The position numbers and the translations under genes are program-made. A stretch of DNA of 64,000 nucleotides from a virus. Below the pieces are notes generated by a model. The model did not search any database and had not been told where the DNA came from. It saw nothing but the letters and a program-made list of their open reading frames with translations. The stretch covers positions 62,001 to 126,000 of the IMG/VR virus record IMGVR_UViG_3300035698_022389. One strand, 5' to 3'. The stretch's first letter is position 1. Each line of letters begins with the position of its first letter. Below, piece after piece: positions 1-64,000 of this stretch.

Positions 1-39
1 GCAGCTGGCCAAGGCGTTTTTGCCGTTGGTGCTACTTAA
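1..39 (+). CDS. C-terminal end of an upstream gene (partial), possibly tail tube
   Basis: The first 39 bases read in frame 1 as AAGQGVFAVGAT followed by TAA. The other two forward frames stay open past this point but run into the non-coding-looking spacer. Codon choice resembles the neighbouring genes. In contractile-tailed phages the gene upstream of the chaperones and tape measure is usually the tail tube or sheath, so a tube protein is a reasonable guess from position only. Twelve residues are too few to identify the protein. Confidence 0.5.
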   Translation, partial: AAGQGVFAVGAT

Positions 40-265
40 TCCAGGCTTTCCTTGATTGCTTGGGTAAAGTACAGGTAAACCTGGGATACAACCCAGCAGC
101 CTGTTAAGACAAACAGATGGACAGATGGACAACAACTTGAGCTTTTTTCCCTCCTTCTTTTTTTGGGGGTGGTCTGACTTACCTATTGAAACTAACAGAC
201 AAGCTCAAACTTGTGCTATCCAGGGCTGCGAGGTTGTTTCCTTTAACAGAAAGGGAATAACGATA
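40..265. other. 226-bp spacer with a hairpin, short tandem repeat and polypyrimidine tract
   Basis: No gene is supported here. Three structures can be seen. A two-step hairpin at 71-104 pairs ACAGG with CCTGT outside and CTGGG (81-85) with CCCAG (92-96) inside; no T-run follows it, so it is not a standard intrinsic terminator. ACAGATGG is repeated in tandem at 113-128. An uninterrupted 23-nt pyrimidine run at 142-164 is followed by five G. TTGAGCTT (about 137-144) can pair with AAGCTCAA about 60 nt downstream. I see no convincing -10/-35 pair or T4-like late promoter. As the longest spacer before the tail genes this is a plausible site for transcription control, but that is inference. Confidence 0.4.
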
Positions 266-1600
266 ATGGAACAAATTACACTTGACGCTCTGGAGAGTGC
301 TCTTGCCCCTATCGAAGCCATCGGTAAAAGTGAGATAACTTTCGACGTTCTGGGGACGAAATCAAACCCTGGTACACCCGTCACACTACGAATTCTTCTC
401 CCTGAAGAAGAGATTATAGCTCAGAGATATGCTTCTGAAGCTTTGGCAGATACCAACGAAAAGAAAACTCATGATGCCTTAGAGTATCTGGAGCGTTTCA
501 AGGTTGGTATCTTGTCGTATTCTATCGTGGCTGTCGGCTCCCTTGATTTCCATGATGTAGATTACATTGCCACAGGGGAAATTCTGGAGAACGGCCAAGC
601 TGTCAAAGAACCCAAACATTTGGCCATGAGAAAACTCCTTTTCCGATGGACTCAAGATATTAGAACTAGGATGCTCAACAAATACAATGAGTTACTGCTC
701 AAAGTGGAGTTGAAGTCCGAGAAAGCTATTGTTTTCGACCCTGTAGACCTGGCAACAGAGATTGAACGGGTTGAGAAACGGCTGGGAGAATTGAAGAAGG
801 CTCAGGAGAAAGATAGCAGTATTACTACTTCGGCTATCCATGATCAAGTGAAAGAGATTGCAGAGCTTGATAAAGCAGATAGTCGAGACCGTAGGGCTGC
901 CGTTGATGCAATGGCCTCAAAACGGGCTGGTGTCGCCCCACAGGTAGATGAAGATGTAGCTTTACCTGAAAATGTGGATGCCTCTCCTGCACTGGGTCCC
1001 CAACGAACAGAATCAGTTGAGTTGAAGCCTGCTGTCTTCCATGAAGCAGCCACCCCACCTCCTGAGCGAGCGGTGGAGCAACAAGTAGTTCCAACACCAC
1101 CTATCACTCAGGAAGCGCCCCAAACACAGCCTGTTGAGAATACAGAACCTCCATTACCTGTATGGGAGGATGACTCTTTCGTGGATGCCAGTGATGTTGA
1201 TGGGATGAAGGCTGCTGTTCATGCTGAAAACCAGAGACTTTTGGCAGCTAGACGTGGGCAAGTTCCTCCTGACCAAGGAGCTTTAAATACCATGAGGGCA
1301 GAGCAAGCTGCCAAAGGCCAGCCTGTGATGCGTCCTGGTGTACAACCTCCTCATATTGGAGCTAAGGCCGTAGCAGATGGATTAGAGTCCGAAGAAACCC
1401 AGATTCTGGATGCTTCACGGAAAGCTCTGAAAGAATCCTCTGGTAAAATAGGTGATACAGATGTTTATCGTCAGCCCGTTGAAATTTTGGATAGAATGGA
1501 GCCAACCAAACCTGCTCCACAGCAACCGGCAGTTTTGAATAGTGGCCCTGCAACTCAATCTGTCAACCCGAGGTTCCAACCTGTTAATCGAAAGCCATAG
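266..1600 (+). CDS. putative tail assembly chaperone
   Basis: A 444-aa protein directly upstream of a second chaperone-like gene and the tape measure, the position tail assembly chaperones occupy in long-tailed phages. Residues about 1-170 look folded, with a beta-rich start (KSEITFDVLG, VTLRILLPEEE) then helices. Residues about 200-260 are charged and helical. The C-terminal 200 residues are rich in Pro, Gln, Glu and Ala and are probably disordered. The start is placed at ATG 266 because AAAGGGAA lies just upstream. An earlier in-frame ATG at 125 has no ribosome binding site and would translate the polypyrimidine tract into an odd Phe/Trp-rich leader. The gene ends in TAG and the next gene continues in the same reading frame after it. 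The chaperone role is inferred from position and overall look, not from a diagnostic motif. Confidence 0.6.
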   Translation: MEQITLDALESALAPIEAIGKSEITFDVLGTKSNPGTPVTLRILLPEEEIIAQRYASEALADTNEKKTHDALEYLERFKVGILSYSIVAVGSLDFHDVDYIATGEILENGQAVKEPKHLAMRKLLFRWTQDIRTRMLNKYNELLLKVELKSEKAIVFDPVDLATEIERVEKRLGELKKAQEKDSSITTSAIHDQVKEIAELDKADSRDRRAAVDAMASKRAGVAPQVDEDVALPENVDASPALGPQRTESVELKPAVFHEAATPPPERAVEQQVVPTPPITQEAPQTQPVENTEPPLPVWEDDSFVDASDVDGMKAAVHAENQRLLAARRGQVPPDQGALNTMRAEQAAKGQPVMRPGVQPPHIGAKAVADGLESEETQILDASRKALKESSGKIGDTDVYRQPVEILDRMEPTKPAPQQPAVLNSGPATQSVNPRFQPVNRKP

Positions 1601-1603
1601 CCT

Positions 1604-2767
1604 ATGGGAATGTTGCCGACGACAACTCCCGAGCAACGGGCAGCGTTCTATGAGGACGTTGAAGATTTCACCAGTGTGGGATTTATATCTCATTCATTGA
1701 GTCTTGCAGGTGCTCGTTTGTCATTTCGGTCTTTGTCTGCTGGAGATTTGTTTTTAATTAGAACCCATGGTGATGACGAGGATTGGCAGGCATGGATGGT
1801 AGCTTCTTCTATCTGGATGGTGGATGGTTTCAGCCTTCTGGGAGAAACTAATTCTCCATATCATATCCATAAAATGTTGAAAGACATACCTCGGTCAACA
1901 ATGGCTATTTTGTTCAGTATTGTTAAGGGGTTGTTTTCTCGGCAGGATCAAGCTATCGGAGCAGTTGAGGCATATTGTTATGAAAATGCTTCACGTTTTC
2001 GGTGGAAAGCCACTAAAGGATCCTCTATAGGGACTACTTCTGGGATTCAGGGCACCAGCAGGTTCGGGCTGAACTCTGTGATGCAGATGTGGCGGTTTTT
2101 TAATGAGGTTGAGGATAAACGGAGTTTTGATGAAGCTCAATGGGATGGTTTCAAGCTGTCTGCTTCAGCCTCGTCTCCTAAAGGGGTTGAGAAAATTGAT
2201 AAACATGATAGGAGTAGACGTGAACGAGAGGAAAATCGGCGACAGGATGTTCTTGACCGATTTTACTATATTAGAAAAGGAGTTTTGTCTTCAGAGTCGA
2301 AGCCAACAGACACTGAATCTATTGGCATTCGTGCCAAATCTTATGATGACTTGGAGGGTGAGATGCAACGTTGGGTTAGTGGGGATGAGGATTTCCATGA
2401 TAAGATTGTCAGTAGCTACAAGAATTCAATCACTTCTCGATATGATCGGGAACAAGATGACAGAGCAGCCCGACGAGAAATGTTGCAGAAAAAATACGAG
2501 GAAATGGAGTTGGATACGAAGCCCCAGCCTTTGGTTGGTTATACGTTGGACCAATTGGAGCATGTTGTGAAAAGTCGAAAGCCAGGTGTGGCTCATCTTT
2601 ATCATGATACTCAAGGAACTCAGGAGAAGTTATATCAACGTCATTTGAAATTAGCAGAAAAAGGGTTATTGGAAGCTGAAGATGGCCAGCTAAAAGCCCC
2701 AAATGTGAATCCTGAACTGATGGAGTTAATCACCAAACGTCAGGTTCCATATAAGTCAGAGGATTAA
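1604..2767 (+). CDS. putative second tail assembly chaperone or tape-measure-associated protein
   Basis: A 387-aa protein lying between the first chaperone-like gene and the tape measure. Residues about 1-140 look folded and are hydrophobic in places (MVASSIWMVDGF, STMAILFSIVKGLFSRQ). From about residue 185 the protein is highly charged, helical and Arg/Glu-rich. It is in the same frame as the preceding gene, separated only by TAG and one codon, and no Shine-Dalgarno sequence precedes ATG 1604 or the alternative ATG 1610. Translation may therefore depend on reinitiation or stop-codon readthrough. Several other genes in this window also have weak ribosome sites, so that alone proves little. 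The role is inferred from synteny; the family is not certain. Confidence 0.55.
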   Translation: MGMLPTTTPEQRAAFYEDVEDFTSVGFISHSLSLAGARLSFRSLSAGDLFLIRTHGDDEDWQAWMVASSIWMVDGFSLLGETNSPYHIHKMLKDIPRSTMAILFSIVKGLFSRQDQAIGAVEAYCYENASRFRWKATKGSSIGTTSGIQGTSRFGLNSVMQMWRFFNEVEDKRSFDEAQWDGFKLSASASSPKGVEKIDKHDRSRREREENRRQDVLDRFYYIRKGVLSSESKPTDTESIGIRAKSYDDLEGEMQRWVSGDEDFHDKIVSSYKNSITSRYDREQDDRAARREMLQKKYEEMELDTKPQPLVGYTLDQLEHVVKSRKPGVAHLYHDTQGTQEKLYQRHLKLAEKGLLEAEDGQLKAPNVNPELMELITKRQVPYKSED

Positions 2768-2770
2768 ATC

Positions 2771-5700
2771 ATGGACATTCGTTCATCCATCTTGAGTTTT
2801 GGTACACAAGTCGACACGACGGCAATGACTAAATCCATCACAACGATAAAGAATCAGATGGAGAATAATGTTAGGGATGCTTTTTCAACAGGTATGAAAC
2901 AAGGCTTGTCTTTGAAGCATATGGATGCTGTACGTAAAAAGATGACTGACACCTCTAAGGAAATTAGCGACATACAGGAAAGGATTCGTCGAGAAACCTA
3001 TAAGATGAATTCCACCAGTGCTTCAGATGCCATGAAGTCCGCAGCAGCTGTTAACAAAGAAATGTTAGAAGGACAATTACAGAATCAAGCTCAGGCTTTG
3101 GGTGCGGATACAGATAGAATAGCCAATCTTTCCAATAAACTTGAACAGATGCAGACGGATGATTCCAAACATTGGATGGCTATGACGGGTAAATCTGTTG
3201 AAACTTTCGGTGAGGGAATGCATTCTGTCTTTTCAGACATCACGTCTAAGGATGTAACCTCCATTTTTGGTGTTATTCAGAAAGGTGCAGCCAAACTTCA
3301 ACAGATACAGGCCAAGGCTGTAGCTTCGAAAGAAGCTGGGGGTAGTGGGGGAATGGCCAAGATTGCAGGAGTCCTGTCAAAACTAGGTCCAACATTGGTA
3401 GCTATTGGGGCAATAGCAGCTGGATTTGCAGCAGTTGTCAAATTGATTATAGATGTGGATGCTCAAGCTAAAGACTTGCATCGAACTTTAATGGAGAGTG
3501 GGGTTTCTGTAGGTGATATAGATGGGGGGGCAAGAGATTTAGAGAAATCTCTTAGGGATGTTCGAGAGATGGCCGTAGATGTCAGTAATAATATGGATTG
3601 GGGGACTCAGGCAGAGGATCAAATAAAGATTATTGGGGCCTGGAATGAAGCAGGTTATACCATGAAAGAAATGGTAGGTACCTTGGATAAGGGTGAGAAA
3701 AGTATGAATGCTTACCAGAAAGCTACTTCTGCTGCTTTGACTTATTCAAAATTGTTAGGTGAGTCATCAGATAAGGTAGCCCAGGATATGACGGGCATGA
3801 TGGAGCAGTTGGGTATGTCCCTGGCAGGTGTAAAAGAAAACTTTGCTATGATTTATGATGCTGCCCAGATGAGTGGGTTCGGAACCAAACGCTTTTTCGG
3901 GATGGTTCTTCAAGCTACTACAGGGATGGGCATGTATAATGTTCGTCTTGAACAGACAGCAGCAATGCTTCTCAACTTGAACAAGATTCTTGGAACTAAA
4001 TTTGGTGCTGAGTTTTTCCAGAAACTGACAGGTCAATTCTCAGGGGATAGTGCCCAAGAAGGCATGAAGAAAATTATGTTACGGGGTGGGGATGCAGTAT
4101 CCGCTGCATTAAAAAGCCAAGCAGAATATACTGCTGACGGTGTAATGAATGTGTTTAAATCCAACTTTAAGGGTGACTTTGCTACAGGGTTGAAAAGTAT
4201 ATTTGGAGATGAAGGGTCAGAACTAGCAGCACAACTTTCTGATGCTGATACACGAGGTGAAGGGATTAGTGCCCTTGTAGCCACTTTGGGGGGGATGAGC
4301 TCTAAAGACCAAAGCGCCCTTTTTGTAAGAACTCAGAAAGAGGTTGGTGATGATGCTGCTCGACAACTTCAGCAATTATTCGTTCAGGTAAATGGTATCA
4401 GTGGTTCTATGGGAGAGCAGATGAATGCTTTGAGAGCTATGGGTCCAGGTGGTGTTTTGGTAGATAACATGTCTAGGATGCTTGATGTAACAGGTGCTAA
4501 AAGTATGGCCGAATTATCATCGAAATTGGGTGCAATAAGTCAAGTAACGCTTGAAAGTCTGCATGGGATAGATTCGACAATGAGAGATCAAATGACAGCA
4601 TTGGCAGTGTCTACTGGTGGTCAATGGAATGATATGAAAAAACTTCAAGAGAGGATGGGAACGTCCGAATTTGAGGGAAAAGAAGGACAAGCTAAATTAT
4701 TAGCTGAACAGACGGAACAAATAAAACATTGGGGGGCTACTGCAATAGATACCAATACTATTAGTCATGCAAAATTAGATGAGAATAATAAAGTGTTAGA
4801 AACTGGTTTCAAAAAATTGGAGAATGAAAAAGATTTACTGATGGGGCGTGTAAAAGCTGATGCCAATATGGCTAAAACCATGTCTGAACAAGAAGCATTA
4901 GCTAAAATGACAGCAGCAGCCACTACAGATATGAGTGCCTACTTAGAGATGGGTGTTAAGTATTTTCTGAATGGTATTTATAGTACTACTCAGAGTATTT
5001 TAGGGGCAATAACGGGTAAAGATTTAGAACCCGATGAAGTAATAGCAAGGGACAAGGCTCTAGATACTCAGCAGAAGGTTTCCGCTGGTTTAAGGGATCA
5101 GTTAGGTAAAAAAACAAACCAAATCAATGCAGCTAAACTAAAGATGGAACAAGTTGGTGGTCCCGAAAGAAAAGTATTGAAGGAACAGTTAAAGGTTTTA
5201 GTGTCTCAAAAAATTAATGCAGAAAAACAATTGAAAGTAAGTCAGGCTCAGGAAAGTGCTATTCTAAAAATAACGGGTGGGGGGTGGCTTGCTTTTGATA
5301 AAACTACATCTGATTTTGGGAGTGAAGCACGGGAGAGTGTGGCTAAAGATCAATTTGGGCGTACTGAAGGAATGGCTAAGGAGCAATTTGGGGGGCAGGG
5401 TTTTTACAATAAGGTGTCCCGTCCTATAACTTTTAATAATAGCAAAGTTAGACAAAAATTACAGGAAACTAACCCAGAAGAACTTAAAGCATTATTAAAA
5501 CTGGAAGAGGAGGGTCTTGATATTACAAAAGATCTTGCAACTCTGGCTAATGCTGGTTATCAGAAACAAATAGCTTTTCAAAAAACACTATCCCATCAAG
5601 AGGGCCTAGATGCTGATACACGCCAGAAAAACAAAATTGCAGCTGACGAAGGTTCTACATCTAAAATAAATGCTAAAGATAATGCAAAAGCAATGCAAGA

Positions 5701-6058
5701 TGAGGTATTAAGGAACTTAATTCAAGATAAGCTCGGTGTATCTGTATCTGATAGGATGCTTCGAGAAGTAAGAGGAGGAACATCTGAGGATTTGAAGGGA
5801 AAAGCACGAGATGATCTCATGCATAAGTTTAGGAATCCTCACGGAAGTGTTGAAACTCCTAATGATTTTATTTTGACTACTGGTGGGAGACTTATCAAAC
5901 CTAACTCGAAAGATACTATTGTAGGTTCTAAACCTGGTGGCCCTCTTGACCGATCAAGGGGGAAAGCTACTTCTATTATCAACAATTACTATCTCCCGAA
6001 TGATGCTAATCAAAATTTGATGACAATTACGAAAGCTCAGAAAGCAGGGATGATATAA
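2771..6058 (+). CDS. tail tape measure protein
   Basis: A 1095-aa, mostly alpha-helical protein rich in Ala, Lys, Gln, Met and Glu, with long coiled-coil-prone stretches near the N-terminus (about 10-130). A strongly hydrophobic segment lies at about residues 196-232 (LVAIGAIAAGFAAVVKLII), and a second helical region at about 750-900. A long helical protein with one or two hydrophobic segments, placed right after the chaperones, is the hallmark of the tape measure that sets tail length and threads through the tube. At the rule of thumb of about 0.15 nm per residue it predicts a tail of roughly 160 nm. No lysozyme or peptidase motif is evident. GAGG precedes the ATG at an 8-9 base spacing. The second half is more AT-rich than the first. 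Confidence 0.85.
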   Translation: MDIRSSILSFGTQVDTTAMTKSITTIKNQMENNVRDAFSTGMKQGLSLKHMDAVRKKMTDTSKEISDIQERIRRETYKMNSTSASDAMKSAAAVNKEMLEGQLQNQAQALGADTDRIANLSNKLEQMQTDDSKHWMAMTGKSVETFGEGMHSVFSDITSKDVTSIFGVIQKGAAKLQQIQAKAVASKEAGGSGGMAKIAGVLSKLGPTLVAIGAIAAGFAAVVKLIIDVDAQAKDLHRTLMESGVSVGDIDGGARDLEKSLRDVREMAVDVSNNMDWGTQAEDQIKIIGAWNEAGYTMKEMVGTLDKGEKSMNAYQKATSAALTYSKLLGESSDKVAQDMTGMMEQLGMSLAGVKENFAMIYDAAQMSGFGTKRFFGMVLQATTGMGMYNVRLEQTAAMLLNLNKILGTKFGAEFFQKLTGQFSGDSAQEGMKKIMLRGGDAVSAALKSQAEYTADGVMNVFKSNFKGDFATGLKSIFGDEGSELAAQLSDADTRGEGISALVATLGGMSSKDQSALFVRTQKEVGDDAARQLQQLFVQVNGISGSMGEQMNALRAMGPGGVLVDNMSRMLDVTGAKSMAELSSKLGAISQVTLESLHGIDSTMRDQMTALAVSTGGQWNDMKKLQERMGTSEFEGKEGQAKLLAEQTEQIKHWGATAIDTNTISHAKLDENNKVLETGFKKLENEKDLLMGRVKADANMAKTMSEQEALAKMTAAATTDMSAYLEMGVKYFLNGIYSTTQSILGAITGKDLEPDEVIARDKALDTQQKVSAGLRDQLGKKTNQINAAKLKMEQVGGPERKVLKEQLKVLVSQKINAEKQLKVSQAQESAILKITGGGWLAFDKTTSDFGSEARESVAKDQFGRTEGMAKEQFGGQGFYNKVSRPITFNNSKVRQKLQETNPEELKALLKLEEEGLDITKDLATLANAGYQKQIAFQKTLSHQEGLDADTRQKNKIAADEGSTSKINAKDNAKAMQDEVLRNLIQDKLGVSVSDRMLREVRGGTSEDLKGKARDDLMHKFRNPHGSVETPNDFILTTGGRLIKPNSKDTIVGSKPGGPLDRSRGKATSIINNYYLPNDANQNLMTITKAQKAGMI

Positions 6059-6061
6059 CCA

Positions 6062-6775
6062 ATGGCCGACAGACCTCCAATTTTCCGATCATCTTTCATG
6101 TCACCAGATGATGGTTTTGATGAGAACCTTGGGAAAAAACCTGTTGTTTTCGACATCCTTGCTACTGATAAGGAAACCAGTATTCTCCCTGATAACATGA
6201 AGTTGGTTCTGCATGTGAATCCAGAATCAATGGCCATTAATTATGCCAAAATAATAGAACGGATTCCAACCAAAGGTGGCTTCGTCGAACAGCACTTTGG
6301 GGAGGGTTTAGATTCCTTGGAGTTTAATATAGCCACTGGTGGATTCATGCGTTTGTATTCAGGTCTGTCAAATATTACAGGTGGCCAAGGAGCCCTTGAT
6401 GTTGAAGGAACCCGTCGGGAGTCCATTGCTTACGATAAATATTTGGATGTGTTGGCATTGTTTCATAACAATGGCTCTGTTTATGATATCACGGGAAAAA
6501 TTGTGTTTCAGGGATTTATCAGTGTTACGTTTTACGGGGGTATTTACTTAGGAGTATTCAATGATTTCACGGTATCTGAGTCTGCTGATAAGCCTTATCA
6601 GTTTACGATGACAACAAGTTTTACGATTCAATCCGAGATGGTTAGGATACGGACGGATATGACCTACCAAATCCAGGATTCTCTAAGTAGTGAGTCTGGA
6701 ATAGATGCCCCGGATCTCTTGAATCCAGATTATTTGGATTTAGGTCGTCGGGTAGGCAAAAGGGATTGGATTTAG
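6062..6775 (+). CDS. tail tube/baseplate-associated protein, paralogue of the 7064 gene
   Basis: A 237-aa protein. Residues about 48-205 carry a pattern shared with the next gene: a HVNPESMAINYAK-type strand, a GG..E..FGE turn, a helix ending FHNNGSVYD, then a strand series FQGFISVTFYGGIYLGVF and a tail of F.M...FTIQS. Such proteins sit at the tube-baseplate junction in contractile systems (tube-initiator or LysM-linked type), which fits the position after the tape measure; the exact role is inferred. The 3' end is altered by a perfect 32-bp tandem duplication. The present reading ends GKRDWI-TAG, whereas removing one copy gives GKRDLK-TAA, so only the last two residues changed. The ribosome site is weak. 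Confidence 0.6.
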   Translation: MADRPPIFRSSFMSPDDGFDENLGKKPVVFDILATDKETSILPDNMKLVLHVNPESMAINYAKIIERIPTKGGFVEQHFGEGLDSLEFNIATGGFMRLYSGLSNITGGQGALDVEGTRRESIAYDKYLDVLALFHNNGSVYDITGKIVFQGFISVTFYGGIYLGVFNDFTVSESADKPYQFTMTTSFTIQSEMVRIRTDMTYQIQDSLSSESGIDAPDLLNPDYLDLGRRVGKRDWI

Positions 6776-6797
6776 GTCGTCGGGTAGGCAAAAGGGA
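6734..6797 (+). repeat. perfect 32-bp tandem duplication at the 3' end of the 6062 gene
   Basis: Bases 6734-6765 are repeated exactly at 6766-6797, and two further bases (TT) match. The unit begins TTGGATTTAGGTCGTCGG. Because 32 is not a multiple of three, the second copy is read out of frame and supplies the TAG stop at 6773-6775. Collapsing the repeat restores an open end GAT TTG AAA TAA. The repeat abuts the gap that holds the transposon remnant, which suggests, without proving, that the two events are linked. Confidence 0.95.
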
Positions 6798-6823
6798 TTT
6801 GAAATAATTTAACATAATTATAA

Positions 6824-7015
6824 CTTAGTAAGGCACATAAAAGTGGGTTAAAGATGGATCGTGATTTAAATGTTGCAATTAATTTAAAACAACTCGCTGA
6901 AAGTCATTCAGAGAGTATAAATGCTTGTGGAGATGAAAGTTCTGGTCAGTGCGTTGCCCTTTGGGCAAGCAAGGACGAAACTATTATCTATGAAGCAAGA
7001 AATGGCCATTGTTAA
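6824..7015 (+). pseudogene. tnpB: C-terminal remnant of a TnpB-family RNA-guided nuclease
   Basis: From ATG 6854 the frame reads DRDLNVAINL, the RuvC III / zinc-ribbon exit motif typical of TnpB (consensus DRD.NAAIN), which carries a catalytic aspartate. About 15 residues later comes NACGDESSG, matching the ACG(D/E) tail seen near the end of many TnpB proteins, and the fragment ends ..YEARNGHC and TAA. Upstream in the same frame HKSGLKM precedes DRD; the usual zinc-ribbon cysteine appears changed to Ser (AGT), and a stop lies at 6821-6823. RuvC I, RuvC II and the rest of the roughly 400-residue protein are absent, so no nuclease can be made here. A freestanding 53-codon peptide from 6854 is possible, but no ribosome binding site is evident. 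Confidence 0.75.
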
Positions 7016-7029
7016 CCAGTAGGGTTAAC
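7011..7029 (+). repeat. perfect 7-bp hairpin at the presumed right end of the TnpB remnant
   Basis: GTTAACC (7011-7017) and GGTTAAC (7023-7029) are exact inverted repeats around a 5-nt loop. They overlap the tnpB stop codon. In IS200/IS605 elements subterminal hairpins are recognised by TnpA, and the same 3' region forms the scaffold of the TnpB guide RNA (reRNA/omegaRNA). Position and structure fit such a right end, but the family-specific consensus cannot be checked here. No T-run follows, so a terminator is unlikely. Confidence 0.5.
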
Positions 7030-7063
7030 TGTTCAAGTCCTTTATGACTAAAGTGGTGGTGTT

Positions 7064-8452
7064 ATGGCTGAATTAATCACATTAGAGGGGGCTGTAGAAA
7101 GCTCTAAAGCAAAGGGGCCACAAAAAACAGGTGGTGAGGATAGGGCTTTGGTTTCAGCTATGGCCGTGAAAAACCCACCAGCTCCATTAGCCTATCAGTA
7201 TTTGAACGTGGGACCCGAGTTGTCTATTGAGATGGAAGACATTTCAACAGACCAGATTGATAATACTCGTCAAATGCTCCGAAATCTGTCTCCTTTTGTT
7301 ATTCAGATTGAACCACCAGCAGCTTTCCAGTCATATACTTCGGCTCCTAATGCAGCCAATAGCCCAAACATAGGCCTCTATGATATAGCTAACGGGACGG
7401 CATCCAGTTATCAGAAAGCTCGTGAGGCTTTGACTCAAGATTCGTTTTTATCGGGAATCTCCAGTAAACAAACATCAATGAATCCCGAAGAATTTTTAGC
7501 TTCTTCGGGATATAAAGCAGGCAAACTTATTGGGGATTTAAGGGATGTTACCCCTGATAATGCTGACTTATCTCCACGAGGAAGACCTGCCCTACCTGAT
7601 CTTTTGACAGTGATGGATATGCGTCTGCAAGTATCAAATATTCTTAACATCCCACCTCTGGTGTTGTTAATTAACCCAGCATCTTTCCAGATTCAATACA
7701 CTAAAATTCAGCAGTATCAAGACCGTAGCCGGTATGGGTACATCCTCCATACTTGGGGTGAAGATCAGGCCAAGGTTTCATTCACAGCAAAGTGTGGGGC
7801 TTTTATCTCTGGTGGGAGAGGTGTTCATGTTGCCAGCCGGAATGATTCCAAATCCTGGCAAAACATGCAGAACCTGATGAGGTTTTATAAAAATAATGGG
7901 TATATTTATGACACCATGGGTCGATCGAATGCACATCTCCATATAGGATCTTTGTCCATTCGATATGATGGCTTCATCTATTATGGCAGTATGGAATCGT
8001 TCACGTTTGAATTGAACGAGGATAATGAGCTTGGTGGTGTAGAGTTTAACATTGAGTTCACGGCTAATGGGATTCAAGATACGACTCCTGACACGAACAT
8101 TGTTCAGCCTATGAGGGCACCTTTGCCAAGTATTGAAGATCAACGATACATGAATTCAGGTAAAAACAGACCTGGTGAGTATGCTTTCGGGATTGGGAGT
8201 GGCGGGGGCGCTCGTTTAACTACTCAGGGTCGAGAAGTTAGTGCCAGTGATGCTCTTGAGACGTTAATTCCCCATGATGGGGCCGGAGGGGCGGGAACTG
8301 AGCCTGCTGATCCCACGACCATTGGAATGACAGGTGGCATTGCTGACCAGTCAGTAGGAAGTCAGGCTTTCCGGAGCCCCAGTGATGTTGTAAGTGTAGA
8401 TAAAGATGTAGAACAAGGTTCCGTCAACAGTGCAAAACCGTTTGGATTTTAA
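7064..8452 (+). CDS. tail/baseplate protein, paralogue of the 6062 gene
   Basis: A 462-aa protein. Residues about 184-350 repeat the fold pattern of the 6062 product: LLINPASFQIQYTKI, a WGE turn, SFTAKCGAFISGG, then FYKNNGYIYDTMGR, SLSIRYDGFIYYGSMESFTFE and FNIEFTANG. The first 180 residues are a separate region not present in the shorter paralogue. The last 100 are Gly/Ser/Asp-rich and probably flexible. Gene duplication followed by divergence is the natural reading, with both products in the tube-baseplate junction. Only GGTGGTG precedes the ATG. The TnpB remnant lies immediately upstream, so the original spacing to the sister gene, and perhaps the translational coupling, was lost. Confidence 0.6.
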   Translation: MAELITLEGAVESSKAKGPQKTGGEDRALVSAMAVKNPPAPLAYQYLNVGPELSIEMEDISTDQIDNTRQMLRNLSPFVIQIEPPAAFQSYTSAPNAANSPNIGLYDIANGTASSYQKAREALTQDSFLSGISSKQTSMNPEEFLASSGYKAGKLIGDLRDVTPDNADLSPRGRPALPDLLTVMDMRLQVSNILNIPPLVLLINPASFQIQYTKIQQYQDRSRYGYILHTWGEDQAKVSFTAKCGAFISGGRGVHVASRNDSKSWQNMQNLMRFYKNNGYIYDTMGRSNAHLHIGSLSIRYDGFIYYGSMESFTFELNEDNELGGVEFNIEFTANGIQDTTPDTNIVQPMRAPLPSIEDQRYMNSGKNRPGEYAFGIGSGGGARLTTQGREVSASDALETLIPHDGAGGAGTEPADPTTIGMTGGIADQSVGSQAFRSPSDVVSVDKDVEQGSVNSAKPFGF

Positions 8453-8455
8453 GTA

Positions 8456-11400
8456 ATGGGTATCGAAAACAGACCTTTCGTAGGGACATGGCGGTTGAAT
8501 CGTCAGCAGGTTGTCCAACATACTCCAGATTGCTTGGTGTATCTGAATGGTGACCTCTCTTTACCTGGGTGTGCTCGATGCAACAGCAAGATTAATATAC
8601 AGGAGTTCGTTACAGAGGTGTCTGTGGACGCAGGAACTGACCCTGGAGCCACTTCGGCATCCTTTACCTTGTCAGTACCCGTCCATCACCATGAATCGTT
8701 TGCAAGGGACGCTCAGTTCATTCTCAGGCCTGGATTAGAAGTTCATATTTACCAGCGTGGGTATTTTCCAGTTGAGGGTATGTATTATCAGACTGATGCG
8801 GACACAATGCCTGCTTACCCATATTATCATGTTTTTCACGGAGTTGTCACTCAAGTAGGTGGAGCTTACAGTGCTGGTGTCCAGACGTTTTCTGTTCAGT
8901 GTGGCTCCATGTTGCATTTCTGGCAGTTCCAGCAGGTCAGCACAAATGCTTCTATTTTTGGTCAGCGTCCCGATAACAGTGGGAACAAAATATCATCTGT
9001 CGGGCATAATTATACAGGTCAACACCCATACGAAATCATTTGGCATATCCATAACGATTTCATTAGTGCTGCAGCAGGTGTTGGGTTTGCGTTGTCTTCT
9101 CAAACTAACATTGCAGCCATGTTTGGGGACAAAACTCTGTTTTCTTTGGCAGCTAAATACTGGGAAGAACGATTTAAAACTTCCACTATTCGATTGAGGA
9201 TGCATGGTGCAACTGGCCAGTTATTTAATGCTGCTCAAGCAGCCTTCTTGGGAAGAGCCTCCAGTAAAGAGCTTCTCAAATTAACCAGGAGTCGGTTTAA
9301 TCAATCCAATACAGGGTCGAAAAGTAATCCCGCTGTATGGAGTGATGCCCGAATTCGTGGGTCATGGACTCCTGACACCTTGGATGCCCTTCTCTATTTA
9401 GATAAAGCTTCAACCAGCAGCAAACCTGTTGATTTGAATGTCGTGGAAATGCAAGCTTTCATTACGGACATCGGGCAGTTTGGCCAATTCAATGAATTTG
9501 AGTCTACCTATGAAAGCAAGTTGGACATGGTTAATAAAGTCTGTGATGTCACAGGTTTTGAATTCTATCAGGATGTGGATGGAGATTTTGTTTTTAAGCC
9601 CCCATTCTATAATCTCGATACTTCAGGTTCAAGAACCTATTGTATTGAAGACATTGATATCATCAATATCAGTTTTGAAGAAAAAGAACCTGAAGTCACG
9701 TATATGACGGCCAAAGGTGGGGCAGTTAAAAACGTCACTGGTGTAGGGGTTGAGAATGAATATGGTGTTCGTGGTCAATATGTAGATTATCGTTTAGTGG
9801 CTCAATACGGATGGCGACCAGGTGAGTTTGAAACTTCTTATTTCAATGATAAAGATGCCATGCAGCACGCAGCAGCCAACAAACTTGACATAATGAATGC
9901 TCCTTCCAAGTCGGCTTCTGTAACGATCCCTCTCAGACCAGAAATTCGTCCTGGATATCCTGTATACATTCGATACTTGGATTGTTATTACTATTGCACG
10001 TCCATGTCACACAGTTACATGGCAGGTGGTCAATGTACAACGACTCTTCAGCTCATTGCTAAAAGAGCCAAGTTCTTTGCCCCTGGGGATGTTGATAAAC
10101 CAAATGGAGGTATAAACGCTATCCATTTGGAGAATCCTGCTATGCCTCCTCGTCCTCTTCAAGTAGCAGATAACAGGGGCTATCCAACTTTAATGGGATT
10201 CCCTAACGTAGTAATGGGTCTTGACCCAAAGAAAGTAGACCCTCGGATATTGTTGCTTGGAGGTGGGGTGTTCGATGTATCTATTCCTACAATGATTCCA
10301 GGGATTATTTTGATGGCATTAGATATGAACGTTATCAGGTTTGCAGATGGTGCAGATCAAGGGACTCTGTTTGAGATGCAGACTGGTGAAAGTACCGTCC
10401 AGAAATTTAAGTATGACCTTGACCAAGACTTACTTCCTCCGGGTACACACCCTCAGACATATTCAGATCAAAATGCCTTTGCAGATTTAGCTGCTGGGGT
10501 TGATGCGTATAAAGAACAGTTAGAGGATTTGGCTAATACCAAAAAGGTTCAGAAAAAGGCTCTTCGAAAAGCATCGAATGCAGTAGTTAAAGCCTCAGCA
10601 GACTATAAGAAAATAGCTAATATAGAGGCAAACAAAACAAAACGGGTAACAGCCAGGGCTGAAATCAAAAAAGCTGAAAAAAAAGTAGCTGTTGTTAAAA
10701 ACATTTTAGATCAATGTGACATCGCATTTGAAGCAAAACTTAGTAATATAGAGGACACGGAACCTGTAAAGATGCTTTATTCTATTGTTCAGAATATGAT
10801 GAGTATAAAAGATGGTTCTCGAAAAGATATCAACAGCACTAATTTTATTTTAGGGGTGTTGGCAGATAAGAAAGCTACTCGGACTAACGGTTCCTTGCCA
10901 GGTTCCTACCGATATTATTCCTCTTCTCATCCAAAGCCCCAACATCAAGGAATGGGTAGTTTGACCATTAACGTAACGGATGAGGATAAATCTCATACTA
11001 TAGTAGAAGAACCATTGGAAAATGGTCAGATAGAAGGGGAGGGTTTCCTTCCTGACGGTTCTCAAACTCCATTGAATAAAGCTGTGGATTCCAAGTTTGG
11101 GAAAATCTCTGTGACTAAAGGGATCAAAGTTTTGACAGGTCATCCAAATAAGAAGGGTGGTATTGTAGTTCCAACATCTGAAATTAGAGAGCTTATGTTT
11201 TCTCCCGTGGAATATAATATGACCAGTGTGAAGACCACGACAATTAATAAATCAAATCCAGGAGCTTTAGGGTCAAAGTTCTTTGCTAATTTAACCAGCA
11301 GTGCTGTGGTTGTAGCAAATGCAGCAACTAAAAGGATGACTTCAGAGGATGCCTTTTCGGCATGGCTCCAGACATTAAATTCTAATTTGAGAGATGCAGC

Positions 11401-12610
11401 AGCAGGGGCTTCTTTGACATTGCCAATTCCTGGGGATATCTCGATGCCTTCAGTTAAACTAAAGTCAGAATCCATAAAACCCAGTGATTCCCCACAGGAT
11501 TTTAAACTGAGTGATTCCCCACAGGATGTTTTTGGGGCATCCGAAACTAGGGCATTTGCAGGCAGTGAAAGTATGACAGTTGATCAGTTTTGGAAAGCTG
11601 TGGCTAAAAGTTTAGGAAAAAGTGTTCAAAGTTCCGTGAATACTTGGGTAAAGACTTGGAGACAGGCAGCTTTAAAAGAGGAGCTTGAGGCTCAACAGAG
11701 TTTGGGGGTTATTTCTCAGTTTTTCTCTACACTTGCAAATGTTTATGGCCCCGTAGGTATAACAAAAATACAACGTACTAGTGGTAATAAAAATAAAAAT
11801 ATTAGTGTAAGCAGCCCAGTGTTTCCAGTGTCCGATGCCCGTGGTTATGAAGTTGTGGGTTCCTATCGATATGGCCGAGGTGTGGACATTGATGAAAATG
11901 GGGTGTTTTCCCAATTGGTATTAGATGGGCCATTAGAAAGTTTAGACATTGCCAGTGTAGATATTTTTGTGAATGGTCTCATGAGAAACAAAGCAACTGT
12001 TGAGTATGCCCAAACACAGGCATTATTACAAAGTCTGTCTAAAGCTCGGCCTGATGATGAAGCATTAGCTTCTATTCGGCAGAACGTCAGTAAAGTTGGT
12101 GACGAAGCATCAAAAACTCAAATGCTGACGGATGGTCTTCGGAACTGGTATACTACCAGTGTGAAAGATGGAGTGGCCAAAACAAAGATACAACTGACGA
12201 ACGCAGCCTATTCCTTGGCTGATTTGACTCCGGAATCTTTACGAGTGTGTAATTGTAAAATGGCTGAGGCCAACATTATTCTTGAAAGTGCTCAAGACCG
12301 TGAATTCATTCCCGTTATCGAAGGATTTATGGAGTTACAACAGGACGATCCGGTAACGGCCACCAATGCAAAAGCAACGGCAGCTGCGGGACAAAACTGG
12401 ATTCTTCATCAGAAAGCACTTCGTGGTCAAGTTTTGGATAGAGACCCAGGTGATCTTGTGGAGTTTGTATCTAATTTGAATGAAACTTTAGAGGCTGCTG
12501 ACAGGGCCACCCAGCAAAAAACTGAAGAATTTGAGTCCTTTGTAGAAGAAGAAGCTAGAGAAGCCTCTGAAAATGTGGACGATGCCTTTGGTGGAGATGG
12601 AGAAGTATAA
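8456..12610 (+). CDS. baseplate hub protein (gp27/gpD-like) with a large insertion
   Basis: A 1384-aa protein immediately upstream of the spike gene. The N-terminal part (about 1-560) looks like a tail hub: an early strand region (EVSVDAGTDPGATSASFTLSVP), RPGLEVHIYQRGYF, HVFHGVVTQVGG, a long middle helical part, then a strand series ending PGYPVYIRYLDCYYYCTSMSH. Cys26, Cys39 and Cys42 with His22 (HTPDC, CARC) could bind a metal. From about residue 570 the protein is unlike a standard hub. It carries a Lys/Ala-rich coiled-coil stretch (about 682-766), a tandem 9-residue repeat (SDSPQD twice, about 1010-1024) and more helical, AT-rich sequence. Classic hubs are about 350-400 residues, so this is 3-4 times the usual length. 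Its stop overlaps the next start (TAATG). Confidence 0.65.
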   Translation: MGIENRPFVGTWRLNRQQVVQHTPDCLVYLNGDLSLPGCARCNSKINIQEFVTEVSVDAGTDPGATSASFTLSVPVHHHESFARDAQFILRPGLEVHIYQRGYFPVEGMYYQTDADTMPAYPYYHVFHGVVTQVGGAYSAGVQTFSVQCGSMLHFWQFQQVSTNASIFGQRPDNSGNKISSVGHNYTGQHPYEIIWHIHNDFISAAAGVGFALSSQTNIAAMFGDKTLFSLAAKYWEERFKTSTIRLRMHGATGQLFNAAQAAFLGRASSKELLKLTRSRFNQSNTGSKSNPAVWSDARIRGSWTPDTLDALLYLDKASTSSKPVDLNVVEMQAFITDIGQFGQFNEFESTYESKLDMVNKVCDVTGFEFYQDVDGDFVFKPPFYNLDTSGSRTYCIEDIDIINISFEEKEPEVTYMTAKGGAVKNVTGVGVENEYGVRGQYVDYRLVAQYGWRPGEFETSYFNDKDAMQHAAANKLDIMNAPSKSASVTIPLRPEIRPGYPVYIRYLDCYYYCTSMSHSYMAGGQCTTTLQLIAKRAKFFAPGDVDKPNGGINAIHLENPAMPPRPLQVADNRGYPTLMGFPNVVMGLDPKKVDPRILLLGGGVFDVSIPTMIPGIILMALDMNVIRFADGADQGTLFEMQTGESTVQKFKYDLDQDLLPPGTHPQTYSDQNAFADLAAGVDAYKEQLEDLANTKKVQKKALRKASNAVVKASADYKKIANIEANKTKRVTARAEIKKAEKKVAVVKNILDQCDIAFEAKLSNIEDTEPVKMLYSIVQNMMSIKDGSRKDINSTNFILGVLADKKATRTNGSLPGSYRYYSSSHPKPQHQGMGSLTINVTDEDKSHTIVEEPLENGQIEGEGFLPDGSQTPLNKAVDSKFGKISVTKGIKVLTGHPNKKGGIVVPTSEIRELMFSPVEYNMTSVKTTTINKSNPGALGSKFFANLTSSAVVVANAATKRMTSEDAFSAWLQTLNSNLRDAAAGASLTLPIPGDISMPSVKLKSESIKPSDSPQDFKLSDSPQDVFGASETRAFAGSESMTVDQFWKAVAKSLGKSVQSSVNTWVKTWRQAALKEELEAQQSLGVISQFFSTLANVYGPVGITKIQRTSGNKNKNISVSSPVFPVSDARGYEVVGSYRYGRGVDIDENGVFSQLVLDGPLESLDIASVDIFVNGLMRNKATVEYAQTQALLQSLSKARPDDEALASIRQNVSKVGDEASKTQMLTDGLRNWYTTSVKDGVAKTKIQLTNAAYSLADLTPESLRVCNCKMAEANIILESAQDREFIPVIEGFMELQQDDPVTATNAKATAAAGQNWILHQKALRGQVLDRDPGDLVEFVSNLNETLEAADRATQQKTEEFESFVEEEAREASENVDDAFGGDGEV
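11483..11527 (+). repeat. in-frame 27-bp-period tandem repeat inside the hub gene
   Basis: The 18-mer AGTGATTCCCCACAGGAT occurs at 11483-11500 and again at 11510-11527. The period is 27 bp, giving two copies of SDSPQD separated by three residues. It lies in the C-terminal extension, in a linker-like Ser/Asp/Pro-rich segment. The identical DNA suggests a recent duplication by slippage. Confidence 0.9.
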
Positions 12611-15063
12611 TGGCAACTACAATCAATCCTCAATCTGGTTTGAATGGGGTAGGGACTGTACCGTGGGGACAATTGAAATCCTCTACGGCATTTGCTGCCA
12701 AAAGTAAAAAAGATATGAACCCCGACACTAATTGGGGTTTGGGTACGGCAAGAGTAATCAATATCAATTATGTTGAGATGTTTGTCACCCTCCGAACATT
12801 AACGGGTGCAGCTTCAACTTTTGATAGGGTTCCCGTTCCTTTAACGTTTCCAGGGGCAGGTACCCGTCATTTCTTCGGTGCTATGCCAGAAATAGGGGAT
12901 GTGTGTGTCGTCGGGTGGATGCCCCCAGAGAGCATGTCTTCCAGTACGACAGGAACTCGCACACCAATCATTCTCTCGTGGTTGATACCTGGTGTCTGGC
13001 CAGGTCAGGATTGGGTGACGACATCCGATTTTGATCCCGATGAATATGACATCAATAACCCGAAGGACCAGCAAGCTCTCAGGGGAGTTTATTCCCAGAT
13101 TCGGCACAAACTTAGGCATATACAACCAGGTAATATTGTAGCATCTTCTTCCCAAGGTTCTGATATGGTTCTGGATGAGGGTGTGACGTTGGCCAATCGC
13201 CGAGGAAACGAGATTCGTTTACGTGATGCTGATCAAGCTCTCGTGGTACGAAGTCTTCAGCAGTTCCATGCAATGGCTGGTACACGTATTTATGCTGGTA
13301 TGGTTCAGCGTGATGCTAGACTTCTGCCTGCTATGTGTGTATCTGATGGCCGTGAATGGGACAGTAAAACCCAGGCTTTGGCAGGAGTAGCTATTGATGA
13401 TTCTCATCTTTCTGCTGACTTGTTGGCAGGAGATGGCTTCTATACTCCATCCAAATTATTCCAACGGCGTCAATTGACTACGGCTGAGGGTGATTTGGCA
13501 GGGCAGCCTTTCCCTGTTTCTTCATATTTGGATCCTTACAAGTTCCTTCAGAGAGGTGGGTTCATTGATGATGCTGGGTACGTTCTCGATGCCAATCATA
13601 TTCCTGCAGTCAGTGATGCAGTATATGGGGGAAAACCTTTCTTCAGGGTGGCCAATCAAGGTCTTCAGAATACCGTTAATGAAATAGATACTCCAACGCT
13701 TACAGAATACCGTGTTGAATTGGCTCATACGTCTGATGGCCGTTTACCCGTCACAGAACAGACAGATATGTTTGATGCTGAAAGGTTATTGGAGACCAAT
13801 CCTGATATTCCTGGGGCAATTTCCACAAATACGCCATTTATTGAATTTGTACTGGGTTCTGTGGTCGGTAATGATCCATATTCAACCAAAGGCCGTGAAG
13901 GTTATGGTTTGCCTGTTGTTCCTATCATTTTTGATGGGGAAACTCCTGCTCCCAGATTGGAACCTGCTAAAATTACAGATGTAGCTGATGGCAGTACTCC
14001 CACTCCGATGAAAGATCAGGCAGCCATGCTATTCCGTATGGCTCCCCCGACGGCTGAACCGGCAGCACCAACTTTTTGGGCTGTGAATAAGCAAGGACAA
14101 TATCGAGGATACATCGGTGGTGAAGCTAAAGAAGACTCCGTTCATTTATATGCTCAGGGTAATATGAAAATTGGTTCAGGGGGTAGGGTTGATATTTACT
14201 CACTGGGTGGTGTTCATTTTCATGCATCGGGAAAAGCCAGCATGGAACTGATGGCACCTGAAGGTGCTGTGACTATTTACGGGGGTGGGCCAATTAAGAC
14301 GGCTGAAACCACTGTAGAGCGGGCATCCGGTACGGGTGGTGGTGAAGGTGATGTTCCCTCAGTGGATATTGGGGCAAAGACTAATATTCGGTTACAGGCT
14401 GAAAAGAAAATCCTTCTGAAAAGTAATAATCATGAAACTCAGGCCACTAATGTAAAAATTACTGGCCATGAGAAAGTTGAAATAAACGGTACGAAAACTA
14501 TCAGTGAAACAACTGAAAACTACCAATTGTCGGTCAGTTCTCAAGCTTCAGAGTCTTATAGTGGGCCTAAATATTCATTACCTACTAACTATCCATTACA
14601 TGAACGGGTATATACAAGTCAGTACCCAGGTTTCACAGGTGAGAAAATCTCTTATCAGATGTGTGACAGGGAAGAAGAATTCAAGATTCTTGGGAATCAT
14701 TCCACAACTATGCAAGTTGGGGACATGACTTATGAGACACTCTTGGGTAAATGGTCAGCTACAGCTTTGGTAAATAGTTTTGAAGTGGATTCTACCTCTG
14801 GAATTACAGGCCAAGCCAAAATAGGAAACGTGGCTTTGAAAGCCTTGGTTGGGACTGCAACAGTTTCAGGGATGGCCACGGCTACGTTGGAAGCAACAGC
14901 AGGCATAGCTACAGTTCGAGGTGGTGTTGGTGTTATATTGGCAGCACCAATTACAGGGCCTGATTCAGGTCCGATCATTTGTGCTGGTTCTTTAGAACCT
15001 TTTACTAATCTGCCCTTTGCCACTTGGGGTATGGGTGCTAAAATGCATAACGTAACGGCGTAA
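12610..15063 (+). CDS. central tail spike, gp5/gpV/VgrG-like with OB-fold and beta-helix
   Basis: An 817-aa protein translated through a TAATG overlap from the hub gene. Residues about 45-125 look like an OB-fold: GTARVININYVEMFVTLRT, VPLTFPGAG, then the MPEIGDVCVVGWMP motif found in gpV/gp5/VgrG proteins, then ILSWLIPG. A middle region (GSDMVLDEGVTLANRRGNEIRL) follows the same family logic. From about 490 to 680 short beta repeats (GNMKIGSGGRVDIYSLGG, GKASMELMAPEGAVTIYGGG, KILLKSNN, VKITGHEKVEINGTK) resemble the needle-like beta-helix that trimerises and punctures the outer membrane. The end (about 730-790) is an Ala/Thr/Gly/Val repeat region. No lysozyme domain is visible, unlike T4 gp5. 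Confidence is good for the spike role. Confidence 0.75.
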   Translation: MATTINPQSGLNGVGTVPWGQLKSSTAFAAKSKKDMNPDTNWGLGTARVININYVEMFVTLRTLTGAASTFDRVPVPLTFPGAGTRHFFGAMPEIGDVCVVGWMPPESMSSSTTGTRTPIILSWLIPGVWPGQDWVTTSDFDPDEYDINNPKDQQALRGVYSQIRHKLRHIQPGNIVASSSQGSDMVLDEGVTLANRRGNEIRLRDADQALVVRSLQQFHAMAGTRIYAGMVQRDARLLPAMCVSDGREWDSKTQALAGVAIDDSHLSADLLAGDGFYTPSKLFQRRQLTTAEGDLAGQPFPVSSYLDPYKFLQRGGFIDDAGYVLDANHIPAVSDAVYGGKPFFRVANQGLQNTVNEIDTPTLTEYRVELAHTSDGRLPVTEQTDMFDAERLLETNPDIPGAISTNTPFIEFVLGSVVGNDPYSTKGREGYGLPVVPIIFDGETPAPRLEPAKITDVADGSTPTPMKDQAAMLFRMAPPTAEPAAPTFWAVNKQGQYRGYIGGEAKEDSVHLYAQGNMKIGSGGRVDIYSLGGVHFHASGKASMELMAPEGAVTIYGGGPIKTAETTVERASGTGGGEGDVPSVDIGAKTNIRLQAEKKILLKSNNHETQATNVKITGHEKVEINGTKTISETTENYQLSVSSQASESYSGPKYSLPTNYPLHERVYTSQYPGFTGEKISYQMCDREEEFKILGNHSTTMQVGDMTYETLLGKWSATALVNSFEVDSTSGITGQAKIGNVALKALVGTATVSGMATATLEATAGIATVRGGVGVILAAPITGPDSGPIICAGSLEPFTNLPFATWGMGAKMHNVTA

Positions 15064-15065
15064 CG

Positions 15066-15665
15066 ATGATTAACCCAGGTGTTATAACAGCAGCATTGTT
15101 GGTAAATAGAACCGTAGGGGGTTTCCCTTTGGCAGGTATCAATTTTGATAGGTTGGCTTTGGGTATTGGGATAGCCGTGAGTGCTTGGGGGATAAACCAG
15201 CAACAGAATTTATCTTTGAGGGGTACTACGTCAGGTTTGGTTGGGGCTGGTGATATAGAATATTCAACAACGAAATTAACAGTCCCTCCTAATATACCAA
15301 TAATGCAGGCTGGTTTGATTGGGGCTGGTATGGTAGGACCCTTAGCCCCGTCTCTGGCTGTGGTTGTGGCAATGAGTATATCTCAGTCTTTCACGGCTTT
15401 TGGACAATACCGTGGTACTTCCTCGGGTGTTGGGGTTGGTTCTGATATTTCCAGTATGTCAGTTGCAAACCCCGTTACCTTGATTGCTATGTTGATGGCT
15501 AATCTGACTGTCACATTAGGCCCGGGTTTAGCAATGCCTATGCTGGCTACGGGATTAGGGATTGGGATAGCAGGTGTTTTAATATTTGGGACGGGCTCGG
15601 GTGCAGTGAGTGGTGCAAGTGGGCCAAGTCCTGGTGGTGGAACTTCTCAATCGACGGTGGTATAA
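15066..15665 (+). CDS. hydrophobic 199-aa structural protein with two-fold internal repeat
   Basis: I do not recognise a named family. The protein is rich in Gly, Ala, Leu, Val and Ile and has no charged core. It contains two similar halves. Residues about 37-110 contain ALGIGIAVSAWG then LRGTTSGLVGAGD. Residues about 98-180 contain AVVVAMSISQSF then YRGTSSGVGVGSD, each followed by a PP/P-containing turn and another Gly/Leu-rich stretch ending GPLAP or GPGLA. It starts 2 bp after the spike and is followed with no gap by the giant gene, so it probably acts at the spike tip or baseplate centre. A PAAR-like tip or a membrane-active component are possibilities, but no diagnostic motif is present. 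A Gly/Ser/Thr tail ends the protein. Confidence 0.5.
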   Translation: MINPGVITAALLVNRTVGGFPLAGINFDRLALGIGIAVSAWGINQQQNLSLRGTTSGLVGAGDIEYSTTKLTVPPNIPIMQAGLIGAGMVGPLAPSLAVVVAMSISQSFTAFGQYRGTSSGVGVGSDISSMSVANPVTLIAMLMANLTVTLGPGLAMPMLATGLGIGIAGVLIFGTGSGAVSGASGPSPGGGTSQSTVV

Positions 15666-18600
15666 ATGAGTAACTTTAACGGAAAAGTATTAGAGGGTGT
15701 TCGGCAATCACCTGTAAATTCCCCTACGACAAATGAACCTGGGGCTGGTGTTATTCGAGATATTCGAGGATTGCCTGCTAACTATATATTGTCTGCTCCT
15801 CCTTTGATTTGTGCCACTGCTGACCAGTATCGTGTTGCTGCTCTGGATGCCCCAGGTTCAACTATTGTGGAATATCTGGTTTGGGCACAGAACTCATCCC
15901 AGTTGGCTACCGTAGATGATGCAAGTTGGTGGACTACAGGTGGGGTTGGAAATATCTCAATTGGGGATCTGGAGGTTATTGCTTATCCAGGGTCAGATCA
16001 GGAACTTTACATGGATGGAACTGCTAATGTCATCGTTGTAGATAATGGCAATCGTTCTATTGGTTCGATTTCATGGCTGGTTGTGGCTCGTGGTGATGTG
16101 GAATATGATGATGATGGTTGGGATGATGTTGATAACCCTTCTATTCCCAGGAAAGGCAGTAATCCTTATTTAGCCTTTGAGATTGACCTTAACAATCAGA
16201 ATCCTGTATCTGGGATGGTAACTTTAACACCCTCTCAGTTAGTTCAGCTTGATGGAGGTTTATCTATTGAGCGTGGTGATAGAATTATTCAGCCTCGGTA
16301 TACGGTGGCTGCTCCACGTTTTTGGTGGACTCGGAACGACCGATATGAAAAACGATTTGGATGGGATGCATCACTTCAACGGTGGGAACCTTGGAAAGGA
16401 TCAGGGGTCAAGAATCTAGGGTACCTCCTGTTAGAGGAGGCTTCATTTACAATGGACCCAAAACTTCAGAATTTCCCTCTCGGAGCTTTCTTGCCTGGTG
16501 ATGCCACACCCGGTGGGGAAGATAAATATTCGATGATTAGATTGGGGACAGACCCTGGTATCACAAGTATTCCAGCAGGACCAGGGGGTGACTTTATTGG
16601 AATTCAGGTAAAACCTGATGATGCTGTTGAGGATTTTGATTTTAGTGTTGCTCCAACTCTCACTGGTGTCATGGGACAAACCAACGGGAAATTAGTTTTT
16701 AACCCAACCTATGTGAACTTACATGCAGGAAAATCAGTTTGGTATTCTTACAAGGGTTTCTCTAAGGATGAGGATGGTATCATTGGAAGTATTCAAGATG
16801 CTTTAACTTCTGACTTGTTTCTTGCTCCTCTTCCTGGCCCGACTGATGCTCTTTTGCTCCGATACGGGAACCGAAGTTACCTAGATTCGGTGACTTTTGC
16901 AAACGATGCATCATTACAAGCTGAGGTTGCCACCAATGGTGACCCTGATGAAGGACAGATTTACCTTTCATTATCTACTGGGCGGTTGGTACTTAGTCCT
17001 GTAGATTTGGGCAAAGCCAACCCAGGTGACCCAAACACATTCTCTAAGTATTATTTGGGAGATGGTTTGGTTTATGATGGTGTTTCACTTTGCCAACGCC
17101 CTCAACCAACTCGTTCTCCTGTCAAACTTTTGGCTGAGGATGGTGATCCAACAGAGGATGCAGATGAAATATTTATGCCAGAGGCCGAATATCTTCCTGG
17201 GACATACCACTCAGTAGATTGGAATAATGCTTATAGAGGGCTTGGTATTTCAGGCATCTTGAATGTTTCTGATGAAACTGGGTCTCTCCCCTTGCCTGGT
17301 GATGTCCCTGTTCGTCCCGGTGGTGATAATTCCTATGGGGGTGGGGTAGACCCACTTGTAACAGACCCAAATGTCGGAATGGTTCGTCGTTTGGAAGATG
17401 GGGTGAGTGACCTTATTATTTTTGGTAAAAATCATGCTATTACATTAACACGATCGTATAGAATTCCTGATGACAAGCCTTCCCGAATTCGGGGTGGTAA
17501 TGCCTATGTTTGTCTTCAGGTAGAAGGTACTGACCCTGGTTCTCGGGTGGAGATGGGGCGGTATGATAGGCAAGAACTGGATGGGGATTTCATTTATTTC
17601 CTTCAGGCAGCCTTGACCCCAGCCACATTTACAGCAGAAGCTAAACTCTATTCCCGTAACAGAGACATTTTCCGTTTCGATGGGGATGAGATTCTTTACT
17701 TTGCAGTGGACGGAGTTCCATATCAGTGGTCTTCCAGTGGTTTAGTGGCAGGATATCCTGACCAGTCTTCATTTACGGCAGAAGAAGTGGTTGCCGATAT
17801 GGCCACTATTGCAACTCTCCCTGCTGGTTCTGTGGTAGAGCATCTTGGTCGAATCCTTATTACAGGTACAGCTTCAGTAGAGATTGGTTGGGGCGGGACA
17901 ACTAAAGACCTGAGTGGCTCAGCTGTCCTTGGATTCCTCCCTGGATGGCTGGCTGTTGAGGGTGAACCATGTTGGTTGCCTGATTCCGGTGTTAGTGTGG
18001 GGCTGTTCCGTAGCCCTGTGAATCAAGACAGATCAAAGTCTACTGCTGATTTTGCTTACGTTGATAGGATTAGGGATGGATTATTGAGTGAAAGTCTTCA
18101 GCCAAATCCATACTTCTTTCTTCAGAATCCTCCATTGCAAGATATTGCTGGGTATGGTGAAAATTTCTTTTTCCAGTTGGTGAATTACATCATCGATGGG
18201 GATGACATTCAGATAATTTATAAGAATCTGGAGCATTATAAAGACATCATTTATCGTTTTGGTCAAAAAAAATTCGATTGGGTAGACGAAGGTTCCTATC
18301 AGTTGCCTGTGGAACGTGCATTGAACATCTTGGATTTAGGGTCAGCAGGTGTAGTCCCTGAATCTATGATGGGTGCTCCTGGAATTCCAGGTGCTCTTTA
18401 TGTGAACACAGGGGAAGGTGGCCTTGTTTTACAGTATCAGGATGACGATTATATTCTCCCATTTGGGGGTATTCCTGGAAATGCTACTCTTATTCATCGT
18501 TTTGGTCGTCGGGTAATGTTCGGTGCTCAGGGGGTGTTTACTGATGGTTCCACTACGTTTACAGATGCTAATGCTGATTTTAATGATCCTGACAAACAAG

Positions 18601-21600
18601 TATTGCCAGGTTACCGCCTTAAATTGACGGCTGGTGATGCCAAAGGTTCCTATGTTGTCGAGAGTGTGGATTCAGATACTTCTTTGACTGTTTCTCCTGC
18701 ATTCCTCTGGACTTCAGAGTACCCTACAACTTGGGAATTATTTGAAGGTTATACCCGAGATGTTTATGACCCGATGATTGTGGCTGATATGCTGTACAAA
18801 GAATTCAGTCCCTTGTCAGAAGAACCCTTCAAAGTTCGGGTTTTGTCATATCTAGGCCTTGTTCCCGAAGATTCTTCGGCACAAACTACAGGACGTTTGA
18901 TGGCAAATGTTGAAGGAGCTTTGTCTAGTAACAGGCCAATCAACCTTCGATACAAGCCAGAGGCTCCAATAGCGGAAAACACAGTAGGTTTGTCATGGCT
19001 GACAAAAGTGGGTATTGGGGTCATGGAAAATGGTGCCCAAATCATTCCTGACGTAACATCCATTCGATTTACATCAAAGGCATTTAGTATTCAAATCGGG
19101 ACGGTCGTTTACAGTCATGGTGATTTAACATACCCTTTGGAGGGTGTTTTGTCCTTCAGCAATGATCCTGGTACTTCTGTGGAGTATTTGACAGTAGACG
19201 CAGATTTCCCGAAAGGGATGCTAAAATTTGGTTCAGGCGTACTGAGTACATATGCTGAGAGTCATGTGTTGGTGAAAGGTGAATTCCTTGACCCCACATA
19301 TCTGGCTGCTTTGCATGGAGAATTAAGTCCTTGGACAGGTACCGTGAACCTTTCGGATACAGACTTAGCTGCATTTGCTGGGGAACGAACTTATTTTGTC
19401 GAGCAAATGGATACTAAGAAGGATTTATCTGTTCAACCAATGAGTGGAAGTTGTGCATTCCTTCGACCTCTCCCGAAAGGTGTGTTGGTTGAGATGGAAT
19501 ATTATGGGGCTGATTTGGAAGGACGGAAACTGCAATATCCTGTCTTGTCCTTAGAGGGTGAACCCACGGGGATGACAGAACCTCGTCAGATTACAGAGTT
19601 TCTGCCTGTGTTCATCCGAGATGAGATTGCAGTAAGAGAAAGCAACAGGGTTTTCACATTCAATATTGCAAGTAATACCGTCTATCAGGGCATCGACCCT
19701 ATTATTTATATTCGGGCAGCCCAGCAGAATTATAACGAAACTAATTGTGTGATTGATTATCTTCCTGATGGCCGAGGCCAAATTACCTTCCTCACGTATG
19801 ACGTGACGGAGGGGGTAGATGTGAAAGTCACTTATGCCGTTGCCGAGTCTCAAGGTGGAGAACGAGCATATGAAACCAGTATTAAGCCCGTCTACCGTCC
19901 TCCATTTTACATCACTGCTAATCAGAATCGGTTTGGTATTCGTGGTGACAGAACAGGTGAGTTTGAAGCAGGCCAGATGCTTCGGTTTGGAAAAGAAAAT
20001 TTCTACGTCAAAGACACCAGATATTACCCTGAGATAACGGATTCTGATGGAAACGTCACTGGGGATATTACCGCAGTTTATATTTACCCAAATACAATTC
20101 AGGAGGTCGGTACAAGGGCACCTGCTAGGGACATTCTTGCCCTCCAGACATTGATGCCTATTACCCCCGTGGTTGACCCACAAGGAACAACACCTGTAAA
20201 TACGGGTGCCAATGCAGGTTTGATGTATAATGTGGACATCACAGAATTCCCTTTTGAGCCAATGAATCGTGGGCAAACGGACATTGTGTTTACTGGAAAC
20301 CTGACGTTCCTGGCAGTTCCAGGGCATGTTATTGAATTTGGTGGTGTGCCTTACACTATTGTGGGATCCTCATTATCTGATGATGGTTCTCGGACAGTTG
20401 TTTCGGTTGCTTCTGGCATCCGTCGGGCATTTGAGATGGCCCAGGAACCCACAATCCGACTTACTTACCGTCCTATTTATCCTCCTAACGTGGTAGATTT
20501 ACTGGGGGTTGGAGCTTTTGTGCCCGAAGAAGGGTATGAGTTGGTGCAGTATGGTTTGATGAATGATGATGGGGATGAACTTCCAGGTAAGTCTTTAGTG
20601 AATACCGTTGATTACATATTTGATGTGGGGAACGGGAAAGTTACACTTTTGGAACCCATTCAGGAACCGTTGAATGTTCCTGAATCTCTAGTCATGTCAT
20701 TCGTGCGACTCAGGCAGCTTGCTCCTTACGTGGAGAATGGGGCAATTGTCCGACCTACATATTCAGCTAGTTACCTGAATTCTATTGCTCCGAATAAAGA
20801 CAATGATTTGTTGGGAGCAACTCTCCGTGGGACATATACGTTCAGAAGCCCAGACACTTTCTATTTCCGAATCGTCCCGATGTCTCAGTTTCTGGTGGAG
20901 GTCACGACGGAAATCATAGATGAAATCTCCAATCAACAGCCTGCCAGTGGGGCACCCAAGCCTTCTGGTGGGGACGAGAACTGGGACTTTGGCCGGATTG
21001 GTCTGAAGACAGAACGTCGACACTTGATCAACAAAGACCGTGTAGCTCGAACTTTCCTGGATTTTTATAATGTGGCCACCAATTCCTTTGAACAGATTCA
21101 AGAAACTGTTAGCGGTGACATCGTGGGTGACAGAGATGGTAAGTTCCGATTCTGGATTGGTCATGGAAAAGAATGGCCGACACCAGGGTATGAAGATGAA
21201 ATTACAGGGGATTTAACCCCCCGGAATGTCTGGACAGAGGTTTTCTCTGCATTTGCTGATAATGATCCTATCCGATACGTTTATGTTCAATCTTATGATA
21301 AACTCGTGAATCCCGAGTCATACGGAGTTAAGGATTCAGAATTACTTGGAGGTGTCCCAGACATTGACATTTTGAATTTGATGATGGATACTCAGAAAGA
21401 CCTCGTGACCAATGAGGTAGATGATGTTGTTTTAACTCGATTCTGGGCACAATTTAAACAAAAACATGGATGGCCTTACTTCTATTTCATCTTGAAGGGG
21501 CGGTTCCGTAGGATGTACGAGAACCATAAGTTTTCTCGTATATTCCCTCGATGGACAAAAACATTCCTTCGTACCAATCCTGGCATCGAATCTGATTTGG

Positions 21601-24600
21601 ATGCTGAGGAACCTGGTTGGTATTCAGCAGGCCGTTATGATTCTGAGGGCGAGTATCGTCGGACGAGCCAGATGGCCATTGGGCAGGTAGCAAATCCTGT
21701 TCTTGGTGACATTGGTGGAATTCATTCCTTGTTTCTGACTAAACGAATGGCCAGGGCCCGAATTTGGCAATATTATCCAAATGGTATTCCTGAAGGTTCC
21801 TTTGGATTGGTGGGGGTATCTCCTTCTCCAGCCATCGAAGTTCCTTGTGTGATTGCAACTCCTGGCTGGATTCGGGATTTCCCGATAGACCCCTCAACAG
21901 GATACCCTGATAAAGTTCAATTCTTGAGTAATGCAGGCGACTTTCCAGACTTGGAAACGGGTGACCCCGAAATGGCTACCCCTCCTTTCATTATTGGAGA
22001 GCAGCTTGGCTGGGGTAAACCTGATGGTAGAGTAGCTGAAGCATATTGTGGTTCCCTATCCAAGAAGTCTGGTGACATCAATAATGCTATGACCGGTTTG
22101 TTTGTCAATGAAGTCCTGTATGGTTGTGTCCTTACGTTCCAAGATGCTGATGGGGATATTGTCACTGATCCAAATAATGTTTTGGTTGGAACTTCTCCAA
22201 CAACAGGCACATTAGCGGAAGATTATTTGGAATTGGGTGACACGGTTCAATCTGTTCCCGTCTCAGGTACCTCTGAGATAAGTAATCCTCCGACGACTGA
22301 GGATATGGAATTGCTGGCTGATAATTCCAGTGTGTATCGTTCGGGTTTTGATGTCAGGCATGCTCAGGATGGCCAATTGCTGGATGTGACGTTGCCCTCT
22401 AAATATGATCCTGTTTTCTGGAACTGGAAAGAAATCTTTGGCCAGAACCCACCACCGCCTCTAACGTGTTTGGAAGGTTCCGTGGAGTTTTACTATGAGG
22501 GTCAGAATCCTCTCCTGATTCCAGCTCTTGAAGGACTGCCACAGGATGATTCAGGTGATTACCATGTTCCATTCCTTCGAGTGACAAACACGGAATTAGA
22601 TAGATACAATGAAGGGGTCATCCTGGCGGATATGCTTAAAGTGGATGACCGAGGTCCATTACCGTGGGGGTTGTACCCTGACGAGTGGTTGGGGAATGAT
22701 GGTTGTGTGACGACCATCCCACCTGATGGCACCCAAGCTTCTATCGTTCCTGCTGATGAACCTGCAACGTTGCTGACGGCTACTAACACACAACCGAAGG
22801 CTACCGTGGCCTCAGAGGAACCTGGTACGGCAGATTTGGATGAATATGACCTGATGTTTATGCAGGTTGAGGGGACAAGCCCGTTTACTAAGCTTGGTGT
22901 CGCTATGAAAGGTCCAATGGGAATTCAATCTGTTGGTCGTATTGTTCCTCGAAATAGTTCCTGGAATTTAGGGCCAGAGGGTCCAACGACAGGGGATGGT
23001 TCGATGATTGAACCTCCTAGGTTCGTTACTCAGACAAAGCTAGGTTCCCCGATTCGATACAAAATCGAAAATGCAATGGTGAGTGATATTCAAGGGATAC
23101 CCCCCTACAATGGAGTGCAGTTACGCACTTATGATTCTTTACCTTTGCCTGCACATTACATAGTGTTGGATTTCACCAGTATTAACATTGATATGAGTGG
23201 CTTGGATGCTATTTATACAGCGTCTAGTGAGAATAAAATTACAGTTAAACTCATATCACATGATGACTCTACCTCTATCATTGGTCCAAGTGGGGTAGCT
23301 GCTCCAGTCCCAGGATCAGTTTTGTTGACATTGGACATCCAACAAAGCACAGGTCTGACAGTTACGAATTATGTTGACCCTCCGGTGACAACGGCAAATT
23401 TGGTTAATGCCCAGTTTGGAATAGACGGGATTGTGATTGCAGCACTTCTTGGTATAAACCCTGCAGATTATATCCCAGGGGACACTCGGTATATTTTACT
23501 GACATTCACTAGCCTTAGTTCTCCGTTGATGGATTTAATTTGGGATGTTCCGAACCCTCCAGTTGGCTCAATAGTCCGTCCAGATTGGTTTATCCCTTAT
23601 GCTGTGCTTGATTACTTAGGGGATCTTTATACCCAAGCTGATTATGGGATGGATTTTGTATTTGACGTGGACACATACAATACGGCAGGGGCAACAGGAG
23701 AATCCACGACAGCATATATTGGTTCCGACCGGTTAACTTTTTACGAAAATATTGATTTTGATTTGGCTCGGGAACGTGGTGCAGTTCATAGTTTGAACCA
23801 TCTCACTGAGTTGGAAACCCAACTGTCCATTTATGAAGTGACCGTTGGGCACGACAGTGTAACCACATATTCTTCTACTATCAACACATTCTGTAATGGG
23901 GAAAGCGCAGGAAACCCTGTACCGTTTACATTCCTCCCACGAGATGGTGTCGTTGCAACCTCTGGTTCTCTTGTCGTCCACGGTTTTGAGGGTTATGATG
24001 GAGCCACGGGGAATTTCCCCATTATTGGTAATCAGGCAACTTTTGCAGGAGCAGCTTCAAACGATCGATGCAAGCTTTTACCGTACTTGCCCGTTTATGG
24101 GAGTATTTGTAAAGGGATTGGGGTGATGGAGAGCCGGTTCGATTCGAGCTTGCTTCCTGCTGTACCCGTACCTCCCCCTTACCCGCCGATTCCTGGTACG
24201 CAGCATCCAGCAGCTTGGTTTTACGATAATCGAGTAACTGAAATCGATCCAACTTCATTATTGTCAGAGGGTGTCGTTACTCGGGTTGAATCTGGGGACA
24301 TTTTGGTTGTCAAACAAGATGTCAACGGTGAAGCCACCACGAAAGCTGGAACTTACTTGGTTAGACATGCTATTCCACAGTACGATCCTGTCCTAGCTCC
24401 CGCAGCTTATTGGTGGTGGTCTGCTCCATCTGCTGTTGCTGGTAATGAGAATGGCTGGTGTCCTGTACATTTCCCAACAGTAGTGGGGTACGATGAAGCT
24501 ACTCATAAATTAACTATTTCTGACCCAGCTTTAATCCTAGCTGTTGAAGAAGGTAATGCTGTTGATGGTTATCCTAAAGACTGGGAATATGGGTTTCCAG

Positions 24601-27446
24601 AACCCGCATTAATACCCGGACCTGGTACGTATACGTTTGTGTATATCATCAGGAATGCTGAGGGGCTTTCAACAGCTGATCCTGGGGGTAGCTTGGGGGA
24701 CGTTGGGTTTGATGCAGCTGTTACAACTTACAAAGAGTCGATTCTCCGGCTTCAGTATACAGATATCAACATTGTTTCTGGTCAGTGTGTGCTAGATATT
24801 TCCCCTCTTAGTACAGTCACAGATGCTTGTTATGTTGGGGGTGATCCTGCAGCAGTTTTGGGGTCTGCAAATGACCCTATTATTTGGACGAATGCTGAAT
24901 TAGCTGCTCTTTTAGATGATGCTTATCAAGTTTCGGGTATGAAAGCATGGCCAGTTAACGTTTCAGGTGAAAATTATGGTTTACCTGCAAACAATGTAGT
25001 TGGCTATGATGATGTGGATGTTGTTGTGAATGGCTTTGAGAGGTTTTATTTTGATAGTCGTTTAACAGACACAACCCCCCAGCTTTGGGTTGCTGATACT
25101 TTGGCTCCTGCCCCTTATATAAAATCAACACTATCAGCATTGGGTTCTAATGAAGTATTCCCTATGATTTATACCCCAGATCCTAGTACTGATTTCTATG
25201 AGGACAAGACTACCCCCGTTTACCATGTGGTTGCCTGTACTATTGTGAATTCCATAGATGAGGCAACTTGGGAAACTTTAGATTGGCCAACAGGTTCTTC
25301 TTACATTGGACGAGATGTAGCAATGCCGAATTTTTATGGTCATTGTCTGCTTCCTGCTTCTCATTTAACATTAGCAGATCCTTCTCAAGATCCTATACTT
25401 CACCCCGATTGGTATAACGGCCACCGAGCACATTCAGGTATTTTCCTGGAGCCGTCAGTTCCACGGCAGGCATTGAATCTGATTGCTGACCACCCTAGAG
25501 TGGTGGATGCCAACGATTCTTTACCTGACCCAGAACTTTTGGCAGACTTAGATAGGGAAATTGGAGCCCGTAGTTCTGATTCTTATGGGACTTTTGCTGG
25601 AGTTGCTCCTGTTCATACTACACCGTCGGCAGTAGTATTTGAGATACGGCGTATTCGACGTTTCCATGATATTCAGAATGTTAACTTGAAGTTGGCACCT
25701 CTCAGATTCGTTTATGAAATACGACGTGGCCGAATCACAGGCTATGATACAAGCTCCACCACAACAGGACAACGAGGGATCGTTGAAGCCCTTGAATTCG
25801 TGATGGATTTCGACCCTGTACCTCATGTGTCGGGTCAATCAAAGACTCCAGATGTATGGAACGATGGGATAGAATATACAGGTACAAACCTCGGGCCTTT
25901 CCTGAATACCTATCTAACTTATCTAACTCCCAACGAAAATGTTAACGTTAATGCTGGGGATATGTTTAGGCTTTTGGATGATGATGGGACAGTATTGGAA
26001 GAAATTCGTATTGAGAGAGTTCTTAATGCCAGTACACTTCAACTGGCTGCTCCTGGTCTTGTTACCAAGACCCCAGCTGAGTTGGCAGCACCAGGCGGCA
26101 AGATGAGGTTTGAGATTTATTTAAGAAAAGCTCCAGTTCCTTTGGAACAGTCTGTCGAAGAATTGTTTGAACTAGTCACTGACAGAGAGATACTTCGGAC
26201 TGATGCTGAGTGGGGTGATACTAATGCTGAGGAATTAGGGGGCTATGTCCCAGAACTTGGGACTGATACTTGGGAGGATGTGGCTAATCATCTGTACGAT
26301 GATCTGAATGTGGCCGCTGGTGTTAATACTTTCGGTGACCTGGGTATCCTTAAAGGTGACATTGTGATTGTAGACCCATTAGGGAAAGTTCCTCAGCGTT
26401 CCGGTCCAAGTCCTTACATTCAGGAACGTGGGATGCGTCCTATTGGGGATATGGGTGTGGTTGGCCGAGTAGGTTACCAGAGTGGGGCAGCCGCAACGTC
26501 CAATCAATACGTTGCAGGTTATCCAGATACTCGTGATGATAACCGAGGTTACTATAGGGTCACTACAATAGATGATACAGGGACACCATTTTTAGAGCTA
26601 ACTGGGGTCTCTACATTCTCTGGGGATGTTGATGAAGATGTGGTGTTCGATTCTACGGATGTTGAACGAGCCTATGCTGTTTACCCAACCGTGCATTTGT
26701 CTCAGTTGAATCCAGCTTCTGATGAAGGCCAGATGGATTTACGACCAACGAAGAAGCGGGTGGCCGACAAGTTTACGACTGATTTTAATTCCATCAGGCC
26801 ATTCTCGTATAGAGTTATCCGACCTTCATCATTGTTCTCGGATGAAACTGTTGATTTGGTTTTGATGATGCGTGAACGGCTTTTGTCTCTCATTGAATTA
26901 ATTGGTAGGGGATTTGAAGGTAAGAGTGGTGATTACTGGGCATTCCAGAAATATCTTCACATTGAAGACCTAGGTTCTACAACGAATGCTGAAGATGGCC
27001 TCGGAGTGTTGTCAAATCTATTCCTGTTATCTGTTCTTGGACGGACTGACATTTCTCCATTCCTGAATAATTCCTCTTGTATTTCCATCCTTGACCGACG
27101 ATTTTGGGTGATGGACCCCAGATTGGATACTTTGGCTCCAGCCCGAGCAGCAGATAATAATCCATTCGGCATGAGGCCTGTTGAGGCATCGGTTGACTAT
27201 CCTTACACTGCCTATAATGACCGTATAGGAGGGAAGGTTCGTCCTGTACAGCCAGACAGGATTGATGATGCTCTTGATCAACGTGACCGATTCCGACCGA
27301 TTCGGTATGTGTGGCTGGCTTACAGAACACACAGAATACTGGGTTCATTGGCTGCTATTAATAGATTTGATATGGAATACGTCCAGCGTCGTGCCGAGCA
27401 GTTAGCACTTCTGCTGAAGCAGGACTCCTTGGAGAAAATAACATGA
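15666..27446 (+). CDS. giant virion structural protein (3926 aa), probable baseplate component
   Basis: The reading frame is open for 11.8 kb with consistent codon use and no internal stops. The protein is beta-rich, with many Asp, Gly, Pro, Tyr and Val residues, and few helices until the end. One clear module (about 955-1015) has the form GVFTDGSTTFTDANADF, PGYRLKLTAGDAKGSYVVESV, then SLTVSPAF, a beta motif also echoed in the 36207 product (GEILTFTVGPNSGFYRL). Cysteine is rare. The last 250 residues become helical and basic (ETVDLVLMMRERLLSLIELI, YVQRRAEQLALLLKQDSL). No enzyme motif was recognised. Between spike and gp25-like wedge genes it is most likely a baseplate or wedge protein. Its stop overlaps the next ATG (ATGA). 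Function is inference. Confidence 0.6.
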   Translation: MSNFNGKVLEGVRQSPVNSPTTNEPGAGVIRDIRGLPANYILSAPPLICATADQYRVAALDAPGSTIVEYLVWAQNSSQLATVDDASWWTTGGVGNISIGDLEVIAYPGSDQELYMDGTANVIVVDNGNRSIGSISWLVVARGDVEYDDDGWDDVDNPSIPRKGSNPYLAFEIDLNNQNPVSGMVTLTPSQLVQLDGGLSIERGDRIIQPRYTVAAPRFWWTRNDRYEKRFGWDASLQRWEPWKGSGVKNLGYLLLEEASFTMDPKLQNFPLGAFLPGDATPGGEDKYSMIRLGTDPGITSIPAGPGGDFIGIQVKPDDAVEDFDFSVAPTLTGVMGQTNGKLVFNPTYVNLHAGKSVWYSYKGFSKDEDGIIGSIQDALTSDLFLAPLPGPTDALLLRYGNRSYLDSVTFANDASLQAEVATNGDPDEGQIYLSLSTGRLVLSPVDLGKANPGDPNTFSKYYLGDGLVYDGVSLCQRPQPTRSPVKLLAEDGDPTEDADEIFMPEAEYLPGTYHSVDWNNAYRGLGISGILNVSDETGSLPLPGDVPVRPGGDNSYGGGVDPLVTDPNVGMVRRLEDGVSDLIIFGKNHAITLTRSYRIPDDKPSRIRGGNAYVCLQVEGTDPGSRVEMGRYDRQELDGDFIYFLQAALTPATFTAEAKLYSRNRDIFRFDGDEILYFAVDGVPYQWSSSGLVAGYPDQSSFTAEEVVADMATIATLPAGSVVEHLGRILITGTASVEIGWGGTTKDLSGSAVLGFLPGWLAVEGEPCWLPDSGVSVGLFRSPVNQDRSKSTADFAYVDRIRDGLLSESLQPNPYFFLQNPPLQDIAGYGENFFFQLVNYIIDGDDIQIIYKNLEHYKDIIYRFGQKKFDWVDEGSYQLPVERALNILDLGSAGVVPESMMGAPGIPGALYVNTGEGGLVLQYQDDDYILPFGGIPGNATLIHRFGRRVMFGAQGVFTDGSTTFTDANADFNDPDKQVLPGYRLKLTAGDAKGSYVVESVDSDTSLTVSPAFLWTSEYPTTWELFEGYTRDVYDPMIVADMLYKEFSPLSEEPFKVRVLSYLGLVPEDSSAQTTGRLMANVEGALSSNRPINLRYKPEAPIAENTVGLSWLTKVGIGVMENGAQIIPDVTSIRFTSKAFSIQIGTVVYSHGDLTYPLEGVLSFSNDPGTSVEYLTVDADFPKGMLKFGSGVLSTYAESHVLVKGEFLDPTYLAALHGELSPWTGTVNLSDTDLAAFAGERTYFVEQMDTKKDLSVQPMSGSCAFLRPLPKGVLVEMEYYGADLEGRKLQYPVLSLEGEPTGMTEPRQITEFLPVFIRDEIAVRESNRVFTFNIASNTVYQGIDPIIYIRAAQQNYNETNCVIDYLPDGRGQITFLTYDVTEGVDVKVTYAVAESQGGERAYETSIKPVYRPPFYITANQNRFGIRGDRTGEFEAGQMLRFGKENFYVKDTRYYPEITDSDGNVTGDITAVYIYPNTIQEVGTRAPARDILALQTLMPITPVVDPQGTTPVNTGANAGLMYNVDITEFPFEPMNRGQTDIVFTGNLTFLAVPGHVIEFGGVPYTIVGSSLSDDGSRTVVSVASGIRRAFEMAQEPTIRLTYRPIYPPNVVDLLGVGAFVPEEGYELVQYGLMNDDGDELPGKSLVNTVDYIFDVGNGKVTLLEPIQEPLNVPESLVMSFVRLRQLAPYVENGAIVRPTYSASYLNSIAPNKDNDLLGATLRGTYTFRSPDTFYFRIVPMSQFLVEVTTEIIDEISNQQPASGAPKPSGGDENWDFGRIGLKTERRHLINKDRVARTFLDFYNVATNSFEQIQETVSGDIVGDRDGKFRFWIGHGKEWPTPGYEDEITGDLTPRNVWTEVFSAFADNDPIRYVYVQSYDKLVNPESYGVKDSELLGGVPDIDILNLMMDTQKDLVTNEVDDVVLTRFWAQFKQKHGWPYFYFILKGRFRRMYENHKFSRIFPRWTKTFLRTNPGIESDLDAEEPGWYSAGRYDSEGEYRRTSQMAIGQVANPVLGDIGGIHSLFLTKRMARARIWQYYPNGIPEGSFGLVGVSPSPAIEVPCVIATPGWIRDFPIDPSTGYPDKVQFLSNAGDFPDLETGDPEMATPPFIIGEQLGWGKPDGRVAEAYCGSLSKKSGDINNAMTGLFVNEVLYGCVLTFQDADGDIVTDPNNVLVGTSPTTGTLAEDYLELGDTVQSVPVSGTSEISNPPTTEDMELLADNSSVYRSGFDVRHAQDGQLLDVTLPSKYDPVFWNWKEIFGQNPPPPLTCLEGSVEFYYEGQNPLLIPALEGLPQDDSGDYHVPFLRVTNTELDRYNEGVILADMLKVDDRGPLPWGLYPDEWLGNDGCVTTIPPDGTQASIVPADEPATLLTATNTQPKATVASEEPGTADLDEYDLMFMQVEGTSPFTKLGVAMKGPMGIQSVGRIVPRNSSWNLGPEGPTTGDGSMIEPPRFVTQTKLGSPIRYKIENAMVSDIQGIPPYNGVQLRTYDSLPLPAHYIVLDFTSINIDMSGLDAIYTASSENKITVKLISHDDSTSIIGPSGVAAPVPGSVLLTLDIQQSTGLTVTNYVDPPVTTANLVNAQFGIDGIVIAALLGINPADYIPGDTRYILLTFTSLSSPLMDLIWDVPNPPVGSIVRPDWFIPYAVLDYLGDLYTQADYGMDFVFDVDTYNTAGATGESTTAYIGSDRLTFYENIDFDLARERGAVHSLNHLTELETQLSIYEVTVGHDSVTTYSSTINTFCNGESAGNPVPFTFLPRDGVVATSGSLVVHGFEGYDGATGNFPIIGNQATFAGAASNDRCKLLPYLPVYGSICKGIGVMESRFDSSLLPAVPVPPPYPPIPGTQHPAAWFYDNRVTEIDPTSLLSEGVVTRVESGDILVVKQDVNGEATTKAGTYLVRHAIPQYDPVLAPAAYWWWSAPSAVAGNENGWCPVHFPTVVGYDEATHKLTISDPALILAVEEGNAVDGYPKDWEYGFPEPALIPGPGTYTFVYIIRNAEGLSTADPGGSLGDVGFDAAVTTYKESILRLQYTDINIVSGQCVLDISPLSTVTDACYVGGDPAAVLGSANDPIIWTNAELAALLDDAYQVSGMKAWPVNVSGENYGLPANNVVGYDDVDVVVNGFERFYFDSRLTDTTPQLWVADTLAPAPYIKSTLSALGSNEVFPMIYTPDPSTDFYEDKTTPVYHVVACTIVNSIDEATWETLDWPTGSSYIGRDVAMPNFYGHCLLPASHLTLADPSQDPILHPDWYNGHRAHSGIFLEPSVPRQALNLIADHPRVVDANDSLPDPELLADLDREIGARSSDSYGTFAGVAPVHTTPSAVVFEIRRIRRFHDIQNVNLKLAPLRFVYEIRRGRITGYDTSSTTTGQRGIVEALEFVMDFDPVPHVSGQSKTPDVWNDGIEYTGTNLGPFLNTYLTYLTPNENVNVNAGDMFRLLDDDGTVLEEIRIERVLNASTLQLAAPGLVTKTPAELAAPGGKMRFEIYLRKAPVPLEQSVEELFELVTDREILRTDAEWGDTNAEELGGYVPELGTDTWEDVANHLYDDLNVAAGVNTFGDLGILKGDIVIVDPLGKVPQRSGPSPYIQERGMRPIGDMGVVGRVGYQSGAAATSNQYVAGYPDTRDDNRGYYRVTTIDDTGTPFLELTGVSTFSGDVDEDVVFDSTDVERAYAVYPTVHLSQLNPASDEGQMDLRPTKKRVADKFTTDFNSIRPFSYRVIRPSSLFSDETVDLVLMMRERLLSLIELIGRGFEGKSGDYWAFQKYLHIEDLGSTTNAEDGLGVLSNLFLLSVLGRTDISPFLNNSSCISILDRRFWVMDPRLDTLAPARAADNNPFGMRPVEASVDYPYTAYNDRIGGKVRPVQPDRIDDALDQRDRFRPIRYVWLAYRTHRILGSLAAINRFDMEYVQRRAEQLALLLKQDSLEKIT

Positions 27447-27676
27447 GAAACATGACTCCTGAACAATTGGTAGAAGAATTGAAAAACGCAGGTGTAGACC
27501 CTGAACGATGGGTTGATGTTGAAGAAAAAATGGTGAAGCCTGTTGCCTTGGATGAACAACGTCGGTTGTTAACCAAGATGAGGGATATGTTCGAGGGTAT
27601 AGTAGAACAGGACAGGAAGAAAGTGTTGACTCTAAAAGAGCAAGTAGAACGGCTCAAACATGGGGGAGGCGTTTAA
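27443..27676 (+). CDS. small helical protein of unknown function
   Basis: A 77-aa product, highly charged and helical: MTPEQLVEELKNAGVDPERW at the start, then a coiled-coil-prone C-terminus (EQDRKKVLTLKEQVERLKH). GGAG lies 8-9 bases upstream of the ATG, inside the end of the giant gene. It overlaps that gene by 4 bp (ATGA) and the next gene by 1 bp (TAATG), so it is tightly coupled translationally. A small coupled helical protein here could be a chaperone or a minor baseplate subunit. The gene looks real from its ribosome site and both overlaps. Confidence 0.7.
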   Translation: MRNMTPEQLVEELKNAGVDPERWVDVEEKMVKPVALDEQRRLLTKMRDMFEGIVEQDRKKVLTLKEQVERLKHGGGV

Positions 27677-30585
27677 TGGCAGATGCACCCCAATGGGGCA
27701 CACTAACAATTGAAGTTCCTGATTTCCTGGAATCTACCCGAGATGCTATTAACAGTGTGGCTGAGTTCCTGGTTACGATGTTGGATATCGTGTTGGCAGC
27801 CCTTCAGTTGGTTAAGGCATTTTTAACAGCTTTTATTGACCCCATCCTATCACTTATCCAGAAAATCATTGATGAGCTAAACGCTCTCATACAAGACATT
27901 CGTCAGATGGGTATTTATATCACTGGTGATTGGAAATTGTTTGATTATCCTTTCGATGACCTTCGTGGAGGTTACAACGAATATGAACGTCGGATGGCCG
28001 TCAGGTTGACTGATCGTACTGATCCAACTCGGCCCAACCTATCTGGTCGCACGAAAGTGTTTGGGTTATTTTTCTACCTCTCGGTAGACATCTCAGATAT
28101 TCAACGGTTGGTTGCATTTGTCATGAGGCTGATTGGGTTCTTTAAACAGGATTGGTCGGCCAATACACTTCCTTCGGTACATATTACGGATGTCAGGTAT
28201 GGCCTCGATACCGTTAATATTATGAATCCTGTGTCATTGGGGGATGCTTTTACCCAGATGGCTCAGTCTGGTATTTCTGGTGATGTACCTAACATTGCAC
28301 AGGTTCGGTTCAAGACACATACTCCTAACAAGAATAGTCCTTTTAATCCATTCCCTGCAAACATGCTGGGTCCTGATGGTTTCGTCATTACGGTTTCCAC
28401 TTATCCTGATGGTATTCAGGTTAAATATGATAAGCCCCGATTGAATACAACGACCGAACCCAATATTAAAGATTCAAGTAAGCAGGTTCAGCCTCGTGAT
28501 TATGGGGCTGTTCGTGGAACAGACGGAAAACCTGTGGTTCTATATGGTGGTCAAGGAATGATGGAGCTGCCTGCTTCTCTGGGTTATAATCATGGGACAA
28601 AAAATGGTGGCCCTGTTACAGGAAGTACCCGAATTTATGGGTATTCTAACCCTGCGGACAATGCCCCTATCCCTCTTGATGATATGGGGAGTTATTTCCA
28701 GAAAACTTTCTGGATGGATCAAACTGATGTAGCATTTCAGTCTTTCACAGGTGAATATGTTTTCAACATGAAATTGGCTGAAATGCCTTTAGTTGGAGAT
28801 ATAAAAGTCAAGAGTGACGGTAAAGTTGAGATTCTTCCTCTTGTTGCTACTGCCGAACATGCTGGGACAGTCCATGTCAGGATAGCTGCTGTAAATAAAG
28901 CAGCCCTTGAAAAATTTAAATATAACTTTGGAGATTCCAAAGTCACTACAATGGCAGCTGCTCCAGGATATGTGGTTGTACCTCCTAAAACTGGGTGTGG
29001 GGATGTTTCTGATATTGGCCAGTGGTCCAGACCTCAACGGGTAACGTTCCCAAATGCTAACACAGCAGCATATCTTCAGGCTGTTCAATCAGCTTTGGTC
29101 GTTTTATTCCTGTGTCGTCCTGACTTGGTGACTATGGAGGAACTCAAACAACTCCTGACACCTCAGCAAATTACTAAAATTGAAAGAGGCTTCCTCCTTA
29201 TTGAGGGGACAGCAGCTTTACCCTGTGGCTTGGAATCTTTGAAACAACTTCTTCGAGTGATGTATGATGGTGTGTATGGGCCGAGTCACCAATGGAAACG
29301 AAATGATTCCCTTCCACTGGATTTCAGACTGTCGTTAGACCGTAGGGTACGGAAATTCACTCAAGACTTATATGCTCGAACAGGTCCAATGCCAGACATT
29401 GAGGGGTTTGTAGCTGAGAGTACCGAGAAACTCCGCAGTGTAAAATGGGGAGAAATTATTGGTGCCTCCAATTGGTTCTCTTCTGACAGTGTATTCACAG
29501 ATGATTTCAAAGAGGCCACTTTGTTAGAGGCTCTCAATACCGATAATAAAGCTGGTTCCGATGTCACTTCTGGGTTGGCAGTCAATCCTTGGAGTATTGG
29601 TATCAATGCAGATGAAGCTCTGATTGCAAGTGAGTTGGTTACAGGTCGGACACCTCAGATGTTTGAGTCCACTACAGGTGACTCCGATATTGTGATTAAA
29701 CCTATAGTTCCTTTGGCAGACCTCCCCGAGTATTTGGCTACAATCCCTGCTATTTTTAAATCTACCTATGAAGCCAGTCCCGTTGTGGAGGGTGTCGTTA
29801 CAGTATCCGATGGAAATCTTAGGACAATGAATTTGATGGTACTGGGAACCAAAGAAGGTTCCGGCGACCATTCTCCTGTTGTGTTCACAGATGTACCTGG
29901 TATTAACCAGGTTATTACTGGATCAGCCGGTTTAAATGTTGAAGCAGCTTCTAATATTGTTTTTGCCCGTACTCTCTTGACAGAATATGAAGGAGGCCAG
30001 CTTATCCGTGAAGCTAAGATTGCTTTAGGTTTAGCAGGTAACCTCTGGAAACGGAATGATGATGAGGCTTGGATTGCCATCAGATTCCTGGATGTACTGC
30101 CAGGCATTGATGATTTCCTTGAAACCATCCGTAATTGGGTTCAGGCCATTAAAGATGCCATTCAATCTATTGTAGATACCATCATTAAATATATTGAGTG
30201 GTTAGAAGCCCGAATCATTGAAATCCAACAATTGATTAGAAGAATCAATGCTCTCATTCAGTCTCTCTTGGGTCATTTATTTCAGGTGCCTGCATGTTCG
30301 GCTTTAATGTGTATATCAAACGGGACGGATGGAGTGTTGTCTGATTTGATGAATTCTCAATACAAACCGAATGATGGGCCTCTGGCTTACGGGGCAGGGA
30401 TAGCATTAGTTGTCCCGTTCCTACCATCATTCGTTTACGATTTACTGTTGATGTTGTTCAAGAAGTCTGATGGGTCTCCTAGTGCAGGATCCTTAGCAGG
30501 AGAAGACCCTCCCGATGGAATCCCGTTGGAAGGTTTGCCTGGGGTTCCTGCTGAATCCCAGGATGCTCCACCTGATGTTTTATAG
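27676..30585 (+). CDS. structural protein with amphipathic helical ends (969 aa)
   Basis: No family name can be given with confidence. The first 75 residues are strongly amphipathic or hydrophobic helix (FLVTMLDIVLAALQLVKAFL, then IDPILSLIQKIIDELNALIQ). A matching helical region lies near the C-terminus at about 813-875 (VQAIKDAIQSIVDTIIKYIE, RIIEIQQLIRRINALIQSLL), followed by a hydrophobic stretch (GIALVVPFLPSFVYDLLLML). The middle 700 residues are mixed alpha/beta. The paired ends could bundle together or touch a membrane. The stop codon TAG is embedded in the strong AGGAGG ribosome site of the next gene. Its location between the giant gene and the gp25-like wedge gene points to a baseplate role. 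Confidence 0.55.
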   Translation: MADAPQWGTLTIEVPDFLESTRDAINSVAEFLVTMLDIVLAALQLVKAFLTAFIDPILSLIQKIIDELNALIQDIRQMGIYITGDWKLFDYPFDDLRGGYNEYERRMAVRLTDRTDPTRPNLSGRTKVFGLFFYLSVDISDIQRLVAFVMRLIGFFKQDWSANTLPSVHITDVRYGLDTVNIMNPVSLGDAFTQMAQSGISGDVPNIAQVRFKTHTPNKNSPFNPFPANMLGPDGFVITVSTYPDGIQVKYDKPRLNTTTEPNIKDSSKQVQPRDYGAVRGTDGKPVVLYGGQGMMELPASLGYNHGTKNGGPVTGSTRIYGYSNPADNAPIPLDDMGSYFQKTFWMDQTDVAFQSFTGEYVFNMKLAEMPLVGDIKVKSDGKVEILPLVATAEHAGTVHVRIAAVNKAALEKFKYNFGDSKVTTMAAAPGYVVVPPKTGCGDVSDIGQWSRPQRVTFPNANTAAYLQAVQSALVVLFLCRPDLVTMEELKQLLTPQQITKIERGFLLIEGTAALPCGLESLKQLLRVMYDGVYGPSHQWKRNDSLPLDFRLSLDRRVRKFTQDLYARTGPMPDIEGFVAESTEKLRSVKWGEIIGASNWFSSDSVFTDDFKEATLLEALNTDNKAGSDVTSGLAVNPWSIGINADEALIASELVTGRTPQMFESTTGDSDIVIKPIVPLADLPEYLATIPAIFKSTYEASPVVEGVVTVSDGNLRTMNLMVLGTKEGSGDHSPVVFTDVPGINQVITGSAGLNVEAASNIVFARTLLTEYEGGQLIREAKIALGLAGNLWKRNDDEAWIAIRFLDVLPGIDDFLETIRNWVQAIKDAIQSIVDTIIKYIEWLEARIIEIQQLIRRINALIQSLLGHLFQVPACSALMCISNGTDGVLSDLMNSQYKPNDGPLAYGAGIALVVPFLPSFVYDLLLMLFKKSDGSPSAGSLAGEDPPDGIPLEGLPGVPAESQDAPPDVL

Positions 30586-30594
30586 GAGGTTTTC

Positions 30595-31458
30595 ATGAGT
30601 TCCTTTGATAAAATGGTATCGTGGCCAATTGGTTATTTTAGAGCTACTACCAGCTGGCTTCTTCGAAACCGAAAAGAAATCGGAGCCAGGGTAGATACTA
30701 TCAGTGCTGAAATTGACCGTATCGGTCATGTGTCCGTCGGGTATGAAGATTCTACCTCTGAGGAAGGGGAGAAAACAGAAACCAGGTCGTCTATTTCAGT
30801 TACATCTGATTCAAATGTTGGGAGATTGATGCAGGCTTATGTGGCTAATGGTGGCAATCCTTTTGATATTTCCCCATTCATGCACCCACAAGCAAGTTAT
30901 CCTCATGGTGGTGTGGTTGCTCCTCAATCTGTGGATGATAATGAGGATAAACAGCCTGTAATGATAAAAAACAATGATGGGGATATTATAGATTCTGGTT
31001 ATGGACCTTCAATGGGGGGCTGGATGAAAACTGACAGGTATTATGCAGCCAGACAGGGCGGACGTACTTCTCAGGGTAGCTTTGATGCCGATACTATTCT
31101 TACAGGAATGCACCAGGTTCGACATTGGGCAAATAAAGAAATCAAAGAACGTCTTCAGGATATGGAATGGAGAATTATTAAACAGTGTGATTTACGGGAG
31201 CAATTAATTCAGGAACGTGATGATGTTCTCGTCACTGCTTTCGGTGGTGTGGTTGGAGGAGTTCCTGAGCCTGATGAAGGACGATTTGATTCTGGTCTTT
31301 TAGTTCAAAATGTGGTTCAGGAAATGTACCAACTGATTTACCAAACGGATGATACAGGATTGGTGGAATCCTTTGCTCCTAATCCCGTGGTTCCATTGTA
31401 TGGGTTCACATTTAAGGATGTGGCTTCGGAAATGAATCGGTTTGAGATGGGGTGCTGA
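30595..31458 (+). CDS. hypothetical structural protein (287 aa)
   Basis: The family is not recognised. The N-terminus (about 1-45) is helical and basic (WPIGYFRATTSWLLRNRKEI). A Ser/Thr/Glu-rich, probably flexible segment follows (about 52-70), then a Gly/Pro-rich part. A charged helix lies at about 175-215 (VRHWANKEIKERLQDMEWRI) and a mixed C-terminus after it. A perfect AGGAGG at 30584-30589, five bases before the ATG, is the strongest ribosome site in the window so far and suggests high or independent translation. Context implies a baseplate or wedge partner. Confidence 0.5.
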   Translation: MSSFDKMVSWPIGYFRATTSWLLRNRKEIGARVDTISAEIDRIGHVSVGYEDSTSEEGEKTETRSSISVTSDSNVGRLMQAYVANGGNPFDISPFMHPQASYPHGGVVAPQSVDDNEDKQPVMIKNNDGDIIDSGYGPSMGGWMKTDRYYAARQGGRTSQGSFDADTILTGMHQVRHWANKEIKERLQDMEWRIIKQCDLREQLIQERDDVLVTAFGGVVGGVPEPDEGRFDSGLLVQNVVQEMYQLIYQTDDTGLVESFAPNPVVPLYGFTFKDVASEMNRFEMGC

Positions 31459-31511
31459 TTCGGTGTAAAGCCTATAAAAACTACCAGTAGACCATAGGAG
31501 GAGTCTATTTC

Positions 31512-32678
31512 ATGAGTCAGGAATTTCAAATTGGGTGGCCATGTGACCATAGGACAATCGAAGAAGGGGTTCTTCTCGGTGCTGACCGACGTTCATTGCT
31601 TACTAGGCAGCCCATAGCAGGGTCAAAGACCGTCCGAGTGATGGCCAATGACGAACTGTTTATTCCGCTCGGTGGTTTGTATTCTGCTGCTCAACTTTAT
31701 GGTTCTACTTCAGGTCCGTTTGATTTAACTGAGGGAGAAGATGCTCTGACAGTTGAAACCCCAGCAGGAACTTCAACGGTTTCTTTTGGGGTCACTGGTG
31801 TTAATAGGCTGACGACTGACCAAGTTATCAAGGAAATCCAAAAACAGCAATTCACTGTTGCAGTAGTTGAAAATATCAATGGCCATCTGGTTTTTTCAGA
31901 TGGTACTACGGTAGGTCCCGATTCTTTTGTGAAAGTACAAGGGAAAGCAGCTGAGGCTTTCGGCTTTGGTTCTGCTGAGTGTAATAAAGGTGCTTCAGAA
32001 CAACGCGGTACCCGAGGTTTGCAGTTATTCCCGAGTTGGAATCTGGCTCGTCGCCCTGATGATTTAGTGAATCGTTTCCCTGTATTCGATTATCCTGTGA
32101 AAGGGAATCCTTTATTTAAGGTTTCCTACACGGTTATTCCGGAGAGATGTCTTCGATGTGGGGGTTCTTGGGTTGAGAATGATTACCGTTATGGGATTGA
32201 CGGTCAGTCCATTATGATTGAAAACGAGGATTTACTTTATCAAGCATGTCTAAAAATCCTTTTGACTGATATAGGCAGTAATCCATATCATACGTGGTAT
32301 GGAACTCGAATAATGAGTCGGATTGGGTCAAAGGCTGTGTCCGGTGTGTCCATGTTAATTAGTGAAGATGTCAGAAATGCTTTGGCTCGATACCAATCTC
32401 AGCAAGTTGAACAAGGAAAATACCAGCAGGTTACTCTGAAAGAACAGCTTTATTCAATTTTGAATGTGCAAGTTGTCCCTCACAAACAGGACCAGACGAC
32501 ATTTTTGATTGATGTGACTATTCGTAATGCTTCGGGTGACCCTGTGAATTTAAGTATTGTGTTTACGGTTCCTTCGGCAGTAGCTTTGATGGGGTCTAAT
32601 GGCCTCATGCTGGGCACGGAAGCTGTGGGTTTGGGGGCAGATAGAGTTTATCCGAACCAACTAATCATTAACGGGTGA
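31512..32678 (+). CDS. baseplate wedge protein, gp25/W-like C-terminal domain
   Basis: A 388-aa protein whose last 165 residues resemble the gp25/W (GPW_gp25) domain: NEDLLYQACLKILLTDIGSN, a WYGT..MSRIG segment, then helix DVRNALARYQSQQ and the strands LNVQVVPHKQDQTTFLIDVT and NLSIVFTVP. This protein bridges sheath and wedge and is close to universal in contractile systems. Family members are usually about 120-140 residues, so the first 210 residues are an extension. Just before the domain is ERCLRCGGSW, a CxxC pair that might bind metal with a partner. AGGAGGAG lies at 31496-31503, eight bases before the ATG. The next gene is the J-like wedge, the usual neighbour. Confidence 0.75.
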   Translation: MSQEFQIGWPCDHRTIEEGVLLGADRRSLLTRQPIAGSKTVRVMANDELFIPLGGLYSAAQLYGSTSGPFDLTEGEDALTVETPAGTSTVSFGVTGVNRLTTDQVIKEIQKQQFTVAVVENINGHLVFSDGTTVGPDSFVKVQGKAAEAFGFGSAECNKGASEQRGTRGLQLFPSWNLARRPDDLVNRFPVFDYPVKGNPLFKVSYTVIPERCLRCGGSWVENDYRYGIDGQSIMIENEDLLYQACLKILLTDIGSNPYHTWYGTRIMSRIGSKAVSGVSMLISEDVRNALARYQSQQVEQGKYQQVTLKEQLYSILNVQVVPHKQDQTTFLIDVTIRNASGDPVNLSIVFTVPSAVALMGSNGLMLGTEAVGLGADRVYPNQLIING

Positions 32679-32685
32679 TGGTAAT

Positions 32686-35600
32686 ATGACAACAGAAGAT
32701 ACAAGAACACCAAAATTCTATGGGCCTGACAATGTTCTCCGATCAGAATATATTTTCTCAACGGATTTGTCATTTCGTTCATTTTCAGGGACTGTTGATG
32801 CAGACACCATAGATGTACAGGTTTCGCTTCGAAACGGGGCTTTCTCATCTGATCCTGACATGGTTTCATTTGAAGGAACCTCTTTCTCGGTCCCTAATCC
32901 TGCAGCTTTCCCTGAAGGACTTCAACTTCTTCCTGGGGAAAATATCATTTCAGTCCGTGCGGTTATGTCCAATGGGGATACCTCTCCAATTGGGTCTATT
33001 CAGGCTAATCTATCTTTAGAACGGGATGTAAAGGCAGGTGTGGTTGCTCCTAGTGGTATCTATGTTGAGCGTTTGGATAGCAAAGTTCAAGTTTACGTGG
33101 ATGGGCTTGAAGATACCAATGTGACAGGATATTTGTTCTATGCTTCTACGGAAGCTGGTGGTGGAGCAACAGGATACAAACGTATTTCAGTAGGTTCTGT
33201 GATCTCTGGGGAAGTTTATGAGAAAATTACTTCTCTTGGGGAATTAGATTTGGATGCAAATGTGCTTCGGAACGAAGATGGAAGCTTGGTTGCTGAACCT
33301 CAGTATATCCATTTGGTTAGCACTCAAGAAGACAGGGCAGGTGAGGTTCTTCAGACGGATATGAACCAACGTATCAGTATGCCTGATACATTGACTCAAT
33401 TCAGAGCCAATATGGTGTTTGACGGAGTGCAGGAGTTGAATCGGTTTTCTTTCATCCATAATCGTAAAGCTACGGCTAGTTTGACGGAAGCTTATCCTGC
33501 AGTTCCACACTCAGAATTTGCAGCCACGCTGGACACAGATCCCTTGTATTATGTGGTCACTGCTCTGTATTTGATTGACGGGAAAGAGTATGAGTCGTCT
33601 TATTCCCCTGAAGTTGGGGCAACTCCTATTATCGTGTCGCCTTTGGTGTCTGCATTACCAACAGTATCTAGGCAACAAATTGTTAAAAATGTTGCCTCGT
33701 CTATTTATCGATCACATCCAGAATTGGATATTAAACCAGGTACGATGATTAGAGATACTTTTGTTGACCCGTTCTCTAGTGAAGCTGAACGTATCCGGTT
33801 TATTTTGGGGTTCATTCAGTCTTGTCAGGCATTTTCAACCCTGTTGGATATTGATGACCCAAACCAGACGGGTATTTCCATTACTGTGAATAATTCACCC
33901 TACAAATTGGCCTTGAAACAGGCTTTTTATCTGCAATCCAACACGGATGTGCAGAATATGATTGACAATGCTTTTGATAAACTGGCCTCCCAGCGGGGTG
34001 TTGTCCGTAACATTGGCCGACGTTCTCGTGGTGAAGTTGTAGCTTATGTTACAGTCAAACCGACCACATCTATTTTTATCCCATTGGGAACAATTGCCTT
34101 TGCAGGTAGCCAGCAGTTTCGAACCACTTCCACTGGTTACATTACTTCAACAGGAATAGGGTCATCTTATAACCCTGTAACTGGTCGCTATTTTACCCAA
34201 TTGTACGTACAGTCCGTGAATCCTGGGAATGATGGCAACGTGGCTGCTGGACAGATTCGTGCATTTCAGAGTGGACCCCAAGGTGTTCTTTGTTATAATG
34301 ATGTTCCAACCTACGGAGGTAGGGATATTGAAACTAATCGTCAGTTAGCCACTCGTGCCGATGGAGCATTATCTGGTGTAGATACGGGAACTTACCGTGG
34401 GTATGTGCAGACTACGAATAATATCAGTGGGGTCCTGGAGTCTACCGTGGTAGATGCTGGCCATTCTCTGATGCTTCGGGATATCAATCCTGAAACTGAT
34501 CAGCATACAGGCGGTAAAGTGGATGTGTGGATTCAAGGTGAGAATTTGGCCTCTATCAGGGACAGTTTTGCTTTCTCTTTCGAAATTGTGAATTTTGGGC
34601 AGTTCGAGCCTGTAGGTGCCATTGCTGACCTTAAATTCAGGGCAGTTAATGCTAATCTCTCGGTAGATAACCCTCTTATGGAAATGTTGGATAATGAAGC
34701 CTGGGGATTCAAGTTCACAGATGACACGACGGGTAAAATATTTGATTTGACGGATGTGGAAATTCCGACCTTTGACACCATTCAGTTATCCACTATACAC
34801 AATGATCCAGCCAACAGTGCCTTGACGGATGTTTTCCGAGGGTCTTATCGTTACCGTACCAGTAATAAATATGTGTTCCAACGTCAGCCAGCACGTTCAA
34901 TTACGAGCCTTGTGGGTTCAGTTACAGGCTCTGTAGACGAAAGTTATTTTAAGCTATTTGCAGGTAGCCCTCCTTTGGATTTAGGTCGTTCTACTGAATC
35001 TGGGGATTATATACAAATTATACAGCCTATTTTAAATTTTCTTCGGATTCCTTCAGGTGATCCCATTGTGGTATCAGATGAGAGGCATGTCCTTTTGGAA
35101 GGGATTGAATATTTGGATAATTTGGGAATCAACCCGATTACCGTTCGGGTGTTCAATGTAGAGAGAACTGTTGAATATTATGGTCCTTATTATCCTGATG
35201 TAGAACCTGATTTTACATTGGTAGATGAGGTAGGGGATTATCCTTTAGGCTTTAAACCAACTTCTTTGAGTCGGATGACGGAGGGGGAGGAAGTATCTGT
35301 AGATTATAGTCATGATGAGAATTTTGTTGTGACCTACGAAGTCAATTCCTTGATTGGAACAGCTCAACAGGATTTGGATGGGACTCGAAATATCATGGCT
35401 GATGTATTGGCTAAAGATTCTCTCCCAATCGGGGTGGATATTACGGCTACTGTTGTGACCAAGAAGAACAATAGCGTCTATGTGGTGGATAGTGATATCC
35501 GAACTCAATTGGCCAGGTTATTTGGAATCTTTAATTTGGGTACTCCTGTACGGCAATCTGATATAATAGGAGCCATTGAACTTGTCGATGGTGTTTCCTA

Positions 35601-36207
35601 TGTAGTTGTACCTTTGACGAAGATGACGCGTACAAACGGCTCTCAGGCTCTCTTAGAGCGTGTTCTGACGGACACAGAGATTGACTATACAGAAATCACA
35701 GCTTGGGCAACTGATCTGGTGAGGGTATACATTTTGAAGAATCCTTTGGAGTCAGGAACTGCCGATGGTGGCGGTGAGTTCAATGAAACAAAAGGAGTGT
35801 ATCAGGGTTATATTTTGCTGGAAACCTATAATACTACACCTGATTCTCATGGTGTTCCTCTGAACAGGCTGGAAAATGGAGCTTACATTATTGGAAACGG
35901 GGGGATGAATATCCCTGGTTACAGTGATGATGCTACTTTGAAAGTTCTATATCCATTTGCTTCTGCTGCGGAACTCATTGAATATAGAGTGGGGATAACA
36001 GCTAATAGAGTTCTCGTAGCAATGCCAACGACAGACACACCTTTAGATCAGGTTTATCAGGTGACATATGTTGTGTCTGGTGACAGTGGCGTGAAGAATA
36101 TTAACCCTGATCCGATTCAGTATTTGCATCTGGGAGATTTGGATTTTACTTACGATGAAGACCCTGATTTCTCGTCCTTGGTTAGTGGTGGAAGACGGAG
36201 TAGTTAA
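32686..36207 (+). CDS. baseplate wedge protein, J/gp6-like
   Basis: A 1173-aa protein with a baseplate-J-like core from about residue 330. It starts with an N-terminal helix (QIVKNVASSIYRSHPELDIK, then GTMIRDTFVDPFSSEAERI). A long helix ending KLASQRGVVRNIGRRSRGEV follows, then the strand block VTVKPTTSIFIPLGTIAFAG, the NPGNDGNVAAGQI segment and ISGVLESTVVDAG typical of the family. In contractile phages this protein forms the wedge ring around the hub and drives the conformational change on attachment. About 320 N-terminal residues look like one or more Ig/Fn3-type beta domains and are extra compared with P2 gpJ. The position between gp25-like and gpI-like genes supports the call. The end overlaps the next start (TAATG). 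Confidence 0.8.
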   Translation: MTTEDTRTPKFYGPDNVLRSEYIFSTDLSFRSFSGTVDADTIDVQVSLRNGAFSSDPDMVSFEGTSFSVPNPAAFPEGLQLLPGENIISVRAVMSNGDTSPIGSIQANLSLERDVKAGVVAPSGIYVERLDSKVQVYVDGLEDTNVTGYLFYASTEAGGGATGYKRISVGSVISGEVYEKITSLGELDLDANVLRNEDGSLVAEPQYIHLVSTQEDRAGEVLQTDMNQRISMPDTLTQFRANMVFDGVQELNRFSFIHNRKATASLTEAYPAVPHSEFAATLDTDPLYYVVTALYLIDGKEYESSYSPEVGATPIIVSPLVSALPTVSRQQIVKNVASSIYRSHPELDIKPGTMIRDTFVDPFSSEAERIRFILGFIQSCQAFSTLLDIDDPNQTGISITVNNSPYKLALKQAFYLQSNTDVQNMIDNAFDKLASQRGVVRNIGRRSRGEVVAYVTVKPTTSIFIPLGTIAFAGSQQFRTTSTGYITSTGIGSSYNPVTGRYFTQLYVQSVNPGNDGNVAAGQIRAFQSGPQGVLCYNDVPTYGGRDIETNRQLATRADGALSGVDTGTYRGYVQTTNNISGVLESTVVDAGHSLMLRDINPETDQHTGGKVDVWIQGENLASIRDSFAFSFEIVNFGQFEPVGAIADLKFRAVNANLSVDNPLMEMLDNEAWGFKFTDDTTGKIFDLTDVEIPTFDTIQLSTIHNDPANSALTDVFRGSYRYRTSNKYVFQRQPARSITSLVGSVTGSVDESYFKLFAGSPPLDLGRSTESGDYIQIIQPILNFLRIPSGDPIVVSDERHVLLEGIEYLDNLGINPITVRVFNVERTVEYYGPYYPDVEPDFTLVDEVGDYPLGFKPTSLSRMTEGEEVSVDYSHDENFVVTYEVNSLIGTAQQDLDGTRNIMADVLAKDSLPIGVDITATVVTKKNNSVYVVDSDIRTQLARLFGIFNLGTPVRQSDIIGAIELVDGVSYVVVPLTKMTRTNGSQALLERVLTDTEIDYTEITAWATDLVRVYILKNPLESGTADGGGEFNETKGVYQGYILLETYNTTPDSHGVPLNRLENGAYIIGNGGMNIPGYSDDATLKVLYPFASAAELIEYRVGITANRVLVAMPTTDTPLDQVYQVTYVVSGDSGVKNINPDPIQYLHLGDLDFTYDEDPDFSSLVSGGRRSS

Positions 36208-37595
36208 TGGCAAACCAACCACGAGATAAAAATCTATTTCCATCTTCTATCCCTCAGAATCCTTCACTTCTGGGTGATAGCCAAGATCGTAAAAATGCTG
36301 TTCGGAGCCAAGTTGACCGAATCATGGCAGCGTTTATGAAAGTGTTGCCTAGTAACTATGTGTCTCAAGTATCTGGACCTTTTTATAATCTTCAGTTTCA
36401 GTCCGCTGCTGAGGAAATTGCAAATATTCAGATACTGGCTCAGGAAACAATGGCTGATGCATTCACAGATTACACTCGGCCAGAGTATCTTTGGCAGATT
36501 ATCGGTTCTTTGGTGTTTCCCGATGCTAAAACTGATGGTTGGCCTGACATTGAGGGTGACTTGACGTATCGAGAGTTCCTTCAACGGATGGTGCTTCTCC
36601 TTCTTCAAGGAGCAAAACCTGACGTTATTAAGGATGGTATTGAGTTGCTGACCGATGCTACGGTTGAAGTAATTGAACGTGGTATCGAGGCTCGGAAATT
36701 AAAGGGCAAATCGGCTTGGGGTTCAGATGACCAATTTACATTTGAAATTAATATCAGTGAAGAAGCAGGGACAGTTGAAATTGATGGGGAAGATATCCCT
36801 CTTTACAGATTCCCGACAGAAGACCCGTTTACTCTGGCCAGAAATGCCCAAATTGTTTTACGGGCATTGAAACCTGGCCATACACTTTACGATTATAGGC
36901 ATTTGTTCTTTGACAGTTTTAAACACTTGTTTACAGATACCTGGTCTTCTGAGTTTACAACTTATTATTATCAGGATTTCAGAAGATTTTGGTTGGGTGC
37001 AAAATGTGTGACAGGGACAGAGGGAAAAACTCTTTTGGACAGAGCTTTATTTTCAGATGCCTCCCGAGATTTCACATCCATTCAACCTGGGGCTATTCTG
37101 ACAATTCTGGACGGTCATAACTCTGAACATATTAGTGATAATGATGGTACACCTGTACATTTAGATGAAGATTATACAGGGAACTTTAGAGTGGATGAAG
37201 TTTTGTTTTTCCCTGTAGGAGATGATGCGGTGCCCCGTACATACACAACATCACCGACAGGATTGTCTGGAACAGCTACCATAACAGGTGATGTTTTAGA
37301 AGATCCAAGTCAACATTGGGAGAATGCAGTTGAGGGGGAGATTCTGACTTTTACTGTAGGGCCTAATTCTGGGTTTTATAGGTTAAAAACATTAGTAGGG
37401 ACTTTCGGGGGACCTGTTGGGTTTGCTGATGGACCTGCCACTAAGGTAAAAATAGCACCTAGTATCCTACGTTTACAGCGTAGAATGTCTCAGTCTGTTG
37501 ATTCTCAGGCTTATAAAGTTGAGGTTGACCGGTTAGGGATGCAAACACCTCGACGAGTTGAGAGTGAGGATGCCACGGTCTTTTTTATACGCTGA
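36207..37595 (+). CDS. baseplate protein, gpI/gp7-like, downstream of J
   Basis: A 462-aa protein starting in a 1-bp overlap with the J-like gene. Residues about 25-170 are helical (VDRIMAAFMKVLPSNYVSQ, AAEEIANIQILAQETMADAF, TYREFLQRMVLLLLQGAKPD) followed by DGIELLTDATVEVIERG. This resembles the pattern of P2 gpI-type proteins that link the J ring to fibres or other wedge subunits. The second half is beta-rich and contains TATITGDVLEDPSQHW and GEILTFTVGPNSGFYRL, a motif shared with the giant protein. Position right after J is the main support. The 57-bp spacer after it marks the change from baseplate to fibre genes. Confidence 0.6.
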   Translation: MANQPRDKNLFPSSIPQNPSLLGDSQDRKNAVRSQVDRIMAAFMKVLPSNYVSQVSGPFYNLQFQSAAEEIANIQILAQETMADAFTDYTRPEYLWQIIGSLVFPDAKTDGWPDIEGDLTYREFLQRMVLLLLQGAKPDVIKDGIELLTDATVEVIERGIEARKLKGKSAWGSDDQFTFEINISEEAGTVEIDGEDIPLYRFPTEDPFTLARNAQIVLRALKPGHTLYDYRHLFFDSFKHLFTDTWSSEFTTYYYQDFRRFWLGAKCVTGTEGKTLLDRALFSDASRDFTSIQPGAILTILDGHNSEHISDNDGTPVHLDEDYTGNFRVDEVLFFPVGDDAVPRTYTTSPTGLSGTATITGDVLEDPSQHWENAVEGEILTFTVGPNSGFYRLKTLVGTFGGPVGFADGPATKVKIAPSILRLQRRMSQSVDSQAYKVEVDRLGMQTPRRVESEDATVFFIR

Positions 37596-37652
37596 TGTGG
37601 TTTTTGGTTGATATTAACCCTCTTACAGAGATGTTTTAATTAAGGAGATATT

Positions 37653-40400
37653 ATGCCAGCTGATATTAGATATTCCGTCGTTCGAGACAGCACGACATTT
37701 GGCCCTTTCACCAATACCAGTGAGAATATCCTCCGTAAGGGAGATGTTATCAATTTGGAATGCCCAAATATTGATCAGGTCAGTTACTATTGGGTTCTGT
37801 CTTATAAACCAGTTTCATCTGGTGGGACGGCTTCTTTAGCAGCATTGACTTCGGCCACTGCACGAACTACGAGTTTCACTGCTGACTTTGACGGAGCCTA
37901 TTTGGTTCAGTTGACAGTTAATCAAGGTGTGGCTGGTGAAGACACTCAATTTATTCGTGTTCGTGGATTAACAAAATTCAGCAATTTAAGCCTGATTGCC
38001 GCAGGAGAGCGTTACAATCAAGAAGGTCCCGTTCCAATAGATGCAGACCCTCAAGGTTGGGCTGATTTCCTGAATAATAATTTACAAAAAGCATTGGCTG
38101 TTACTCGACGGAATGCCACAACTGGCCGTCAGCTTTATGTAGATGCTAACAGGCCACGAGGTTGGGAAGGTCTCGGGTTAGGGGACATTACAAATAACCC
38201 TGCTAATGACCCAACCAAGTATGTCGAATATCCCGGCACTGACCATACGAATGCAACTACGGATGCTGCTACTGGAATCAGAATGCCCACTGAGGGTGTT
38301 AGTGACTTTAGTACTATTCAAGCAGCAATAAATTATGCTATCACAATGAATCCTGTGCCTTCCTTGACGAATCCTGTATGGGTTCTCGTAAAACCAGGTT
38401 TGTATGTGGAAGATTTAACATTGCATTCACATGTTTATGTTATTGCTGAAACAACCATAAATGAAACAAGCAGTTTAGTTATAGGCACCTTGGCACGGGA
38501 ACTGGTGGACAATGAAACGCTAGTTCGGTTGTCCTCAGTTGTGGTTCAGACGGTAACCTCAGCAGGGCATATTTGGGAATCAGGGCATTTGCCTCAATTG
38601 GATGAAGCACATGTACCAGCAATTTTGGCCTATTATGCTAATCTTCCAGTATTCTTAACATCGGGTATCCTTTTTGAGAATTGGATAGAAAGTTCTTCAG
38701 GGAATCCTCAATCTTTATTTAATTTATCTGGTACAGGCTTGTTCGTTTGTGGTTCTGATATATATCAAAATGGTACAACAGTGACACAAGAAAGTGGTCC
38801 TGCTTTGTCCATGGTGAATCCACAACATGGTACCAGTTCCATTCAGAGGGATTTTTTCTTAGTTGTGCTGCAGGATTGTCTTCTAGCTAAAGTTGAACAG
38901 GCTGGTGATGAAGAACCTTTGATATTAATGGATTCCGCAGGAGTTCTTCAATTTGTAGGGGTGGTTCAAACTTTGAGTGGCGAAACTACCCAAACCATCT
39001 TGATTCCTGATGAGGCTTCTGTTGATGATGGTGGTAGTTTAGGAGCTAAAGCAGCTGATTGTATAATTTCAATGGTTGGCAATATTAGTGAAGGGGCTAC
39101 AGCAAGTACTTTTATTAAGGGTGTACCTGGAAGTATTTCTGTTGAAAGTTCCAATATTGAAGGGGATATAGTTTTTGATTCCGATGTATCTAGCCTAAAT
39201 ATTAGTTATAATCCGGCAATCGCCATTGGGGGTGGTAATACATTTGGAAAAAATATTATCGTTAACGATAATATTTTTGATCCCGCAGGTGATGGTGCTT
39301 ATATTGAAATTGGCCTCGTTGAAATTCATAGTTATGCTTCTTCTGAGAATTACAGGCATCCCGTAATATTGACACAGGCACCAACAAAGGTGTTGTCTTC
39401 TGTGGTTCCTAGTTATGGACCTTCTTATGGGATACGGTATGACACAACATACATACACCCTGATCGAGGTACGGCAGGCGACCCTGTATTAGAGACAGGA
39501 CAACAATGGGGTGCCCATATACCTACAATGCATCCTTCAATACAAAATGTTGCAGATTTAATGCTTCAGTTGGCATTACCAGAAGCCCCACCTTCATCAG
39601 GCCCTGATATATATCACAACCGTTCGTACACACCAACGTTGGGGTCATTGTACAAGGGGGTATGGAAGCTGGAGACTGATTATACACAACCCACAGCAGG
39701 AGAGGGATTCGGACGGGTTATTAACATTCAAAGACGGGAATTTGGGGATCTGGATGGATATTACCTGCCCGTTCAAATTCAACCACCCGCAGGTATCTAT
39801 CCAACGGAAGGCATTGTGACCGACCGGAGGTTGTTACGATTTGGGACAGGAAATGAAGATGTTTCAGGGCTTTATGTAGATGTTGGCTGTGAGGTTGACG
39901 GGACTCTGAAAATCTATGGTGATATCGAAGCTGATAACATCGCGAGTTCTTCAAGAAGTACTATTTTTCAGCAAATTGATTATAGTGGCGGTTGGATAGG
40001 TGATGATCCCGGTGGTCCCGTTTCCGATTTCCCTGGTGGTGGGTGGTATGACCCTGGTGTGGATACCATAATTTACGGTATTTTTTGGACTGGCCTAGAG
40101 CCTGCACCTTCAATATATCTCCCTCAGTCACGAGGGTTAATAGGTGATGCTACCCAACGTCCTGTGGAAGGTCAAATTGTTATCGTAAAAGATATATCAG
40201 GATCCGCAGGTGCCCAGAATATCATCGTAAGAACGACCTGTGATACTTCTGTTCCTGGGTCGGCTACGGGAGCACAGATTCCAGAAGGGGATGCACCTTT
40301 ATTTGTAACGGACACACTAACAACTAACTTTGAGTCCGTTACATATGTTTACCATGTCAATCCGTTATATAGTATAGGTTTTTGGTATAAGATAAGCTGA
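37653..40400 (+). CDS. tail fibre/spike with Ig-like start, beta-helix and tail-spike-type C-terminus
   Basis: A 915-aa protein. Residues about 1-110 form a PKD/Ig-like beta sandwich (GDVINLECPNIDQVSYYWVL, TTSFTADFDGAYLVQLTVNQ). Around 210-300 is a pectate-lyase-type beta-helix entry (VSDFSTIQAAINYAI, VWVLVKPGLYVEDLTLHSHV) and parallel strand repeats continue to about 550. The last 75 residues carry a motif common at the tips of phage spikes (EGQIVIVKDISGSAGAQNII, then TGAQI). This suggests a trimeric receptor-binding or polysaccharide-contacting appendage. No catalytic residues can be assigned. AAGGAGA lies at 37642-37648, four bases before the ATG, a strong ribosome site after the longest gap since the TnpB remnant. 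Confidence 0.7.
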   Translation: MPADIRYSVVRDSTTFGPFTNTSENILRKGDVINLECPNIDQVSYYWVLSYKPVSSGGTASLAALTSATARTTSFTADFDGAYLVQLTVNQGVAGEDTQFIRVRGLTKFSNLSLIAAGERYNQEGPVPIDADPQGWADFLNNNLQKALAVTRRNATTGRQLYVDANRPRGWEGLGLGDITNNPANDPTKYVEYPGTDHTNATTDAATGIRMPTEGVSDFSTIQAAINYAITMNPVPSLTNPVWVLVKPGLYVEDLTLHSHVYVIAETTINETSSLVIGTLARELVDNETLVRLSSVVVQTVTSAGHIWESGHLPQLDEAHVPAILAYYANLPVFLTSGILFENWIESSSGNPQSLFNLSGTGLFVCGSDIYQNGTTVTQESGPALSMVNPQHGTSSIQRDFFLVVLQDCLLAKVEQAGDEEPLILMDSAGVLQFVGVVQTLSGETTQTILIPDEASVDDGGSLGAKAADCIISMVGNISEGATASTFIKGVPGSISVESSNIEGDIVFDSDVSSLNISYNPAIAIGGGNTFGKNIIVNDNIFDPAGDGAYIEIGLVEIHSYASSENYRHPVILTQAPTKVLSSVVPSYGPSYGIRYDTTYIHPDRGTAGDPVLETGQQWGAHIPTMHPSIQNVADLMLQLALPEAPPSSGPDIYHNRSYTPTLGSLYKGVWKLETDYTQPTAGEGFGRVINIQRREFGDLDGYYLPVQIQPPAGIYPTEGIVTDRRLLRFGTGNEDVSGLYVDVGCEVDGTLKIYGDIEADNIASSSRSTIFQQIDYSGGWIGDDPGGPVSDFPGGGWYDPGVDTIIYGIFWTGLEPAPSIYLPQSRGLIGDATQRPVEGQIVIVKDISGSAGAQNIIVRTTCDTSVPGSATGAQIPEGDAPLFVTDTLTTNFESVTYVYHVNPLYSIGFWYKIS

Positions 40401-40411
40401 GGCGGTGATGG

Positions 40412-43400
40412 ATGACCAACCAAAACAACAGAACCGACCCGACGGAGAACTTTCGTACAAGTCCCTTCGGGTTTGGTCCGTTCCCACCACCAGGATATAT
40501 TGGAGTATTAGCTCCAGCCCCATATCCTGACAATGCTGGTTTTGGTGGGGTTTCTTGGGTTACACTTCCAATCCCAGACCCTGTACCAATTGGTGGAGTT
40601 TACGGTTTATCCCCTTATGGGGGAGTTGTACACCCTCTTGCTCCAATACCACTTTCTTCATTACCTGAACCAGGTGGCAGTGGAACTTCAAGTTCTGGTG
40701 GAGTCGGCTTCGGTGGTGATCCCTTCGGATTATCTCCTTATGGGTTAGGTGGAGGTACTGGAGGAAGTTCAGCAGTATCAGGAGCCCTGAGCCTGAATGG
40801 GTATGAAATTGAGATTTTCTTCACAAGTCCTATAAATACCAGTGACACGTTACTTTACTTGGTTACTTCCTACGCTCTGACACCTCTTTTAGGAGCAGCT
40901 TCAGCTACCGTGCTTAGTGTTCGGTCTGAAACCTTGGGGTTTGAAGGTGCTTCCCCTAGTGTTTCATCAATTATCATTAGGCATACAGGGACAACCTTGG
41001 GTGGTTTATACAAGGTTGGTGTGAATGGCCCTGGAGGAATTGTAAATGAATCCGTAGATATTCTGACGAAAGGTGAAGCTCCAACTTATACGGTCAGTGC
41101 TATCGGGGGTGAGAATTTGGTTCTTACATTCTCTGACCCAATGTTGGAAGACACTGGAGCTTCTATAGGGAATTCAGAGATTACAGATCCAGATTCGTAT
41201 GAGTTTGAGTCAAATCCTGACTACCCAATTGCTTTGGCACCAATAGAAATTACTCATCCTTATGAAAGTGACCTTAGCAAAGTCTATATGACTGTAAAAG
41301 GGATGACCTCATTACAGTATACTTGCAATATTACACCTTCCCTTGCATTTGATTACGAGAGTATAGTTTTACCAAATGACGACCCAACGATAACAGGTGT
41401 AGAGGTTAACCCTGAACAAGGAGATTCCTATGTTAGTGGTGGGTATCTTTGGATGTCTAAAAAACGTTATCGAGTTTACGGTTGGGAGTTCCTTGATAAC
41501 AGTGGTCGAATAGTACCTGATGTGACGACGTTTAAAGGCAGTTTGACTTTTGATGCTGCTACAGCCTCATATAATCCACCTCTGAATGCATTCACTAGCC
41601 TGACTGTTGCCTACATCATTTTTGAGGATGGCCCTGCAGGAACGGGCATCCGAGTCAAAGTTTCGATGATTCGGCAAACCGGTGTGGATTATCTTAAAAT
41701 TCAAAGTGGGACATTCAATTCATCTGTGCAACAGCTTTGGACATCGGGTACGAATACCATTGCTTTGGTACGGAATTTGAAAGCAGGGACCTATTCCATT
41801 CTCTTGAATGGTTTGCCTGTGGTTACAGCACTGATTGCTGCTTTTGATGGGGTATCTGAAGGGACAGGAGCCGGAATTTCATGTATTCTGGCAGCTGATG
41901 GGTTTGATGTATCTGGTTTTCGTGTGCAGGAAACTACATTCTCAGCCACAAGTACAGTATATTCAGGTTCATGGAATTTCCTACACGATGCTGAGAGTAC
42001 TCCATTTACAGGTTCAACTGCTCTAACTCGTGATCATATTATGACCCAGCGTGGCCCAATTGTAAAAGGTTGGGGTGATGCAACCCCAGCCACTAAACAA
42101 GATGTTGATATTTTGATTGCTGGGACGGTTGTGGGAGTCAAAGATGTGAATCCCTATATCGGTGAAATTTGGCCTACGTATCCGATCCCATTGCTTCCAT
42201 ATGATGACCCTCAAGCAGATGTGAAAGTTAACTATTATTGGATGGCTTCACCTATTATGGAGATGGCTGGGTTGAATACTCCTGGCCTTGTTTTGAATCA
42301 ATGGGACAGACAGTCGGGGCATACAAATCCAGCAGCTCACGGACAACCGTTCGGGGATCCTTTAAATATCCCTACTCAGCCTGCACAGGTTATCCCATTT
42401 GATGATGATGAGCTTCCTATCAGATTCCCAATGGGGGCTGTGTTGGGGCCGATAGATAGACCTCAACCTTTACAGATTGGCCATCGGTATATGGGTTTTG
42501 AGAAAGAAGCCTCAGCTCTTTTGAATGATCCCACAAGTCTGCTGTTGAATCAAGACCCTTATGCAACGGCAGTGGATGATTTTGAACGAACTATGACAGG
42601 GGAGTCTATTGCGTATGAGGGCATGGAAACACCTCTTGTAGCATCTCCCGTTTGGCTGTTGAAAGGTCAAGATGCTGGTTGGGTTGACATTGGTGACGGT
42701 ACTTATACTTTGATTGATGCCTTGGCTTCAGAATTTGAACCTGACCTTCGAACCGTAACTATGTACCATAGGGAAACGGATTTGACGTTCCCTGCGGCCA
42801 CAACTTTGGCCACTCGGTTTATTGTTGAGGATTATACTCTGGAAGGAGTGTTTACAGGGATAGGTTTTGGAATTCATGATAATAATCATTTATATCAAGT
42901 AGGCTTGTTGGTTATTAATAGTATTCGGCACTTAGGGATGCTCATAGATCCAAAGAAACCTGAATACCGTGAATCTTGGCATCTTGGACCAACAGCAGCT
43001 TCTTCTGTGTTGGACTCGAATACTATTAGCATTGTGTCTGATTTGGTTCCAATAGATTTTCAAGCTGGGATGCAGTTTCAGATATTTGACCATGCCCAAG
43101 CTGGTATTTACACAGCAGCTTCAGTTATTCATCAGTGTGATGGTTCCACGACAGTTACTATTGATGAAGTATTTCCAGCAGACCCTACAATGTGGAAGCA
43201 GGATAATCCAGAGGTCGTGTTTGAAATACGTTGGGATGAACATCCTTTAACCTATCGTTTTGTGGTGGACTTAGTTAATGAGGCAGCCTCCTTGGAGATT
43301 GCAGGTGAGGTTTCCGCTACTGTTTTCCAATTGAATGGGAGTGTGAATCCCTGGCCTGTACCTTCGGAATCGGCATTAGTGTTGGATACATCCAGTAAAG

Positions 43401-46400
43401 GGCAGGTTTTCTGGGGTTCCTTGAGTTATCTGGCAGCAAACCGTACAAAATGGTCATTTTTCCGTTACGGTGTAGTTCCTGATTTCACAGCTTTAAATGT
43501 CCCTGCTATCGTTGTGCAAACAGAAATGAACGATCTTCCCCAGAACAATCCTGTGAATCCTTGGTTTACCGCTCAGTCTTTCGGGACAGGGATGATTGAC
43601 CTGACTGGGGATGTCCTTCTTTTGAAAGCTCCTGTGGCAAGTGATACTTTGGATTATACTTTTGGGTATTCTCGAATTGAACCATTTGTGAATGAAGATG
43701 CAGGTGTAGATGTCCGAGCTGAATTTAGGGTAGATTCTGGAGTTTTAGGCGCTGGTGATGCAGAAGTTGTCATTAACAACGGCACCAAAGAAGTCCGACT
43801 AGCAACCCTTTTGTATGCTGAAGGATTCTCTGGATTAGAATATCGTAGGCTTTTTACTATCCCTTCTGTTACGATGTCTGGGATTCAAGATCCTGACCAA
43901 CAAGGGTGGTCGATTGTGTCCGGTTCTGATGGCTCCGATCTCCGACATGAATATGATTTGATTGTGACCCAAGAAGCTGGCCAGATACAGCGGTATCGAG
44001 CCTCTGTGGACACTTCCAGTTTTTCCGTGGACTCAGGCTACCGTATTGCTGAGGTTCAACTTGGAGTGGATGCCTACACTACAGATGCTAATGGGAACAC
44101 AGGAATCGTGTTCCAATCTGATATAGGTCCGAATAAATGGTTTGGTGCTCGGTTGAATGATGATGGAGTTACCCCAACACTTCAGTTAGTGGATCAAGTA
44201 GATTCTGTTATTCATGAGTATGAATTCGATTGGACTGACGGGGAAACCCACACGTATCGAGTTGTTGGTGCTTTAGGTGTTCTTTCGGTGTTTGTGGATG
44301 ATGCTCCCTTGACTCCGACGCTGAATATTGATTTGTTTTTTGGTGGGGCAGGCACGGATACTTTTATATTTGGGACAACGAATCTTATCTTAGGTGTGGT
44401 TAATACTACATTATCTAGTACCGTTCGATGGCGGACAGTTTCATATCACCCCACAGCTGCCCCTCAGTGCCTTCGTACCGTGGGTATTTGGATTGGTGGG
44501 GACAAAGATCATATCAATTCTTGGGAACTCCCCAGGACGGATAATTCGACGGCTCCAAATTCAGCTCATATTGGGCCTGAGATTACAGTGATGGATTGGC
44601 GACAGAATTTGGAAATCAGGCTTCTCTTGAAATCGGATTTCGGTGTAACAATGTATCGGCCAGATTTGGCATTACCTCCATATTATCAACCTGAATCAGA
44701 TGTTCCTGGAACAGGATTCATTAATCAAACGAATGAACCTTCAGCAGGCTGGGTGAATGTTGAGTATTCTCAGTTACCTCATGTTTCCTCAATGTTTGGT
44801 TTCATTGGGTTCGGGTCTTTTGATTCTCGGTCTGTGACTCAGCAACGATGGGATTGGGTCAGGTATCGAATTTTCAAAGCTCTGACAAACGATTATATAG
44901 CACCTCAACATATGACTCTTAATCAGTATGATATTATCACGAGTGGTGAATTGACCAAAGATATTACTTTGGAAAACGTAGTCGTTCAGACAATAGATAC
45001 TCGTCGAGTGTCTTTGCTTCCAACTCATTTGTATGCAGAGGACATTTACAAAATTGTGGATGGTGACACTATATATACCAGAGAATCTTGGACGTTTGAC
45101 ATGGACTCTCAGCTCATTACCTTGGGTCAGGATGCCGATTACACTGATTTATATTTCTCTGGGGCTCATGTGCCTGTCAATATTATCTTCCAGCCAGGTA
45201 AGCCCGTTACGAATACCTATCTTGAGAACCAGCCTTTGGTTGATAGTGTGACTAAACTGAATGAGGGTACTCCCCCAATACCATTAAGCCACGCCAATGG
45301 TATTACTAAACGAATTCAGCACAAGGATATCTTGAATGATCCATATGAAGTGTTGAATACAGGTAGTTCCTTCACTCTGAATGACCCGTATAAGGTACTC
45401 GACCATGAAGTAGATGCTGAAACCTTGTATGAATCCATGGAGTTCATGGAAGTAACAAACGATGGTATCCGTGGATTGATAGCAATTGCTGGAGAAGGAA
45501 CTCTTCCTGAAGGACACTCGGGATACTCTGAAATTGAAGAAAAAGCTGTTGGTGCTCATGTTTTAGATTTCCGTGGAACTAAATTCTGGGAAGGTGTACG
45601 CTTCCCAAAACCTGATGCTTTTGAACAAAGAGGTGGCCTTCCTGGAACAACATTATTCTGTAGTGGTGGTAGTTATGTTGGCCCTGTTGCCGTGAGTGGT
45701 GGTACTCCTTCCATTGGGGCACCTGAAACTTGGAAAGCTGGATTAATGCAACCTTTGGGTGGTGTTCTCGGACCAGACCCTGTTCAGGCAGTTCTTCATC
45801 CAACATATCGTTCAGGTGATGTAATCCGTGGGAATGAGGGTGGGAAAACTAACCGAAGCACCGAATGGTACATGCGTATCGGTTATCCTATTGTATATCC
45901 AGAAGGGGCAGCTCCGTACACATCCACGGACACTCCATTGACGGAAACAGTTGCATGGCCAGCTATGGATAACACACCTCCAAGCAGGCCCCCAGAATAT
46001 TCTCCGAACCCTGATGGAGTGCCAAACCCGACCGGAACTGGGGCTTGTTATGCTGTGATTACCTCGGCTGGGGAATATTCCCATATTGGCCCTTGGGGTG
46101 GGATGGATTCTTTAATACCCGAGCCTGATACAGGTTTTTTCGAGTTCCGTGGAACTCTGATAGATGGGACTCAGGTAGAAGTTCGAGAAGAAATCAGTGG
46201 AGATTTTGCTGTGTTTACAGCCAGGAACGTTCCTGTAAACCCTGATGACTTTGCAATTACCCCACAACCACACGTTAGTTTGGCCGAAGTCATCCGAAAT
46301 AATCCGATTGTCAGCTTATATGTTACAGCAGAAGCAGGGTTAACACTGGCTGCTGTTGAAGCCGTACAGGTGATTTCTTTGGATCCCGTAACTCTGATAA

Positions 46401-46648
46401 ACCAGGTTGTAATTGAAACTAGTGACTCTGCTATTATCAGGCTGACAGGAGTGGATATGGATGCACTGGGTGTTGGCACATTAACAGGTGGAGCCAAAAT
46501 CAAACAAAGCTCATTACTGGCAGGTGGGGATTCAACTATTAAGGACGGCGTACATGAACCCATAATGGGTATGGTCTGTCAAGGTGGCCAAGTTTTACCA
46601 TTAGGAGTGGAAGTTGGTTCCATTATTTATGCAGCTACAGGGGTTTAA
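40412..46648 (+). CDS. large appendage protein (2078 aa) with Gly/Pro-rich N-terminus and beta-sandwich domains
   Basis: The first 130 residues are Gly/Pro/Ser/Tyr-rich and repetitive (FGFGPFPPPGYIG, YGLSPYGGV, FGLSPYGLGG) and look like a flexible or adhesive leader. An Ig-like region follows (about 130-330). Several stretches then resemble lectin/LamG-type jelly rolls (for example about 340-520, and others between about 790 and 1370), recognisable by repeated patterns of the type F..GIGFGIHDNNHLYQVGLL. A local duplication occurs near residues 1640-1665 (NDPYEVL and NDPYKVL). GAGGCGG just upstream, overlapping the previous stop, serves as ribosome site; a nearby ATG at 40408 is in another frame. 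Host-surface binding is inferred from its domain types and position among fibre genes. Confidence 0.6.
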   Translation: MTNQNNRTDPTENFRTSPFGFGPFPPPGYIGVLAPAPYPDNAGFGGVSWVTLPIPDPVPIGGVYGLSPYGGVVHPLAPIPLSSLPEPGGSGTSSSGGVGFGGDPFGLSPYGLGGGTGGSSAVSGALSLNGYEIEIFFTSPINTSDTLLYLVTSYALTPLLGAASATVLSVRSETLGFEGASPSVSSIIIRHTGTTLGGLYKVGVNGPGGIVNESVDILTKGEAPTYTVSAIGGENLVLTFSDPMLEDTGASIGNSEITDPDSYEFESNPDYPIALAPIEITHPYESDLSKVYMTVKGMTSLQYTCNITPSLAFDYESIVLPNDDPTITGVEVNPEQGDSYVSGGYLWMSKKRYRVYGWEFLDNSGRIVPDVTTFKGSLTFDAATASYNPPLNAFTSLTVAYIIFEDGPAGTGIRVKVSMIRQTGVDYLKIQSGTFNSSVQQLWTSGTNTIALVRNLKAGTYSILLNGLPVVTALIAAFDGVSEGTGAGISCILAADGFDVSGFRVQETTFSATSTVYSGSWNFLHDAESTPFTGSTALTRDHIMTQRGPIVKGWGDATPATKQDVDILIAGTVVGVKDVNPYIGEIWPTYPIPLLPYDDPQADVKVNYYWMASPIMEMAGLNTPGLVLNQWDRQSGHTNPAAHGQPFGDPLNIPTQPAQVIPFDDDELPIRFPMGAVLGPIDRPQPLQIGHRYMGFEKEASALLNDPTSLLLNQDPYATAVDDFERTMTGESIAYEGMETPLVASPVWLLKGQDAGWVDIGDGTYTLIDALASEFEPDLRTVTMYHRETDLTFPAATTLATRFIVEDYTLEGVFTGIGFGIHDNNHLYQVGLLVINSIRHLGMLIDPKKPEYRESWHLGPTAASSVLDSNTISIVSDLVPIDFQAGMQFQIFDHAQAGIYTAASVIHQCDGSTTVTIDEVFPADPTMWKQDNPEVVFEIRWDEHPLTYRFVVDLVNEAASLEIAGEVSATVFQLNGSVNPWPVPSESALVLDTSSKGQVFWGSLSYLAANRTKWSFFRYGVVPDFTALNVPAIVVQTEMNDLPQNNPVNPWFTAQSFGTGMIDLTGDVLLLKAPVASDTLDYTFGYSRIEPFVNEDAGVDVRAEFRVDSGVLGAGDAEVVINNGTKEVRLATLLYAEGFSGLEYRRLFTIPSVTMSGIQDPDQQGWSIVSGSDGSDLRHEYDLIVTQEAGQIQRYRASVDTSSFSVDSGYRIAEVQLGVDAYTTDANGNTGIVFQSDIGPNKWFGARLNDDGVTPTLQLVDQVDSVIHEYEFDWTDGETHTYRVVGALGVLSVFVDDAPLTPTLNIDLFFGGAGTDTFIFGTTNLILGVVNTTLSSTVRWRTVSYHPTAAPQCLRTVGIWIGGDKDHINSWELPRTDNSTAPNSAHIGPEITVMDWRQNLEIRLLLKSDFGVTMYRPDLALPPYYQPESDVPGTGFINQTNEPSAGWVNVEYSQLPHVSSMFGFIGFGSFDSRSVTQQRWDWVRYRIFKALTNDYIAPQHMTLNQYDIITSGELTKDITLENVVVQTIDTRRVSLLPTHLYAEDIYKIVDGDTIYTRESWTFDMDSQLITLGQDADYTDLYFSGAHVPVNIIFQPGKPVTNTYLENQPLVDSVTKLNEGTPPIPLSHANGITKRIQHKDILNDPYEVLNTGSSFTLNDPYKVLDHEVDAETLYESMEFMEVTNDGIRGLIAIAGEGTLPEGHSGYSEIEEKAVGAHVLDFRGTKFWEGVRFPKPDAFEQRGGLPGTTLFCSGGSYVGPVAVSGGTPSIGAPETWKAGLMQPLGGVLGPDPVQAVLHPTYRSGDVIRGNEGGKTNRSTEWYMRIGYPIVYPEGAAPYTSTDTPLTETVAWPAMDNTPPSRPPEYSPNPDGVPNPTGTGACYAVITSAGEYSHIGPWGGMDSLIPEPDTGFFEFRGTLIDGTQVEVREEISGDFAVFTARNVPVNPDDFAITPQPHVSLAEVIRNNPIVSLYVTAEAGLTLAAVEAVQVISLDPVTLINQVVIETSDSAIIRLTGVDMDALGVGTLTGGAKIKQSSLLAGGDSTIKDGVHEPIMGMVCQGGQVLPLGVEVGSIIYAATGV

Positions 46649-46705
46649 GGCGGTAAAGTCTCTATTTTAGAGCCCTTGTAGGAACCTGTGAAGGAAAAAA
46701 ATATT

Positions 46706-47365
46706 ATGTTTCATAATGAGCAGATGAAAAAAAGCACTCAGGGAATGAAAGTTATGTTGCAACAGCATGAAGAGGAAGCTATCCATTTCATGGCTCTTGC
46801 CAAGGGTTCGTTCCACCTGAAAATGTGGGATGCCAAGACTGGTGATGTTCTGTGTGAGTGGGAAAAATTAAATTTAATCACGTTAGATGCAGGCATTATT
46901 GCAGCCCGATTATTCAAAAATAGTCAAGATCCTGCTGTTGGGGTGAATAATGGAATCAACATGTTGGCCATTGGGACAGGGGCAACAGGCAATATCCTGA
47001 ACCCTGATGCTCCACAGCAGGAACAACGACGCCTTAACAATGAGATTTGTCGTAAAGCCTTTTCATCTGCCCAATTCCGTAATGCTGAGGGTGTAGCAGT
47101 AGCTTATCCCACAAATATTGTTGATTTTACAACAGTTTACGGGGAGTCTGAAGCAGTTGGGCCATTAAATGAAATGACCTTGATGCATACTTACTCACAG
47201 AATCCTGCAACGAAGAATCTGATTCCCACTGAGTATGGTGGTGCAAGCTATGACCCGACATTTGATGTTACCAATTATGATCTGATGGCAAATTATTTGA
47301 CGTTTAGCGTGATTTCAAAACCGAGTACTGCAATATTATCAATAACTTGGCGGTTGACATTCTAA
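46706..47365 (+). CDS. small virion structural protein (219 aa) among fibre genes
   Basis: The N-terminus is helical and charged (about 1-30). The region LKMWDAKTGDVLCEWEKLNL, then ITLDAGIIAARLF, followed by NMLAIGTGATG, resembles small phage structural proteins built around a tape of beta strands after an NLI..aG motif; I cannot name the family. The C-terminus ends on strand YLTFSVISKP then ILSITWRLTF. A GTG at 46688 would extend it by six residues, but AGGAA is only three bases from that GTG. ATG 46706 has GAAGGA at 46690-46695 with a ten-base spacing, so ATG is preferred. The short spacer upstream (46649-46705) holds a weak 5-bp hairpin without a T-run. Confidence 0.55.
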   Translation: MFHNEQMKKSTQGMKVMLQQHEEEAIHFMALAKGSFHLKMWDAKTGDVLCEWEKLNLITLDAGIIAARLFKNSQDPAVGVNNGINMLAIGTGATGNILNPDAPQQEQRRLNNEICRKAFSSAQFRNAEGVAVAYPTNIVDFTTVYGESEAVGPLNEMTLMHTYSQNPATKNLIPTEYGGASYDPTFDVTNYDLMANYLTFSVISKPSTAILSITWRLTF

Positions 47366-47400
47366 TTTGCCTGAATATGATAACCGATAGAAGGTGAGAT

Positions 47401-50400
47401 ATGGCGACCAAAGACTATAAGAAAAATTACTCCAGTATTCAAGGGGTGGGGAGTTCTGTCCCTGTTCCTAATGATGTATCTAGGGATTTAAGTGCCGGTG
47501 ATAAAGCTTTTGAATCTGTCATTTGGCAAACAGGTAAACCTGTACTGGATTCTGAGCTTGAAATCCATCAGGATGCAGCAAAATGGGAAAATAAATTATA
47601 CCGTGAACAGCATTTAAATTCAGGTTGGTTTCGTGGAGTGTCCCGAGAAGATGGGTACAATGATTATACAACAGAAAGTGTTTCAGGAGTTTCTGATAAT
47701 TCAGGTTCTGATTTAATTGACGGCACTACTCTGGTGAATTCTTTTGTGATGCCTAAACTGACGGCTTTGGTAGCCGGACGTACTGTGGTGATTGAATATA
47801 CAAACACCGAAACCCCTCTGAAAAATCTGATTCAATTGCCTGCTCCCCCAATATTTGCTCCTGATGCTGTTCAACGAACAGATTTTGTATGGCTTGAAGT
47901 TTGGTTGGCTTTAGTTGCTCCAAGTCCACGGGCTTCGGGAGCTGTTCAGGTAGCAGGTATTCCTTCAGTAGGAAACTCTGTTACTATCAATGGTGTTCCT
48001 TTAGTGGGTACTTTGGCAGCTCCTATAGCCGGACAGTTTCTTATTGGTGCAGATGAAGAAGCAACTGCTATCAATATTGTGACTGCTATTAATGACCCTG
48101 CTAATGCAACTTCAGGTTATGTAGAAGCTAAAGCCAATGTAGACATTGTGGTAATTGAATCCATTGTGGCTGGTATAGGTCAGGGTGCAGTAATGCCTTT
48201 CACTGGAAATGGTATCCTGTTGGCATCAACAGCTCCGGCCTTGATTGCTTCAGGGCTCCACTTAGAATATGGCCAAGATCGTCCCAACAAACCTGAAGAT
48301 GACCAGAGCAAACTGTTTCGGCATGGGAATGCCCTATCTCCTGAAAACACTTGGCTCAATGATGAGATTGTAGACCCTGTAGTAGACTTGGAATCCACAC
48401 AGCGAGTTCAATTGCAATACCGTTTCAGATATACAGACGAGGAGGCCATCAATTACAAAACTCATCCCGATGGGTTCTCGAACTCAACTGCTGGTGCAGA
48501 TGAGCCTTTAGTTATTGCCCAAGGCCCTCGTGATACCCCAGCTTTAAATGTTGGTGGTGGGCGAACATATCCTTTTGTACCAGCCGACACAACTTCAGTT
48601 TGGTTACAATCCAGTGCTATTGCTTATGCTGTTAAGGATAATGGCTTGTGGGTTGCAGGTTCTGGTGATGACCAATCCGTTAAAGACCTCGGAGCTATTG
48701 ATGGTTATGTGTATGCAATTCCTATGTGTTTTGCATTCCGACATAATGATGTATCCTCTGCCTTTGGAGGTGCCCGTGGCTTTGACCCTGCTCAAAATGC
48801 CAACGGTGCTCCGATGCACGATCATGCTAACTATGATGGTCCAATAGGGGCAATCCCTGCGGATCATTCTGACCGACCTGACGGTGAATTTGCAGATGTC
48901 GTGACTTTAAACAACATACTGGACTTGAGAAGGTCTATTGTTTCTCCCGGAATCAGCTTGACAAGTGAGCTTCAGTATCAAATACAATCCCTTTTGGATG
49001 CCAATAATCAGACTTGGGCTGTGAGTTCACATGAAAAGTATGGCTACGGCGGTAACAGCAATGGAAATGTTTCAACTCGATTCCTTATCTGTAATGCTAT
49101 TGGCCGAGCTACGGTTGCTGACGGTATGCATATCCGAGACTTTGACCATGTGGCTCGACGATTCGGTAGCAATCCTGTTGTAGAACGAGTGGTGTATGCT
49201 TTCTGGCCGGGTGATCGAATAGAAATAGAATTTCCAGTTCTCCCAGGTCTTGCAAACAATGGCAAATATGTTGAAAAAATAGCAGGCTCTACTGGTGGTG
49301 TTTGGACGGAATCTGATGTTCTCCACCTGGATTTAGAAAAATTAGATACTCATGGTTTAGGTGCCCTTTTCCAAGGAGGCACGAATGGTGTTTCTTTGCC
49401 AGGGCCTGAACAACCTTTTACAACGAAGGCTCCTCCAGGAACAACAATCACAGATGTTTTGTCCGTTTATCATGATGATGGACATTATACTTTAAATACA
49501 GATCATCAGCAAGTACAGGCTTCCTTAATCAAAGGCTTGGGGACAAGTCATCTCGAAATCATTTTGGATGCTAATAGTACAATCGTATCAGGTGGCTTGC
49601 CTGTGCTAGTCCCAGCTACCGATGAATATTCAATGGTGGCCAGTACTGCTGTCCCAGCCGATGGTTCAATGAGAAGGATTTTTGTTGAAGTGGAAATTAG
49701 CTATCCCATAGGTGATGCTGATAAAGCTGGATTGACGGACACTCCTTTGTTGGATTTGATTGATCCTGACGACATGGTGTACGATGGAACCTTGACAAAT
49801 CTTGCTCCCCTTGAATATTACTTGCCAGGCCCGGGATCACAGGTGGTAGTGGATGAGGGGCAGATTCCTGTTGATATGGAATTACGAAACCCCCCAGCTT
49901 TCCGAGAAGGGTTCCGAGAAGTCCGTCTGGATTATGTGACTGATTCAACCGTTAGTACACTTGTTCAAAATACAGACCCTGTGACAGATGGTATGAGTGT
50001 TGGTCCTTTATGGGGACTCGTTAGTAGAGGGCCTTCTGAAATCCGAGCACCTCGTCGTTTGTATGGCCAACCTTTTAGTCCTGGTGGCGGTTTCCCTGTC
50101 ATTGAGGATGTTCCGGGTTTTGCCTTCAAGAATCCAGACTTTGACTTAACTGAATATGGCAGCAGTTCTCGTAAAATCGTCATGGATAACGTTCTTTCTG
50201 GACCAGGTAAAACTCTTTGTAATGTTACATATGAACCTCAAGATCCTATTCCTAATTATGGGGATGATGGCTACACGGTTATGGTGTATTACAGGGCATC
50301 AGCTCCACAAACTGCTGGTGTCATTGATGGTGATATGAGAACCTCAGCAAGTAATGGTGGAACCGTCCCAACGGAGTTAAGAATCGAACCTCTGGCTATC

Positions 50401-51018
50401 AGTCCTCATACGTGGACTGGCCAAGTAGGTATGGGTTCAACCGATGCTGCTTTCCCATATGCTGCCCCTTTAGATCAGCTTCCAATGTTGGAAGGTATCC
50501 CAGGTTCGGAATTGAATCAAGATTGGTTCTTCTGTGCTTCAGCAACTGTCACGATTGACGATTTTAATGCTGACACAGGAATGTTGGTGCTTCAGTCGAT
50601 GGTTCAAGCTGACCAGCAACCCGAATGGGTGTTGGGAGGACTTGATAATTATGCCTCTCCGAGAACAGATGCTGAATTTAGGGCTATGTATCCCTATGTG
50701 ATGGGTCTGGATGGGTATCGCCCGACGGTAATGGCTCAGCCTTTGTTTGGATCGACTCGACATAAAGTATTCGTTCCTGTCCTGGCTAGAATAAAAGAAA
50801 CGGTGCCAGGTGCTACGGAAGGTATATTATTCAGGCAGGATGAGTTAGTTCTTGTAGTATTAACACGATTTGCAGAACTTGATGAAGACAATAATATCCA
50901 ATTCATTGGGGGGTTGTCGTCCGAAGGTAATGAAGGTTTAGCTAATGCAGAAAATAATCGAACTTGTGCAGCTGTGTATCGAACCCGTAACCTGCTTTTA
51001 GCTGTGGGTGGCAGATAA
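47401..51018 (+). CDS. large structural protein (1205 aa), paralogue of the 61551 gene
   Basis: The N-terminal part shares a distinctive pattern with the gene at 61551: VIWQTGKPVLDSELEIHQD here against VLFRRGKPPLDAEYNLQDD there, then TDFVWLEVWL against IDFVFLEAWQ, TQRVQLQYRFRY against SARVQIQYRIRV, GYVYAIPMCFAFR against GFSYAIPICAVFR, and ILDLRRSI against ILDLRRGV. The order is kept over roughly 550 residues, so the two are true paralogues. The rest of this protein is beta-rich and unlike the partner as far as can be seen. No enzyme motif was found. As part of the appendage block it is probably a fibre-attachment or collar/whisker-like component; that is inference. The ribosome site is AAGGTGAG before the ATG. 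Confidence 0.6.
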   Translation: MATKDYKKNYSSIQGVGSSVPVPNDVSRDLSAGDKAFESVIWQTGKPVLDSELEIHQDAAKWENKLYREQHLNSGWFRGVSREDGYNDYTTESVSGVSDNSGSDLIDGTTLVNSFVMPKLTALVAGRTVVIEYTNTETPLKNLIQLPAPPIFAPDAVQRTDFVWLEVWLALVAPSPRASGAVQVAGIPSVGNSVTINGVPLVGTLAAPIAGQFLIGADEEATAINIVTAINDPANATSGYVEAKANVDIVVIESIVAGIGQGAVMPFTGNGILLASTAPALIASGLHLEYGQDRPNKPEDDQSKLFRHGNALSPENTWLNDEIVDPVVDLESTQRVQLQYRFRYTDEEAINYKTHPDGFSNSTAGADEPLVIAQGPRDTPALNVGGGRTYPFVPADTTSVWLQSSAIAYAVKDNGLWVAGSGDDQSVKDLGAIDGYVYAIPMCFAFRHNDVSSAFGGARGFDPAQNANGAPMHDHANYDGPIGAIPADHSDRPDGEFADVVTLNNILDLRRSIVSPGISLTSELQYQIQSLLDANNQTWAVSSHEKYGYGGNSNGNVSTRFLICNAIGRATVADGMHIRDFDHVARRFGSNPVVERVVYAFWPGDRIEIEFPVLPGLANNGKYVEKIAGSTGGVWTESDVLHLDLEKLDTHGLGALFQGGTNGVSLPGPEQPFTTKAPPGTTITDVLSVYHDDGHYTLNTDHQQVQASLIKGLGTSHLEIILDANSTIVSGGLPVLVPATDEYSMVASTAVPADGSMRRIFVEVEISYPIGDADKAGLTDTPLLDLIDPDDMVYDGTLTNLAPLEYYLPGPGSQVVVDEGQIPVDMELRNPPAFREGFREVRLDYVTDSTVSTLVQNTDPVTDGMSVGPLWGLVSRGPSEIRAPRRLYGQPFSPGGGFPVIEDVPGFAFKNPDFDLTEYGSSSRKIVMDNVLSGPGKTLCNVTYEPQDPIPNYGDDGYTVMVYYRASAPQTAGVIDGDMRTSASNGGTVPTELRIEPLAISPHTWTGQVGMGSTDAAFPYAAPLDQLPMLEGIPGSELNQDWFFCASATVTIDDFNADTGMLVLQSMVQADQQPEWVLGGLDNYASPRTDAEFRAMYPYVMGLDGYRPTVMAQPLFGSTRHKVFVPVLARIKETVPGATEGILFRQDELVLVVLTRFAELDEDNNIQFIGGLSSEGNEGLANAENNRTCAAVYRTRNLLLAVGGR

Positions 51019-51022
51019 GGAG
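51017..51022 (+). promoter_or_regulatory. Shine-Dalgarno AAGGAG deciding the start of the 51029 gene
   Basis: AAGGAG at 51017-51022 overlaps the upstream TAA stop (51016-51018) and stands six bases from ATG 51029. A GTG at 51008 in the same frame would place this site inside the gene and has no ribosome site of its own, so ATG 51029 is taken as the start. Confidence 0.8.
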
Positions 51023-51028
51023 ATCGGA

Positions 51029-54000
51029 ATGCCGAGGAATCTAAATCCAAAAAATATCAAAATTGGCCCTGGTCAAACTGTTCCCGATCGAGGTGCTGAT
51101 GCTAGTCTTGTAGATGGCGCCGTGGTAGGTGGTGGTGGAGTTGGTGGAGATGCCAGTCTAGTGCTGGCTGCTCTGAAAGTCCATATCCAAGACCCCAAGA
51201 ATGCCCATGAAGGTTCTGCTATTGGCCTTGAACCATTCCAGCCTTTTATTTCAGATGATGTCGAAGGTTTGTTTCAGGAAGTAGCTGGGGGTATGCCTTA
51301 TGAACCTCCAATGCTTGGAAGGTATGCCCATTACATGGATTTCCATAGTGTTCCTGATTGGGGTGCTGCCAAATTAAACGATACTCCTATATTCCTTCGT
51401 GACGGTGATTTTGATGATTTGATAAATACAAATGCTTATGGTGACGTGTTCCCATATTTCCTTAAAGCCCCTCAGACGGTTGTTGGGTCGGAGGATATGA
51501 ACTTGGACGTGGATGCAGAAACACCCCAACAATATTCACCAGGTTTCTTACCTGAACAGCCATGGGTGACTCCTGAATATGATGGTAAAGTCACTAGCTC
51601 TAAATATAACACCCGACAGTATGGGACTTTGTTCCCAAATGGTGGGGACATTATGGCTGACCGAATCTTCAATCATGCAGGCATTCTTGGAGCTGATAAC
51701 CCTTCAGTTCGAAAATCTGGTGGTGCCGGTCGGTGTTATGCCGGTGGTTTTACTCGGGCTGATGATGTTGTTCAAAAAACGATGTGTCTTACCCCGTTTG
51801 AACATGGAGTAGACATGTGGCCATTATTGGTTACAATTTCTGGTTCCATCTATCCAGCTGATCGGGGTGTTCTTGCTTTGCTACACTTCCCTCATCTGGA
51901 AACACCGGCAACTTCTCCTGATGTACCGTGGACAGATGAACGTCGGGATGCTTTCTTGGCTCAAAGTGTTTTAACTGACCGTTGCATTGCAGCTTTACTG
52001 TTAGGGCAGGGAGTTCTAGGTGATGCTTGCATCGAATTTGGTGCCTCCTCTGGACCTTGTGACGGAGGCCCAGGCGGTATCTTTAGTGTTGGGGTAGATG
52101 CTGAAGGAAATTACGACCCCTTTGCTTACCCTGGCAGGGCAGGTGGCCAGTATAATTTAGACGAACTCCATACAGGCCAGTCTTCAATACCCTCAGTAGG
52201 GGTACTCCCAGACCCGTGGGACAACTTGACAGGTCAAGGGGCCGGTGCAGGAGCTAAACGGGCACAGTATGTGGCAGTTGGGGATGATTACTATCCAGCA
52301 GCCGGGCAGGTACGCCTAGGCTCTGACCCTGATGTAGGCACAATTCTAACATGGGGAATTCCAGTTCTAGGTGGAACTCTGAATACATATTTGAGTTCTG
52401 GAGCCATTCCTGCATATCCTGCTGGGTCATATGTGAATTTGCAACATATTGGTCGGTCGGTTATCCATACCACCAATCAATTCCTGTATCGGTTGCCTGT
52501 TCTGGATGATTATTCTGAAACTTCCGGGATGAAGTACACTCCGAAAAGTTTTGTTAACCCAGGTGCAATAGAAACCTATCGGTATTTCTATGCTGAAAGT
52601 GCTGCTTCCCCTGAAAAAGACCCTTTCGATTATGGGTCACTGTCTACCGAACTTTCTGTTGGAGGGAATTATCCCCCATTCCAACAGGATTGCCTGACGT
52701 GGCAACTTGCTCGATACCGTCATACCTTTGCTATGGATGGGGGGTTGGATGCTTACCCTGGTGTTCCTACACCGTTGGGTTCTTATGCCCTATTTCATTT
52801 TAAATCAGAACATGATTTTGAAGCTCTGATGTTGGATGGCTCTATGCCGGATGAACTCTATGGTATTCATTTCCTGACGGATTCTTCTAATGTTGTAAAT
52901 GAACAAACCGATTCGGTGATGGAACCTGAATATATGGGTCCGATCCCGGATTTCAGTTATTCTGCTAATTTCTATAATGGTCTTCGGGATGAAGTGTTCG
53001 TTGGTGGTTCAGAGGATGATCATAAAGTACAACGAACTGATGTAACCAGTAGTCTATTTACATGGTCTGCACCTCTTTCTTCTGTAGCTGACCCTGGAAT
53101 AGTGTATATATCTGGTGTTGCGTACTTTACTCCCCGAAAAATCATTGGTGGAACGTCTTCTTTCCAGTTTAATCGTATTGAGGTCGGTATTGATAATACT
53201 TGGACGGGTTGTTATCGGACAGATGCTGAGGTACCCAGTAGTGCCCCAGCTGTTTTTGATAGCCCAAATCCTGGCTTCCTGAACCTCAAACCTTTTATGG
53301 CAGATACCTCTGGATTGCCTGCTTCTTATCCTGTTGGCCCACAATACCGTCAAGATTATAGGATTGAATTCCCATTTACGGGTTTCTTTGACCCTCTTTT
53401 GAGTCCTTACAGCAACATAAGTGGTCCGGCTACAGGGGATCCCTTAATTCTACTAAATACAGATCCAGTTGAAATACCGGGAGATGAAACAACACCTTCG
53501 TTCTCAACTAATGCTAAACCTGTGTTTTATGTCCGTCGGCCATTAACTCATGGTGGTGATTGGGAAGATGTTATCCAACCCTCATGGTCAACGAGTGGCT
53601 CTGGGGTTGTAACGGGTCATGGTGTTGATTTAACTGCTCTTAACACCGTTTTATTCCATTCTACCAATTTCTCTTGTACCGACATAGCGGATAAGACCAC
53701 AGGAATAGGTAGGTATGGGAATTTTGTTTCTACAACACCAATTACTTCGTTTGCTATTAATTTATATCCTGCATTTGACAGCTTGTTGACTAAAGAAAAA
53801 GATGTTGAAGAACGTTTCCTTGATGAAGTTTACCGTTATTTATCCTTATATGACCTTCCAGGTGCTACCGAAGCCTTCTTAAAAGCAGCTACCGTAGGTC
53901 CAGGAATGTCAACCTGGAATGGAGGACCTGTTCCTATCCCTGTTCAAGCTGGGGCACATCATGGTGCTGCAGATTTTCCAGCTCCTTGGGATACATTTCA

Positions 54001-54892
54001 AATGATGGGGCCTGATCCAATGATTGAATTCGTGAACCTGCTTTCATGGACACAATTACCCTGGTATACACGGTCTTTAAAAGATATACCTCCATCCCCA
54101 GCAGCAGAACTTCAAGTTTGTGGTCTTCCTCCACGAAACCCACCTGTGTTGGATTGGGCTGAAGTACCATTCCCCTCGGCTGGGGTATTAAGATATCCAG
54201 CAGTGGATTATACAAGTGGGTCGAATCGTCCAAATGTTACCGATGATGCCAGCATAACTTTAGTAGATTATTCGGGTACCTGGGGAGCATCTTTAAAAAA
54301 CTATATAAGATTCTTTGATGCCGCTTTTAGTCGCTGGGGTGGGACAACTACCCCACCAGTTGAGGCTGCGGGGCAACCTTTTGTGACACTTCGAATTGAG
54401 GGTGTTACACTATCTGACTTTACCTATATGGCTCCTGGGCCAGGAACCACGGCTTCAGGAACATTCCCTGCAATTGCGATTCAAGTAAAAATACCAGGAT
54501 TGACAACATGGATGGATATTGGTCGAATTGACGGATCAGGCCCGAGCAAACAAGACCCGAACATTGATGGGGCAGGTTGTATGGTACTTGGTCAGCATAC
54601 ATTTGACAGTATTAATCCTGAAACGGGTATGGTATATAGTCAGATTCATGTAAATGTCGGCCCTATGGCTAATCTAGCAACAGGTATCCGAGCAGTCACA
54701 AGTCCTGACATTTATGAAGTTCCTGTGGGTGTAAAAGTGATAATGAATGATATGGCTGAAGGTGAATATGATCTAATTTCAGATTCAGACGGTTCTTTGG
54801 GAGGAGAAGGGCTTAATGCTTCTAAGGTGCGTGGGATTACTACTATTAAGATAGTCCATCCTACTCAAGTTGAAACGGCTCCTACAACCTAA
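51029..54892 (+). CDS. large appendage structural protein (1287 aa)
   Basis: No family is recognised. After a short N-terminus there is a Gly/Val/Ala-rich stretch (about 27-45, VVGGGGVGGDASL), then helix LAALKVHIQDPKNAHEG. This last segment resembles the AHxGSAI element that starts several phage fibre/collar proteins, so the N-terminus may be the attachment part. The remainder is beta-rich, with many Pro, Tyr and Asp residues and few charged helices, apart from a helical stretch around 920-960 (DSLLTKEKDVEERFLDEVYR). The last 200 residues look like a beta sandwich (FVTLRIEGVTLSDFTYMAPG, IAIQVKIPGLTTWMDIG). Gene order (two fibre-like neighbours) suggests a virion surface protein. The start codon choice is explained by the ribosome site overlapping the upstream stop. 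Confidence 0.55.
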   Translation: MPRNLNPKNIKIGPGQTVPDRGADASLVDGAVVGGGGVGGDASLVLAALKVHIQDPKNAHEGSAIGLEPFQPFISDDVEGLFQEVAGGMPYEPPMLGRYAHYMDFHSVPDWGAAKLNDTPIFLRDGDFDDLINTNAYGDVFPYFLKAPQTVVGSEDMNLDVDAETPQQYSPGFLPEQPWVTPEYDGKVTSSKYNTRQYGTLFPNGGDIMADRIFNHAGILGADNPSVRKSGGAGRCYAGGFTRADDVVQKTMCLTPFEHGVDMWPLLVTISGSIYPADRGVLALLHFPHLETPATSPDVPWTDERRDAFLAQSVLTDRCIAALLLGQGVLGDACIEFGASSGPCDGGPGGIFSVGVDAEGNYDPFAYPGRAGGQYNLDELHTGQSSIPSVGVLPDPWDNLTGQGAGAGAKRAQYVAVGDDYYPAAGQVRLGSDPDVGTILTWGIPVLGGTLNTYLSSGAIPAYPAGSYVNLQHIGRSVIHTTNQFLYRLPVLDDYSETSGMKYTPKSFVNPGAIETYRYFYAESAASPEKDPFDYGSLSTELSVGGNYPPFQQDCLTWQLARYRHTFAMDGGLDAYPGVPTPLGSYALFHFKSEHDFEALMLDGSMPDELYGIHFLTDSSNVVNEQTDSVMEPEYMGPIPDFSYSANFYNGLRDEVFVGGSEDDHKVQRTDVTSSLFTWSAPLSSVADPGIVYISGVAYFTPRKIIGGTSSFQFNRIEVGIDNTWTGCYRTDAEVPSSAPAVFDSPNPGFLNLKPFMADTSGLPASYPVGPQYRQDYRIEFPFTGFFDPLLSPYSNISGPATGDPLILLNTDPVEIPGDETTPSFSTNAKPVFYVRRPLTHGGDWEDVIQPSWSTSGSGVVTGHGVDLTALNTVLFHSTNFSCTDIADKTTGIGRYGNFVSTTPITSFAINLYPAFDSLLTKEKDVEERFLDEVYRYLSLYDLPGATEAFLKAATVGPGMSTWNGGPVPIPVQAGAHHGAADFPAPWDTFQMMGPDPMIEFVNLLSWTQLPWYTRSLKDIPPSPAAELQVCGLPPRNPPVLDWAEVPFPSAGVLRYPAVDYTSGSNRPNVTDDASITLVDYSGTWGASLKNYIRFFDAAFSRWGGTTTPPVEAAGQPFVTLRIEGVTLSDFTYMAPGPGTTASGTFPAIAIQVKIPGLTTWMDIGRIDGSGPSKQDPNIDGAGCMVLGQHTFDSINPETGMVYSQIHVNVGPMANLATGIRAVTSPDIYEVPVGVKVIMNDMAEGEYDLISDSDGSLGGEGLNASKVRGITTIKIVHPTQVETAPTT

Positions 54893-54899
54893 TTGAGTC

Positions 54900-54921
54900 G
54901 GTGAAATGGTTATAGTTCACC
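54900..54921 (+). other. 6-bp hairpin in the 66-bp spacer before the 54959 gene
   Basis: GGTGAA (54900-54905) pairs exactly with TTCACC (54916-54921) around a 10-nt loop. It starts eight bases after the upstream stop. No T-run follows, so it is not a clear intrinsic terminator; it could be an mRNA processing or stability element. Chance occurrence cannot be excluded. Confidence 0.35.
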
Positions 54922-54958
54922 CCAGTTAGAAAGTATGGCTTAAACATAAGAGGTTGAT

Positions 54959-57900
54959 ATGGCATATGACCCAAATAAAGTGAATCTCGGGGCTGATCTT
55001 TTGACAAACCCGACGGCTTCTGACAGGGACCCCTGGCAGGAAGCATTTAAGAGATTTTCTGCTGTTGCAGAAGCTAGTGTGTTACGTGCGTCAGAGGCTA
55101 TGTCTGGAATGACTGGTTCTTGGGCAGCTCAGTATAAGTTTGGTCCTTCTGTGACCGATAATTCAGATCAGCCTGAATCTACATCTCCGTCTAATTTCAG
55201 TATGAAATGCAGTAAACTTGGGCGTCCAGGAATGCCTGAGATTGATTTCGTTCCGTACTGCCATAATACTAACCGTTTTGGTAACAAAGGTGGGGCACTT
55301 CTCGGTGAACCTATCTCCTTTCAGTTCGTAGGTCCGACCCCCAAAGTGGGTGGTCAGAACATGGTATGGCAATGGGTCGTAACTGCAGGACCTGTGGCAG
55401 ATACCCTTGAACTTGATGATCTCATTGTGGATACATCTGCTGGGCCTCCTTGGTCTCATACAACCCGACCGGTAACTATGGATATTGAAGCCCTCTATAA
55501 TATCGTTCCTGCTACATGGGCCACCCGATTCGATGGTGGCCTTTATGTGATGATTACTGAGACAGGGTACACTGGAGAAATAGACCCTACTACCCCTGTA
55601 ACTGGTGGTATTGGTGATGGAGCTCTTGTCCAGGATGCAGGGATCCCTCGGGAACCTTTAACCCCTCTGACTTCAAATAGCAAAACGGAATTGTTCAGGG
55701 TTACGGCATTGAATATTGGTGGGAGTGGCTACCTTACAGGGTTCACATTAGATTCAGGTAAACGGATTGAGGATTATTTTGAATTTAATTCAGGTGGGGG
55801 ATTGGATGTTGTTCGACACATCACGTTAGTTGAACCTGTAGCAACTCGTTTGACTGCTATTCCTGACTCAGGTGCAGGTAAAGGCAGGGAACAAGTATTT
55901 GCATTCACTCCTCCTAGACGAGCCCTGACTTCTGAATTTCAGATGTTGACTTCCAACTGGATCACTGCAGGTGCTTTAGAATATCCTTGGGATGAAGCAG
56001 CCACTGTTGGGCAAGACATTTTTGATTATGAATATGGTCCAAGTCTGCCCGTTCAGAAACCCTTTGCTGAATGGGAAAATGTTTATTTGACAGATGAAAG
56101 TGTATGGCCTTTAAATGGTCCGTGGGCTGTTATGGTGATAGCTTGGGATGCAGATGTTAGCAATGGTGACCCTCTTCCTGAAGCAGGCGACATCATTAAG
56201 ATACATGCTGTTCATACTGGTGATAAAGACTTATGGGAAACCAGTAATGGACGGTCTGCAAATTGGGGAAGTCTTCTTGGATACTTTGAAGTGAAAACTG
56301 TAGCACTTGCAGCAGGTACAGTTTATTATGTTGAGGTCAGACGCTATGTTGAAGTTAACCCTGAGTCAGGGAACTCTATGTGGGGTCTTGGTAGAATGTT
56401 TAGTAATCTTCTTGTGGACCCTTATGGAATTCAGTTAAAATGTTCCATTCACAAACCTGTGACGGAACTTTGGAATAATCCCTGGTTTGATGCCGATGCT
56501 TTGGATTCCACTCGGCTAACAAACCTTATCGACCCTCGATGGGTTGAGCGTAATGGTGCTATATCTAGCTCTAGTCTTACAGAACGACCGATGGGTAAGA
56601 GTCCTTATCGCCCAGATAGAGCTATTTTTGACACGGCTTCTTCTAATAGTGGGACATCAGGGTCAAATGCAGACCCTGGAAATTTACAGAATTTAGGTTT
56701 CAGGGTAGTATTATTCCCTGCCCGAATCAAAACTGTCCCGACAGCAGATGGGACGGAAGATATTCTCACTCCTGATTGGAATCGTCCAATTACTTCAAAT
56801 GAAGTGTCTATTGACCCGACCGTAAATGCAAAACAGTATATTGAGGTGGACTATGCCAATGGACTCGTCCGTTTATCACATCCTCCTCAAGCTTTGGCCA
56901 TCACTGATCCCAATGCAGGGGATTTAGCTCCTTTGGAAGATATCTTTACACTTGGTACAGATGATAATCCTCGTGGGGAGATGGTGTTGTTTGCATCTTG
57001 TGTTCCTTACACTCAGGACATTGGACAACGTGGGGCTGGCCCACGTATAACTAACAATACTGAGGTTCTCCAAAAAGGAGAATCTTATGATGTTTACGGT
57101 AGTCGGACAGCTTTTGATATTGAGGTGCCCCAAACGATTACATGTTATAATGATGTTGGGGTTACCGACCAGCAACTAGTTTTGACGGGCTTAGTGGCAG
57201 ACCAACTGCCTCCCACAGGTTTCTTTGAATTATTCGACGCTGGTACTCCTGTGTTCACAACAGGGAGAGTGAGAGGGTCTTTGTTCGGTTATTATGGGGT
57301 CGTGGAAACAGGGGGCAATACTGTCCTTCACGGTGTTCACGGTGGCCTAGAAGTAGGAACCGATACGGTCACAATAGCTGTTGCAGGCCAAGCTCTTTTA
57401 CGAAGAGAATTATACACTCCGAATGACTTGTATGGTACGGCTGGTGTATCTTATCAAAATGATGTCAGTTATGGAAGTGCTAAACGAGCAGGTACACTCC
57501 GATTTACCGGAGTTGAGTCTGTTGTAAATCTTGATGGTTCTATCACAATAAAAATAGAAGCATCAGGTGTTCCAGGTCCGGCAGGTCCGGCAGGTGCAAC
57601 AGGTGCAACCGGTCCTGTAGGTCCCGCAGGTGAAGGTTTTGAAGAATTGTTTTCTTCTTGGGTGTTTGACGGCGGTGACCTCACAGGTGTTTGGGATGGA
57701 CTACTTGCTTATAGTGTTGATATTGCTGCAACAACAATTCTTTTCCAAGGTTCAAGGATTGTTGTCCCATTGGGGTCATTAGTTGTTGGAGCAACCAGTT
57801 CGGGGTATATTTACATAGATGGTGTGACGGCTCTTGGTGTTTATACTTATAGTGTTAGTGCTACTATCCCTCTACCGGATATTGACCATGTTTTATTAGG

Positions 57901-60628
57901 GTATTATTCGTCAACGATGGGTACTGCACCGGTAACAACAGACCTTCGGTATCCATTATTGGACATTGACCGTCGGTTGGATATTTTTGTAGGTAATCAT
58001 AAAACAGGAACAGACACTTCTTTAACAGGTTATCATTTCACATCATTAGCAGATGCCGTAGCCTATGCCAATGAGATTCAAAACCCAATAGCAGGTCGTC
58101 CTGATTATAGAGTAAGAATCCGTGTTGTAGGGTATACCGAGGAAGTCCTTGGGGATTTACCGATTCTGATTAAGACAGATGGTTTAACTATTGAAAGTGA
58201 TCCTTCCCTTGATGCTGATGTAGCTATATCTTGGGCTGCTGATGATAAAGCACTGATTGATTTGAATGGTCATGAGGATTTAACTTTTGACGGTTTAAAT
58301 TTCCGTAGTCTCAGTACAGACTCGGCTAATATAGAGCCTTTTCGGGCAGCTTTCATCAACACTGGTGGTATTTGTAAACGGCTCACTATTAACAATTGCC
58401 GTTTACATGGTGGTCAAGGTTTCATTACAATGACTGACAATTCTTTTGAAGATGCCATAATTACTAATAATTATTGTGAAGACCTATTAGATTTTGGTGT
58501 TTATTTGATTAACACAGCACCCGATCCTATTACTATGACGGTGGCAGGGGGCACAACCACTACTATTGCCGTTACCTCTGGTGTGGTTTATGTTGCCTAT
58601 GGTGTAGATATTATGGTTTTAGGCACATTAGGGGGGACAATTACTTATACTGATGTATTAGGTATAAGCACAATGACAATTACAGATACCGCTGGTGTTT
58701 ATCCTAGTATTTCGGTTAAACCCGATGATGCAGGGAGTGCCGCTCAAGTAAGCTTTGAAGGGGATGGTACTTTAAATGATGGTACAAGCACAATTGTGTT
58801 CAGTTCTGGTGATTCTGGTATGTTTGCCAATTATGACCTTGCTCCTGCTGCCGATGAGGGCATTATAGCTGTTACTTCCAGTATATTGGAACGGAGTGTT
58901 ATTGAAAATAATACATTTATCCAAGCTAGTACTATTGGTAATATGGCTGATAATACCCGAACGATGGGGGCTGCTACAGCAACAATTCTTGTGGGTGGTG
59001 GGATGACCCTTAGAATTGGGGATAATGATGGATCAGCTGCAGTAGGGGCTCCCCCTACTTTGCCTGGGTATATCGACCTTACGAATGGTGATACTGCTAA
59101 CCTTACGAACGATGGTGCTGGGACTGTTGATATTATTACACCAGGTCCAACTACAGAACTTCAGATTACTGTTGGTGAAATGGTAGCTTTTTATGCTTCT
59201 ACCACTGGTACAGGTGGTTGGGCAGTTATTACATTTCCAGGTACAGATCCTATTCAAATCACCGAAGACACTTTTGGGTATCTTTTGGTTGGTGCAACAG
59301 AAGTGGACTTCATCCATGGACCAAATACAGGGGCAACTGCCGGTGGTATTGTACTTCATACGGAATTACCAGACGGAGCAGTGAGTAGTGATTTCTTATT
59401 TGCAAGTATTTTAGCCAATATGCATAATGATATTGTTCATAATACCATTCAAGGTTTCCATGTTGGTGTTTCTGCCAATATTATATGGAATTCCCGAATT
59501 TGTAATAATGTTATTGAGGATACAAAAAACCTTGGGATTCAAATGGGGATGATGGCAGGTTATTACTCAATCAATGATAATGTTTTAGACTCTGTGTTCA
59601 CAGCTACACAACTAGATGACGAACCTTTCCAATGGCCTGCCCAACAAAATTTTCCTCCTACTGGCAGTTTTATCAATGCTGCAACTCCACCTATTAAATA
59701 TGGAATTTATGCAAGTGGTTTTCATAGTGAAGTTGAAAAAAATGTCATTGCAACGTCAAGTTATCTTAGCCCAGCAGGTGATGAGGAAAAGCCAACTTGG
59801 ACGTTCCAAGCTATTGATATATACTTGACTGGCTATTGGTTGACTGCTAGAGATAATACTTCGTATTGGTGTGTGGGTGGTCTTGGTTATGCTTTGAAGT
59901 TTGAGGATAACACCATTAGTTACTCAGGGTTTGCAGGTCTTTCAGAAGATGCTTCCATTTTTGTTTTCTCTTCTTATAGTGTCATTCGAGGTAATTCATG
60001 TGGTGGCCATATTTACTTAAATGGTTCAGGATCCTCTGTTGTGGATGCTAATGTTGGTGTTTTGACAGGCATTTATTTAGCAAATCCCACGCTTGCCTCT
60101 AGTATTAGATTAGGGAGTGCAAATTGCACTATTTCTAATAATAAAGTGAACAGCATTTCTCTTACGGGAAATGTTAATATTATATACCGTCCTAATTATT
60201 GTAGTGTTCAAGGCAATAGTTGTGTTACTCTTTATAATGGGGATTCATTTGATTTAGTAGGCCCAACTAATACACGAATCCTAAATAATTATGTTTCTAC
60301 GAACATTGTTTCATATGATGAGGCAACACATGCCATTATCACAGGTAATACAGTACTCGGAACTATTGATATCTTTGAGGACTATTGTGTCGTAGGCAAT
60401 AATCAAGTTGCCATAATTGATGTTAATGCTACCCCTATAACCAACTGGAGGAGAGTGCTTATTTCCTCAAATAATGTCAGTAATAAAATTACGGGAGAAA
60501 TAACTTTAAACACTACTCCAATTTATACCTCTGTTATAGGGAATACAGTTCCCACTGGGGGGAAAATGTTTGGGCACACGACAGTAGGTGTTCATACTGA
60601 TTGGGAAGCACATAATATAGAATGGTAA
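54959..60628 (+). CDS. long tail fibre (1889 aa) with collagen-like segment and beta-helix
   Basis: Residues about 1-860 form a beta-rich shaft or attachment part without a recognised family. Residues 870-893 are eight Gly-X-Y triplets (GVP GPA GPA GAT GAT GPV GPA GEG), a collagen-like triple helix that trimerises phage fibres. After a short beta domain, about 1020-1190 and 1490-1800 read as a right-handed parallel beta-helix: ADAVAYANEIQNPIAG, VRIRVVGYTEEVLGDLPILI, then Asn-rich turns such as TINNCRLHGGQGFI, NDIVHNTIQGFHVGV and RICNNVIEDTKNLGI. A beta-rich Gly/Thr region (about 1190-1480) interrupts the helix. The architecture (shaft, trimeriser, beta-helix) is that of a receptor-binding or capsule-contacting fibre; no catalytic residues could be assigned. 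AGAGG precedes the ATG. Confidence 0.75.
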   Translation: MAYDPNKVNLGADLLTNPTASDRDPWQEAFKRFSAVAEASVLRASEAMSGMTGSWAAQYKFGPSVTDNSDQPESTSPSNFSMKCSKLGRPGMPEIDFVPYCHNTNRFGNKGGALLGEPISFQFVGPTPKVGGQNMVWQWVVTAGPVADTLELDDLIVDTSAGPPWSHTTRPVTMDIEALYNIVPATWATRFDGGLYVMITETGYTGEIDPTTPVTGGIGDGALVQDAGIPREPLTPLTSNSKTELFRVTALNIGGSGYLTGFTLDSGKRIEDYFEFNSGGGLDVVRHITLVEPVATRLTAIPDSGAGKGREQVFAFTPPRRALTSEFQMLTSNWITAGALEYPWDEAATVGQDIFDYEYGPSLPVQKPFAEWENVYLTDESVWPLNGPWAVMVIAWDADVSNGDPLPEAGDIIKIHAVHTGDKDLWETSNGRSANWGSLLGYFEVKTVALAAGTVYYVEVRRYVEVNPESGNSMWGLGRMFSNLLVDPYGIQLKCSIHKPVTELWNNPWFDADALDSTRLTNLIDPRWVERNGAISSSSLTERPMGKSPYRPDRAIFDTASSNSGTSGSNADPGNLQNLGFRVVLFPARIKTVPTADGTEDILTPDWNRPITSNEVSIDPTVNAKQYIEVDYANGLVRLSHPPQALAITDPNAGDLAPLEDIFTLGTDDNPRGEMVLFASCVPYTQDIGQRGAGPRITNNTEVLQKGESYDVYGSRTAFDIEVPQTITCYNDVGVTDQQLVLTGLVADQLPPTGFFELFDAGTPVFTTGRVRGSLFGYYGVVETGGNTVLHGVHGGLEVGTDTVTIAVAGQALLRRELYTPNDLYGTAGVSYQNDVSYGSAKRAGTLRFTGVESVVNLDGSITIKIEASGVPGPAGPAGATGATGPVGPAGEGFEELFSSWVFDGGDLTGVWDGLLAYSVDIAATTILFQGSRIVVPLGSLVVGATSSGYIYIDGVTALGVYTYSVSATIPLPDIDHVLLGYYSSTMGTAPVTTDLRYPLLDIDRRLDIFVGNHKTGTDTSLTGYHFTSLADAVAYANEIQNPIAGRPDYRVRIRVVGYTEEVLGDLPILIKTDGLTIESDPSLDADVAISWAADDKALIDLNGHEDLTFDGLNFRSLSTDSANIEPFRAAFINTGGICKRLTINNCRLHGGQGFITMTDNSFEDAIITNNYCEDLLDFGVYLINTAPDPITMTVAGGTTTTIAVTSGVVYVAYGVDIMVLGTLGGTITYTDVLGISTMTITDTAGVYPSISVKPDDAGSAAQVSFEGDGTLNDGTSTIVFSSGDSGMFANYDLAPAADEGIIAVTSSILERSVIENNTFIQASTIGNMADNTRTMGAATATILVGGGMTLRIGDNDGSAAVGAPPTLPGYIDLTNGDTANLTNDGAGTVDIITPGPTTELQITVGEMVAFYASTTGTGGWAVITFPGTDPIQITEDTFGYLLVGATEVDFIHGPNTGATAGGIVLHTELPDGAVSSDFLFASILANMHNDIVHNTIQGFHVGVSANIIWNSRICNNVIEDTKNLGIQMGMMAGYYSINDNVLDSVFTATQLDDEPFQWPAQQNFPPTGSFINAATPPIKYGIYASGFHSEVEKNVIATSSYLSPAGDEEKPTWTFQAIDIYLTGYWLTARDNTSYWCVGGLGYALKFEDNTISYSGFAGLSEDASIFVFSSYSVIRGNSCGGHIYLNGSGSSVVDANVGVLTGIYLANPTLASSIRLGSANCTISNNKVNSISLTGNVNIIYRPNYCSVQGNSCVTLYNGDSFDLVGPTNTRILNNYVSTNIVSYDEATHAIITGNTVLGTIDIFEDYCVVGNNQVAIIDVNATPITNWRRVLISSNNVSNKITGEITLNTTPIYTSVIGNTVPTGGKMFGHTTVGVHTDWEAHNIEW
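57566..57637 (+). repeat. collagen-like Gly-X-Y repeat coding segment
   Basis: Eight consecutive codon triplets starting with GGT encode Gly-X-Y units. The DNA shows near-identical 9-mers (GGTCCGGCA twice, then GGTGCAACA and GGTGCAACC), so the segment can expand or shrink by slippage. It lies in the 54959 fibre gene between shaft and beta-helix. Confidence 0.9.
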
Positions 60629-60651
60629 TCAATTGGACTAATGAGGTATAA

Positions 60652-61479
60652 ATGAGAGTTTTTATAGATCAAAAAGACTTGATAGCAAATGGGTCTTCGG
60701 CTAACTTGAAGATTACTCAGGTGGAAAAAACCCCTCCCAACTATGAAGATGGGACTGCCATCAATGGCCAGTTTATCCTTCCTGTCGTGGATGGTGTTGA
60801 GTTTCAAGTTGATTCTGATTCTTACGTTCTCCCAATTGATGGTGAAGATATTAGCAGTCAGGCTTTTGCTCATCTGCTGGCATCTTTTCCAATGTATGGT
60901 CACATCTTCTTTAATCCTCTTATCACTGCTCAGAATCTTGCCTATTCTGAGGGTGGTATTGATTTTTCCAAGACTTTCAAAGATGTCAGTAATACACCAC
61001 CTGATCCTCCTGTTTATTATAGCTCTCGGCTTCAAACAGGACGAGAATCTGGTACGGATGCTGGTAATTATCCGACCCACACGGCATTACTGTCTCTTAA
61101 TGATACCGTTGTGCCGAACCGCCCAGGTGTTATGGTTACAAAGGAAATTGATTTGACTCCATATACAGGTATTGATGGAGCAGATGAGTTTTGTGTGTAT
61201 TGGAAATTATTTGACTTCACAACCAGTGAGGATTTGGCAGGGGATTATGTGAACGATGTTGTGGGTAACAATACCCCTGCAATACGTCGAATCTTCGAGG
61301 CAGACCCAGAACCCGATGACTTATCTGTTTATGTTTCCCCTGATGATGGGGCTAATTGGTGTGAAGCTGGGTTCCTAGAATCTGTTGCGTTCACATCTAA
61401 GACTACGAGCATCAGGTTGGCATTTTTGAATCGTGGGAGTAGTAAAATTTTCATCGCTAACTATGGAGTACTTTTTTAA
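60652..61479 (+). CDS. small appendage protein (275 aa), unknown
   Basis: No family is recognised. Residues about 1-75 are beta strands (VFIDQKDLIANGSSANLKIT, GQFILPVVDGVEFQVDSDSY). The C-terminal half (about 155-275) looks like a beta sandwich of carbohydrate-binding or discoidin-like type (VMVTKEIDLTPYTGIDGADE, LSVYVSPDDGANWCEAGF, TTSIRLAFLNRGSSKIFIAN); the similarity is by pattern only. GAGG stands close before the ATG. It lies 23 bp after the long fibre gene, so it could be a fibre tip, adaptor or chaperone; these cannot be separated by reading alone. Confidence 0.5.
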   Translation: MRVFIDQKDLIANGSSANLKITQVEKTPPNYEDGTAINGQFILPVVDGVEFQVDSDSYVLPIDGEDISSQAFAHLLASFPMYGHIFFNPLITAQNLAYSEGGIDFSKTFKDVSNTPPDPPVYYSSRLQTGRESGTDAGNYPTHTALLSLNDTVVPNRPGVMVTKEIDLTPYTGIDGADEFCVYWKLFDFTTSEDLAGDYVNDVVGNNTPAIRRIFEADPEPDDLSVYVSPDDGANWCEAGFLESVAFTSKTTSIRLAFLNRGSSKIFIANYGVLF

Positions 61480-61481
61480 AG

Positions 61482-61523
61482 AGGTGTTATGAGATACAGG
61501 TTAAATATCTCTATTGAACACCT
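61482..61523 (+). promoter_or_regulatory. nested hairpin in the spacer before the last gene
   Basis: AGGTGTT (61482-61488) pairs with AACACCT (61517-61523), and inside it GAGATA (61491-61496) pairs with TATCTC (61506-61511). Thirteen exact base pairs in 42 nt make this the best-formed hairpin in the window. No T-run follows it directly. It could be an RNA processing site, a translational control element or a weak terminator. Confidence 0.5.
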
Positions 61524-61530
61524 ATATTAA
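61489..61530 (+). CDS. possible 13-codon leader peptide inside the nested hairpin
   Basis: ATG 61489 preceded by AGAGG starts a frame MRYRLNISIEHLY ending TAA at 61530, 20 bases before the next gene. It lies across the whole nested hairpin, so its translation would disrupt the hairpin. A leader-peptide arrangement is possible, but so small a frame can arise by chance; there is no direct support for expression. Confidence 0.2.
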   Translation: MRYRLNISIEHLY

Positions 61531-61550
61531 ACAGGTAAAAGGTAAAGAAC

Positions 61551-64000
61551 ATGAGTAATTACGGATCTGATATATCTCGGACACTCGATGCTGTTAACAG
61601 GCAGTTTTCTAATGTGTTGTTCCGGAGAGGGAAACCACCCCTCGATGCTGAGTATAATCTTCAGGATGATATATGTTCTGAAGAACTGAGGGATGTCGTG
61701 CGAGCGATGATGCCTTCCGGTTTTGTTATGGATCCCACACGTCCTCTGGAAGATTTCCAATTTAATCCTTCCTGGGCAAACATGTTCATTTTAGGGAATC
61801 CAACCATACAAACTCTTGGTTCAACCACTACAATTGAATCAAATCCTGTTATATGGGCAAATGTCAATGGCTGGATGATTCCTGTTGCAGGAACTAACAT
61901 TAATTCAACCTGGTTGGCAGCTCAAGGTGAACCTACTAATATCGTTCGTTTGAACCCACCACCAGAATCAGATGCACGGATTGATTTCGTGTTTCTTGAA
62001 GCTTGGCAGACTCGGCTCGATGCAAATCCAGCAACAGCTCATAAGCCTGCTGCTGATAAAATCTGGAAATATGGCAACGTTGAATTCGGTGGGACTAACC
62101 TGACCGATGATCTTGAAGACCCTGCAATTGGGCACCAGACTTCAGCTCGTGTGCAGATTCAGTATAGAATCAGGGTGTTTGGCTCAGGTGCAGGTCAAGG
62201 CATGAGTGCTGATCTGGTGAATTATCCCGACGGATTGGGATACCCTAACATCCTCGGGCAAGGTGCTGCTTCTGATGTGGTGGCTGGATACCCTTTCCAA
62301 AATATGCGTGAAGAACTCGGTGACCCTTCCTTGTGGCGTTCAGGTGATGGCAACCCAACCAATGGAATGGAAACTGTGGATGGTTTTTCCTATGCAATCC
62401 CTATTTGTGCGGTGTTTCGACGAAATTCACGAGTGTATGTGGCTATGACAGCCTCGGGGAATCCAAACCACAATGGTGGTTTCAACAGGACTCCTGGAAC
62501 AGGTCTGTTGCCTAACCCGTTGACAGGTGCTAAAGCTCTGACTATGGCTACTATTGTAGGAGTAGGTGCCCATACAGGGATTGCAGCTTCTGATGGTTTC
62601 AGTACTGCAGGATTTGCTGTTCCAGCATCTCCTGCTGAAATTCAGATGCCTTATGGTAACTCAGTTGAATTCAGTATCACTGTTGCAGGCTTGGCTGGGT
62701 CTGGTTTGGATGATGCAGCTCAGAATTGGCCCTATACATACATTAAGATTGGTGATGAGATTCTCAGTGTGGCTTCTGTGGATACTACAGCACAAACCAT
62801 TAGAATCCCTGAGAATGGTCGTAGTCGTTTTGGAACTGCCCTAACGGGCCATCTTACTGGCACAGTTATTGAGTTCTATAATACCCGACCAGATGACCTG
62901 TATTCAGACCAGGTTGATAGCTGTGACATCTTAGATCTCCGTCGAGGGGTCAATGCCAATGATTGGGACTTTGGACGCTTGTTAGAACGTGGTGTTACCG
63001 ATCTGTTAACAGGTAAGATGAGAACGGCTTGGAAACGAGAAGGTGCTTCTTATGGTGGTACTCAAGGTCCCGTCATTCATGAAGTAGATCATCTTTATGC
63101 TTACGACTCAACTCACCCGAATGGCACTGACCCAATTGATGGACCAGATGGTGTTCGTACAGTTTGGTCAGATGCTGCTGCAATACAGCCTAATGTGACG
63201 ACTCTTTTGGATAATGCTGCTGTAACTTCAGGTTCAACCCCACAAACTGTTGAATCTTTCAATGCAACGGTTGAATGGGACGTAGCTCCCGGTTTTCGTC
63301 CGTCCGGTTTCTTGAATACAGGTGGAGGATTAACAGATGAAGAATCCTTCTCGAATGGTTCCGTTCTCTTGTTTCACATCGGTGGTGACGATGGTACCGA
63401 AGGTGCCCGAGGAACTTTCCGAGATGGAAGTACCAGGGCAGTTCGGTTCCTGATGCCCAAGGAAATGTGGCGGTCTGGATATCCTGTTGTAGACCCAGAG
63501 AATGGTCAACAGCATCCAATTCAGCTTCGTTTTTTGGGGGAACGAGCTTTTGAACCAGCTCCTGAAAATTTGGATGCTGTAAAGGCAGCCAGGCACGTTG
63601 GCCCTATGTATCCGTGGAAAGATTTATCCTTTGAATACCCTTTCATTGCTTTGGGAGGAATCCTGAATGATGGTGGTTTGATGCAGATTGACGTTCCTAA
63701 CACGTCTTTCCGAGCGGCCACTCAATATGATGAAGCTGTCTTTGTGAACTATGACATCATCGAGATTGACCTTAATAGTTATGATTTCGATATCAACGGA
63801 GAGTATGGTTTTTGGATTGACACTGAGCCTACAGGTACGAAACGATTCACAAATAACCCTGCCCGAGTCAGTAAGCCTCTCTTGAGGGGTGAACAGACAC
63901 TGTATGGACTCCTAACAGACTATGGCCGTGACCTGACGGGTCTTTCTTCGGAAGTGTACTTAGTCATTTATGGTGATGATGAATGGCGTGATAATAACGG
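61551..64000 (+). CDS. structural protein, paralogue of the 47401 gene (3' end beyond the window)
   Basis: The frame is open from ATG 61551 to the window edge, 816 complete codons, with no stop. The first part matches the 47401 product in the same order of motifs: VLFRRGKPPLDAEYNLQDD, IDFVFLEAWQTRLDA, an IWKYGNVEF segment, SARVQIQYRIRV, GFSYAIPICAVFRRN and ILDLRRGV. An inserted region at about 325-440 (AEIQMPYGNSVEFSITVAGL, YIKIGDEILSVASVDTT) has no evident counterpart in the partner. The ribosome site is a weak AAAGG (GGTAAAGAAC) before the ATG. Together with the 47401 gene it brackets the fibre genes, suggesting a shared attachment role; that is inference. Confidence 0.65.
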   Translation, partial: MSNYGSDISRTLDAVNRQFSNVLFRRGKPPLDAEYNLQDDICSEELRDVVRAMMPSGFVMDPTRPLEDFQFNPSWANMFILGNPTIQTLGSTTTIESNPVIWANVNGWMIPVAGTNINSTWLAAQGEPTNIVRLNPPPESDARIDFVFLEAWQTRLDANPATAHKPAADKIWKYGNVEFGGTNLTDDLEDPAIGHQTSARVQIQYRIRVFGSGAGQGMSADLVNYPDGLGYPNILGQGAASDVVAGYPFQNMREELGDPSLWRSGDGNPTNGMETVDGFSYAIPICAVFRRNSRVYVAMTASGNPNHNGGFNRTPGTGLLPNPLTGAKALTMATIVGVGAHTGIAASDGFSTAGFAVPASPAEIQMPYGNSVEFSITVAGLAGSGLDDAAQNWPYTYIKIGDEILSVASVDTTAQTIRIPENGRSRFGTALTGHLTGTVIEFYNTRPDDLYSDQVDSCDILDLRRGVNANDWDFGRLLERGVTDLLTGKMRTAWKREGASYGGTQGPVIHEVDHLYAYDSTHPNGTDPIDGPDGVRTVWSDAAAIQPNVTTLLDNAAVTSGSTPQTVESFNATVEWDVAPGFRPSGFLNTGGGLTDEESFSNGSVLLFHIGGDDGTEGARGTFRDGSTRAVRFLMPKEMWRSGYPVVDPENGQQHPIQLRFLGERAFEPAPENLDAVKAARHVGPMYPWKDLSFEYPFIALGGILNDGGLMQIDVPNTSFRAATQYDEAVFVNYDIIEIDLNSYDFDINGEYGFWIDTEPTGTKRFTNNPARVSKPLLRGEQTLYGLLTDYGRDLTGLSSEVYLVIYGDDEWRDNN

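What the first reader, a model, noticed from the sequence alone, without database searches (positions are those of the whole stretch)
6824..7029. Decayed TnpB 3' end lodged between two sister tail genes
The 6776-7063 gap encodes DRDLNVAINL and, 15 residues on, NACGDESSG, the signature end of TnpB, the RNA-guided nuclease of IS200/IS605 elements. Only the RuvC III / zinc-ribbon end is left, and one zinc-ribbon cysteine appears to be Ser. It sits in an operon whose other tail genes are nearly gapless. Either an element inserted and decayed, or only this 3' part, which in intact elements also encodes the guide RNA scaffold, was kept. A selfish nuclease element in a core virion operon is unusual because most insertions there would be lethal.
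Basis: partly seen in the sequence, partly recalled or inferred. Interest (0 to 1): 0.68.

Follow-up and report, generated by a model that had tools for sequence, protein, structure and literature searches.

The report
Decayed TnpB element repeated in phage
The gap between two phage tail genes holds the two ends of a broken TnpB element (the RNA-guided nuclease ancestor of Cas12), and the same element litters this phage about a dozen times, always with its middle deleted, so this is the wreckage of a burst of a selfish element inside a virus rather than a working gene.

Summary
The TnpB 3' end is real: the 57-residue frame matches an intact phage TnpB (79% over 34 aa, E 2e-16). The true unit is 6785-7050. 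It keeps a left end, a scrap of the tnpB start, an internal deletion, the tnpB 3' end and a right end containing a weak RAGATH-18-like guide-RNA scaffold. It is not solitary: about a dozen copies or end fragments lie in the same record (132.9 kb) and in a 54.6-kb contig that probably continues it. All are core-deleted, with different breakpoints where these could be compared. Three related phages lack the insertion, so the empty site is defined: insertion at GG(G)-TA in the last two codons of the upstream tail gene, TA present at both ends. An intact relative (393 aa) sits in another phage, with a similar right end. Ends here are 19-nt inverted repeats (including TA), unlike textbook IS200/IS605 or IS607, and no transposase was found. 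The 'Cys to Ser' change is a deletion-junction artefact. The insertion was tolerated because it replaced only the terminal residues, supplied a stop and left the next start. Best reading: a relic of a TnpB-only phage element that once multiplied; how it moved is unresolved.

The parts
6062..6775 (+). Upstream tail gene (237 aa); its C-terminus ends RVGKRDWI* instead of RIK* because of the insertion and a later 32-bp duplication
   Evidence: ORF; relatives end ..LGNRIK*..LGKRIK*..LGRRIK*; duplication
6734..6797 (+). 32-bp tandem duplication (6734-6765 / 6766-6797) that includes gene 3' end plus first 13 nt of the element's left end
   Evidence: 100% identity of the two copies
6785..6803 (+). 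Left end, inverted-repeat arm TAGGCAAAAGGGATTTGAA, TA first
   Evidence: same arm at G000 34701, 47366, 132122 and G001 40893
6804..6842 (+). Left-end interior and remnant of the tnpB 5' region (AAGGCACATAAAA = codons K-A-H-K); start codon lost
   Evidence: alignment with copies G000:47366 and G001:40893
6843..7015 (+). tnpB 3' remainder (RuvC III end DRDLN .. NACGDESSG), stop 7013-7015; core (about 330 codons, by comparison with L063) deleted at 6842/6843
   Evidence: translation; 79% to intact TnpB; comparison
6924..7001 (+). RAGATH-18-like guide-RNA scaffold segment (weak match); stem CUUG/CAAG where the family has CCUG/CAGG
   Evidence: top Rfam hit, full model 1-71, 21.7 bits, E 0.17, 0.39, below the 44.9-bit gathering score; same place in L063 22.6 bits and L017 29.7 bits E 0.0011
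7011..7029 (+). 3' hairpin GTTAACC-AGTAG-GGTTAAC of the presumed scaffold
   Evidence: sequence; loop varies (AGTAG/CGTTT/CGTCT) while the few stem changes in other copies remain G-U pairs, read by eye
7032..7050 (+). Right end, inverted-repeat arm TTCAAGTCCTTTATGACTA, TA last
   Evidence: same arm in other copies
7049..7068 (+). Putative guide position (flank directly after the right end)
   Evidence: inferred from OMEGA anatomy; first 16 nt match the empty site of G002 14/16
7064..8452 (+). Downstream sister tail gene (462 aa), start intact

Best explanation
A core-deleted copy of a TnpB-only element that inserted at a GG(G)-TA site in the last codons of a phage tail gene and then lost about 1 kb of tnpB. 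When intact, the element would have encoded a roughly 400-aa TnpB whose 3' end doubles as the guide-RNA scaffold. By general OMEGA logic, the guide (flank after the right end) would direct TnpB to cut the allele lacking the element, so that repair copies it in. It multiplied in this phage lineage, probably after divergence from G002-G004, then the copies decayed independently by internal deletion. Shown: TnpB identity, empty site, copy number, different breakpoints, end structure. Inferred: guide-directed retention, and excision/insertion by a transposase acting in trans (most likely an IS607-like serine transposase using TA as overlap dinucleotide).
For: TnpB match. Copies: 47366-47842, 57425-57634, 131962-132122 in the same record at 85-92%, end fragments at 34701 and 130650, and about six copies or fragments in G001. 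Empty sites in three relatives reading GGATAAAGTG at the window locus; GGGGTA or AGGGTA at three more loci, aligned by eye and less secure. GG precedes TA in 6 of 7 left flanks, chance about 3e-7 (background frequency 0.061, flank list assembled by eye). Breakpoints differ between copies B, D, F and I. RAGATH-18-like match in window, L063 and L017. A scaffold block of about 25 nt is identical between this family and L063 although it is read in a different frame. Intact relative L063 with OrfB_IS605, TNB and HTH domains. Related IS607-type elements with a serine TnpA beside the same TnpB clade (L014; L017). RAGATH-18 was reported to co-occur only with IS607 TnpBs (PMC11061315); overlap-dinucleotide model in PMC4058570.
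Against: No transposase of Resolvase, Y1 or DDE_3 type and no OrfB_IS605 domain was found in G000-G004, so mobility is unexplained. IS607 elements are described as lacking terminal inverted repeats and using GG (PMC6188088). NCBIfam scores L063 higher as IS200_TnpB (349 bits) than IS607_TnpB (275 bits), both below their cut-offs. RAGATH-18 scores are below the gathering threshold, and the other phage copies did not reach E 3.
Confidence: 0.82

Rival explanations
1. A TIR element of the IS630/Tc1-mariner type (TA duplication, about 17-bp inverted repeats) that carries TnpB as its only gene and is moved in trans by a DDE transposase, as in Fanzor-only mariner elements of eukaryotes.
For: Inverted repeats 18/19 in copy B and TA at both ends of most copies; single TA in the empty site; eukaryotic precedent SPu-1: one Fanzor ORF, 33-bp TIRs, putative TA TSDs, 17 full-length copies (PMC3627910).
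Against: No DDE_3 transposase in G000-G004 (only this one DDE model tested); the intact relative L063 shows no exact inverted repeat of its right end upstream of tnpB; GG preference before TA fits IS607/TAM logic better.
Confidence: 0.25
2. The right-end remnants are kept as orphan guide RNAs that work with a TnpB supplied in trans (domesticated scaffold).
For: Several copies keep 140-230 nt of the scaffold end plus a flank that would serve as guide; in D and L the first 16 nt of this flank match the empty site of a relative 14/16.
Against: No TnpB found in the phage contigs; right ends are not clearly favoured over left ends (about 10 versus 7 by my count, weak fragments included); scaffolds are themselves eroded in copies E, G, H, J, L.
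Confidence: 0.08
3. An IS200/IS605 (Y1) element that inserted into the loop of a pre-existing repeated palindrome (TTGAA|GTCCC), so that the arms belong to the target and not to the element.
For: The right end has a hairpin followed by TTCAA, as in IS200/IS605 ends (own knowledge); the arms together would form a 33-nt hairpin.
Against: L063, at a different site, shares TTCAAGTCCCTT at its right end, so those bases belong to the element; the window's empty sites contain no palindrome.
Confidence: 0.05
4. A conserved small phage gene unrelated to TnpB.
For: 53-aa ATG ORF present (6855-7015).
Against: Absent from three relatives, where the two tail genes are only a few bases apart.
Confidence: 0.01

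Closest known systems
IS607-family elements with RAGATH-18-derived guide RNA (reRNA) TnpBs
   Same: TnpB near 390 aa; RAGATH-18-like segment near the 3' end (weak); GG next to the insertion point; relatives L014 and L017 encode a serine TnpA
   Different: No tnpA in the 45 nt or so between left end and tnpB in copy B; inverted-repeat ends and TA instead of GG; scaffold overlaps the coding sequence
PATEs and core-deleted IS605-type elements of Haloquadratum (PMC3119063)
   Same: Terminal-only relics left by deletion of a TnpB core, many per genome; copy B's deletion lies at what appears to be a direct repeat (GGGTTTATGAA)
   Different: PATEs lack terminal inverted repeats and target duplications; here arms and TA are present, and the host is a phage
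SPu-1 and other Fanzor1-only TIR elements of eukaryotes (PMC3627910)
   Same: A TnpB homologue as the only gene, TIRs, TA at the ends, multiple copies
   Different: Bacterial-type TnpB, in a phage, all copies here broken
IS200/IS605_NA elements of eukaryotic viruses (PMC6004678)
   Same: Expanded non-autonomous copies with TIRs, TnpB-only partner
   Different: Different viruses (Baculoviridae are named in the passage read), 10-bp TIRs

Membership tests
TnpB (OMEGA RNA-guided nuclease) | Sequence homology over the retained part | tested here: met
   79% over 34 aa to an intact TnpB, E 2e-16; that TnpB hits OrfB_IS605, TNB and HTH and solved TnpB structures such as 8bf8, E 1e-63
TnpB (OMEGA RNA-guided nuclease) | Complete RuvC active site and zinc ribbon in this copy | tested here: not met
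   Core deleted at 6842/6843; no OrfB_IS605 domain in G000-G004
TnpB (OMEGA RNA-guided nuclease) | Guide-RNA scaffold at the 3' end | tested here: inconclusive
   RAGATH-18 E 0.17 / 0.39 here, 0.054 in L063, 0.0011 in L017; none in the other phage copies
IS607 family | Serine transposase TnpA | tested here: not met
   No Resolvase domain in G000-G004; present in relatives L014 and, by sequence, L017
IS607 family | No terminal inverted repeats, GG overlap | tested here: not met
   19-nt arms, TA at both ends; definition from PMC6188088
IS200/IS605 family | Y1 TnpA, no TIR, no target duplication | tested here: not met
   No Y1_Tnp in G000-G004; arms and TA at both ends
IS630/Tc1-mariner | TA duplication and TIRs | tested here: met
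IS630/Tc1-mariner | DDE transposase | tested here: not met
   No DDE_3 in G000-G004; one may act in trans from elsewhere, and other DDE models were not tested
PATE | No terminal inverted repeats, no target duplication, near-terminal palindromes | tested here: not met
   Inverted-repeat arms and TA present; definition read in PMC3119063

The most novel reading that the evidence does not exclude
A TnpB-only mobile element of phages with TIRs and TA ends, a prokaryotic counterpart of Fanzor-only TIR elements, that amplified to about a dozen copies within one phage lineage by guide-directed copying plus a transposase in trans, its leftover scaffolds still able to guide a TnpB against phages lacking the insertions.
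Probability: 0.12. Interest if true: 0.75.

Novelty: new variant of a known kind. Interest (0 to 1): 0.5.

Why it matters
Most transposable elements reported in viruses are said to have one or two copies per genome (PMC6004678, a survey whose text does not mention phages). A TnpB-only element with about a dozen relics in one phage would make the copy-in-and-decay history of RNA-guided nucleases readable in a virus, with empty sites in sister phages. The TIR and TA ends blur the line between IS607-type and mariner-type carriage of TnpB/Fanzor, so this family is a place to ask which enzyme moves TnpB-only elements.

Tried and rejected
Phage DNA collection: no match to the gap. Rfam gathering thresholds: none in the window. 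IStron/group I intron: no Rfam intron hit, and tnpB begins about 45 nt from the left end in copy B, leaving no room. Search for other holders of the family in IMG/VR by end pattern and by the 25-nt scaffold block: only G001 and L063's contig; L012 has a single 18-nt match, compatible with chance by my own rough estimate. GTDB genomes: one relative, L017, not a copy of this element. Distant DNA searches of phages and plasmids with the L063 element gave only partial matches to other TnpBs. Empty site for L063: no relative found. Empty sites for copies A, B, C, F, G, H, I, J: homologous regions too diverged or not examined in detail. I did not build an RNA model, test covariation formally, make a TnpB tree, or predict a structure.

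Full report
Observation. Frame 6842-7015 reads SGLKMDRDLNVAINLKQLAESHSESINACGDESSGQCVALWASKDETIIYEARNGHC*. The 57-aa piece has no Pfam or NCBIfam hit of its own, but it aligns to an intact 393-aa TnpB in L063 at 79% over 34 aa, E 2e-16.

Anatomy. The element runs from 6785 to 7050. The left arm TAGGCAAAAGGGATTTGAA is 6785-6803 and the right arm TTCAAGTCCTTTATGACTA is 7032-7050. Between them lie a scrap of the tnpB 5' region (AAGGCACATAAAA), a deletion breakpoint at 6842/6843, and the tnpB 3' end. Compared with copy B (G000:47366-47842), the breakpoint falls inside a zinc-ribbon Cys codon, which explains the apparent Ser. The arms match 15/19 in the window copy and 18/19 in copy B.

Copies. DNA search of the record found three more large pieces (92%, 91%, 85%). 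A scan for the arms added end fragments at 34701 and 130650. A second contig, G001 (54.6 kb), carries further copies or fragments at 7519, 16948, 40893, 41588, 49210 and 52328. A profile search ranks the strong copies far above background; the fragment at 7519 is weak (E 0.1), and those at 130650 and 34701 are short. Relatives G002, G003 and G004 have none by pattern or DNA search. I count about twelve places, of which some are fragments. G001 probably continues G000: both are collinear with successive parts of G004, the contig ends share a repeat, and tetranucleotide correlation is 0.964. This is an inference.

Decay. The breakpoints of B, D (the window), F and I differ, so those deletions were independent. 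In B the deletion appears to lie at a direct repeat (GGGTTTATGAA) and leaves an in-frame 142-aa ORF that hits HTH_OrfB and, weakly, TNB. No copy is full-length and no OrfB_IS605 domain was found in G000-G004.

Insertion site. Three relatives have the same two genes a few bases apart: GGCAACAGGATAAAGTGAGGGTGTTATGGCT (G002), with G003 and G004 alike. The window has CGGG before TAGGC and TA before AAGTGGTGG. So the insertion fell at TA, TA is now at both ends, and the upstream gene's RIK* became RVGKRD... with a stop from the element and duplication. At three further loci G004 shows GGGG-TA or AGGG-TA, aligned by eye. GG precedes TA in 6 of 7 left flanks, against 0.061 expected (p about 3e-7). 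The left end of copies C and K is lost or unrecognisable, and the final TA of copy H is altered.

Guide-RNA scaffold. The window's best Rfam match is RAGATH-18, full model, 21.7 bits, E 0.17, 0.39 in a larger search. It is below the gathering score of 44.9, so weak. Support comes from the same hit, at the same place, in L063 (22.6 bits) and L017 (29.7 bits, E 0.0011), a C-G to U-A change kept paired in the outer stem, and a scaffold block of about 25 nt identical to L063 though read in another frame. The remaining phage copies did not reach E 3. RAGATH-18 has been reported to co-occur only with IS607 TnpBs (PMC11061315).

Relatives and mobility. L063 is an intact tnpB-only relative: its right end shares TTCAAGTCCCTT, but no exact inverted repeat of it was found upstream. 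L014 and L017 have TnpBs of the same clade beside a serine TnpA of IS607 type. No Resolvase, DDE_3 or Y1 domain was found in G000-G004. IS607 elements are said to lack terminal inverted repeats and mostly to use GG (PMC6188088), with insertion through an overlap dinucleotide (PMC4058570). TA in that role is my inference. The other reading, a mariner-like TIR element with TnpB as cargo, has a eukaryotic precedent in SPu-1 (PMC3627910). NCBIfam does not settle IS200 versus IS607 TnpB here.

Verdict. A decayed TnpB element, correctly spotted, but one of about a dozen in this phage and not a unique lodger. It is informative for its copy number, its clean empty sites and its unusual ends. There is no evidence that the window copy does anything now.

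Noticed in passing
window 15666-27446: A 3926-aa ORF in the same operon; not examined
   Followed up: no
window 6734-6797: 32-bp perfect tandem duplication across the left junction of the element, changing the upstream gene's stop
   Followed up: partly
L008:14701-15170 (G000 34701-35170): Left-end remnant in a gene that in G002 encodes a longer protein; just downstream an ORF with intein-like motifs (TTQDHSLF, VAHN) follows a very short leader
   Followed up: partly
L015 5162-8749; L013 553-1965: A helicase-like ORF (1195 aa) and a methyltransferase-like ORF of G001 appear to hold intein-like insertions; read from sequence only
   Followed up: no
L014 3548-6179: IS607-type tnpA followed by a 276-aa ORF (possibly a homing endonuclease; not searched) and then tnpB
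   Followed up: partly
G000 57385-57426 (L010): Copy C ends in tandem CCTTATGACTAAGA-like units; copy F has a short internal duplication (GGTCACAGGTCAC)
   Followed up: no
G001 16948-17520: Left-end-like and right-end remnants flank a gene of about 440 bp (deoxyribosyltransferase-like by sequence, not searched); cargo or two separate copies
   Followed up: partly
G000 132613-132879: Tandem repeat at the record's right end, shared with the end of G001, probably where the assembly broke
   Followed up: partly
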